From an uncultured Planctomycetota bacterium (lineage in GTDB: Bacteria; Planctomycetota; Brocadiia; CAIUPP01), in assembly GCA_903901045.1 (NCBI GenBank), contig CAIUPP010000031.1:1-39025 (forward strand): a stretch of DNA of 39,025 bases. The letters are read 5' to 3'. Made by a program: the position numbers and the translations under genes. Of the stretch, positions 1-39,025 are shown piece after piece; the first letter of the stretch is position 1, and each line of letters starts with the position of its first letter. The notes beneath the pieces are model-generated. The model had not been told where the DNA came from and did no database searches. It was given only the letters and a program-made list of their open reading frames with translations.

Positions 1-164
1 GAACCGACAGGCCCACCCCATGATCAAGTCTCCACCAAGACAAAGCGGCGTCGTTGCCGCCGCAGTCCATAAGCGGCCTCGTTCCGCGCCATCATGCCGT
101 GCGCAGCGTCAAACGGGCGGACAGCGGAGTTTAGATGCGTTTGCCCTGGCGTTCGATGCCATAC

Positions 165-192
165 TTGTTCCTGGGGTTCGGGGTGGTATGAT
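165..192 (+). promoter_or_regulatory. Putative sigma-70-type promoter
   Basis: TTGTTC (165-170) and TATGAT (187-192) are separated by 16 bases. The -10 box matches consensus at five of six positions, while the -35 box matches only partly. It lies about 50 bases upstream of the small gene at 245. I see no convincing gene in bases 1-164. Confidence 0.4.
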
Positions 193-244
193 ACGGCTGG
201 AATGGCCCGGGGGTTCCGGGCCGGTCGTGGCAAGGAGGCTGGGA

Positions 245-538
245 ATGTCGGAACCGGCAGAAGCAATCCTCATCAAGGAAGAGTTGATCCAGACCGGCGT
301 GGCCGAAGATGTGGCAACGGAGGCCAAGCATGTCTTCTACACCGTGCGGCGCTATCAGAACCCGCGCACCTCGTACGTAATCACCGAACGGTTCGGCCCC
401 AACGAGACCAACCCCCACAAGCTCACCGCCATCGCAGCCAATGTCGTCGACTGCCTGCGCGTCCTGGAGGAACACGACTTCATCCGCTTCAACAACGGCC
501 GGTATACGCTGACGGAGAAGGGGAAGAAGGTCAAGTAG
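245..538 (+). CDS. Small winged-helix-like hypothetical protein (97 aa)
   Basis: The start is the ATG at 245 because AAGGAGG (232-238) sits just upstream; longer in-frame extensions lack such a site. The protein begins MSEPAEAILIKEEL and ends with a helix-rich segment (VVDCLRVLEEHDFI) followed by RFNNGRYTLTEKGKKVK. That ending resembles the recognition helix and wing of winged-helix regulators, where a basic beta-hairpin closes the domain. No metal-binding or catalytic motif is visible. It stands alone with its own promoter-like sequence, and the next gene is over 200 bases downstream. I do not recognise the family; a small DNA-binding or adaptor protein is the best inference. Confidence 0.7.
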   Translation: MSEPAEAILIKEELIQTGVAEDVATEAKHVFYTVRRYQNPRTSYVITERFGPNETNPHKLTAIAANVVDCLRVLEEHDFIRFNNGRYTLTEKGKKVK

Positions 539-619
539 AATTGATAACTGATGATTGATGATCTGCAATTTGACGGAAACTACGGCAAGCGCGATGGGCG
601 AGAAGCGCATTCGGCCACG

Positions 620-654
620 CTCTGCATTCTGCACTCTGCGTTCTGCGCTCTGCA
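620..654. repeat. Degenerate 7-bp tandem repeat (five units)
   Basis: Five consecutive heptamers of the form YTCTGCR: CTCTGCA, TTCTGCA, CTCTGCG, TTCTGCG, CTCTGCA. It is preceded by an AT-richer stretch with repeated TGAT/ATTGAT words (542-562). The array lies between the small gene at 245 and the phosphofructokinase promoter. It has no coding sense and looks like a slippage-type repeat. Confidence 0.75.
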
Positions 655-666
655 TTCGCCGTCGAA

Positions 667-696
667 TTGACAACCTCCCCCCTCTCCGGTTATCCT
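667..696 (+). promoter_or_regulatory. Putative promoter of the phosphofructokinase gene
   Basis: A perfect TTGACA (667-672) is followed after 18 bases by TATCCT (691-696). The -10 box is weak, four of six. It lies about 60 bases upstream of the ATG at 755, a normal leader length. Confidence 0.45.
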
Positions 697-754
697 GCTG
701 GTTCTCAGTATTCTATGGTGTAAGAGCGTATTCGGTTGCGACAGGAGTCCTGCT

Positions 755-2011
755 ATGAAACGAGCCATCGTTGCGATGGGCGGCGGCCCGACGCGCGTTA
801 TCAACCGTTCCCTTTTCGGCGTGGTGGACGAGGCGGCGAAGAACGGCATTGAAGTCCTGGCCGCGCGCCACGGCATTGCCGGCGTGCTGAAAGAGCACTT
901 CATCCCCGTCACCCCCGGCACAGCCCCGGTGGCGACCCACAAAGACCTGCCCGGCGCGTCCATCGGCTCCACCCGCCACAAGCCGAACGCCGACGATTGC
1001 CGCAAGGCCTTCGAGATCTTCAAGAAGCACGAGGTCAGCTATTTCTTCTACATCGGCGGCAACGATACCGCCGAAGCGACCAGCATTATCAACCGCGAAG
1101 CGAAGAGCGCCGGTTACGAACTGCGCTGCTTCCACGTCCCCAAGACCATCGACAACGACCTGGTGGAGAACGACCATTGCCCCGGCTACGGCTCCGCGGC
1201 GCGCTACGTCGCCAATGCGCTGCTGGGGGATGACCTGGATGTGCGCAGCCTGCCGGGGATCAAGATGAACGTCATCATGGGGCGCAACGCCGGCTGGCTT
1301 GCCGCCGCCGCGTCGCTCTGCCGCGCCTCCGAGGAGGACGGCCCCCAGTTGATCTACTTCCCCGAACGCCCCAAGAGCCTCGCCCATTTCCTGGCGGACG
1401 TGCTGGCCGTCTACGCCAAGCATGGCCGCGCCGAGGTGGCCGTCTCCGAAGGGTTGTGCGGACCGGACAAGAGCGATTTCATCAGTTCCAACTTCATCCG
1501 CGCCGAACTGGCCAAGCCCCCCTTCACCCCGATTCTGAGAACGCTGGAAGCCCAGGCCGCCATTGAAGATGCGACCGGCGGTGCCAAGAAAGACCTGTTC
1601 GGCCACACGCAGCTTTCCGGCACCGGCGCGCTGGCCGACGTGCTGGCGGCGGCGGTGAAGATCGCCACCTACACGCAACTGGGCAAGGCCGCGCGCTGCC
1701 GCGCAGACACCTTCGGCTACCTGCAGCGCTGCTACGCCGGGGACGTCTCTCCGGTGGACGCCAAGGAAGCGGAGATGGTCGGACGCAAGGCGGTCAAGTA
1801 CGCCATGGGCAAGAGACACGCCAGCGGCTCAGTCGTCCTTCGCGCGGACCGCAGCGGGAAGTATCGCGCCTTCGCCGAACTGGTCGCTCTGGAGGCGGTG
1901 GGCGGCAAAGTGCGCCTGCTGCCGGACGATTTCATCAACGAGAAGGGGAACGGCGTCACGCCGGCCTTCGTCGCCTACGCCCGCACGCTGACCGGGCCTC
2001 TGGCGCGTTGA
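755..2011 (+). CDS. 6-phosphofructokinase, diphosphate-dependent type
   Basis: Phosphorylates fructose 6-phosphate to the 1,6-bisphosphate in glycolysis, probably reversibly with pyrophosphate. The 418-aa protein has the family blocks in order: a glycine-rich start (MGGGPTRVIN, residues 8-17), GGND (101-104), PKTIDND (129-135, containing the catalytic Asp region) and MGRNAGW (175-181). Aspartate rather than glycine at the second position after GG (residue 104) is the known mark of PPi-dependent enzymes, since it blocks ATP binding. Asn at 103 replaces the usual Asp, as I recall for a subgroup of long bacterial PFKs. The start is fixed by AGGAG at 743-747, seven bases before the ATG. The length fits PPi-PFKs (about 400 aa) and exceeds ATP-PFKs (about 320). 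Phosphate-donor specificity is inferred. Confidence 0.9.
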   Translation: MKRAIVAMGGGPTRVINRSLFGVVDEAAKNGIEVLAARHGIAGVLKEHFIPVTPGTAPVATHKDLPGASIGSTRHKPNADDCRKAFEIFKKHEVSYFFYIGGNDTAEATSIINREAKSAGYELRCFHVPKTIDNDLVENDHCPGYGSAARYVANALLGDDLDVRSLPGIKMNVIMGRNAGWLAAAASLCRASEEDGPQLIYFPERPKSLAHFLADVLAVYAKHGRAEVAVSEGLCGPDKSDFISSNFIRAELAKPPFTPILRTLEAQAAIEDATGGAKKDLFGHTQLSGTGALADVLAAAVKIATYTQLGKAARCRADTFGYLQRCYAGDVSPVDAKEAEMVGRKAVKYAMGKRHASGSVVLRADRSGKYRAFAELVALEAVGGKVRLLPDDFINEKGNGVTPAFVAYARTLTGPLAR

Positions 2012-2030
2012 TCGTGCGTCCCGGGTCGTA

Positions 2031-2052
2031 GGGGCAAGGCATGCCTTGCCCC
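2031..2052. repeat. Perfect 22-bp palindrome after the phosphofructokinase gene
   Basis: GGGGCAAGGCA is followed directly by its exact reverse complement, TGCCTTGCCCC. It starts 20 bases after the phosphofructokinase stop and ends 19 bases before the PHP gene start. It has no U-tract, so it is more like a dispersed palindromic (REP-type) unit than a classical terminator, though it could still fold in RNA. An upstream ATG at 2041 lies inside the palindrome and is unlikely to be used. Confidence 0.75.
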
Positions 2053-2070
2053 AGCCAACGAGGAACGAGG

Positions 2071-2766
2071 ATGGCTAAAACCAAGGCCGACCTGCCCACC
2101 GACGGAATGGTGGACTTGCACACGCACTCGCTGCTCTCCGACGGGACGTGCTCCCCGGAGGAACTGGTGCGCTTCTGCGAGGAGGCGGGTTACCGCATGC
2201 TGGTGGTGGCCGATCACGTCGGCCTCAGCACGGCCGCGGTGGTGATTCCGCAGATCGTCGAATTGTGCAAGAGCCTGCGCGGCAAGATGTCCCTGAAAGT
2301 GCTGCCCGGCTGCGAGATTACGCACGTGCGCCCGGAACTGATCCGGCGCGCCGTCACCCTCGCGCGCTCGCTGGGCGCGGCCGTGGTGGTCGGGCATGGC
2401 GAGACGATCGTCGAGCCGGTCCTCAAAGGGACCAACCGCGCCTTCATCGAGGCCGGAGTGGACGTGGTGGCGCACCCGGGGCTGCTCGAACTGTCCGATG
2501 CGCAGCTTGCGGCGGAAAAGGGCGTTTGCCTGGAGATTTCCGGCCGGAAGGGGCATAGCTTCACGAACGGCCGCGTTTTGGACATGAGCCGGCGCACCGG
2601 CGCGCGGCTGGTCTTCGGCAGCGACGGCCACGCCCCGGGGGATTACCCCTCGCGGCGCATGGCGGAGAGCATCGCCTTCGGCGCGGGGATGAAGCCCGAA
2701 GAGGTGGATGCCATGTTCGTCAACGCGGAGGAACTTTTCCGCGCTTGCGGACGCGTGAGACGGTAA
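2071..2766 (+). CDS. PHP-domain phosphoesterase, histidinol-phosphatase-like
   Basis: The 231-aa protein carries the PHP signature: DLHTHSLLSDGTCSPEELV near the N-terminus (metal-binding HTH motif), VVADHV, a central GHGETIVEPV, DVVAHPGLL, and FGSDGHAPGDY near the C-terminus. These supply the His and Asp ligands of a multinuclear metal site, so it is probably a phosphatase or phosphodiesterase; the substrate is not shown by sequence. There are no other histidine-biosynthesis genes nearby. I use the ATG at 2071 because GAGGA (2060-2064) is spaced six bases from it; the in-frame ATG at 2041 falls within a palindrome. It sits between phosphofructokinase and a TPR protein, separated from both by repeats. 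Confidence 0.85.
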   Translation: MAKTKADLPTDGMVDLHTHSLLSDGTCSPEELVRFCEEAGYRMLVVADHVGLSTAAVVIPQIVELCKSLRGKMSLKVLPGCEITHVRPELIRRAVTLARSLGAAVVVGHGETIVEPVLKGTNRAFIEAGVDVVAHPGLLELSDAQLAAEKGVCLEISGRKGHSFTNGRVLDMSRRTGARLVFGSDGHAPGDYPSRRMAESIAFGAGMKPEEVDAMFVNAEELFRACGRVRR

Positions 2767-2776
2767 AATCGTGGTG

Positions 2777-2838
2777 GCGCGGGCGTTGGCCCGCGCGGGG
2801 ATGAAATGAATCGGATTTGTACGGGCGGGGGCCCGTAC
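2777..2838. repeat. Two adjacent short hairpins (REP-like pair)
   Basis: GCGCGGGC-GTTG-GCCCGCGC (2777-2796) is followed by GTACGGGC-GGGG-GCCCGTAC (2819-2838). Both have perfect 8-bp stems and 4-nt loops. They fill the gap between the PHP gene and the TPR gene and lack a U-tract. The paired hairpin layout resembles bacterial interspersed mosaic elements. Confidence 0.7.
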
Positions 2839-2879
2839 CTACACAGTGCGCCGCAATTGCACTGAGGAAAGGAATTGAA

Positions 2880-3803
2880 GTGAAGGGTTCCGAACGCCAG
2901 AAGCTGAAGCATGACAAGGCCGCCGAGACGATGGTCACCGGGCTGGGCTGGGCCAAGCATCACCTCTCGATCATCATCGCCGTCTTCGTGGCGCTGGTGG
3001 TGATCGTCGGCGGGGCATTCTGGCTTGCCGCGTCGCGCCGGCAGGCCGCCGATCAGGCCTCGCAAATGCTCGAAGATGCCCAGCGCCTCGCCAACAGCGT
3101 CCTGACCGCCAAGGCGCAGGGTGGCTCAGCGGATATGGACACCGTCGTGCGCCAGTTCAATCAGATCGCCACGGACAACCCGGGCACGGCCGTGGCCGCG
3201 CAGGCGCTCCTTTCCGCCGGCCAGTTGCTGCTGACCTCCGGCTCCGCGCAGCAGGCGCTCGGATACCTGGAACGCGCCTCCGCGGTCTCCACAGAGCTGA
3301 AACTGTCGGGGCTTCGGGCGATGGCCACCCGCGGCATGGCGGAAGCGCTCGAAGCGATGGGCAAACCTGAGAAGGCGATCGAGCAGTACATGAGGTTCAC
3401 TTCAGCCTCCTTTGACCCCGAGGCGGTGCGCGCCTGCTGGGACATTGGGCGCTGTTATGAAGAGTTGAAGGACAGGAAGCAAGCTGAGGAGTCCTACAAC
3501 CACGCGGTGAAGTTTGGCGAGAAGAGCGAATGGGCCAATCTGGCCGCATTCCGTCTCTCCGAACTGGCCGCCGGCGCAGAACTCCTGGGGCCGGTCACCG
3601 TGAAGACGGAGACGCCGGCGGGCAGTGCGGCCGCAACAGCGGCCGGCAGCCCGGCGACGCCCTCGGTGGTCGCGCCCGCACCCGCCGCGCCTGAGAAACC
3701 GGCTGCCAAGGCCCCCGCTCAGGAGAATCCGGCCCCGCCTGCCGCACCGGCGGCCGCGCCGAAAACTCCCGAGCAGAAGCCCGCAGACAAGGCACAGCCC
3801 TGA
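2880..3803 (+). CDS. Membrane-anchored TPR-like protein (YfgM-like layout)
   Basis: The start is the GTG at 2880, with AGGA at 2870-2873 six bases upstream. It gives 307 aa beginning MKGSERQKLKHDKAAETMV. Residues about 30-51 form one membrane segment (SIIIAVFVALVVIVGGAFWL). The rest, outside the cytoplasm by the positive-inside rule, has helix-turn-helix repeats typical of TPRs (TAVAAQALLSAGQLL, QALGYLERASAVS, KAIEQYMRF, KQAEESYNHAVKFG). From about residue 240 it becomes a low-complexity Pro/Ala/Lys tail. The layout of one N-terminal helix plus a TPR region resembles YfgM-type periplasmic scaffolds; the Pro-rich tail could cross or bind the cell wall. No partner gene is visible nearby. The exact role is unknown. 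Confidence 0.8.
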   Translation: MKGSERQKLKHDKAAETMVTGLGWAKHHLSIIIAVFVALVVIVGGAFWLAASRRQAADQASQMLEDAQRLANSVLTAKAQGGSADMDTVVRQFNQIATDNPGTAVAAQALLSAGQLLLTSGSAQQALGYLERASAVSTELKLSGLRAMATRGMAEALEAMGKPEKAIEQYMRFTSASFDPEAVRACWDIGRCYEELKDRKQAEESYNHAVKFGEKSEWANLAAFRLSELAAGAELLGPVTVKTETPAGSAAATAAGSPATPSVVAPAPAAPEKPAAKAPAQENPAPPAAPAAAPKTPEQKPADKAQP

Positions 3804-4001
3804 GGTCGCTTCTCAGACTGGCCTGAACACCGGCTCTCCAGCCGCCGCCTCAGCGATTCCCTGTCCTCCATTGCGGACTATGGATTTCGGAATGCGCATG
3901 TCAGGAGACCCCTCGTTTCCTGCGCACTCCGCGTCCCCGGACGCTCTGCCGCGGTGCATCGCGACTTAGCGCGCGCCGCGCAATTGGCATCAGGATCACG
4001 A

Positions 4002-4646
4002 ATGTTTGTCGAACGAATACGCGTCCGCTTTCAGAAGACCGGCGAGTTGACGGTCATCTCGCACCTGGACCTCATGCGCGCCTTCGAGCGCGTGCTGCGC
4101 CGCGCGAGCCTGCCGCTGCGCATGACCGAGGGGTTCAACCCCCACCCGCGCCTCTCCTTCCCCGCCGCGCTCGGCCTGGGCATCGAGGGGGCCGAAGAAG
4201 TGATGGAGTTCGACCTGTCCGAATGGGTCACCGCCAGCGAGGTGGAACGCCGCCTGCGAGAGCAGCTGCCCGTCGGGCTGAACCTGCTCTCGGTCAAGCT
4301 GGCCGATCCGCAGCAGACCGCGCGCGTGCAGGAAGTGGCGTACCGCGCCGAGCCGGTCGAAGCGCTGCGCGCCGACCCGCGCCTCGCGCCCGAGGCCCTG
4401 ACCGCCTTGCGCGGACGGACGGAACTTACCGTGGAGCGCCGCCGCAAAGGGCGCGACAAGTCGGTGGACATTCGCCCCTTCCTCCTCTCCGTGGAACGCG
4501 AGGCCGAGAGCCTGGTGGTCCGCCTGAAGGCGGGGCCCGAAGGAAGCGCCCACCCGGAGGAAGTGCTGGGATTGCTGGGATTCGACGCCCGGGAGCGCCG
4601 CACCGGTTTTCATTTCGTGCGAACGCGCGTCCTGCTGGCGAATTGA
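4002..4646 (+). CDS. DUF2344 (TIGR03936) protein, radical-SAM-associated
   Basis: The 214-aa protein starts MFVERIRVRFQKTGELTVIS and has the DUF2344 blocks: SHLDLMRAFERVLRRA, LPLRMTEGFNPHPRLSFPAALGLGIEG and EVMEFDLSEW. AGGA at 3992-3995 is six bases before the ATG. In many bacteria this domain is fused to, or encoded beside, a B12-binding radical-SAM protein and lies just upstream of RNase E/G and rplU-rpmA. Here the downstream order is kept but no radical-SAM gene is within 4 kb upstream. Function is unproven; the conserved neighbourhood hints at rRNA, ribosome or tRNA work. The space from 3804 to 4001 shows no gene. Confidence 0.85.
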   Translation: MFVERIRVRFQKTGELTVISHLDLMRAFERVLRRASLPLRMTEGFNPHPRLSFPAALGLGIEGAEEVMEFDLSEWVTASEVERRLREQLPVGLNLLSVKLADPQQTARVQEVAYRAEPVEALRADPRLAPEALTALRGRTELTVERRRKGRDKSVDIRPFLLSVEREAESLVVRLKAGPEGSAHPEEVLGLLGFDARERRTGFHFVRTRVLLAN

Positions 4647-4652
4647 CGAAGT

Positions 4653-4706
4653 GTAGCGCGGGCTTCAGCCCGCGACGGTCTGGCAGCGGGCTAAAGCCCG
4701 CTCTAC
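4653..4706. repeat. BIME-like double hairpin with outer arms
   Basis: Two hairpins, CGCGGGCT-TC-AGCCCGCG (4657-4674) and AGCGGGCT-AA-AGCCCGCT (4685-4702), are enclosed by outer arms GTAG (4653-4656) and CTAC (4703-4706). Both stems are perfect 8-bp stems and nearly the same sequence. This fits a pair of REP units in inverted arrangement. It lies between the DUF2344 and RNase E/G genes. Confidence 0.8.
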
Positions 4707-4756
4707 GCGCCACGCCCGCTGTATGCACATGGCCCTTGAGGTCGAAAGGAAGAACG

Positions 4757-6238
4757 ATGGGCAAGACGATGCTGATCAACGTATGCGAAGGGGAGGAGAG
4801 CCGCATTGCGATCCTCGACGACGGAAACCTGGATAACTTCTTCGTCGAGCGCGCCGGCGACAAGCAGATCGTCGGGAACATTTACAAAGCGCGCGTCGTC
4901 GCCGTCGAGCAGAGCCTGCAGGCCGCCTTCGTCGAATTCGGCGGCGACCGCCAGGGCTTCCTGCACCTCGGCGACGTGGCCCCCCAATGGTTCCACGACC
5001 CGCACGTCGCGCACCGCGCCGACAAAACGCACGTTCCCATGAGCGCCGTCCTGCGCAAGGGGCAGGAGATCCTCGTCCAAGTCACCAAAGAGGGGATCCG
5101 CAACAAAGCCCCCGCCGTCACCAGCTACCTGAGCATCCCCGGGCGCTACCTGGTGCTCATGCCGTACATGAAGCGCCACGGCATCTCCAAAAAGATCGCC
5201 GACGAGGAAGAGCGCGAGGCGCTGCACAAAGTCCTCAACGCCCTCGACGCCCCCAAAGACATGGGCATCATCGTGCGCACCGCCGCCATGGGGCGCAACC
5301 GCAAAGACATCCACCGCGACATGAACTACCTGCTTCGCCTCTGGATGGGGATACAGAAACAGGCCAAGTCCGCCAAGGCCCCCGCCACGCTCTACACCGA
5401 AACCGACATGATCATCCGCATCGTGCGCGACGTCTTCAACACCGAAATGGAGCGTGTGGTGGTGGACAACGAGGCGGCGTACAACCGCATCCTCGAATTC
5501 ATGGCCGTCACCATGCCCGCCAGCCGCAAAGTGGTGGAGCTGCACAAGGAACCGATCTCCCTCTTCGCCAAGTACAACCTCGAAGAGCAGATCGACCGCA
5601 TCCACCTCAACCGCGTCCCGCTCGGCGGCGGCGGCTACATCATCATCGAGCAGACCGAGGCGATGGTCGCCATCGACGTCAACAGCGGCCGCTTCAAGCA
5701 GGAATCGAACGCCGAGGAGACCGCCTACCAGATCAACCTCCAGGCGGCGACGCAGATCGGCCGGCAAGTGCGCCTGCGCGACTTGGGAGGGCTCATCCTG
5801 TGCGACTTCATCGACATGCGCGACGAATCGCACAAGCGCGACGTGGAGCGCAAACTCTGGGAGCAGCTCAAGCAGGACCGCGCCCGCACCAAAATGCTGC
5901 GCATGTCCCGCTTCGGCATCATCGAGATGACCCGCCAGCGCGTCCGGCGCAACATCGAGCACAGCGACTACCAGACCTGCCCCGCCTGCAAGGGCCTGGG
6001 CCAGGTTCGCAACCCCGAGAGCCTCATGCTCGACACCCTGCGCCGCCTGCGCGGCCTGGCCATCCCCGGCAACTGCAAACGCATCGTCGCGCGCCTCAGC
6101 CAGCCGGTCATCATCCGCCTGGAGAACGAACGCCGCCAGGAACTGGCCGACATCGAAAAACACTGGGGCGGCCGCATAATCTTTGAACCGGTCCCCGAGC
6201 CGGTTGACAACGTCGACATCAAATGCTATAAACATTAG
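4757..6238 (+). CDS. rng: Ribonuclease E/G family endoribonuclease
   Basis: A 493-aa single-strand-specific endoribonuclease acting in rRNA and mRNA processing. From the N-terminus: an S1 domain (NIYKARVVAVEQSLQAAFVEF, about residues 41-61, then GFLHLGDV), an RNase-H-like and catalytic region with YIIIEQTEAMVAIDVNSG (Asp307, matching E. coli RNase E Asp303) and GGLILCDFIDM (Asp350, matching Asp346), then the zinc-link CPAC (Cys408 and Cys411). The long C-terminal scaffold of RNase E is absent, so it has the RNase G/short form. AGGA (4747-4750) sits six bases before the ATG. It is 45 bases from rplU, and the order DUF2344-rng-rplU-rpmA is widely conserved, so co-transcription with the ribosomal genes is likely. 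Confidence 0.95.
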   Translation: MGKTMLINVCEGEESRIAILDDGNLDNFFVERAGDKQIVGNIYKARVVAVEQSLQAAFVEFGGDRQGFLHLGDVAPQWFHDPHVAHRADKTHVPMSAVLRKGQEILVQVTKEGIRNKAPAVTSYLSIPGRYLVLMPYMKRHGISKKIADEEEREALHKVLNALDAPKDMGIIVRTAAMGRNRKDIHRDMNYLLRLWMGIQKQAKSAKAPATLYTETDMIIRIVRDVFNTEMERVVVDNEAAYNRILEFMAVTMPASRKVVELHKEPISLFAKYNLEEQIDRIHLNRVPLGGGGYIIIEQTEAMVAIDVNSGRFKQESNAEETAYQINLQAATQIGRQVRLRDLGGLILCDFIDMRDESHKRDVERKLWEQLKQDRARTKMLRMSRFGIIEMTRQRVRRNIEHSDYQTCPACKGLGQVRNPESLMLDTLRRLRGLAIPGNCKRIVARLSQPVIIRLENERRQELADIEKHWGGRIIFEPVPEPVDNVDIKCYKH

Positions 6239-6283
6239 TCTGTGTCATGCAGGGAATAGTGTCGCCTGTTCGAAGGAACCCAA

Positions 6284-6595
6284 ATGTACGCGATTATCGA
6301 GGATAGCGGCCGTCAGTTCAAAGTGGCCGAAGGGGAAAAGATCGACGTGGACCTGCGCGCGGCCAAGGCCGGCGACACGATCGAATTCGACAAAGTCCTG
6401 TTCATCGCCGGGGACAGCCCGCGCGTCGGCGCCCCGTACGTGGCCGGCGTCAAGGTGGTTGGCTCGGTCGAGGAGCAGGTCAAGGCGCGGAAAGTCATCT
6501 CCTACAAGTACACGAGGCGCGAGCCGTATCACCGCAAGGTGGGGCACCGCCAGCAGTACCTGCGGGTGAAGATCACGCAGATAGCCGTTTCCTGA
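6284..6595 (+). CDS. rplU: 50S ribosomal protein L21
   Basis: 103 aa, the normal length. It begins [20 protein letters not shown] and contains the L21 blocks [25 protein letters not shown] and the basic C-terminal [19 protein letters not shown] that binds 23S rRNA. AAGGAA at 6273-6278 precedes the ATG. It lies between RNase E/G and L27, the standard arrangement. Confidence 0.97.
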
Positions 6596-6623
6596 ACAGT
6601 CAGCAGAACGTCGAGGAAAAACC

Positions 6624-6869
6624 ATGGCACACAAAAAAGGCGGCGGCGGGTCGCGCAACGGGCGCGACAGCAATGCGCAGCGCCGCGGCGTAAAGAGTTA
6701 CGGTGGAGAGCTCATCACCGCCGGTTCCATCATCGTCCGGCAGTGCGGCTCCAAATTCATGCCCGGTCGCAACGTGGGGCAGGGGAAAGATTACACCCTG
6801 TTCGCCCTGGCCACCGGAACGGTGGAGTTCGTGGGCCGCAAGGTCAACATCCTCCCCAGCGCCAACTGA
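6624..6869 (+). CDS. rpmA: 50S ribosomal protein L27
   Basis: 81 aa. The N-terminus [20 protein letters not shown] is the short form that reaches the peptidyl-transferase centre; there is no Firmicutes-type cleavable extension. The conserved [19 protein letters not shown] follows, then [18 protein letters not shown] is just upstream. It is the last gene of the cluster, 28 bases after rplU and 19 bases before an intrinsic terminator. obg, often next in other genomes, is absent here. Confidence 0.97.
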
Positions 6870-6887
6870 CGCACCCGAAGCGACACA

Positions 6888-6930
6888 AGCCGCGCCCCGT
6901 CTTAAACAGCGGGGCGCGGCTTTTTGTTTT
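6888..6930 (+). terminator. Rho-independent terminator after rpmA
   Basis: A perfect 12-bp stem (AGCCGCGCCCCG / CGGGGCGCGGCT) with a 10-nt loop (6900-6909) is followed by a T-rich run through 6930 interrupted by one G. It ends the RNase E/G-rplU-rpmA transcript. Confidence 0.95.
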
Positions 6931-7056
6931 GCGCAAGCATCGCGAGACCGAGCCTCGCGAAAGCTCACACGCTCCTTCGCAAGGTTCTCGCTGCACGGCC
7001 GGGGAAACCTTGGAAGCGCGGGGGCGCTTCATGTGCGGCAGAAGGTGTGTTCATTT

Positions 7057-7148
7057 GTCACCCTGAGCACAGCGAAGGGTCTTTCGAAGCGCTCACCGCT
7101 CGGCTGTCGAAAGATTCTTCGTCCGCCAACGGGCGGACTCAGAATGAC
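7057..7148. repeat. Compound dispersed hairpin element
   Basis: The outer arms GTCACCCTGAG (7057-7067) and CTCAGAATGAC (7138-7148) match at 9 of 11 positions. Inside are TCTTTCGA/TCGAAAGA (7080-7087, 7107-7114) and GTCCGCC/GGCGGAC (7121-7127, 7132-7138), both perfect. I know similar sequences as noncoding dispersed repeats in several phyla. It fills the space between the rpmA terminator and the tRNA promoter; nothing in 6931-7187 looks coding. Confidence 0.7.
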
Positions 7149-7187
7149 ATCGCGCGCAAGTGATGAACTACCGGGCGCGAGGGCGCT

Positions 7188-7215
7188 TTGCAAACGGGGC
7201 GTTAACGGGTATAAT
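7188..7215 (+). promoter_or_regulatory. Promoter of tRNA-Ser
   Basis: TTGCAA (7188-7193), a 16-base spacer and a perfect TATAAT (7210-7215). The tRNA begins 52 bases after the -10 box, leaving room for a short 5' leader. Confidence 0.65.
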
Positions 7216-7267
7216 CACATGACCGCGGAGCGCGGCGCGCCCTCACAGCGCACCGCTTCCCCCACAC

Positions 7268-7359
7268 GGAGAGGTGGCTGAGCGGTTTAAAGCGGCGGCT
7301 TGCTAAGCCGTTGTACGGGTAATTCCGTACCTCGGGTTCGAATCCCGACCTCTCCGCCA
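7268..7359 (+). tRNA. tRNA-Ser (anticodon GCT)
   Basis: The acceptor stem GGAGAGG (7268-7274) pairs with CCTCTCC (7349-7355); discriminator G and an encoded CCA end at 7359. The anticodon loop is TTGCTAA with GCT at 7302-7304, reading AGC/AGU. A long variable arm (TACGGGTAATTCCGTA) marks a class II tRNA such as serine. The T-arm GGTTCGAATCC is intact. A degraded integrase lies immediately downstream in the opposite orientation, so the 3' end of this gene was probably an attachment site. Confidence 0.97.
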
Positions 7360-7399
7360 TGTTCTTTTTGTCGTAACCCTGATCCTTGCCCCCACATGC

Positions 7400-7650
7400 A
7401 CTCTCAGCGTTTTCGCCCTCTGTTGGCGTTTGGGGCGGCTTTGGGGCAGAACCCTGTCCGGCAATCAACACCCCCACTCTCTCGGCCAGTTTCTTCAACT
7501 GGTCGTCGCGCGTCCGCGCGTAGACATTCATGGTGAGGTTCGGTGTGCTGTGGCGCAAGAGCGTCTGCGCTTCCTTCACGGACGCGCCCGATTCGACTAT
7601 CAGCGTCGTATGCGAAGGTCTGCCGCATGGCGAACGTGATGCGACCCTAT
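7400..7650 (-). pseudogene. Tyrosine-recombinase (phage-type integrase) C-terminal remnant
   Basis: Read on the minus strand, bases 7609 to 7472 encode TTLIVESGASVKEAQTLL followed by RHSTPNLTMNVYARTRDDQ and LKKLAERVG. This matches the end of tyrosine recombinases: the (R/G)HS box and the nucleophile Tyr in NVYAR are both present. The preceding RQTFA of the HxxRHTFAT box (about 7628-7612) lies in a different frame; removing one T would join them as RQTFATTLIVESG. No N-terminal or core-binding domain is found upstream (7650-7757). The fragment therefore cannot make a working integrase. It points toward the 3' end of tRNA-Ser, the classical position for an element integrated at a tRNA. Limits are approximate. 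Confidence 0.75.
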
Positions 7651-7757
7651 CTTGAAGCCCTTTCGTGACGGTCACCCGCTCCGCACCCGCCCTACACCCG
7701 CCCCGCTCCAGCCAAGCTCCTGAGACGGAAGACTGCAAGGCCAAACCGAAGATATCC

Positions 7758-7815
7758 TTGACTTGTGGGCAGATGATGCCCATAATAGCCTTGAGTTATG
7801 GGCGGTTCATGCCCA
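7758..7815 (+). promoter_or_regulatory. Promoter with two matching operator-like palindromes
   Basis: TTGACT (7758-7763), a 17-base spacer and CATAAT (7781-7786) form a good promoter. Two 17-bp inverted repeats share TGGGC-N7-GCCCA: TGGGCAGATGATGCCCA (7766-7782), filling the spacer and touching the -10 box, and TGGGCGGTTCATGCCCA (7799-7815), just downstream of the expected start. Their centres are 33 bp apart, about three helical turns, so bound dimers would lie on the same DNA face. The first continues into ATAA and the second is preceded by TTA. Repression is the likely outcome; the binding protein is unknown. Confidence 0.6.
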
Positions 7816-7838
7816 TTGTGTGTAATTTTCCGTGAGGA

Positions 7839-9149
7839 ATGGCCTTGAAACGGTTCATTGACGACCAACTTGTGGCGTGGAAGAACGCTGCCAGACGGAA
7901 GCCGCTCATCCTCCGTGGGGCACGGCAGGTGGGCAAGACCTTCTCGGCGGAGGCTTTCGGTCGGGAGCATTTCGGCAACGTGGTGCGAGTGGACTTGGAA
8001 CGCAACCGGGACTTGCATCGCCTCTTTGCCGAACGTCTCGCACCCAGCGATATTCTTCCACAATTGGAAGTCTTCGCCAAGGCGAGAATCACCCCAAAGA
8101 AGACGCTGCTGTTCTTCGATGAAATTCAAAGCTGCCCCCGCGCGATAATGGCCTTGCGGTATTTCTACGAAGAACTTCCCGAACTGCATGTCGTGGCCGC
8201 CGGTTCGCTCTTGGACTTCGCCATGTCCGAGATTTCGTTTCCCGTAGGCCGGGTTCAATTCCTTGAGATGTGCCCAATGACCTTCGCCGAGTATCTCTGG
8301 GCGGCAGGAAAGGAGATGCTGGCAGAAATCGTGCTGTCCGCCCCGAAGAAGGTGAACGAGACCGCTCATAGGCTCTTGCTCGACGAGCTACGCACGTTTC
8401 TCTTTGTGGGCGGAATGCCGGAGTGCGTGGCAGCGTTTGTACGGAGTCAGTCGCTTCAGGATTCATTCGCAGTGCAGCAGCAGTTGGCCGACTCTTACCG
8501 GCAGGACTTTTCGAAGTACGCTCCTCGGGCGGATGTGCATTGTCTCGATGCGGTCTTCAAAGGTGTGGCCCAGAGCATTGGCCAGCAGGTTCAGTACACG
8601 CACTTGGCCGAAAGCTACTACCACAAAACCATCAAGAGGGCTTTCGACCTGCTGTGCATGGCACGGGTCATTCAGAAAGTCCCGTCGGCGAATCCTTCGG
8701 GTCTGCCGCTGGGAGCAACCGCCTCTGCCCGACGGTTCAAAGCCCTGATGATTGACGTGGGCGTGTGGCAGAACGTTTGCGGCCTGAAGACGGACGTGGA
8801 GTATGCCAAAGATGACCTTCTGGACATCTATCGGGGAGCGATGGCCGAGCAGTTCGTAGGACAGGAGACGCGGGCGGCCCAAGGCCCCGACCTCTACTAC
8901 TGGTCACGGGAAGCCAGAGGCAGTTCAGCGGAGGTGGACTATCTGGCCGTGGTTGACAAAACGATTCACCCTGTTGAGGTCAAGAGCGGCGCGTCAGGGC
9001 GGTTACGCAGCCTGCACCTCCTCTTGCAGACCTATCCCAACTGCGGAGAGGGGCTCGTCTTTTCGATGGCCCCCTATGCGGAATTGCCCGAGCAGAAGGT
9101 GAAGTTCCTGCCTCTCTACTTTGCCTACGCCGCAACGCGAGACCGGTAG
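7839..9149 (+). CDS. AAA ATPase with DUF4143 C-terminal domain
   Basis: 436 aa. The N-terminal AAA_14-type domain has Walker A GARQVGKT (27-34), Walker B LLFFDEIQ (Asp94, Glu95) and a sensor-like VVAAGSLLDFAM. The C-terminal DUF4143 region ends with a nuclease-like pattern, EVDYLAV and HPVEVKSG (Asp367, Glu380, Lys382), resembling a PD-(D/E)XK fold. Members are common in genome islands and archaea; their function is poorly known, with toxin-like, defence and DNA-linked roles proposed. GAGGA abuts the ATG at 7839, which is too close; a TTG at 7845 (MKRFIDDQ) has ideal six-base spacing and could be the true start. It sits beside an integrase remnant, so it is probably acquired cargo that remained intact. 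Confidence 0.88.
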   Translation: MALKRFIDDQLVAWKNAARRKPLILRGARQVGKTFSAEAFGREHFGNVVRVDLERNRDLHRLFAERLAPSDILPQLEVFAKARITPKKTLLFFDEIQSCPRAIMALRYFYEELPELHVVAAGSLLDFAMSEISFPVGRVQFLEMCPMTFAEYLWAAGKEMLAEIVLSAPKKVNETAHRLLLDELRTFLFVGGMPECVAAFVRSQSLQDSFAVQQQLADSYRQDFSKYAPRADVHCLDAVFKGVAQSIGQQVQYTHLAESYYHKTIKRAFDLLCMARVIQKVPSANPSGLPLGATASARRFKALMIDVGVWQNVCGLKTDVEYAKDDLLDIYRGAMAEQFVGQETRAAQGPDLYYWSREARGSSAEVDYLAVVDKTIHPVEVKSGASGRLRSLHLLLQTYPNCGEGLVFSMAPYAELPEQKVKFLPLYFAYAATRDR

Positions 9150-9173
9150 CCGCCCTGCCGTGTCTCCACCAAT

Positions 9174-9207
9174 AGCAGCCTCCCCTTCCACACCACGGGA
9201 GGCTGCT
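9174..9207. terminator. Hairpin between convergent genes
   Basis: A perfect 11-bp stem, AGCAGCCTCCC (9174-9184) and GGGAGGCTGCT (9197-9207), with a 12-nt loop. It begins 25 bases after the ATPase stop and lies before the convergent LamG gene, whose stop is at 9310. No U-tract follows on either strand, so termination is plausible rather than shown. Nothing else is identifiable in 9208-9309. Confidence 0.5.
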
Positions 9208-9309
9208 CCGCCACGGGCGATGTCGATACAGCCTTCTTGATGAGTTTGTTCTTCCGAGGCACGCGACGGATTCTCTCTTTGGGGCAAGACCTGCGGGTGT
9301 GCCTGTGCC

Positions 9310-12300
9310 CTATCGAGTTCCGGCCGCTTTCCGCACTATGCGATACTTGAAGGCGGTTCCGTCTACGGTAAAGGCTACTTTGCCTTTGGCCGGAACGGTG
9401 GACGCTACAGCGGCCGCCGCTGTGCCGTCTTCGGCCACCGGAAGCACGGCAACCGTTTCCGCGCCTGCAAGGGCGGGCGCGAGAATCTTCAGATCGAGCG
9501 TCACATTGTCCTGTTTTCTGAAAGGCGCGGGAATCAGCCACAACGACTCCCCGTCCGGCTTGACGACATAGCACTGCGCCGCCACAATGGGGCCAAAGTC
9601 CTTCTCCTGCCCGCCGCCATCACAGTACACGTACTGAGCGCCGCGAACGAAGTCCACCCGCCGTCCGCCCGAAAGCGCCGAATATTCCAGGATGACGCCC
9701 GGCAACTCGCAAAGATATCCATTCGGCGGGAGAATGTATTCCACGCCGCCGCAAGAAACGGTCCAGTTCTCCTTCTCATTGCGGTTGACGTAGACCTGCA
9801 GGCCGTTCTCATGCTTGCGGTAGACCTGGTTTCGCTTGTACGCGTCCGTCTTAATCGCCTCTTCGGTGCTCACCAGCCTGCCACCGTCGTTGTAGCGGAT
9901 TTCCGTCACCGGCACTGCGGCGTACTGCTGCTGGAGTTGCTGAATGAGGAAAGTGGACTTGAGCAGTTCGGCGGTCCGCTGATCGTGCGGGGGCAGCCAG
10001 CTTCGGCCGTATGCCATGCCGGTGCTGCCGTAGGCGATTTCGGAGGCCACCCACCATTGCAGGTCGCCGCCGGCATAATAACGCAGATGGAACCCGAAGT
10101 CGTTGGTCAGCGGGTTGATCTTCAGAAGGCGGAAGTCGACGAGGAGGGGCTGCTCGATGTTCGCCAGCATGGCGTAGTCGCCGTCGCAGAGGCCGGCAAA
10201 GAGCCATTGCGTCAGCCCTTCGCTGAACACCGGGCCGCCGAAGTGTTTCCGCTGCTGGTCGAGAAGTTTCCCGTAAACGCGAAAGACCTGGGAGAACTTC
10301 GCCGCATCGGGAGTCCGGGCGTCATAGTCCGTGCATTCCCAGGGGGGCCTGGCCGTATACTGGTCAGCGTAGCTCGCGCTGACGTTGTACTCCTTCTTGA
10401 GCCGCGTATCGAAGTACTCCTCGCATTCAAGCGCCCTGGCTGGTTTGATGAGGAGCGCGGGCCCGGAGCCGAATTTCCACTGGCCGTCAGGGTACAGGGC
10501 GATTTTGTTCTCATCCCAGTAACGATAATTCAAGGGGCTGGTGATTGTGTAATTGGTGTAGGGGATCGCAGAGTACCCCAGGTTCCCCTCCATTTTGCGC
10601 ACGAACTCCTTGACGGCCGCGTTTCCGCCAAGCAGCGGATCCTCGTCCACGTAAGAGGACTCCGGGAAACCGTCATCCGTATCCGATTGATGGACTCCGG
10701 GCTGGAAGACGGCGATGCGGAAATGCACAGCGAGGTCATCCACTCCGTATTGCTTCATCTTTTCCCAGAAGGAATACAGTTGCTCGTAATACGGAGGAGC
10801 CTTGCCCGCGACGATGTCCGCGTACGCCTTCGCGTCCAAGTCCCAGGATTGCATGGCCCAGACGCGCTTCTTCGTCACATTGAGATAGGGAGAAGGCGGG
10901 TTGGGAATGTTGGGCAGCGCCTCGGCGAACTTGCTGGAAGCGGTGAGGAAAAACCGCTCGCCGACGGCGTTCCTCTTGCCGTCCGTCCTGGCGTAGTACG
11001 CGCTGCCGCCGTTGATCGTCGCGGATTCGTTCGAGAGGAGTTTCTTCTCGCCGAATAACTCCGAGGCTTCGCTGTTATACCAGTCGGCAAAAGCGGAAAG
11101 GAAGACGCCGTTCGTGTAGAGGATGGCGGGGTCTTCGCTCTTGTGCATGCCACCCCCCATGGTCAGATATGGGACTTCGAGGAGTTTCGGCGCGGGCGTC
11201 CCCATGGCTGAGCCGAACCGCACTTCATTGACCGCGCCGGTGTCCGCGTTGAGGTTGACGATCAGGCTTTTCTGCTTGAGTTGGAGCCCCAGGCGCGCCT
11301 TGAAGGTGGTATCGGCAACTTGAAAGCTCCAAACCGCCTCAACCACGTCCCCCTTGACGGTGAGGCTGTCCAGCGTTCTCTTCACGCCTGAGTCGTCGGG
11401 AGAGTACTGTCTTCCCCCCACGTCGAGGACCAGCCCGCCTCCAACCAGCGGCCGGAAGTTGAAGGACTTGTTGAACTTCGTTGAGATATCCGAGAGCGTT
11501 CCCTTATCGGGCCGGTACTGATATTCAATGCTTTCGTCATTTCCGTCGTACAGGAAAGTAATCGTGTCGCCTTCGCGCCGGATGGAGTTCTTGAATTGCA
11601 CCCCCTTGGCCAGCGAGGGCAGGATGGTATCCGGCGTCGTGGGGAAGTTCACTTCCTTCCAGGAGGGGACGGTGCAGGGGATCGGGTCTCTATTGATCTT
11701 GTAGAAGCTCAACGAATCGATATAGGCTGTCTGGCTGCTCTCCCCCACCAGACCATAGAAGGTGAGTGAAAGGAACTTGGCAGGCGGCTTGACTTCCGCG
11801 GGCAAGGCGCAATGGGCGATGGACCACCCGCCCCAGAACACCTGATGGTAATCATTGTATGGACCGGAGCGGTTGTCGAGAATGACCGAGCGCGCCTTTC
11901 CCTGGGCGTCCTCGAACTGCGCGGAGACAGTGAAGCCGCCGGGGCGGTAGTAATACTTTCCATACACCCAGAGGGCGACGGCGTCGAAAGCGCTGTTGAT
12001 CGCAATGGGTTGGGGGGGACGGATCACGAAGGATCTTTTCGCCTGCTCCTGCCCCCTGCTGCCCTCGAAGGTGACCTTGGCTACGTAATTCCCCCAGAGC
12101 GCTTTTTCGTGGCTCCGAAAGAGTTCGGCCTTGCTTATGCCCTTGTAGGTCGTGACGGTCCAGCCGGTCAAGTCCTCGAAATCCACGAGGGGGAGGTGTT
12201 GTTCGGTCGTCCCTGCAATGAATCGGCTGACCGGCTGAATGAAGCCGGCGGGGTCGGCGTTGGCGGCGGCAGTGATTATCTCCTGCCCGAGATTCTGGTC

Positions 12301-13581
12301 CGCCTTGTCGACAAGGACGGCATTCAAGATCCTGACGTCGTCAATCGCGCCCTGAAAGAACAGCCCGTTGCGGTCGGCCGCCTTGCCGACCGTCAGCGGT
12401 TCCTTCAATGGAAGCAGTCGGCCCTTGGTTATCACCGGGTCCCCCACAGGCCGGCCGTCGACGTAGAGCCGCAGGACGTTGTCCCCCCACGAAAAGGCGA
12501 CATGCTGCCATTCTCCCTGGCGCAGCACGTTGAACGCGGTCGCCTCGAACGGGCCCTTATCGGTGACCACGGTGGCGGCCAGACCGGCCTGGTAGTAAGT
12601 CGTGAGCGCGTAGCCGGCGTGGTTGCCGCTCCCCTTGCTGAGGATGTACCCCTGCTCGTCAATATTCGCCGGTGTGACACGCTCGGGGTTGATCCACGCG
12701 CCTACCGTCAGCGCTTCCGCGGGGTTCTGCGTGTCCGAGTGCGGTACGGATACATACGCGTGATGGCCGTCGAACCTGAGAGCGTGGTTCTCCTCGCGCG
12801 CAAGACGGTAAACCCCCGGAACCTGGATTGAAGTACTCTTATAGTCGATGGGTGAACGCCCTTCCTTAAGGCTCTGATACTCCTCGCGAACCTGGTCAGC
12901 GCTCAAGACGCCGTTCAGAATTCGCACCAGCCCCACCTCTCCGGCGAAATGCTCCGTTCCCCATCCGCCGCTCGAACCGATCAGGACCGGCTCCTGGGAG
13001 GTGGCCAGCGGCGCCGGCAGCGGACGGTCCTCAACATGTTTGCCATTGCGGTAGATCCAGACGACCTTGCCGTCGCACGTGAGAAGGTAGTGCTGCCAGG
13101 CATCCTTTTCCACCATCTCCGCAATGAGCAGTCCCCAGTCCTTCTCATTGTTCTGGCGCAAGTAGAGGCTGGCCTTGCCCTCCCCGGCGAAGTTCGGAAA
13201 GCCGAAGGCGTATTTCTTCAGGACCAGATAACCGCCGTCCGCCTTCGCCGGCTTGCACCAAGCCTCAATCGTGAACTCCTTGCGATCAGGGGTGGGGTCC
13301 GGAAGGCTCACCACCTTCTCCGCATCAGCGGGAAACGTAATCACGGAGGAACTGCCGCCGACCCACTGCGCGCCGTGAATCTCCGCCTGTTTGCCGGACA
13401 CAGCGTCCTTTGTGCTGTCGCCATGGCCCTCGTCAAACGGAAGCGATAGCACCAGGCCCGCCCGATTCTGCTCATACCATGACGCCCACTCGCTGGCATG
13501 CGCGGAGCGCGAGCCTGTGAGCCCCAGCGCCGCACACGAACATAAACAGGCCATCCAAGTCCGCACGCTGTGAATCCGCAT
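9310..13581 (-). CDS. Secreted giant protein: two LamG domains plus glycosidase-like barrel (1423 aa)
   Basis: The start is the ATG at 13581 (MRIHSVRTWMACLCSCAALG), with GGAAGGGAAG upstream; a signal peptide ends near AHA (residue 29). LamG/concanavalin-type domains cover about 42-240 (FTIEAWCKPAK, HFAGEVGLVRILNGVLS) and 265-425 (LTVGAWINPE, GAIDDVRILNAVL). A jelly-roll-like section (about 465-630) and a beta-sandwich (about 650-890) follow. Residues about 905-1250 look like a TIM barrel, with candidate acids in SYADQYTARPPW (Asp1073) and PVFSEGLTQW (Glu1121). The C-terminus is beta-rich. It probably binds and hydrolyses an extracellular glycan; I cannot assign a GH family. It lies 115 bases downstream of a pseudopilin gene, separated by a hairpin. 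Confidence 0.8.
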   Translation of the reverse strand: MRIHSVRTWMACLCSCAALGLTGSRSAHASEWASWYEQNRAGLVLSLPFDEGHGDSTKDAVSGKQAEIHGAQWVGGSSSVITFPADAEKVVSLPDPTPDRKEFTIEAWCKPAKADGGYLVLKKYAFGFPNFAGEGKASLYLRQNNEKDWGLLIAEMVEKDAWQHYLLTCDGKVVWIYRNGKHVEDRPLPAPLATSQEPVLIGSSGGWGTEHFAGEVGLVRILNGVLSADQVREEYQSLKEGRSPIDYKSTSIQVPGVYRLAREENHALRFDGHHAYVSVPHSDTQNPAEALTVGAWINPERVTPANIDEQGYILSKGSGNHAGYALTTYYQAGLAATVVTDKGPFEATAFNVLRQGEWQHVAFSWGDNVLRLYVDGRPVGDPVITKGRLLPLKEPLTVGKAADRNGLFFQGAIDDVRILNAVLVDKADQNLGQEIITAAANADPAGFIQPVSRFIAGTTEQHLPLVDFEDLTGWTVTTYKGISKAELFRSHEKALWGNYVAKVTFEGSRGQEQAKRSFVIRPPQPIAINSAFDAVALWVYGKYYYRPGGFTVSAQFEDAQGKARSVILDNRSGPYNDYHQVFWGGWSIAHCALPAEVKPPAKFLSLTFYGLVGESSQTAYIDSLSFYKINRDPIPCTVPSWKEVNFPTTPDTILPSLAKGVQFKNSIRREGDTITFLYDGNDESIEYQYRPDKGTLSDISTKFNKSFNFRPLVGGGLVLDVGGRQYSPDDSGVKRTLDSLTVKGDVVEAVWSFQVADTTFKARLGLQLKQKSLIVNLNADTGAVNEVRFGSAMGTPAPKLLEVPYLTMGGGMHKSEDPAILYTNGVFLSAFADWYNSEASELFGEKKLLSNESATINGGSAYYARTDGKRNAVGERFFLTASSKFAEALPNIPNPPSPYLNVTKKRVWAMQSWDLDAKAYADIVAGKAPPYYEQLYSFWEKMKQYGVDDLAVHFRIAVFQPGVHQSDTDDGFPESSYVDEDPLLGGNAAVKEFVRKMEGNLGYSAIPYTNYTITSPLNYRYWDENKIALYPDGQWKFGSGPALLIKPARALECEEYFDTRLKKEYNVSASYADQYTARPPWECTDYDARTPDAAKFSQVFRVYGKLLDQQRKHFGGPVFSEGLTQWLFAGLCDGDYAMLANIEQPLLVDFRLLKINPLTNDFGFHLRYYAGGDLQWWVASEIAYGSTGMAYGRSWLPPHDQRTAELLKSTFLIQQLQQQYAAVPVTEIRYNDGGRLVSTEEAIKTDAYKRNQVYRKHENGLQVYVNRNEKENWTVSCGGVEYILPPNGYLCELPGVILEYSALSGGRRVDFVRGAQYVYCDGGGQEKDFGPIVAAQCYVVKPDGESLWLIPAPFRKQDNVTLDLKILAPALAGAETVAVLPVAEDGTAAAAVASTVPAKGKVAFTVDGTAFKYRIVRKAAGTR

Positions 13582-13628
13582 CGCTCTTCCCTTCCACAAA
13601 CCTTGTTGCGGCGCAGTGATTCTAGACA

Positions 13629-13669
13629 GCGAGGAGCCCGCAAGGAGTTCTTCCCTGCGGGCTCCTCGC
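13629..13669 (-). terminator. Strong hairpin between pseudopilin and LamG genes
   Basis: A perfect 14-bp stem: GCGAGGAGCCCGCA (13629-13642) and TGCGGGCTCCTCGC (13656-13669), with a 13-nt loop. It starts 27 bases after the pseudopilin stop and lies 47 bases upstream of the LamG gene start. It lacks a U-run, so it may be an attenuator or 3'-end stabiliser rather than a full terminator. Confidence 0.6.
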
Positions 13670-13696
13670 ACATCATACCGGCCACGTCAAGAGGAC

Positions 13697-15016
13697 TCAG
13701 TAGCTGGCAACGCCCACATCGATTCCGGCGCTTACGTCAAGGAGGTGCCACACATCGGTCTGGCAAACGAAATCACTTGTGTACCTGTTGGCGTCGGGGG
13801 ACATCCACCGGGTAAGGCAGTTGCGCGACAGGCTCCAGGCGTCCTCGACATTGGCATCCGTCAGTGTGCCGGTGCTGCAGAAGGTCCCGGAAAAATGCCC
13901 GGAAGCGCTGCTGCTGCTCAGGTTCTGGTCCTGCCACCACATGATTCGTTGCTGCGGGTCGCCGTACCAGGAAGCATGCCAGTCGCCATACAGAATATTG
14001 TACCCGTCGCGATGGGCATATCGCCCCATCCCAGCCAATAACGTGGGGGTGGAGGGGTTCAGAGTCGTATTGACGATGGCTTTTGAAAACGAATCCGTAA
14101 CCAGCGCGCGCCCGCCCAATTGCTTCGGCGTCTTGAACACCGGACAAGAGATAGCGGCTGTTTGCAGCGGCTTCGCGTCCCTCAGCCAGACGCTAGTATA
14201 CGCGTTGCTGGCGTTGAGAATTCCCATAACCGGCACGTTGCGATAGTTGTAGTCGCACTGGACCACGCGGCCGTAGAAAGCCCAATCCGACCAGTGAGGG
14301 AACTTCGTCCATGCGCCCCGCATGATGGACTTGGGGTCCGTACCCCCGAGCTTCTTCAAGTCTCCCGCGGATTTCGCGGCGCCGGTATCGGGAGTGGAGC
14401 CGTCCGCGCGAATAAGGATGGCCGGATCGGCAGGCATCGTGCCGCCTGCGCTCGGACAGTAGAAGGCCCCCGCGTCCCCAACGTAGTTGCCGGAGATGAG
14501 GTACCCCAGCCCTTCAGGCGCCACATTCAAGTAGCCCAGCGGCAGCGCGTCCGGCCTGCGTTGGTAGGTCAGGCTCGCCACGTTCGCATTGTCCGGGTCG
14601 TCACCGGTGCCGCAAAATAGCGTTCGGAAGCAGCCCACCGGCCCCTCGAAGATATCCCAAGCTCTCTGATTGATCCGCCCCGGCGACGACTGCAACGGAT
14701 CGGTCACCCAGCCATTTGCAGCTGTGGTGTATGAGTACCAGGACCAGTCAGCCCCTCCCTGCGCCAGGGTCTGCGGTTCCGATTGCCGCGCGCCATAGGC
14801 CGCCCAGCTCGGGAAGTAACCGGCGTAGTCGCCAGAATAACTCTCCAGACCTTTGCTAAACTGGTTCAGATTGCTCAAACAGGAGGCGCGGCGCGCTTTC
14901 TCCCTGGCGGCCGCCAGCGCGGGCAACAGCATCCCGGCCAGTATGGCGATAATTGCGATCACCACAAGCAGTTCGATCAGCGTGAACGCCGACAAGTACG
15001 CACGCACATTCCGCAT
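13697..15016 (-). CDS. Prepilin-like (pseudopilin) protein with HRDG(Y)N C-terminal domain
   Basis: 439 aa. The N-terminus [20 protein letters not shown] is a class III (type IV pilin-like) signal with Glu at +5; the residue before Phe11 is Ala rather than the usual Gly. A hydrophobic helix (to about residue 30) is followed by [18 protein letters not shown]. The large C-terminal domain has [32 protein letters not shown] and YGDPQQRI, and ends [17 protein letters not shown]. Similar proteins are massively expanded in Lentisphaerae and Planctomycetes (the latter as DUF1559/H-X9-DG). They are thought to be assembled by type II secretion or pilus machinery and to act outside the cell. GGAAGGAGAG precedes the ATG. 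It has a strong promoter at 15130-15157 and is divergent from a regulator gene. Confidence 0.9.
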
Positions 15017-15129
15017 GACGCTCTCCTTCCATTCAAGACAGAGGTTCCCGGAATACGACTCCCTGTTTCCATCTCCAGAGCACCATTGTGACCCACTGGC
15101 TCTTCGTGGACCATCGTCTCACTTGGCGG

Positions 15130-15157
15130 ATTATAGCAGATGCTTTGACCTTGTCAA
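15130..15157 (-). promoter_or_regulatory. Promoter of the pseudopilin gene, with an overlapping palindrome
   Basis: On the minus strand a perfect TTGACA (15157-15152), a 16-base spacer and a perfect TATAAT (15135-15130). The -35 box is part of the palindrome TTGACCTTGTCAA (15145-15157), a candidate operator for the divergently encoded regulator. The leader to the ATG at 15016 is about 110 bases. Confidence 0.75.
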
Positions 15158-15190
15158 GTGGATTTTTTCAACGATTGTGACATTATTTCT

Positions 15191-15219
15191 TTGACAGGCC
15201 ACGTGCCTTGTGCTATAGT
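15191..15219 (+). promoter_or_regulatory. Promoter of the GntR/LacI-type regulator gene
   Basis: A perfect TTGACA (15191-15196), a 17-base spacer and TATAGT (15214-15219). It is back-to-back with the pseudopilin promoter; the two -35 boxes are 33 bases apart, close enough for one bound repressor to affect both. Confidence 0.75.
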
Positions 15220-15263
15220 TACTGGCGCGTATGAGTCCGCTGGTTCACTTACGGTGAGCTGCA

Positions 15264-16364
15264 ATGTCAGACATAGAAGCCGCAACAAAACGAAGTCCCG
15301 TCACCGACCATGTGGTCGCTGAACTCAAGAAGCGCATCGCGTCGGGAGTTTACAAACCACATTCTTATCTGCCCTCAGAGCGGATATTGAGCCAGGAGCT
15401 TCAGACGAGCCGACGCTCCGTGTCGCTGGGGCTGACAAGGCTGCAGGCAGAAGGAATTGTTGTCCAGACTCCCGGACGCGGCACGCGCCTTTTGCCGCCG
15501 GAAGACCGCCACCAGCAGGTGGTGATTGGCGTGGCCTACCTTGCCGCTTTCTCCATTCTTCCACTCCAACTGACGCACATTCTCCACGGCATTGAAGGGG
15601 TCTTCCGCAGTCGCGGCTATCCCTACAAGTTAATGCCGCTGGACCACCCCAAGCGCGAAGGGGTTGTGCAGGAGATCATGCATCAATGCAACGCGCTGCT
15701 TTGCCTGCACACGTTCGGGTATGTCGAAGAGATGTGCGAGTTGGAACGCAAGCACTTTCCCATAGTCGTTGCCGGAATCGAGGTCATGGGAGAGTTCTCG
15801 GGGACCTGGGTGGACCACCGAAAGACAACCTTGGCGGCAGTAAAGGTGCTCACGGGAATGGGGCATCGCAGAATTGCGCTCATCGGTTGTCCTCCCACGC
15901 AGCATTTTTATGGGGATGCGCACGAGGGCTACCGCGCCGGTCTGGCAGAGGCTGGAATTCTCGTGGACGAATCCCTGATCGTGGGCGTGCGCGATTGCGA
16001 TACGCTCGCGGCATACCTTGCCGCGCGGTCGCTGCTGGCCCTGCCCGACCGGCCGACCGCCATCATCACGGGACGGGACTTGGAGGCCAACGGCGTATGT
16101 CGGGCGGTGAACGAAGCCGGCCTGACCGTGGGCAGAGACGTGTCCGTGTTCGGATTTGACGACAACAGTTGGCCGGGCAGCCAATCCCTCTTGACGACGT
16201 TCCGTGAGCCGTGCGAGGAATTGGGCATGGCGGCTGCCGAGATGCTGGTCGAAAGAGTGCTCTATGGATGGCGCGCGCCGGAGCACCGCGAACTGGAGGC
16301 ACCCATGATATTCCGCCAGAGCGTCGGTCCGGTGTTTGCGGGCGTTGCCGCCGCTCACGCGTGA
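15264..16364 (+). CDS. GntR-type DNA-binding / LacI-type sensor transcriptional regulator
   Basis: 366 aa. Residues about 12-75 form a GntR winged helix (VVAELKKRIASGVYKPHSYL, LPSERILSQELQTSRRSV, LQAEGIVVQTPGRGT). From about residue 88 to the end is a periplasmic-binding-protein-like sensor of the LacI/GalR type (HILHGIEGVFRSRGYPY, TGMGHRRIALIGCPP, DVSVFGFDDNSW, EELGMAAAEMLVERVLYG). This hybrid, known from the AraR/GntR class, usually represses sugar genes and lets go when a sugar binds. GGTGAG lies six bases before the ATG. Its promoter is back-to-back with that of the pseudopilin gene, and the DUF4434-like gene follows 46 bases downstream, so a role in glycan-responsive control of this locus is likely. 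Confidence 0.9.
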   Translation: MSDIEAATKRSPVTDHVVAELKKRIASGVYKPHSYLPSERILSQELQTSRRSVSLGLTRLQAEGIVVQTPGRGTRLLPPEDRHQQVVIGVAYLAAFSILPLQLTHILHGIEGVFRSRGYPYKLMPLDHPKREGVVQEIMHQCNALLCLHTFGYVEEMCELERKHFPIVVAGIEVMGEFSGTWVDHRKTTLAAVKVLTGMGHRRIALIGCPPTQHFYGDAHEGYRAGLAEAGILVDESLIVGVRDCDTLAAYLAARSLLALPDRPTAIITGRDLEANGVCRAVNEAGLTVGRDVSVFGFDDNSWPGSQSLLTTFREPCEELGMAAAEMLVERVLYGWRAPEHRELEAPMIFRQSVGPVFAGVAAAHA

Positions 16365-16410
16365 CCTCCCTGCCGCACCCGGCGCAAAATCGAAAAAAGG
16401 AGAAGCGTGC

Positions 16411-17391
16411 ATGTCGCTGGAAGAGAAGACGAACGTTGCGTTCAAAGGAGTCACCGGAACATTCCTGGACGGCGTGGCCGGGGACATCCCGGCGCATAAT
16501 TGGGGCCGCCGCGAGTGGGCCGCTCAATTCGACGTGATGAAGGAAATGGGGATGGACTCGGTGATCATCATCCGCGTCGGCTGGCGCCACATGGCGATGT
16601 ACCGCTCCAGGGTAATGAAGGCCACCCTCTACGATCCCGACGATCTGATCGCCCTGTTTCTGGACGAGGCGAAGCGCACCGGGCTGCGGCTCTACATGGG
16701 CCTCTGCGATACCTCCTCGACGGACTGGGCGGCCGAGGCCGCGCTCAATCTCGAGCTGATGGATGAGTTGATCGAGCGGTACGGGACGCACGCCGCATTC
16801 TACGGCTGGTATCTCAGCCACGAACCGACCCTGAACACGGCGCCATGGAAGGTATGGAACCCGCTGGCCCGAAGGATGCGCCAATTGACCCCGAGCAAGC
16901 CTGTGATCCTTTCCCCCCGGTATGAAGGCTTCAAGTACGAGCCGGAGAAGGCGAAACAGCCCGCGCCCTATGCGGAGCTCTTCGACCGGGCGCTCTCGCA
17001 GGTGACCGAGAAGATTGACGCCGCGGCGTTCATGGACGGCCACGTGGACTTCTGCGATTTGCCCGCCTATGTAGCAGCAATGAAGCCGGTGCTGGACAAG
17101 CATGGCATTGAGTTCTGGTCGAACTTGGAGACATTCGACCGGGATATGCCCATTCGCTTCCCGCCCATTGACTGGATGAAGATGCGCTTCAAGCTGGAGG
17201 CGGTTCAGCCGTACGTGCAGAAGATCATTACGTTTGAAGCGCCGCACTTCCTCAGCCCGTATTCACCGTGGGAATCCGGGCGCATGCTGTTTGAACGTTA
17301 TATGGACTACCGCAAGACGGCCACGAGCGGAACAACCGTCCCCAACCTCTACGCTACCAATAGGCTACCGCCACCTTACGCGACTGTTTAA
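16411..17391 (+). CDS. DUF4434-like TIM-barrel protein (putative glycoside hydrolase relative)
   Basis: 326 aa, starting at ATG 16411 with AGGAG (16398-16402) eight bases upstream. The N-terminus KGVTGTFLDGVAGDIPAHNW followed by EWAAQFDVMKEMGMDSVIII fits DUF4434 barrels, which resemble glycosidases. Later blocks are TGLRLYMGL, FYGWYLSHEP (a Glu in the position expected for a barrel acid) and DAAAFMDGHVD. There is no signal peptide, so it is probably cytoplasmic. The last 20 or so residues (TSGTTVPNLYATNRLPPPYA) look unlike the rest and may mark decay or a frameshift at the 3' end. It follows the regulator by 46 bases and is probably co-transcribed. The 271 bases after it (17392-17662) show no recognisable gene. 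Confidence 0.75.
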   Translation: MSLEEKTNVAFKGVTGTFLDGVAGDIPAHNWGRREWAAQFDVMKEMGMDSVIIIRVGWRHMAMYRSRVMKATLYDPDDLIALFLDEAKRTGLRLYMGLCDTSSTDWAAEAALNLELMDELIERYGTHAAFYGWYLSHEPTLNTAPWKVWNPLARRMRQLTPSKPVILSPRYEGFKYEPEKAKQPAPYAELFDRALSQVTEKIDAAAFMDGHVDFCDLPAYVAAMKPVLDKHGIEFWSNLETFDRDMPIRFPPIDWMKMRFKLEAVQPYVQKIITFEAPHFLSPYSPWESGRMLFERYMDYRKTATSGTTVPNLYATNRLPPPYATV

Positions 17392-17662
17392 CAGCGAAAG
17401 AACCATCCCCCATACCACGCAAATGCGGCCAGGGACGCATCGGGCACATCATATCCGGTTCGCCGCTGCTGCTTGCCGATTTCCTGTATATGGGAAGAAC
17501 TACGCTCCTCTACTGGGACAGGGATGGCGCAGGGGCATCCATTTCAGGAGAGGCATTGGGAGACGACGGGGGAGGGTCTACGACAGCGAAATGGGGCGAA
17601 CGAACGTCTTCATGATGAAAGGCTTCCGGCCGCAAGAGAGGCTTGCGACGGTGCCCTGTCCC

Positions 17663-18715
17663 TCAGTCCCCACTCTTCCCGAAGTCAATCATCGCCTTGA
17701 CGACGCCATCCCTGTAGGCTTCGACCAGGTCGAAAGCCTCCTGGGTCTTCTCAAAGGGGAAATGGTGCGTGGCCATGACCCGGGCGTTGATTTTGCCGCT
17801 GTCCATGAGGTCCAGCGCGGCCTGCACGCAATGCACCTGCCGGCGGACGTTCTGGATGCAGATTTCCCGGTGGCGCATCTTGTCCACCGAGAAGGAGAGG
17901 CGGTCGAGCGCGGGCGGGATGCCGATGATCATCAGCTTGCCGCCGGGCTTGAGAAGGTCGATCGCCTGGTCGAGCGCTTCCTGCTGGCCGCAGCATTCGA
18001 AGACGACGTCGAGCAGGAGGGGCTCGCGCTCGATGATCTTCTTGACGATCTCCTCCCTGCCGGGGTTGCCGGTCCAGAAAGCGCCGGCTTTCCTGGCGAT
18101 CTCCAGCCGGCCGTCGAGCTTGTCGGTCACGTACGCCTTCGCCGCGCCCTGGCAGAGCGCGGGCAGGAGCACGCTGAGTCCGATGGGGCCCGCGCCGAGG
18201 ACGCCGATCTTCGCGCCTTGCATCGGGATGGAACGCTTCACCGCGTAGACGCCGATCGCCAGCGGCTCGGAGATGGCGGCTTCGTCGAACGTCATCGAGT
18301 CCTTGATCTTGAAGCAGCATTCCTCGGGCAGGAGAACGTACTCGGAAAGACAGCCGGAGGCCTGCTTCGGGCAGCCGAGGAACTTCAGCTTGCGGCAGGT
18401 GTGCTGGCGGCCCGCCAAGCATTGGTCGCACGCGCCGCAGGACATCGCGGGATCGATGGCCACGCGGTCGCCCGCCTTTGCGCGCCTGACGCCCCGGCCG
18501 ACTTCCTGAACCACCCCCGCCCCCTCGTGCCCCACGGCAAATGGGTATTCAACGATCTGGCCGCCGATCCGGCCGGTGGCGTAGTAGTGGACATCCGAGC
18601 CGCAGACCCCCACCGCCGCCATCTTGACGAGAACGTCCGTGGCGTTGACCGGTTTCGGGGTCGGAACGTCCATCATTTCCATTTGCCTGATGCCGGTGAG
18701 CATCATCGATTTCAT
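17663..18715 (-). CDS. Zinc-dependent medium-chain alcohol/polyol dehydrogenase
   Basis: 350 aa, MDR superfamily, closest in pattern to sorbitol or threonine dehydrogenases. Catalytic zinc ligands are visible: Cys38 (GVCGSD), His63-Glu64 (GHEGAGVV) and Glu150 (SEPLAIG). The structural zinc lobe has Cys93, 96, 99 and 107 (CGACDQCLAGRQHTC). The nucleotide-binding motif is GVLGAGPIGL (171-180). It probably oxidises a sugar alcohol or sugar with NAD(P)+ in the cytoplasm. The ATG at 18715 is preceded by AGGAG. It points toward the DUF4434-like gene (convergent) and is separated from the upstream LamG operon by a terminator, so it needs its own promoter. Substrate is unknown. Confidence 0.92.
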   Translation of the reverse strand: MKSMMLTGIRQMEMMDVPTPKPVNATDVLVKMAAVGVCGSDVHYYATGRIGGQIVEYPFAVGHEGAGVVQEVGRGVRRAKAGDRVAIDPAMSCGACDQCLAGRQHTCRKLKFLGCPKQASGCLSEYVLLPEECCFKIKDSMTFDEAAISEPLAIGVYAVKRSIPMQGAKIGVLGAGPIGLSVLLPALCQGAAKAYVTDKLDGRLEIARKAGAFWTGNPGREEIVKKIIEREPLLLDVVFECCGQQEALDQAIDLLKPGGKLMIIGIPPALDRLSFSVDKMRHREICIQNVRRQVHCVQAALDLMDSGKINARVMATHHFPFEKTQEAFDLVEAYRDGVVKAMIDFGKSGD

Positions 18716-18783
18716 GAATCTTCTCCTGTTTTCCGTTGCGCCTGTGCGCCCGCCTCCGTGCAGAATCGAGGGTGATGACGCTT

Positions 18784-18811
18784 CTTGTATCACAAATTGC
18801 GTCGATGTAAA
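18784..18811 (-). promoter_or_regulatory. Possible promoter of the dehydrogenase gene
   Basis: On the minus strand TTTACA (18811-18806), a 16-base spacer and TACAAG (18789-18784). The match is moderate, but the site lies between the terminator of the upstream operon and the dehydrogenase start at 18715, where a promoter is needed. Confidence 0.35.
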
Positions 18812-18879
18812 AGCGACCGCAAGGGCCTGGGCCGGGGGCGCTGCGCTCCGGCCTCCCCGGTGCGTCCCGGGTTGCGGCC

Positions 18880-18918
18880 AAAAAGAAGAGCCTTGAGTCA
18901 TTGCGACTCAAGGCTCTT
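18880..18918 (-). terminator. Intrinsic terminator of the glycan operon
   Basis: A perfect 14-bp stem, AAGAGCCTTGAGTC (18886-18899) and GACTCAAGGCTCTT (18905-18918), with a 5-nt loop. Read on the minus strand it is followed by CTTTTTGG, a short U-run. It begins 42 bases after the stop of the 1052-aa LamG gene. Confidence 0.88.
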
Positions 18919-18960
18919 TTGCTTCACGATCCACGCCGGCCCGCCAGCTTTCCGCCGGAC

Positions 18961-21900
18961 TTACTTTGCCGCAGTCTCCGGCTCTATTTGAATCGTCATC
19001 GGACCGTTCACGTTGGCGGAAATGGCCAGTGTGCCATCTTTTCCCGCGGTCACGGTGCGCCGCGCGCCGTCCGCGACCGCGTACTGAACGCCCGCTTTGA
19101 TTGGGAAGTCGCCGGTCCGCACGACGAACTTGGCCTCGCCGCGACCGTTCAGAAGAAGCCGAATTCTCTGCGCGTCGTATTGCGCGACGAACGTGTTCAT
19201 TGGCGTGGCGGACTGAATGGCAACGGGTATCTTCTTCACAACCGCGGTCTCATCGGTTTTGAGCGCAACCTCCGTGCGCACGCCGGCCGCGTCCGCCGTC
19301 GTGATGAAACTGTGCGGCGCCATGAAGCCGCGCGCGTCGCAGAAGTGGACGTAGTGCAGATCCCGGTCGTTGCGCCATCCATAAACGCCGGAGGTGGCCG
19401 TCACCGTCCGCTCGCGACCTTCCACCCAGCCGGAGTGGATGTTCTCCACCGTAATCGGATACATGTAAGTGATGATGTTCTTGTCCTCGATCGGCCCGTA
19501 GTAATGGGCGTACAGACAGCCGGTCTTCAACTGGGTCACCACCATCTGGCTCACTTCCCGCTGCACCTTGGGGAAGGAGCAGCCGAGCGCCACCGGCGTG
19601 GACGTCAAGTGCACCTGTCCGGCAATCTGGCAGCTCTCGATGAGGTAGAACGCCACCGGCGCGTTCTTGAGGAACGTGAGCGTTCCGGGCCCGCGGTCGG
19701 AGATCACAGATCCCCCTTTCGCCGCAATGCGTTTGCAGTACTCGATGTAGGCGCCCTGGGCGAGGAGGTTGACGGAGGCCAGCTTCGCGGTGATCAACTT
19801 CGTCTGCGGGTCGATTTCCACGGTGTGGCCGTCCCAGCGGTCATAGGTGAACTTGCCCTGGTACTGGTCCATCAATCCGTCGCAGAAGACGCCCGTGGCC
19901 CCCATCTGGTCCATCATGACATCCACCGTCCGGAGCATTTCCTTCCCATAGCTGTTTTCGAGCGTGGGATAGAAAATGAACCACCGGTACCCTTCCTCCA
20001 GCCGTTCTTTGCTGAAGTAATTCTGCATGTAAGCGAAGTCGTTGGACCAGACGACCTGTCCGTCCGGAGCCGAAGCGAAAGCCTTTTTGTTGATCAACTT
20101 CGAATCGGCAAAACGCTCCGGCTTGTTGGTGGTGTAGAGGCTGTGGGCGATGTGGAACATCACCTTGACGCCCGGGTACTTCTCTTTGGTCAGCCGCATC
20201 GTCTCGGCGACCGCCGCCATCTCCTTCGGATAGTTGAACAGATCGAAACCGTCCACTTCGAGGCCGGCGTCATCCAGGATGTTGAACATGCAGGGGATGG
20301 TGGCGTACTTGAGGTTGAGGATCTCCGCCTGTTTCGCGGGGATGATCGCCCTGCGCTTGCTCAGTTGCGGCTGCTCGTTGAAACTGAAGCCGCCTTCCAT
20401 CGTATTGCCGACGACCCCCAATTCCCGGCGGAGCAGGTTCGCGAAGTCGAAATAATCTCCCGATTCCATCGGGTAGACGGCCCACTCCACAGTGCAGGAC
20501 TTGCCGCCCGCCAGGCCGAACATGTTGTTCGAGATTTCCATCCCTGCTTTGTCGCGCGCAACGAAGGACTGGGAAACCGACACGTCGTCCAGCAGAAGCA
20601 CTCCGAGCCCCAGGCCATCCTTCCCGACGAAGATCGTCGGGTTGTGGTTGGTATCCCGCTTCCCCCACTCCTTCTGGCCGGCCAGGAAGCAATTCGGGAA
20701 TTTCTCGCCCGGCGCGGGCAGCACGGTCTTCATGATGATGCCCACATCCTCGGAGGTGCGGTTGGTGAACGTGTCGCGCACGAGGATTCGCCCGGGCTGG
20801 AGTTGAACGGTGCGGTCGATGGAGTAGAATTTCCCCGCCCCCTTCACTTCGTAACGGTCGTCGGCGACCTTCTTCAGGTCGACCGTCCAGGACTCCTCCT
20901 TCTTCGCGCCCGGCGCGTCTGAAACGGAGAGCGGGTTCTCCCCGCCGCCGGGGTAGGAGTAGAGCGAGTCGACGGTGAATTTCTCGCCGTTGACCGCGAG
21001 GGTGAAGCCGCCGCGCGGGCTGACCTCCGCGCTGTACTTGGCCGACCCCAGCGCCGGCGGCAACGGGCCCACGCTCTTGGCCGCGGGCGCGGGAACGACC
21101 GGATCGGGGAGCGGAATCGGCAGCGGCGTCTTCTCCAGGGCGGATACGGCCCCGCCCGCCTTGAGAATCGCGTTCGCCTCATACTGCCCCGGGGGCAATT
21201 CGGAGATCTTGAAGATCAGTTCCACGCGCCCCGCCTTGATGTCCGGGGTGATGGGAAGCGTCCGGACCGGCGTCGCTTCCCCGGCTTTGCGCAGCTCCAC
21301 CGCCAGCGTGCACTCCTTCGGCAGCGGCAGCAGGCCGCGGTAATTGACGTCCAGGACGATCTTGTCCGACGCGGGATAGTAATAGGGCGTCACCAGAAAG
21401 CGGCCCGGCGTCGCGCCGTCCAGCACGACCAGCCGCTTGGACGCCGCGCCGGCGTTGAAATGCAGCGCAATCTCCGCTTCGCCCAGCGCGCGGCTGTACA
21501 CGCGCACGTCGCCGAGCATCCCCGAGAAATACAGCGCGCCCGGCGCTCCCGGATTCATGCAGCCCATCTGAAAAGCGCCGCCTTTGCCGGCCGCTTTGAC
21601 CTGCGATTCGCGCGAGGCCGTCAGCTTCCCGTTCACGTACAGCTTCAGCAACGCGCCGTCGAAGGTGGCGGCCACGTGCTGCCAGCAGCCGAGGTCCATC
21701 CGGCTGTGGCAGTTGTTCCCGCCGTTGGCAAGGTACCAGTAGAAGGAACCGGCGTACTGCGTGATCAGGAAAGAGGTGAAAGACTTGCCCACAATCCCGA
21801 TCTCCCCCTTGGGCGAGGCCTCGGGATAGATCCACGCTTCCAGGGTGACGGCCTCCGTGAGGTCGAGGCTGAGCCCCTTGCCGCAATCCACCGTGGAATC

Positions 21901-22119
21901 CGTGCCGTTGAACCGCAGCGGGGTTCCCTCCCCGTCCTTGACCCAGGCAGCGCCGTGGATCGCGCCATCGTTGCCGTTGCCGCTCCGGTCATGGAGCGCC
22001 GTTCCCTGCCCTTCCTGGAAGTCCCACTCCGCCGCAAGGCCCATCGCCTTGTCGTCGGCGCGGGCGGCCACGCACAGCGAGAACAGCACGCACAAGCCGA
22101 GAAGTCGCACGTTCATCAT
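18961..22119 (-). CDS. Secreted LamG plus glycosidase-like TIM-barrel protein (1052 aa)
   Basis: A signal peptide (MMNVRLLGLCVLFSLCVAARA) is cleaved near residue 21. A LamG domain (about 28-225; VTLEAWIYPEAS, FYWYLANGGNNCH, GMLGDVRVYSRAL) is closely related to the small LamG protein encoded at 24301. Two beta-sandwich sections follow (about 230-340 and 360-560). A likely catalytic barrel spans about 590-930 (VKVMFHIAHS, GATGVFCDGLMDQYQG with Asp747 and Asp751, GGSVISDRGPG). A small beta domain ends it. It probably acts on an extracellular glycan; GH family not assigned (DUF6259- or GH101-like barrels are possible comparisons). Its ATG overlaps the stop of the symporter gene in an ATGA, implying translational coupling. 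A terminator follows, so it is the last gene of the operon. Confidence 0.82.
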   Translation of the reverse strand: MMNVRLLGLCVLFSLCVAARADDKAMGLAAEWDFQEGQGTALHDRSGNGNDGAIHGAAWVKDGEGTPLRFNGTDSTVDCGKGLSLDLTEAVTLEAWIYPEASPKGEIGIVGKSFTSFLITQYAGSFYWYLANGGNNCHSRMDLGCWQHVAATFDGALLKLYVNGKLTASRESQVKAAGKGGAFQMGCMNPGAPGALYFSGMLGDVRVYSRALGEAEIALHFNAGAASKRLVVLDGATPGRFLVTPYYYPASDKIVLDVNYRGLLPLPKECTLAVELRKAGEATPVRTLPITPDIKAGRVELIFKISELPPGQYEANAILKAGGAVSALEKTPLPIPLPDPVVPAPAAKSVGPLPPALGSAKYSAEVSPRGGFTLAVNGEKFTVDSLYSYPGGGENPLSVSDAPGAKKEESWTVDLKKVADDRYEVKGAGKFYSIDRTVQLQPGRILVRDTFTNRTSEDVGIIMKTVLPAPGEKFPNCFLAGQKEWGKRDTNHNPTIFVGKDGLGLGVLLLDDVSVSQSFVARDKAGMEISNNMFGLAGGKSCTVEWAVYPMESGDYFDFANLLRRELGVVGNTMEGGFSFNEQPQLSKRRAIIPAKQAEILNLKYATIPCMFNILDDAGLEVDGFDLFNYPKEMAAVAETMRLTKEKYPGVKVMFHIAHSLYTTNKPERFADSKLINKKAFASAPDGQVVWSNDFAYMQNYFSKERLEEGYRWFIFYPTLENSYGKEMLRTVDVMMDQMGATGVFCDGLMDQYQGKFTYDRWDGHTVEIDPQTKLITAKLASVNLLAQGAYIEYCKRIAAKGGSVISDRGPGTLTFLKNAPVAFYLIESCQIAGQVHLTSTPVALGCSFPKVQREVSQMVVTQLKTGCLYAHYYGPIEDKNIITYMYPITVENIHSGWVEGRERTVTATSGVYGWRNDRDLHYVHFCDARGFMAPHSFITTADAAGVRTEVALKTDETAVVKKIPVAIQSATPMNTFVAQYDAQRIRLLLNGRGEAKFVVRTGDFPIKAGVQYAVADGARRTVTAGKDGTLAISANVNGPMTIQIEPETAAK

Positions 22120-24173
22120 TCCGTCCTTTCCTGAGGTCTGTTGAGAAGGGCGCCCTCCGAAAGCGCATCGGTCGGCGTCTCAATATGGCTTGGAGCAAAC
22201 GGGCTGTCCTCGTCGGCCACTCTGCCGTTGTCGGCAGGATTGCGGACGCTGGCGTCCAGCGACTTGAACAACGCGCGAATGTCCCGGATCCCGCCGATGG
22301 CCAGCCAGAGGGTCGCCGGCGCGCCCAGGCAGAAGAGGGCCACCAGATAGACGTGCCAGAACCCCGCCCACCACGCGTCGCTGAGTCCGAATTTGAATTG
22401 AATGGCGCTGACGATGACGAAGGTCGCCAGCCATCCGAAGTTCCAGACCACCAAAAAGGTCGCCAGCACGCGGTCCATCACGGTGAATTCGGGCGTAATG
22501 CCCAGGAGCGATCCCAGGACATTGCGCAGCGTGGTGGGCAGACGCGCGGGGGATTTCTCGTCCGCGTAGGGGCCGTGGTACAGCATTTTCTCCAGATTGA
22601 ACGCTTTTCGGCCGCGGCTGACGCAGAGCGAGACGACCACGTACACCACGATCGCCGAGGCCATGGCGATGCCCCAGAGGTACTGGCCGTTAATCGGGAA
22701 ATTATGTCCATAAAGCGCCTGCCAGACTTTGTCGGAGAAGATCCCCCAGAGGCCCAGCGCGGCGCCGAGGCTCACCGCCGCATAAGCGCCCGCCGTGGAG
22801 CCCCGCCGCCAGTACAGACCGCCGATGACCACCGCCCCGGACCCGCCCGCCCAGATCGTCCCGGTGATGGCGAAGAACATGAAAATCTTCTGCGTGGGGA
22901 CGTAGAACGCGCTGAAGAAGAAGGCGAAGGCCGCCACAAAGACGATGGACCAGCGCAACCAGCGAATATGCGCGTCGGGGGAGAGCGGCGGCTTTCCCCG
23001 CGCCTGGCGGAACGGCAGCAGCACATCCTGCACGAAGATCGTCCCCCAACTGTGCATGTACGTGTCATGGCAGGTGAAGGAGAAGAAGATCATGCACATC
23101 GCCAGCAGCCCCTTGATGCCCACCGGCAGAAAGAAGGCAAGCGCCACCGGGACAGTCATCTGCGTCCGCAGGGTCGCGTTGGAAATGGAATCCAGCGACT
23201 GCTGGATGGTGACGGCCTGCCCCGTGAACTCCGGCGCCTTCATGATGGTGTAGGCGGCCAGCGGCAGGAGAATGCTGAAGAGCATCTGGGGCATGTAGCG
23301 CCAGATGGAGATCACCCCGGCCATCCGCTGCTCGTGCGGATTGCGGCCCGAGCTCATGAACCCCGAGGTCCCTTGCCAGGACAACTGTCCGTAGAACGCC
23401 CAGAAGAGGCCGATCATGAAGAACCAGATGTTGAAGTCCGGCACTTGGGTGGTGTGGTAGGGGTTCAGCATGGAGGCGTTCGCCGGCGCCATGTTGAGCG
23501 CGGTGACGATCTGCGACCAGTTGAGTTTCACCACGATCGCCACGATGATGAGCAGGAAGGCGAAACCGGTGACGATTCCCTGCACGCACTCCGTGACCAT
23601 CACGGAAATCTGCCCCCCCATGTTCACGAACATCAGCGCCAGCCCCAGATCGGCCAGCATGATCACAATGAAGGTGCTGAACTCGAAGGGAATCCCCGGA
23701 ATGTGGAAGAACTCGGGCAGGCCGCAGAAGTACATGATGAAGCGGGAGGCCACGGCGGGAAAGATGCCGAAGTTGACCACGCCGCACGCCCAGATGATGA
23801 TGCCGGAGAAGATGCGGTAGCGCCGGCCGTAGCGCATCTCCAGGAACTGCGCCAGCGTCATGGCCCGGGTCTCGCGGAAGCGCCAATAGACCCAGCCGGT
23901 CAGGCAGATGATGCATCCCACCGGGGCGGAGAGCAGCGCCCACCAGATCGGCGGGAAGCCGGCCACGTAGTACATCTCGAACAGCGCCACGAAAGAGATC
24001 GTGCCGACCCCTCCCATGGAGCTGGCGATGGTCAGCAGGTATCTGCCTGCGCTGCGGTTGGCGGAGAGGAAGTCCGCCACCCCCTTCATATGCGAGCGCG
24101 CCCTGACGCTGACAAAGCGCAGCGCGACCACCGCAAAGAAGATAATTCCCCAGTCGAACCAGGTCAGGTTCAT
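22116..24173 (-). CDS. Sodium:solute symporter (SSS family)
   Basis: 685 aa with about 13-14 hydrophobic segments. Typical features are FLSANRSAGRYLLTIASSMGG near the N-terminus, which forms the broken first core helix and sodium site, EMRYGRRYRIFSGII, and QGTSGFMSSGRNPHEQRM in the middle. A hydrophilic tail of about 45 residues ends the protein inside the cell. SSS members carry sugars, sialic acids, amino acids or vitamins; the neighbours suggest a sugar or sugar acid released by the secreted enzymes. AAAGGG lies before the ATG. The stop overlaps the start of the secreted LamG gene (22116-22119), a tight link between transporter and enzyme. A 51-nt palindromic repeat precedes it. Confidence 0.93.
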   Translation of the reverse strand: MNLTWFDWGIIFFAVVALRFVSVRARSHMKGVADFLSANRSAGRYLLTIASSMGGVGTISFVALFEMYYVAGFPPIWWALLSAPVGCIICLTGWVYWRFRETRAMTLAQFLEMRYGRRYRIFSGIIIWACGVVNFGIFPAVASRFIMYFCGLPEFFHIPGIPFEFSTFIVIMLADLGLALMFVNMGGQISVMVTECVQGIVTGFAFLLIIVAIVVKLNWSQIVTALNMAPANASMLNPYHTTQVPDFNIWFFMIGLFWAFYGQLSWQGTSGFMSSGRNPHEQRMAGVISIWRYMPQMLFSILLPLAAYTIMKAPEFTGQAVTIQQSLDSISNATLRTQMTVPVALAFFLPVGIKGLLAMCMIFFSFTCHDTYMHSWGTIFVQDVLLPFRQARGKPPLSPDAHIRWLRWSIVFVAAFAFFFSAFYVPTQKIFMFFAITGTIWAGGSGAVVIGGLYWRRGSTAGAYAAVSLGAALGLWGIFSDKVWQALYGHNFPINGQYLWGIAMASAIVVYVVVSLCVSRGRKAFNLEKMLYHGPYADEKSPARLPTTLRNVLGSLLGITPEFTVMDRVLATFLVVWNFGWLATFVIVSAIQFKFGLSDAWWAGFWHVYLVALFCLGAPATLWLAIGGIRDIRALFKSLDASVRNPADNGRVADEDSPFAPSHIETPTDALSEGALLNRPQERTE

Positions 24174-24223
24174 ATCGTGGCCCTTTGTCTCATGCTGCCG
24201 GCGATTGGAAGTCTCTCACGGCG

Positions 24224-24274
24224 GGTGGGGACACAATACTTTCCAAAGGAAAGTTTTGTGTCCCCACCTCGACC
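24224..24274. repeat. 51-nt palindromic repeat, copy 1
   Basis: The 21-nt arms (24224-24244 and 24248-24268) pair with one mismatch around an AAA loop, with TTTCC-AAA-GGAAA at the centre; TCGACC follows. Identical over 51 nt to the copy at 32552-32602. It sits between the small LamG gene (stop 24301) and the symporter gene (start 24173), inside a run of same-strand genes. Confidence 0.95.
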
Positions 24275-24300
24275 CACAAATCGGCTGTGAAACCAGTCGT

Positions 24301-25023
24301 TCAGCCCCCTTTGCCCTTCTCCGTTTCGACGGCGGGATAGCTGGAGACCGTCTTCTTGTAGCGCTCCGCGATCTCGGCATCGCTGAGGGCGCGGCTGTAC
24401 AAGCGCACCGCGCCGATCATTCCGTTAAAATAGGAGGTGTCCTGGCCGCCCGGGTTCAGGCAACCCATGTAGAAGTGCCCCTCCGCGCCGGTCATCTTGA
24501 CCGCCGACTTTCCCGAAGCGACGCGCGCGCCGTTGATGTACAGGCTCATCTGCTCCCCATCGTACACCCCCACGACGTGCTGCCAGGCGCCGATCTTCAT
24601 GGGAGCATGGCAGTTGTTTCCGCCGCTGCCGATGTACCAGTAGAACTGCCCCTGATACCCCGTGATCACGTAGTTGTTCACGTACTTGCCGGCGATGCTC
24701 GGCTCCCCTTTGGGAGCGGATGCGGGATTAACCCAGGCCTCCAGCGTGACGGCCGCCGTGGGGGTGAGCGTCTCGGAGGTGCCGCAGTCGACGTACGCCT
24801 CCTTGCCGTTGAACTGCAAGGCAAAGCGCTCCCCCACCTTGGCCCACGTTGCGCCGGAGATGTCGCCATTATTGCCGTTGGGGATGGCGTCTTGAAGCAC
24901 CCCGCCCTTGCCGTCCTGGAACTGCCAGTCAGCGACCAGCCCCTTCTCCGCCTCGGCGCGCGCGACGGTCGCAAGAGCGCACAAACAGATCGCCGCCGCC
25001 GTGATCCACAGTTTCATCATCAT
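24301..25023 (-). CDS. Small secreted LamG-domain protein (240 aa)
   Basis: A signal peptide (MMMKLWITAAAICLCALATV, cleaved near ARA) is followed by a single LamG domain (about 28-222) and a short charged tail. VTLEAWVNPASAPKGE, FYWYIGSGGNNCHAPM and YFNGMIGAVRLYSRALS are very close to the LamG domain of the 1052-aa protein encoded at 18961. There is no catalytic region, so it is likely a free glycan-binding module or a piece left by duplication. Three ATG codons in a row (25023, 25020, 25017) follow GGAGG; I chose the first. It follows the double-propeller gene by 67 bases. Confidence 0.85.
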   Translation of the reverse strand: MMMKLWITAAAICLCALATVARAEAEKGLVADWQFQDGKGGVLQDAIPNGNNGDISGATWAKVGERFALQFNGKEAYVDCGTSETLTPTAAVTLEAWVNPASAPKGEPSIAGKYVNNYVITGYQGQFYWYIGSGGNNCHAPMKIGAWQHVVGVYDGEQMSLYINGARVASGKSAVKMTGAEGHFYMGCLNPGGQDTSYFNGMIGAVRLYSRALSDAEIAERYKKTVSSYPAVETEKGKGG

Positions 25024-25090
25024 ACGTCCCTCCATTCGGAACTGGACATGAAAACGCACCAGGCAACGTTCGCGCACCAACTCACAGCCC

Positions 25091-27718
25091 TCAGCCGAAA
25101 GCCACCGAATACAAGCGGGGGAATCCCGCCTTGCCTTGAAAATAAATGCGCAGTTCGAAGGCGGCCCCTCCCCGCTCGGGCAAGCTTGCCTTATCGCGCC
25201 AGGTGACGCGCCGGGCGGTCGCATCCCCCGCAATCCGGCGGCACGCCTTCCGCTCGTATCCCGCCAGCGCGCGGCCGCTCACCGGGTCCGCCAATTCGGC
25301 CTGAAGGGAGCCTTCCTTCCCGCAGTCGCAATTGAGGAACAAGGAGGTGGCGGCGCCGGGGTCTATGGGGATCGTCTTCAGCCACCCCTGCGTTTCATTC
25401 GCGCCCGGCTGAAGGTGCGTGAACCCGTCCAAGCGGAGCGTGCCGAGGCCGGCCGATCGGTTGTAATTCACCCCCGTCTTGTTGCCCGGCCAATCATGCG
25501 TGCACAGGCCGCCGTAGTAAATGCGGATTTCATTCCCGTCCAGAATGGGGATGCCCGGGGCGATCAGGTCGGAGTCGAAGCTGCCTGCGGAGCCCAGGGG
25601 AATCAGCTTCTCGCCCGGGCAGACGAAGCTGAAATTCTCCCCGTCGCGACTGGCCGCCATCTCCACGTCCAGGCGCCCGCCGTCATATTGGTAGTGGTAG
25701 AACGCCAGGTAATGTTCCCCGTACGGCCAGACCGTGAGGTCGTGAATCTGGTGCAGCTTGCCCCCTCGCACCGGCGGAATGCAGCGCGCGAAAGCGTCCA
25801 GCACCGGGTTCTGCGGAGAGGCCGTCCAGTGGATGCAGTCCGCGCTGTAGATATAGCTGCCGCCGCGCCGCCCCAGGTTCAGCGAGGAGAAACCGTACGC
25901 CTTGTAACGCTTTCCGGGATCTTTCTCCCGGTCGTCGCGGAAGAAGGACTGAGGGATGATCTCAATAGGCTTTCCACCCGGACAGTCGATCGAGGCAGGC
26001 TCCCCCTTCCAGCGGAGTCCGTCCGGGGAGGTGTAGAGCTTGCCGCTGAGCGCCTCGCTCCACGGGTCCATTCGCCCCGCTTTGGCCTCGTCATGGTGCA
26101 GGATCGCCGCCGGGAAAGAGAGCAGCTTGTAGCGGCGCGCGGGGTCGGGGTCGGCGGGGTCGCAAAGGACGATCGCGCTGTTGCCGCCGGGGCCGCGGAT
26201 GATGTTGGTGTGGCGGTTGCCCCGGAACGCAACCTGGCCGAGCGGGACCCGCTGGAACGCGTAGCCGTCCGCGCTTTCCGCATAGCCGATGCGGCCCCAG
26301 CGCGGCCAGACGACCGTGGAAGTGAGACGAATCCCCGAGTACCACATCCGGTACCGCCCGCTCTCCTTGAGCACGCGCACGAATCCCCCCGCGCCATGAA
26401 CGTCAAAGTCCTCCGGGCCGCCGGCGCTGATGACCGGGTTGGCCGGCGACTTGCGCACGGGATTGAGCTTCAAGTCGAGATGCTGCATCTCGCGCACTTC
26501 CTGCAGGTCGAAGAAGAGCACCTTCCGCCCGGGAGCCGCCTGGAGAGAGAGGGCCGGAACTTGATGGAACTCCACCCGCGGCGCGGCCCCTTCGCTGGAG
26601 ATGGCCAAGCCGATGCCGGCGGCATTCGCCGGAGTCCGCTCCTCCACGGTCAGCCGGTCGATGGAAAGGTGGTTGTCCTCCGCACGCGGCGAGTTCCAGC
26701 GGATGCAATAACTGTTGCACAGCGGTCCCCACTGGCGACCCAGCCAACGCGTGTGGAAGATATGCTGCCGGCTCGCGTCGATGAAGAACAGCCAGGGAAC
26801 CCCGTACCGGTCCAGCGCAAACTGCTGGGAGTGGGAGGTGTCGTAGGCCGGCCGCATGTCGGAGGCGCAAACCCGACTGCCCTGAAACGCCGGGTTGACG
26901 CGGCTCCGCCCGTCGGCGCGCTCCACAAAGAAATGCCGCTGGACCGATCCGTAATCTTCGTACGCCAGCAACACCTTCCGGCCGGTCTTCAGAAGCGCCG
27001 CACGATGGGCCCAGCCCACCAAGCTGGTTGCCCGCAAAGGGATCTTCTTCGGCAGATCGGCCAGGCGGCCGGTGAGATAACGGCACTCCTGCCGGATATC
27101 GTGCCATGCCAGATGAAAACTCCTCTCCTCGTCGATCATCAGCGACGCCGGCGAATAGCCGTAGCCTTCGGCGACCTTGTACGCCGCCCATCTCCGTCCG
27201 TTGAAGCCGCCGATGAAGACCGTGGAGGCGTGGTCCGGCGTGCTGACGGTCCACGTGGCGAGGATTCTTCCATCCGGTCCCGTCGTCACGTCGCCGAGGC
27301 GGGAGTTCGCCGGCGCGATGACGAACCCGCCGGGCTTCAGAGTCGCCGGGCTCAGCCAGTGGACGTTCCTGCCGGGCCGCCGGGGTTTTCCCATCTCCAA
27401 ATCCGCAACGGAGCAGACCGTGCAGCCTTCCTCGGTGTTCCCGAGCAGAAGCAGGCGGTCGCCGGCGGCCATCGCCATCCCGGCGGCGAAAAAACCTCCC
27501 CGGCTGCGCGCGCCCAGCCGCGCCGGGTCCAGAGGAATCGGCGGGTGAAAATCCGCCGCCGAGGCCGGGTCGGCGGCCCTTGAGACCCACAGGCAGAGCC
27601 GGCCCGCATCCGGCGCGGAGGGATTCGGGGCCAGAAAATGGAACCGCCCCCGGCTGTCGCGGCAGAGGCGCTTGGAAATGGCCCGGTCAAACTCGGCGCG
27701 CAATGCTTTATTCCACAC
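25091..27718 (-). CDS. Double beta-propeller protein, glycosidase-like
   Basis: 875 aa with no signal peptide, so probably cytoplasmic. The first half (about 15-385) has repeated beta-blade patterns (TGPDGRILATW, DEERSFHLAWHD, DRYGVPWLFFID) like BNR or sialidase-type propellers. The second half (about 400-870) has blades seen in GH43/GH32-type five-bladed propellers (RYRMWYSGIR, IGYAESADG, KLYTSPDGLRW, RYKAYGFSS, YIYSADCIHW, IRIYYGG). Such folds hydrolyse or phosphorolyse glycosides, but I cannot place the acids with confidence. The start is GTG at 27718, one base after the stop of the upstream gene, with AGGAG near 27728, so it is translationally coupled. It may cleave imported oligosaccharides. 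Confidence 0.8.
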   Translation of the reverse strand: MWNKALRAEFDRAISKRLCRDSRGRFHFLAPNPSAPDAGRLCLWVSRAADPASAADFHPPIPLDPARLGARSRGGFFAAGMAMAAGDRLLLLGNTEEGCTVCSVADLEMGKPRRPGRNVHWLSPATLKPGGFVIAPANSRLGDVTTGPDGRILATWTVSTPDHASTVFIGGFNGRRWAAYKVAEGYGYSPASLMIDEERSFHLAWHDIRQECRYLTGRLADLPKKIPLRATSLVGWAHRAALLKTGRKVLLAYEDYGSVQRHFFVERADGRSRVNPAFQGSRVCASDMRPAYDTSHSQQFALDRYGVPWLFFIDASRQHIFHTRWLGRQWGPLCNSYCIRWNSPRAEDNHLSIDRLTVEERTPANAAGIGLAISSEGAAPRVEFHQVPALSLQAAPGRKVLFFDLQEVREMQHLDLKLNPVRKSPANPVISAGGPEDFDVHGAGGFVRVLKESGRYRMWYSGIRLTSTVVWPRWGRIGYAESADGYAFQRVPLGQVAFRGNRHTNIIRGPGGNSAIVLCDPADPDPARRYKLLSFPAAILHHDEAKAGRMDPWSEALSGKLYTSPDGLRWKGEPASIDCPGGKPIEIIPQSFFRDDREKDPGKRYKAYGFSSLNLGRRGGSYIYSADCIHWTASPQNPVLDAFARCIPPVRGGKLHQIHDLTVWPYGEHYLAFYHYQYDGGRLDVEMAASRDGENFSFVCPGEKLIPLGSAGSFDSDLIAPGIPILDGNEIRIYYGGLCTHDWPGNKTGVNYNRSAGLGTLRLDGFTHLQPGANETQGWLKTIPIDPGAATSLFLNCDCGKEGSLQAELADPVSGRALAGYERKACRRIAGDATARRVTWRDKASLPERGGAAFELRIYFQGKAGFPRLYSVAFG

Positions 27719-27719
27719 G

Positions 27720-28934
27720 CTATGGCTCCTGTTCCGCGGGGCGCTTGAGCGACCAGTAGGCGTTCAGCCAGCAGATGTGGCCCTCCGCCCAGAAGGTATT
27801 GCGATAGTCCCCGCCGGCCACTCTCGGGTCGAGATCGGAAAGCTTCAGGCCGCGGCTGAGATGGTAGAAGTCCTCGCGCTTGCGGTAGGAGGCCAGCAGC
27901 TCCGCAATCCGCTTCTCAATCCCCTCGCCGGGGAAGATGGCGTGGGCGGCGACGAGGTGGTGCGCCAGGTAGCCGTTCAACTGCATCCGCACGCGCGTGC
28001 GGGGGTAATTGTACTTCTTCTGAGAGAGCGCGATCATGTTATCCAGGCAGACGCGCGCGCACAGGCGCCAGTGCGCCCGGCGCTCCGGCCTCAACTCGAT
28101 GAGCCGCTGCAGGCACTCCAGCGCCAGCCCGTTGCCGTTGATGCAGACTTGTTTCTTCGGCGCGGACAGGCCGCCGCTGATCTCCATCCACTGGTTGAAT
28201 GCGTCCAGATATTTCCGCTTCGGCAGGAAGGAGTACGCCAGCGCATTGAGGTAGAGGAAATAGCCGATGGGGTGCGCGTATTCGAGCCGCTTCCAGTAGC
28301 AGCAGTAGCCCATGTAGCCGGCGGTGTAATCGTGCTCCATCCACCAGTCGGCGAAGGAGAGGACCATCTCCTTGATCGTCTGGCGCTCGGCGGGGCTGGC
28401 GGCGGCTCGGTGGAAAGCGTCGAGGCCGAGGGTGATATCGGCGTACTGGTCGACGCTGCACTCGAACTGCTCGGCCACGTCGCGCGGCCCGGCGTAGGGT
28501 TTGGGCATCCAGCCGCGGCCGTAGGAATGCTGTTCCGCCACGTTGTTCCAGAGGAAGACCAGCGCCTGGAAGGTCCTGCGGGCGCGGGCGAGCGCGCGCG
28601 GGTCGCGCGCAACGGCCGCCTTGGCCAGCATGGCGCGGATGTACTTGCCGCTGGCCTGCCCGGCGTTCTCGTAATTGAGCCACACGGCCCTGAAGCGCCG
28701 GGGGGTGCCGGCGCACTCGGTGTAGCAGCCCTGGCCGCCGGGCCGGTCGGGCGCATCCTTTTCCTCCAGCGGGCGCATCGTCCGCCCGTTGACTCCGGAG
28801 CGGATGAGCCCGTCCCGGTCGCGGAAAATGCGCTCCACGACTCCCTGGCAGACGCGCTCGACCTCTTCGGCAGTCCGCCCATACACTTTCGGCGGATAGT
28901 TCACCGCGCACACGTCGCCGGTTATCCTTGCCAT
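27720..28934 (-). CDS. Helical (alpha/alpha) toroid-like protein of unknown activity
   Basis: 404 aa with no signal peptide. The sequence is mostly amphipathic helices with conserved-looking aromatic and acidic turns (FRAVWLNYENAG, SYGRGWMPKPYAGPRD, DYTAGYMGYCCYWKRLEYA, GNGLALECLQRLIEL, YRNTFWAEGHICWLNAYWSL). The layout and length fit (alpha/alpha)6 barrels such as N-acylglucosamine 2-epimerases or unsaturated-glycan hydrolases, but no diagnostic motif is certain. AGGAAG precedes the ATG. It is 18 bases after the GH38 gene and one base before the double-propeller gene, so it belongs to the same transcript. An epimerase or hydrolase for the imported sugar is my inference. Confidence 0.75.
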   Translation of the reverse strand: MARITGDVCAVNYPPKVYGRTAEEVERVCQGVVERIFRDRDGLIRSGVNGRTMRPLEEKDAPDRPGGQGCYTECAGTPRRFRAVWLNYENAGQASGKYIRAMLAKAAVARDPRALARARRTFQALVFLWNNVAEQHSYGRGWMPKPYAGPRDVAEQFECSVDQYADITLGLDAFHRAAASPAERQTIKEMVLSFADWWMEHDYTAGYMGYCCYWKRLEYAHPIGYFLYLNALAYSFLPKRKYLDAFNQWMEISGGLSAPKKQVCINGNGLALECLQRLIELRPERRAHWRLCARVCLDNMIALSQKKYNYPRTRVRMQLNGYLAHHLVAAHAIFPGEGIEKRIAELLASYRKREDFYHLSRGLKLSDLDPRVAGGDYRNTFWAEGHICWLNAYWSLKRPAEQEP

Positions 28935-28952
28935 GTTCTTTCTTCCTCAGGC

Positions 28953-31562
28953 TTACCGCTCTATGAGATTGGTTTCCTGCACCGACACGCCCTGCTTCTT
29001 GCGACGGAGCACCAGGGTCTTAAGTCCATAGGCCGTCAGGCGCGTCGTGACCGGGCGGCGCACGCCCCGGACCCGGAGCGTCGCGGACACGCCCCTGCCC
29101 GCCTGCTCACACAGGCGCACGACCAGCCCGTCGCCCGCTTCGGCTTTCTTCAGCGCAACTACCTGCACGCTGCCGGGGGAGACGGAGATAAAAGGCGCGC
29201 CCCGAAGGACCGGCGCTCCCGGCGTGCGCTTCCGCGGGAAATGGATGAGCCACTCCGGCGGCACATTGAACGCCTGCGCGGCGCGGGAGATATCCTGCTC
29301 CTTGAACTCTTTTCCGACCATGAGGCGATAGCTCACTTCATGCTCCCCCTGGTCCTGACGCGGCCAGTATCGCTGCTCATGCGTCTCCAGCTTCGGCTCC
29401 AGGTTGCCCGAGCTGTACACCGGCGAGCGCAGAATGCTCAGGTACAGGTTCTTCCCCGATATACTGTGCGCGTTAAAAGCGTTGTTGAGGACCGCCACGA
29501 AGCGCCCTTTGGGCGCAACGCCTCCAACCCCTTCCGTCGCGGCCACCCAGCGCTGGTTCACCTGGTCCACGTGGTAACGGGGAACCGGACGGACCACCGC
29601 GCTGTACGGCATTTCCGAGATGGTCTGCCGGGCGCGGAAGCCCAGCGGCGTCTCCACCTTGAGCATGGAGTCGCGCTCATTCCAGAAGATGCGCTCCCGC
29701 ACCTCCAGCCAGGGCTGCTGCCGCGACAGGACGTACCGGCGGATGATGGCGGACTTGCCCATCACGAATACCGCTTCGACGATCGTGCGCACCGGCCCAT
29801 GCTCCACCACGCGAACGGGGCCCAGGTCGGGGTATTTCCCAACGCCCATCCTCAGCGACGGCGGGGAGAGGATGGCCATGGTCTCTTTCGGCGTCGCCAG
29901 CCGGAAGATGCCGCGCGGTTTCGCCCAGGGAGCGCCGTTGATCCCCTTCCGCTCGCCCGGCTTGCGCAGGGCGGGGTCCCCGCATTCCCACGCATGATCG
30001 AAGTCCGGCCAGACGGTGGGCCGGAGCGCGCCGCGCCGCAGGAAACTCTTCTTCCCGCCGGCTGTGCCGGCGAAGTCCACCAGTCCGCTCTTCGGATTGA
30101 TCGTGACCCGGAAGCCCCTGCCCTTGAGCGTGAGGCATCGCTTCCACTCCTTCGGCGCGCGCCAGGGCCGTTCCGTATCGCGCTTCTTCCAAGTCGTCTC
30201 GACGCGCCGAATCTCGTACGGCGCCAGCCGCAGCGGCAACGAGACCTTCGTCCGGAAATCCCACAGCAGCGGCCACTCGGTCTGCTCGGTCTGGAAAGGC
30301 AGCTTCCGGCCGGTGTGCCCATCGCGCAGATCGAGGTCAACCGCGCCACAGGTGGGCATGCCCAGGTCGGTGTAGTTGTACTCGCATTCGACATCCGCGG
30401 TGACCGGGAAGCTATGCGGGTTCTGCACGAAGACCGGCGTGACGCCGTCCTTCGCCTGCTTCTCCCCTTCCAGCAAACGCAGGAAAATCCGCACCTTCGT
30501 GCGCCGGAGCGCGTCCGAGGCCCCGCCCAGCAGCGCCAGGGAATCCCTTTCAACCGGCTGGACGCAACTGCCCGGCAGGATGTCGTGGAACTCACCGAAG
30601 AGAATATCCTTCCAGGCCGCGTCCAGATCCCGCGCCGGATACTCCGCCTTGCCCAGCCACCAGGCCATGGCGGCCATCCGCTCCGTGGAGGCCATGAGGT
30701 TCTCGCACGCCCGGTGCGCGCGCTTGACGCGGCTGAGGGAGGTGTAGCAGCCGGAGTGGCAGTTCTGCATCTCGCCGGTCACCCGCGGGAGCGCGGCGCG
30801 GCTCCGCTTGACCTCGCGATAGAAAGCTTCCGGGGTGGACTGGATCAGCTCCACCTCGGGATGCTCTTTGGCGAAACGCTTGATCTGCTTGAAATCTTCC
30901 CAACTCGGCCCCCCGCCGTGGTTGCCGATTCCCCAGAGGATCAGCGAGACCGGCTCCTGCCGGTAATACTCCAGCCACTTCCCCAGCCGCTGGTGCATGT
31001 CGTTGATGTCGCAATAGTGCTCATCGGAGCGGCGGGCAAGGACCTCGGCTCCGGAACGGTCCCGCCAGCGGAACGCGCCGACCGGCAGTTTCCATTGCCG
31101 CGCCTGCGGGCGGCAGAAAATGTAGGAGTCGAACCCGCAGCCAGCGAGCAGTTGCGCGTACCCCTCCGGCTGGCCGAACGAGTCGAAGTTGTACGCCGTC
31201 GTCGGCTCGACGCCGAACTTGTTGCGGAAGTACTCCTTGCCGATCAGGAACTGCCGGATATGGCTCTCGCCCGAGGGAACGTTGAGGTCCGGCTGGAGCC
31301 AGGCCCCCCCGGCAATGTGCCAGCGCCCCGCCTTCACATGCTCCCGGATGCGCCGGAACAGCGCCGGGTCATTGTCCTCCACCCACTTGTACAGCACCGC
31401 TTCGTTATGACAGAAGACGAACCCTTGGGCGCGGTCGCAGAACTCGCTGGCCACATTGAACGTCGCCAGCGTCTCCGTCAAACCATCTTCCCATTGCCAC
31501 AGATAGACCGGGTCCAGGTGCGCATTGCATACCAGGTGCACGCGTTTCGCCGCGACGGCCAT
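28953..31562 (-). CDS. Glycoside hydrolase family 38 alpha-mannosidase
   Basis: 869 aa, probably cytoplasmic (no signal peptide). It hydrolyses alpha-mannosides by a retaining, zinc-dependent mechanism. The GH38 zinc site is visible: His15 and Asp17 (CNAHLDPVYLW), the nucleophile Asp127 (YNFDSFGQPEG) and His326 followed by Asp327 (LFGEFHDILPGS). These correspond to His90, Asp92, Asp204 and His471 of Drosophila Golgi mannosidase II. The helical middle and the large C-terminal beta domains (about 380-869) are complete for the family. I chose the ATG at 31562 (MAVAAKRVHLVCNAHLD) because AAGGAG lies about eight bases before it and homologous starts sit there. It lies 26 bases after the aldolase gene. 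Other bacterial GH38 members act on mannosylglycerate or N-glycan fragments. Confidence 0.95.
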   Translation of the reverse strand: MAVAAKRVHLVCNAHLDPVYLWQWEDGLTETLATFNVASEFCDRAQGFVFCHNEAVLYKWVEDNDPALFRRIREHVKAGRWHIAGGAWLQPDLNVPSGESHIRQFLIGKEYFRNKFGVEPTTAYNFDSFGQPEGYAQLLAGCGFDSYIFCRPQARQWKLPVGAFRWRDRSGAEVLARRSDEHYCDINDMHQRLGKWLEYYRQEPVSLILWGIGNHGGGPSWEDFKQIKRFAKEHPEVELIQSTPEAFYREVKRSRAALPRVTGEMQNCHSGCYTSLSRVKRAHRACENLMASTERMAAMAWWLGKAEYPARDLDAAWKDILFGEFHDILPGSCVQPVERDSLALLGGASDALRRTKVRIFLRLLEGEKQAKDGVTPVFVQNPHSFPVTADVECEYNYTDLGMPTCGAVDLDLRDGHTGRKLPFQTEQTEWPLLWDFRTKVSLPLRLAPYEIRRVETTWKKRDTERPWRAPKEWKRCLTLKGRGFRVTINPKSGLVDFAGTAGGKKSFLRRGALRPTVWPDFDHAWECGDPALRKPGERKGINGAPWAKPRGIFRLATPKETMAILSPPSLRMGVGKYPDLGPVRVVEHGPVRTIVEAVFVMGKSAIIRRYVLSRQQPWLEVRERIFWNERDSMLKVETPLGFRARQTISEMPYSAVVRPVPRYHVDQVNQRWVAATEGVGGVAPKGRFVAVLNNAFNAHSISGKNLYLSILRSPVYSSGNLEPKLETHEQRYWPRQDQGEHEVSYRLMVGKEFKEQDISRAAQAFNVPPEWLIHFPRKRTPGAPVLRGAPFISVSPGSVQVVALKKAEAGDGLVVRLCEQAGRGVSATLRVRGVRRPVTTRLTAYGLKTLVLRRKKQGVSVQETNLIER

Positions 31563-31588
31563 GAAAGACTCCTTAAACCATGCTCGTG

Positions 31589-32503
31589 TCAGCCAATCCA
31601 CTCCGGGTACTTCTCAAGGAGAACCTTGCGGCACTGCTGGTAGACCTCCTCGGAGAAACACTCGTACGGCGAGAGAAGGCGCATCGGCATGTCAATCCCC
31701 GCAAGCCGTGCCAGCATTTTATCATAGGCGCCGTCCACGGCATCGCGACCCCGCGTAGGCGCGAGGAAATCGTTGACGAAGGAGGCCATGCCGGACGCCA
31801 GTTTGAAGGCTTCCGCAGAGCGGCCCTCCCGTCCGGCGTTGAAGAGCTGCCACGTCCGCCGCGGCATCAATGCGCCGAAGGAGCTCAGGATCGAGCACTC
31901 GCCGAGCAGGCACCCATGCGGGTAAAGCGCTTCGCTGAAAAAATGCCGCAAATCCGGCGCGTTCGTCATCAGCTCCGAAATCCGCAGCACGCTGTCGCTG
32001 GTGTTCTTGGTGGCGACCAGGTTCGGGACGCGTTCGGAAATGCGCCGGTAGTCCGCGCCGTTGAGCAGTCGCTTGGCGCGCATCAGGTTGTAGTGGAGGA
32101 ACGTTGAATCCGGGAATGTCCCGCACACGTCCCGGAAGAAGGTCATGGCCTCGCCGTCATCCAACACCCCCCAGGAAGGGAGCGATATCTGAAACGAGCG
32201 AAAGCCCAGGCTGTGCGCCAGGCCGATGCGCTCCACGACGTTCGACGTGGAGAGGCCGATGGCCCCCACCTGCGGGAAGATTCCTTTTCCGCGAGTTTCC
32301 TCGCGGAAGACCGTCACCACGTGGCGGAAGCGTTCCGTGTCCACGGCGTAACCTTCTCCGCAGGTGCCGAAGACATAGAGATGGTTGAATCCTTTCGCCA
32401 GCAGGTCGCGAACGAGCTCGCGGAATGTCCCTTCGATCAACTGCTCCTTTTCGTCCCACGGGCAGACCGTGGGCATCAGGACCGTCTGCGGAAACCTGGG
32501 CAT
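31589..32503 (-). CDS. DapA/NanA-family aldolase or lyase
   Basis: 304 aa, a class I Schiff-base aldolase. The barrel carries the phosphate/carboxylate loop GTCGEG (46-51, the family's GTTGE), the catalytic Tyr138 (LHYNLMR) and the Schiff-base Lys166 (LVATKNTSDS). It cleaves or forms a 2-keto acid with pyruvate; DapA, NanA (N-acetylneuraminate lyase), KdgD and related sugar-acid aldolases share these residues. The context of mannosidase, symporter and propeller protein argues for a sugar acid rather than lysine synthesis. AAAGGAG lies before the ATG at 32503. It is the first of the cytoplasmic enzyme genes after the 51-nt repeat and a 1509-aa secreted protein. Specificity is undetermined. Confidence 0.9.
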   Translation of the reverse strand: MPRFPQTVLMPTVCPWDEKEQLIEGTFRELVRDLLAKGFNHLYVFGTCGEGYAVDTERFRHVVTVFREETRGKGIFPQVGAIGLSTSNVVERIGLAHSLGFRSFQISLPSWGVLDDGEAMTFFRDVCGTFPDSTFLHYNLMRAKRLLNGADYRRISERVPNLVATKNTSDSVLRISELMTNAPDLRHFFSEALYPHGCLLGECSILSSFGALMPRRTWQLFNAGREGRSAEAFKLASGMASFVNDFLAPTRGRDAVDGAYDKMLARLAGIDMPMRLLSPYECFSEEVYQQCRKVLLEKYPEWIG

Positions 32504-32551
32504 ACATTCTCCTTTGCTTTGTTGAAACCATCCCGGTTAGCAGGCCGGGCC

Positions 32552-32602
32552 GGTGGGGACACAATACTTTCCAAAGGAAAGTTTTGTGTCCCCACCTCGA
32601 CC
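32552..32602. repeat. 51-nt palindromic repeat, copy 2
   Basis: Identical over 51 nt to 24224-24274: arms 32552-32572 and 32576-32596, AAA loop, then TCGACC. It begins one base after the 1509-aa LamG gene's stop (read on the minus strand) and lies upstream of the aldolase gene. Confidence 0.95.
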
Positions 32603-32603
32603 A

Positions 32604-35600
32604 TCATTTCGGAGCATCGCCGTCGAAGAGGAATTCGCCGTAGCACAGCGGGTCATGGAACGAGACGCCATGCCAGCCGACCAACTCCGCGTCGGCGGTC
32701 TGGCGGAACAATCCGACCACCCAGACATCCCCCTTCTTCGGCACGCCCGCGTCAAAGCTGGCGAAGGGGATGACGGCTTCGAATCGCCACTGGAGGCCCC
32801 AGCCGATCGCGGTGGCGACTTTCCAGTCCGGGTTCCAGTTGATGTCCTCCACCGGGTAGCCCGGCTCATACCGCCCGTCCCATTGGGCCCCGGCGGGGTT
32901 CGTGATCAACTGATAACGCATCTTGCTGCCTTGGGGCATGAAGTACATCTCGAAATTCTCGGCCTTGCAGATGCCGTTCGAGTCGCGCGGGAGCTTGCTC
33001 GGGGGGGAGTTGATCGCGGCGCCGCACGTCGCGGCCATGTAGAGGTTCTTGTCGTCATACATCAGGGACACCTGCGTCAGGCAGAGCCCGCCCTTGCCGG
33101 CGAACTCGATCCTCCCCGCGTCCTTCCAGCAATCATCGATCAACATGCCGTCCAGGACGGGGAGGGACTTGGCGCGCGGAACGACCACCTGGGGCCGCTT
33201 GATCTTGAGGGTGGCGGCCTGCGCCGCATCCGCTTCCGTGAAGGGAATCAGGCGGAAATCGGAGACGTACACCGAGCCTTTCGGCAGGTTGAAGTACACG
33301 AAGGGGGAGTCCTGGAATGGGACGTCGGGCTTCACGTCAAAGTCGTCCTGCAAGATCGTGAATTCCTTCCAGCCCGTGAAGTCCAGCGGGATCTTCTTCT
33401 GATAGAACTTCCCGGCGGTCCCGGCTCGCACGTCAAAGACGCCCTGCGCCTCGCCGCAGTTCAGCTTGAACGTCATCCCCTTGTGGCTCTTGGTGCGGTT
33501 GATGTAGATGCTCATGTTGACCAGCAGGCCCGGCCCTTTGACTTCCCAGCAGGGGAGCCCGTCCTTGGTGGTTGCCTTGATCTCCGGCTTGCCCTGCTCC
33601 GCCTTGAATCCATACGCGAAGTCCTCATAGGGATGGCGCGTCGGCGGCAGGAGCGCGGATTCGGCCGCCGCGGCGCCGCGGCCTTCGGTCACCACGACCT
33701 TCGAGGCGCCCATCGGCACGCTCAGCAGCGCGAAACGGCGATTCCCCAGCGTCCGGATGGCGGCGTCCGCCGGTTTTCCATTCACTTGCGCCGCCGCGTT
33801 CTTCCATCCCTTCTCCAGGAAGACGAGTACTTCCGCCCCTTCCCCGTCGCTGTGGACGTCGAGGTTCACCGCCTTGCCTTCCGCCCGGCCGGTGATCTCC
33901 ACGCCGCGCGAGGAGTTCAGGAAGAGGTGGTTGCGCCTGCCGCCGATGGAATAAACGAAGGCGGGCGTCTGGCTGATCGTGACCATCTTCAGCCGGTCCG
34001 AGGCCAGGAGCGTTTCAAGCCGAAGGGTGTCTCCCTTGGCGGACATGACGTCAAAGACGCTGGAGACGGCATCCACCGACTCCGGGATGTGAGCGGCCAG
34101 GTCAAGCCCGAAGGGTATCATCGGCTCGGTCTGCCAAACGTACAACGGAGACTTGGGGTCCAAGGCGAGCCCCTGGAGCGAGAGCGACACCGTCTCGCGT
34201 TTCTCCTTGGCGTCGTGGTTAATGAGCGGGAGCAGGTAGCCGGCGCCCTGCTTGAGCAGCGCGCTTTCCATCGTCGCCGTCTCGGCGTTCCACCAGTTCG
34301 GATGGATGTGGTCGCCGTCCACAATCTGGCTGTTGCGCACCTCGAACGCCAGGTCGATCACGAGGAACTGATGGCTGATGTTGTAGCAGTAGCTGGGGGA
34401 GCGCATGAACGGCAGGAGGCCGTACATCATCGTGCGGTTGGAGACGGCCGGACAGTCCCCCGTCAGCAGGCAGGCGACACCCGTGGGCTGCTGGACATAC
34501 TTCGACACAAACGCCACGTTGGCGGGCAGCCGCCAGTCGCGCTTCTCAAAGACCTGCAGCGTGCCGCCGTATTCGAAGAAGCCGCCGTGCTGGCACTCGG
34601 GCATGGTGGAGCCGTTGGTGAAGAAGACGCGGTTCTGCTCCTCGCAGGCGCGCTTGATGCCGTTGACGAAGAGCGTCTGGTGATAGAGATGCAGGAATCG
34701 CTTCTCGGGGAAATAGGTGACCAGTTCGGCGCGGCCGCCATCCATGTTGGCGCCGGCCAGTTCGAAATAGGGCATGAACGTCTTGAACTGGTCGATCATG
34801 AAGTCCGTATGGTCCTTGGTGGAATCATCCTTGAGGTAGTTGTACACCTCGTCGGAGCCGTACTGCTGGTAATTGCCGTCGTTCCGGCGCAGGAGCCACT
34901 CCGGGTGCTTCTCCATGTAGGTCTTGGACTTGTCGGAGGCGCTGGCCGGCCAGGTGTAGAGGATGCTCTTGAGGCGGCCCTGCGGGTCGAACTGCTTGTA
35001 CCGGTCCAACTGCTTCTTGATCGCCTCCTTCGTCGTCTTCTGGTCCCACACGTAGCCGCTCCAGGAGGCGAAGATCGGCGGTTCCAACTGGTAATCGCCG
35101 CTGATGGCCCAGTAGCCCCAGCTTGAGAGGATGTACTCGTTCGGCGCCAGCGTGGAAAGCAGCGCGCGCGTGCGCTCCACCCACCAGTAATCCTGGGGCA
35201 GGGTGGCGTAACCGTCGCCGGAGCAGATCTTCACTTTCGAGTACCAGTCCGGCACGTGGTTCTCCACGAGCTTGGCGATCTCGGGAAGAAGCTTGTACCG
35301 CCGGTGGAACTCGCGCGCATCGCCGTCGAAGACCATGAAGTGCGATTCGACGGAGAGGAACAGCCCTTTGCGCACCACGTCGCCGGTGAAATACATCTCC
35401 CAGCCGGAGGGAACCAGGAACGTGGCGTCGTCAATCTCATTCTTGTCGAAGGCATAGGTGGTGAAGCGGCCTTCCACGTACCCGTTCACCTTGAATTTAT
35501 ACTGCGCGCAGCCGACATGGGAGGCCGGCTGAACGTAGATGAACAGCGCGCCGCCGAGGTCCCGCACCGCCGTGCGCTCCTTGATGCTCGCCCCCGGGAT

Positions 35601-37133
35601 GAACGGGAACGTGCCGCTTCCCGGCCCGCTGCCCCCGTCCCACATCGGCCGATAATAGGAGCCGTCCTTATAGAAATCCGGGGCCAGGGCCGTGTCCGAC
35701 CGGAGGAAGATTAGCTTGCCGTCGCTCTTCTCCGTGAGAGCGCGGAAGTAGGTCACCTTGACCAGGTGGTCGCTCTCCAGGCGATACGCCTTGGTCAGCT
35801 CGATCTCCGGCAGCTCCGGGTTCGTGCAGACCAGTTCAAAACCTTCCGGCGCTCCGGCGGGACTCTTGCGATAGCCGGTGACGCAGTCCTTCTCCTCGGA
35901 AACGCGCTTCCCGTCCTTGCCGTCGAAGACGTACGTGTCGCAATTGGTCTGGAGGAGCTGAAGCTTCCTGGGGCGAAACGTGATCTGCGTGACGCGCCCG
36001 GAAGCGGGGGAAATGTCGCACAGGATGCTCTCGTTCTGGAGCGTCAGCGTCTGCGGCGCCGGAGAGAGCGGGCCGGAGGAGGGCGCCGTGCAAGGCCCGA
36101 TGTACTTCATCGGCCGGCGGATTGCGAAGGGCTCGGCGACCAGCGGCGTCTTGTCCCGCCCGAGGATCGCGGCGCGCAACTCATAGTCCCCCGGGGCCAT
36201 GTCGGAGGCCGGGAACACAGCATCCAGCTTCTTGGCGTCCGCGAGCGCGTCAAACGCAATCGTGCGGAGGGGCTTCTCTTCGCCTGCGCGCCGCACGGCA
36301 ATCTCCACCGACGGTTTGAAGTCCAGCTTGTCGATGCCGTCGAATTCGAGATTGACGACCAGGTTCTCTCCGATGAAATGCGGGAGCGGGCGGTAATGGA
36401 TGACGACCGGGGGAATGGATTTCTCAAATCGCCGCTCCGCGCCCAGCGCATAGAGCGCGGCAATGTCCTGCGCGGACAAGGCCTGCGCGTAAAGGGAAAA
36501 ATCGTCCACCATCCCCTTGAAATACTGCCCCTCGGCGTACCCATACCGGCCGATCTCCAAGCCGAGGCCCTTAATGTTATTGATCGCCTTGCCTTCCGTG
36601 CGGGTGCGCTCGGCGTCCAGAACGCCGTCGAGGTAAAGAGATTCCTTCAGCGTCGCCGGGTCATACACCGCCGCCACGTGGTACCAGCGGCCGGGCTGGA
36701 TCCGCCCTTTGGACGGCAGATTCGTCCAGGTGTTCTTGCCATCGCCGCGCGTTTCGAATATGATCACGCCGCCGGGGGCGACGCGAAGGTTCCAGCCGAA
36801 CTTCGTGACGAAATACTGCTGCCGATCCTTAATGTCTTCCTGTTCGTAAATCCAGATCGAGATCGTCAGCGGGCCGGGCAGTTGGAGCTTGGCATCGTCG
36901 CCGCAGCCGACGTAGTCGGCCTTTCCGTCGAGCAAGAGAGCGAAGCCCTTTTCCCGCTTCATCCAGCGGGTTCCATGCAGCTGGCCGACCAGGCCGTTGC
37001 CGCTCTTATCGGCGACGGTCAGCCCCGCACCCGCGTCGAAGTCGTACGAGAGCACGGGGGCGGGCTGCGCGCGCAGCGGGTTCGCCAGGAAACCCAGGAG
37101 CAGGAAGCCGAGAACCGTTCCCCACTTGCTCAT
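32604..37133 (-). CDS. Secreted LamG plus TIM-barrel plus CBM9-like protein (1509 aa)
   Basis: A signal peptide (MSKWGTVLGFLLLGFLANPL, cleaved near RA at 22) is followed by a LamG domain (about 26-230; LTISIWIYEQED, GMVDDFSLYAQALS). A beta domain (about 235-340), a mutarotase-like sandwich (about 360-620) and a likely catalytic barrel (about 625-930: SSWGYWAISGD, LKSILYTWPAS, ELAGANMDGGRAE with Asp798, FFTNGSTMPE) come next. After further beta domains the last 210 residues resemble the CBM9/DOMON-like fold (LPVLDGMLIDDCWKDA, VSLMYDDKNLYMAATCG, ENFEMYFMPQ, WRFEAVIPFASF). It is likely an exported polysaccharide-binding hydrolase; GH family not assigned. GAGGAGAG precedes the ATG. It follows a pseudopilin gene by 129 bases with a hairpin between. 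Confidence 0.82.
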   Translation of the reverse strand: MSKWGTVLGFLLLGFLANPLRAQPAPVLSYDFDAGAGLTVADKSGNGLVGQLHGTRWMKREKGFALLLDGKADYVGCGDDAKLQLPGPLTISIWIYEQEDIKDRQQYFVTKFGWNLRVAPGGVIIFETRGDGKNTWTNLPSKGRIQPGRWYHVAAVYDPATLKESLYLDGVLDAERTRTEGKAINNIKGLGLEIGRYGYAEGQYFKGMVDDFSLYAQALSAQDIAALYALGAERRFEKSIPPVVIHYRPLPHFIGENLVVNLEFDGIDKLDFKPSVEIAVRRAGEEKPLRTIAFDALADAKKLDAVFPASDMAPGDYELRAAILGRDKTPLVAEPFAIRRPMKYIGPCTAPSSGPLSPAPQTLTLQNESILCDISPASGRVTQITFRPRKLQLLQTNCDTYVFDGKDGKRVSEEKDCVTGYRKSPAGAPEGFELVCTNPELPEIELTKAYRLESDHLVKVTYFRALTEKSDGKLIFLRSDTALAPDFYKDGSYYRPMWDGGSGPGSGTFPFIPGASIKERTAVRDLGGALFIYVQPASHVGCAQYKFKVNGYVEGRFTTYAFDKNEIDDATFLVPSGWEMYFTGDVVRKGLFLSVESHFMVFDGDAREFHRRYKLLPEIAKLVENHVPDWYSKVKICSGDGYATLPQDYWWVERTRALLSTLAPNEYILSSWGYWAISGDYQLEPPIFASWSGYVWDQKTTKEAIKKQLDRYKQFDPQGRLKSILYTWPASASDKSKTYMEKHPEWLLRRNDGNYQQYGSDEVYNYLKDDSTKDHTDFMIDQFKTFMPYFELAGANMDGGRAELVTYFPEKRFLHLYHQTLFVNGIKRACEEQNRVFFTNGSTMPECQHGGFFEYGGTLQVFEKRDWRLPANVAFVSKYVQQPTGVACLLTGDCPAVSNRTMMYGLLPFMRSPSYCYNISHQFLVIDLAFEVRNSQIVDGDHIHPNWWNAETATMESALLKQGAGYLLPLINHDAKEKRETVSLSLQGLALDPKSPLYVWQTEPMIPFGLDLAAHIPESVDAVSSVFDVMSAKGDTLRLETLLASDRLKMVTISQTPAFVYSIGGRRNHLFLNSSRGVEITGRAEGKAVNLDVHSDGEGAEVLVFLEKGWKNAAAQVNGKPADAAIRTLGNRRFALLSVPMGASKVVVTEGRGAAAAESALLPPTRHPYEDFAYGFKAEQGKPEIKATTKDGLPCWEVKGPGLLVNMSIYINRTKSHKGMTFKLNCGEAQGVFDVRAGTAGKFYQKKIPLDFTGWKEFTILQDDFDVKPDVPFQDSPFVYFNLPKGSVYVSDFRLIPFTEADAAQAATLKIKRPQVVVPRAKSLPVLDGMLIDDCWKDAGRIEFAGKGGLCLTQVSLMYDDKNLYMAATCGAAINSPPSKLPRDSNGICKAENFEMYFMPQGSKMRYQLITNPAGAQWDGRYEPGYPVEDINWNPDWKVATAIGWGLQWRFEAVIPFASFDAGVPKKGDVWVVGLFRQTADAELVGWHGVSFHDPLCYGEFLFDGDAPK

Positions 37134-37176
37134 CTTGCTCTCCTCTGTGTGTGGACTTTCGTGTCATGTAAAGAGC

Positions 37177-37208
37177 GGGCGTCCGCCCCCGGGTGGAAGC
37201 GGACGCCC
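37177..37208 (-). terminator. Hairpin between second pseudopilin and LamG genes
   Basis: A perfect 10-bp stem, GGGCGTCCGC (37177-37186) and GCGGACGCCC (37199-37208), with a 12-nt loop. It is about 55 bases downstream of the pseudopilin stop and 44 bases before the 1509-aa LamG gene. No clear U-run, so attenuator or RNA-stabilising hairpin is as likely as a terminator. Same relative position as the hairpin at 13629. Confidence 0.55.
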
Positions 37209-37262
37209 ATGCTGCTCAAGTGTCTCTTCCGGCCGATCCGTCCGCAGTCGTAATCCGAACGG

Positions 37263-38540
37263 TCAGTTCGTGACGCCGACATCTATGCCGGCGCTTACGT
37301 CAAACAGGTGCCAAATGCCCACGCTGGAGGAATACGTCGCCCCTGCGACCGGCCATCCCGAGGTCAGCACCGTCGGGTCAGTCCAGTCATACACGCAGTT
37401 GACCTGGGGCGATCCGATGAAAGTTGTGTAATTGGCGTATGTCGCGGAGGCGTAGTAGTAAGTCGGCCAGTAGGTAATCTGCTGTTGCGGGTCGCCGTAC
37501 CACTTGGCGCTCCAATCGCCATTCAGGACATTGTATCCGTCGCGGTGCGCATAGTAGCCCTTGCCGACATAGTGCGCCATTCCGACCCCGACCGCCGTGC
37601 CATAAGTATTGTAGGGGGCCGTATTGCCCCAAATGCTCGTCCTGGAGAAGGAGTCGGAGACCAGCGCGCGGCCGCCGAGTTGCTTCTGCGTCTTGAAGAC
37701 CGGCTCGCCAGGCTTCACAATCTGATCGGGCCTTACATACCGCATTCTCGCGCCGCCTTTGCTGATCAGAGTGGCGACCGAAGGAGTGCCGGTGCTCATG
37801 CCCAGCCCGCAGGGGACGTTCCGGTAGTTGTAATTGCTCTCCGTGGCGAGGAACGATATTTCCACCGACCACACGGTCCTGCCGACAAAATTGCCATGGG
37901 TGAGCGTCCATGCGTCGAATCCGCCGGCTTTCTTAAGCTCACCCAACTTGGTGATGGCGTTCGCCACGAGGGAGGGGTTGTTGTAGTCCCATTGATCGGC
38001 GGGCATGTTGTCGCCGGCGGAGGGGCAGAAGAACAGCCGGGCGTCGCCCAGGTAACCCGAATCGAGCAAATAGCCCAGCCCGATGGGCGTCTGATTGAAT
38101 CCGCCCGCCGCCAGGATGCCGCCCGCGCCCGTAGCGCCCGAGGCGCCGCAGTAGATCGTGCGGAAGTAAACGATGGGAAGCTCAAACCCGTGATTATCGG
38201 ATGCAACTGATCCGTTCGCTGCCCGCACCTGCGCGCCGTTCTTGTCGGTGGCCAGCCCCGTCCCCTTAGTCACCCAAGCGATGTTGCTGCTGTAGGTCGG
38301 CCCGGGCGCCCAGTTACCGTACTCCCCCCACGACGGGAAGTATTGGCCGTAGTCGCTGCAGTAGCTTTCCATCGCCCTGGACATCTGGCTCAGGTTGCTG
38401 AGACATGCCGTGCGGCGCGCTTTTTCGCGCGCGGCGGCCAGCGCGGGCAAGAGCATCCCGGCCAGAATCGCGATGATGGCGATCACGACTAGCAGCTCGA
38501 TCAACGTAAAAGCGTTCATCATGCTTCTTACATTGCGCAT
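37263..38540 (-). CDS. Prepilin-like (pseudopilin) protein, paralogue of the 13697 gene
   Basis: 425 aa. [20 protein letters not shown] is the prepilin-like signal, again with Ala before Phe11, then [18 protein letters not shown]. The C-terminal domain keeps the blocks of the other copy: [65 protein letters not shown], and the ending [16 protein letters not shown]. The variable stretches between blocks differ strongly, as expected of a surface-exposed, substrate-specific part. AAAGGAAGGG precedes the ATG. It heads the long minus-strand gene run down to 18961 and is followed by a hairpin and a secreted LamG protein, the same order as at 15016-9310. Confidence 0.9.
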
Positions 38541-38846
38541 ACGTTTGCCCTTCCTTTCAATTGAAACGCGCCACTCGCACTCACCCGGTCCAGCGGCCTG
38601 TACGGCTGACGTCCATCATGCCATGCCCGCATGGTTTCCCGCCACTTCCCTCCGGAATGAACGGACAGCGTAAGCCGGATGTGGTCTACTGGGCGACCAC
38701 CATGCCACATTGTATATCAAGCCATATTCGCCGAAAAAAGTCAAGCAAAAAAACGGCGGACAACACGCGCGCACAGTACTTTTCCACTGTTTCGGCCTTC
38801 GTCGCGCCGAATGAACCACTCCCATATCAGGGGCCGATTTGTGTAC
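38541..38846 (-). other. Long untranslated leader, no gene seen
   Basis: About 300 bases between the best promoter and the pseudopilin start contain no convincing gene. A perfect 12-bp palindrome TTTCAATTGAAA (38555-38566) lies immediately before the ribosome-binding site. An extended -10-like TGATATACA (minus strand, 38719-38711) could be an alternative promoter nearer the gene, but no matching -35 box is at the right distance. Confidence 0.4.
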
Positions 38847-38876
38847 TGGTATACCACTGAAATGGAACAATGTCAA
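38847..38876 (-). promoter_or_regulatory. Putative promoter of the glycan operon with palindromic -10 region
   Basis: On the minus strand a perfect TTGACA (38876-38871), a 17-base spacer and TATACC (38853-38848). The weak -10 box is inside the perfect palindrome TGGTATACCA (38847-38856), which could be an operator for a GntR-type regulator. The leader to the ATG at 38540 would be about 300 bases. Confidence 0.5.
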
Positions 38877-38953
38877 CCCCCCCATCACCGAGGCATTAAC
38901 GCTCCCCCAGGAGGATACCCATTACTCTGTTGAGATCATCCTGTTTCGCTTGT

Positions 38954-39009
38954 CAGGCCGCGAAGCGGCCGCCTGATTCTAGCCCACGGCGAGCGAAGCG
39001 AGTCGTGGG
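38954..39009. repeat. REP-like double hairpin at the window end
   Basis: CAGGC...GCCTG (38954-38975) encloses the inner hairpin CCGC-GAA-GCGG. CCCACG...CGTGGG (38983-39009) encloses GAGCGAAGCGAG-like inner repeats. The paired layout resembles the other composite repeats of this window. It lies upstream of the operon promoter; no gene is visible between 38877 and the end. Confidence 0.6.
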
Positions 39010-39025
39010 GGCAAGTCGTACGCAC

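Follow-up and report, generated by a model that had tools for sequence, protein, structure and literature searches.

In Bacteroidota, the SusC/SusD loci are sugar-regulated clusters coding for secreted enzymes that act on glycans, each locus having its signature gene. The loci described here invite a comparison in the way they would work, as sugar-regulated clusters of secreted enzymes with a signature gene, but in this case the signature gene is a pseudopilin, and no match to SusD_RagB (PF07980) or to the TonB plug (PF07715) was found in the 94.1%-complete genome; a Bacteroides control matched both. How polysaccharides cross the planctomycetal outer membrane is presented as an open question (PMC5394234). 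The crateriform structures of Planctopirus and Gemmata carry pili-like fibres that bind dextran, for which a role in periplasmic uptake has been proposed (PMC5394234). These are planctomycetal fibres binding a polysaccharide, as is considered here, but their subunits are unnamed in the passages concerned and the paper does not mention DUF1559. Such fibres make glycan capture plausible, without identifying the fibre protein.

The nearest precedent for associating pseudopilins with glycans is Verruconatronum alginivorum, an alginate degrader of the Verrucomicrobiota, in which a pseudopilin is over-expressed on alginate (PMC13274419). According to the relevant sections of the same paper, the alginate cluster encodes a PulG-like pseudopilin, for which that genome contains 67 homologues. 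This may be a gene other than the alginate-induced one, and the next gene encodes an SSF symporter. Pseudopilins are tied to polysaccharide degradation in both cases, the link being made by description and not by homology, but V. alginivorum belongs to another phylum, and these sections describe no rule combining a regulator, a pseudopilin and a stem-loop. We found no description of such a module in the literature.

The pseudopilins studied here belong to DUF1559 (PF07596), a family earlier taken for solute-binding proteins, after Pfam (PMC2754498). With 68 copies, it is the most numerous group of paralogues in Planctopirus limnophila (PMC10632474), and 74 paralogues are present in Rhodopirellula baltica (PMC2754498). 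Our proteins resemble these by scoring above the Pfam cut-off, by their prepilin N-terminus and by their tens of paralogues per genome, but they differ in their length (384-489 aa) and in a distinct C-terminal block. PilB of Streptococcus sanguinis, a modular type IV pilin (PMC8179133), likewise combines a type IV pilin with an added binding function; in that protein an entire adhesion domain has been added, whereas here the variation lies in the loops of one core.

The window, i.e. the whole stretch of DNA analysed, is the complete contig C31 (39,025 nt) of an uncultured Planctomycetota bacterium whose draft genome comprises 4.77 Mb in 154 contigs. As an earlier note on this DNA had recorded, it holds two trios of pseudopilin, hairpin and LamG protein (Table 1). 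The two pseudopilins are indeed clear paralogues (39% identity over full length, E=6e-89) and both hairpins are real, with stretches folding at -43.6 kcal/mol (z -5.3) for stem-loop 1 and -44.5 kcal/mol (z -3.0) for stem-loop 2 (dinucleotide shuffles). Stem-loop 1 lies 27 nt past the pseudopilin stop codon and 47 nt ahead of the next ATG, and stem-loop 2 lies 43 nt ahead of the next ATG. An Rfam scan of the window detected no known RNA family at either hairpin.

Table 1. Positions of the main features of the two pseudopilin modules in the window
Feature	Position	Strand	Description
LamG protein 1	9310..13581	(-)	1423 aa; ATG at 13581; predicted secreted (signal-peptide-like N-terminus)
LamG domains of LamG protein 1 (two)	12889..13314 and 12310..12771	(-)	
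GC-rich stem-loop 1	13629..13669	(-)	18-bp stem, 5-nt loop; without U-tract
Pseudopilin 1	13697..15016	(-)	439 aa; prepilin N-terminus, DUF1559, conserved 14-residue block
Promoter, sigma70-like	15130..15157	(-)	TTGACA and TATAAT, 16 bp apart; precedes pseudopilin 1; deduced from the sequence
Divergent regulator of first module	15264..16364	(+)	GntR HTH and LacI-type sugar-binding domain (Peripla_BP_3)
DUF4434 protein	16411..17388	(+)	Adjoins the regulator
LamG protein	18961..22119	(-)	1052 aa; homologues in other pseudopilin loci
Multipass membrane protein	22116..24173	(-)	685 aa; second locus
Small LamG protein	24301..25233	(-)	Second locus
GH38 alpha-mannosidase-type enzyme	28953..31601	(-)	Second locus
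DHDPS/NanA-type aldolase	31589..32503	(-)	Second locus
LamG protein 2	32604..37133	(-)	1509 aa; ATG at 37133; one LamG domain (36459-36929)
GC-rich stem-loop 2	37177..37208	(-)	14-bp stem, 4-nt loop; follows pseudopilin 2
Pseudopilin 2	37263..38540	(-)	425 aa; heads a co-directional run of ~21 kb

The two LamG partners show no detectable relation outside LamG, in agreement with the earlier note. Its label of hydrolase is at most tentative: Pfam detects LamG and nothing catalytic in either protein. A sequence search of the PDB with both C-termini gave no credible match. In the first partner, the C-terminal ~980 aa have no recognised fold and match no Pfam family or solved structure; judged by its sequence, this part is possibly a new secreted domain family. 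Its structural model, built from a two-row alignment (mean pLDDT 33), was discarded as too poor. One homologue of this non-LamG part (9313-12249 (-)) occurs within the fetched loci (C17_17293, 28% identity). The second partner has a full-length homologue, C35_30357, which is 41% identical, also lies directly downstream of a pseudopilin and shows sub-threshold GHL6/Melibiase matches.

In the second module, the contig ends above the pseudopilin, so that its regulator is out of view. The run that it heads also includes a Zn-alcohol dehydrogenase. Other parts of the genome encode close homologues of the 685-aa membrane protein, at 60-65% identity; the protein has no Pfam match at E 1e-3 and, judged by eye, is possibly a sodium/solute symporter. 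An 875-aa protein (25091-27718 (-)), without Pfam match, is 53% identical to a homologue encoded near another pseudopilin, on contig C77.

Using tblastn and a local profile, we found that the window pseudopilin has ~57 full-length paralogues in its own genome, and 44 in the fetched loci of G001, a sister genome of the same family that provides the sole independent test of gene context. From the 75 genomes of the class, these two are the only ones with the full-length form, the others matching its N-terminal part only, and a search of 294 genomes of the phylum gave one further genome with a full-length match at a strict threshold. As it was found in no more than the taxonomic family of the window and a single further genome of the phylum, the full-length form is not a phylum-wide solution. 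Three tandem pairs of pseudopilin genes (L011, L034 and L060, on contigs C29, C68 and C1) suggest local duplication.

All of the 50 aligned paralogues match the TIGR02532 prepilin N-terminus. Both window pseudopilins exceed the Pfam cut-offs for N_methyl (PF07963) and DUF1559, the latter with 28.3 and 29.4 bits for a gathering cut-off of 23.3 bits and with only the first ~40-50 profile positions aligned. The alignment shows a conserved helix, FCPSA, FKTQKxLGGRA, a further block of 19 residues and a C-terminal WHxFDVxxGxDV block, set apart by hypervariable loops. Trp and Tyr together make up 10.3% of the pseudopilin head, vs. 4.8% in other genes. The AlphaFold2 model (pTM 0.83) is pilin-like, with a helix at residues 2-63 and a beta-rich head whose loops are of low confidence. 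A Foldseek search of this model against the PDB gave no match below E 0.001; VIA-align listed type IV pilins with modest scores, the best being PilA4 of Thermus (Z 6.0; 123 residues superposed with an rmsd of 3.4).

We then compared the neighbours of these genes, using 1.02 Mb fetched around the pseudopilins (715 genes, predicted by a home-made caller) and an estimated 3325 genes for the whole genome; both window cases were kept in the locus counts. A regulator with a Peripla_BP_3 domain (PF13377), upstream or divergent, adjoins 31 of the 56 pseudopilins, vs. 0.7 expected, tandem pseudopilins being skipped in this count. These 31 cases (24 on the same strand, 7 divergent) involve 29 distinct regulators, from the 44 Peripla_BP_3 regulators above cut-off in the whole genome, and Pfam assigns them to GntR/LacI types. 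The count is a lower bound, as other types of regulator were also seen. In the sister genome, 18 out of 43 pseudopilins adjoin such a regulator. No operator palindrome was shared upstream of the pseudopilins, where palindromes were not enriched. Similarly, a consensus promoter was rejected as a feature of the family (14/53 vs. 67/384, not enriched).

Downstream, the +1 gene is longer than other locus genes (median of 729 vs. 348 aa) and more often predicted to encode a secreted protein, by a simple home-made signal-peptide rule (31/46 vs. 170/536). Its product is often carbohydrate-active, and the families found at this position include LamG, CBM9, GH123, DUF4838, beta-helix, PcRGLX, rhamnosidase and NAGidase. 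The regulated and enzyme-rich setting of the pseudopilin loci is well supported, and we hold it to be very probable.

The stem-loop, unusually strong and GC-rich, is also a recurrent element. A strong stem (at least 10 bp) is present in 41 of the 51 co-directional gaps that follow a pseudopilin, vs. 19 out of 168 other co-directional gaps and 10 out of 61 strand-switch ends in the same genome, with a median best hairpin energy of -35.0 vs. -18.8 kcal/mol (mononucleotide shuffles). The tendency is weaker in the sister genome (5/18 vs. 3/38). The stem sequences differ among loci, and a U-tract is mostly missing, only 12 of the 41 strong stems having at least four T among the 8 nt that follow. 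At 13 loci, counted over both genomes, the stem-loop is separated by no more than 40 nt from the start codon after it, too short a distance for a full promoter; the gene after the stem-loop is thus probably reached by read-through. In addition, 80% of the pseudopilin genes have a strong ribosome site, vs. 47%.

Our preferred reading, to which we give a probability of about 0.5, is that this genome contains ~57 sugar-regulated glycan loci, each headed by a pseudopilin, and that the glycan is handled by a shared filament. Each locus would be switched on by its own sugar. The stem-loop would guard the upstream mRNA or partly stop transcription and, together with the strong ribosome site, would yield the pseudopilin in excess over the enzymes. 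A shared prepilin peptidase would cleave the pseudopilin, and a shared type II secretion or type IV machine would assemble it into a periplasmic or surface filament; the genome encodes two prepilin peptidases, common to all pseudopilins, and gives 16 matches to the T2SSE family, of which retraction-type ATPases are also members. The hypervariable, aromatic-rich loops on the conserved core would bind or handle the polysaccharide of the locus, and the secreted LamG, CBM and glycosidase proteins of that locus would degrade it. Given that neither SusD nor a TonB-receptor plug domain was detectable, the filament may fill the place of SusC/SusD in Bacteroidota. Against this reading, a regulator with PF13377 stands next door at only about half of the loci, and the aromatic-rich loops could instead serve protein contacts. 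The recurrence of this module at tens of loci connects a branch of DUF1559 with glycan use and makes the connection testable, as any given locus points to the sugar that should induce its pseudopilin. Should the pseudopilins indeed bind glycans, a pilus machine would do the job of SusC/SusD.

In a more specific and more tentative form of the glycan-filament reading, which we consider possible, each pseudopilin would serve a shared type IV filament as the subunit that captures a specific glycan, and ~57 interchangeable, sugar-induced pilins would replace receptors of the SusC/SusD type. If this were true, it could provide a function for part of the large planctomycetal DUF1559 family.

Specificity might concern the cargo and not the glycan, each locus providing the shared type II secretion machine with its own pseudopilin as an adaptor by which its large enzymes cross the outer membrane. 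The match of all 50 aligned members to the prepilin model, with GspG among the best named matches, is consistent with this, as are the large and predicted secreted +1 proteins. Moreover, the authors of the V. alginivorum study propose, in the part concerned, export of the alginate lyases by the T2SS (PMC13274419), and pseudopilin similarity correlates weakly but significantly with partner homology (permutation P 0.008 and 0.0006). Nevertheless, the window pseudopilins score far under the NCBIfam equivalog cut-off for GspG (35.8 and 37.5 vs. 88.85 bits), and LamG partners with 62-74% identity stand beside merely moderately related pseudopilins, unlike what a cargo-specific adaptor would give. 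The excess of pseudopilin expected from the ribosome site and the stem-loop would also surpass the need of an adaptor. We consider this export role doubtful.

The pseudopilins could also be abundant, general proteins that ride along in operons under sugar control, where they would belong to a growth-mode or surface-attachment programme and be specific for neither cargo nor glycan. In line with such a passive role, Planctomycetes have many DUF1559 paralogues with no assigned function, as in the two species cited above. The hypervariable loops on a conserved core and the usual presence of one copy per regulated locus, with its stem-loop, favour a locus-specific use instead, and make this explanation improbable.

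The earlier note also saw in the repeated trio a cassette pairing a pseudopilin with its own LamG protein, and expected this pairing to be enriched across genomes. The repeated module exists and recurs beyond chance, but a LamG partner is not its rule. In the genome of the window, LamG is found at +1 in 11 of the 49 loci, vs. 0.49 expected genome-wide (P about 6e-12) and 2.4 within such loci (P about 4e-5); this becomes 9/47 without the two window cases, and LamG is at +2 in 8/46. The enrichment holds there but not in the sister genome, where only 1 locus out of 25 has LamG at +1. The regulator and the stem-loop after the pseudopilin are more constant neighbours than LamG. On a FastTree phylogeny of the pseudopilins, in which many branches are poorly supported, the state of having a LamG neighbour needs 10 changes for 11 cases, so that this adjacency was gained or lost many times. 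Pseudopilin 2 (C31_37266) and C35_34966 are reciprocally closest among the pseudopilins, and the LamG partners beside them, both of ~1500 aa, are the 41%-identical proteins mentioned above; from these similarities, the second pair of the window looks like a duplicated cassette. Strict co-evolution of the pseudopilin with its +1 partner was rejected, the correlation being weak, with exceptions in both directions.

That the pseudopilin serves specifically to anchor or display the adjoining LamG protein, as the earlier note proposed, is very unlikely: LamG is over-represented at +1 in this genome and the pairs C31_37266/C31_32607 and C35_34966/C35_30357 look co-duplicated, but the near absence of the pairing from the sister genome, the repeated changes on the tree, the similar LamG partners beside different pseudopilins and the majority of loci without LamG at +1 all stand against it.

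Elsewhere in the window, a tRNA gene (7268-7356 (+)) is the sole Rfam match, and an ATPase of the AAA_14/DUF4143 type (7845-9146 (+)) is encoded in the part that separates the housekeeping genes from the first module.
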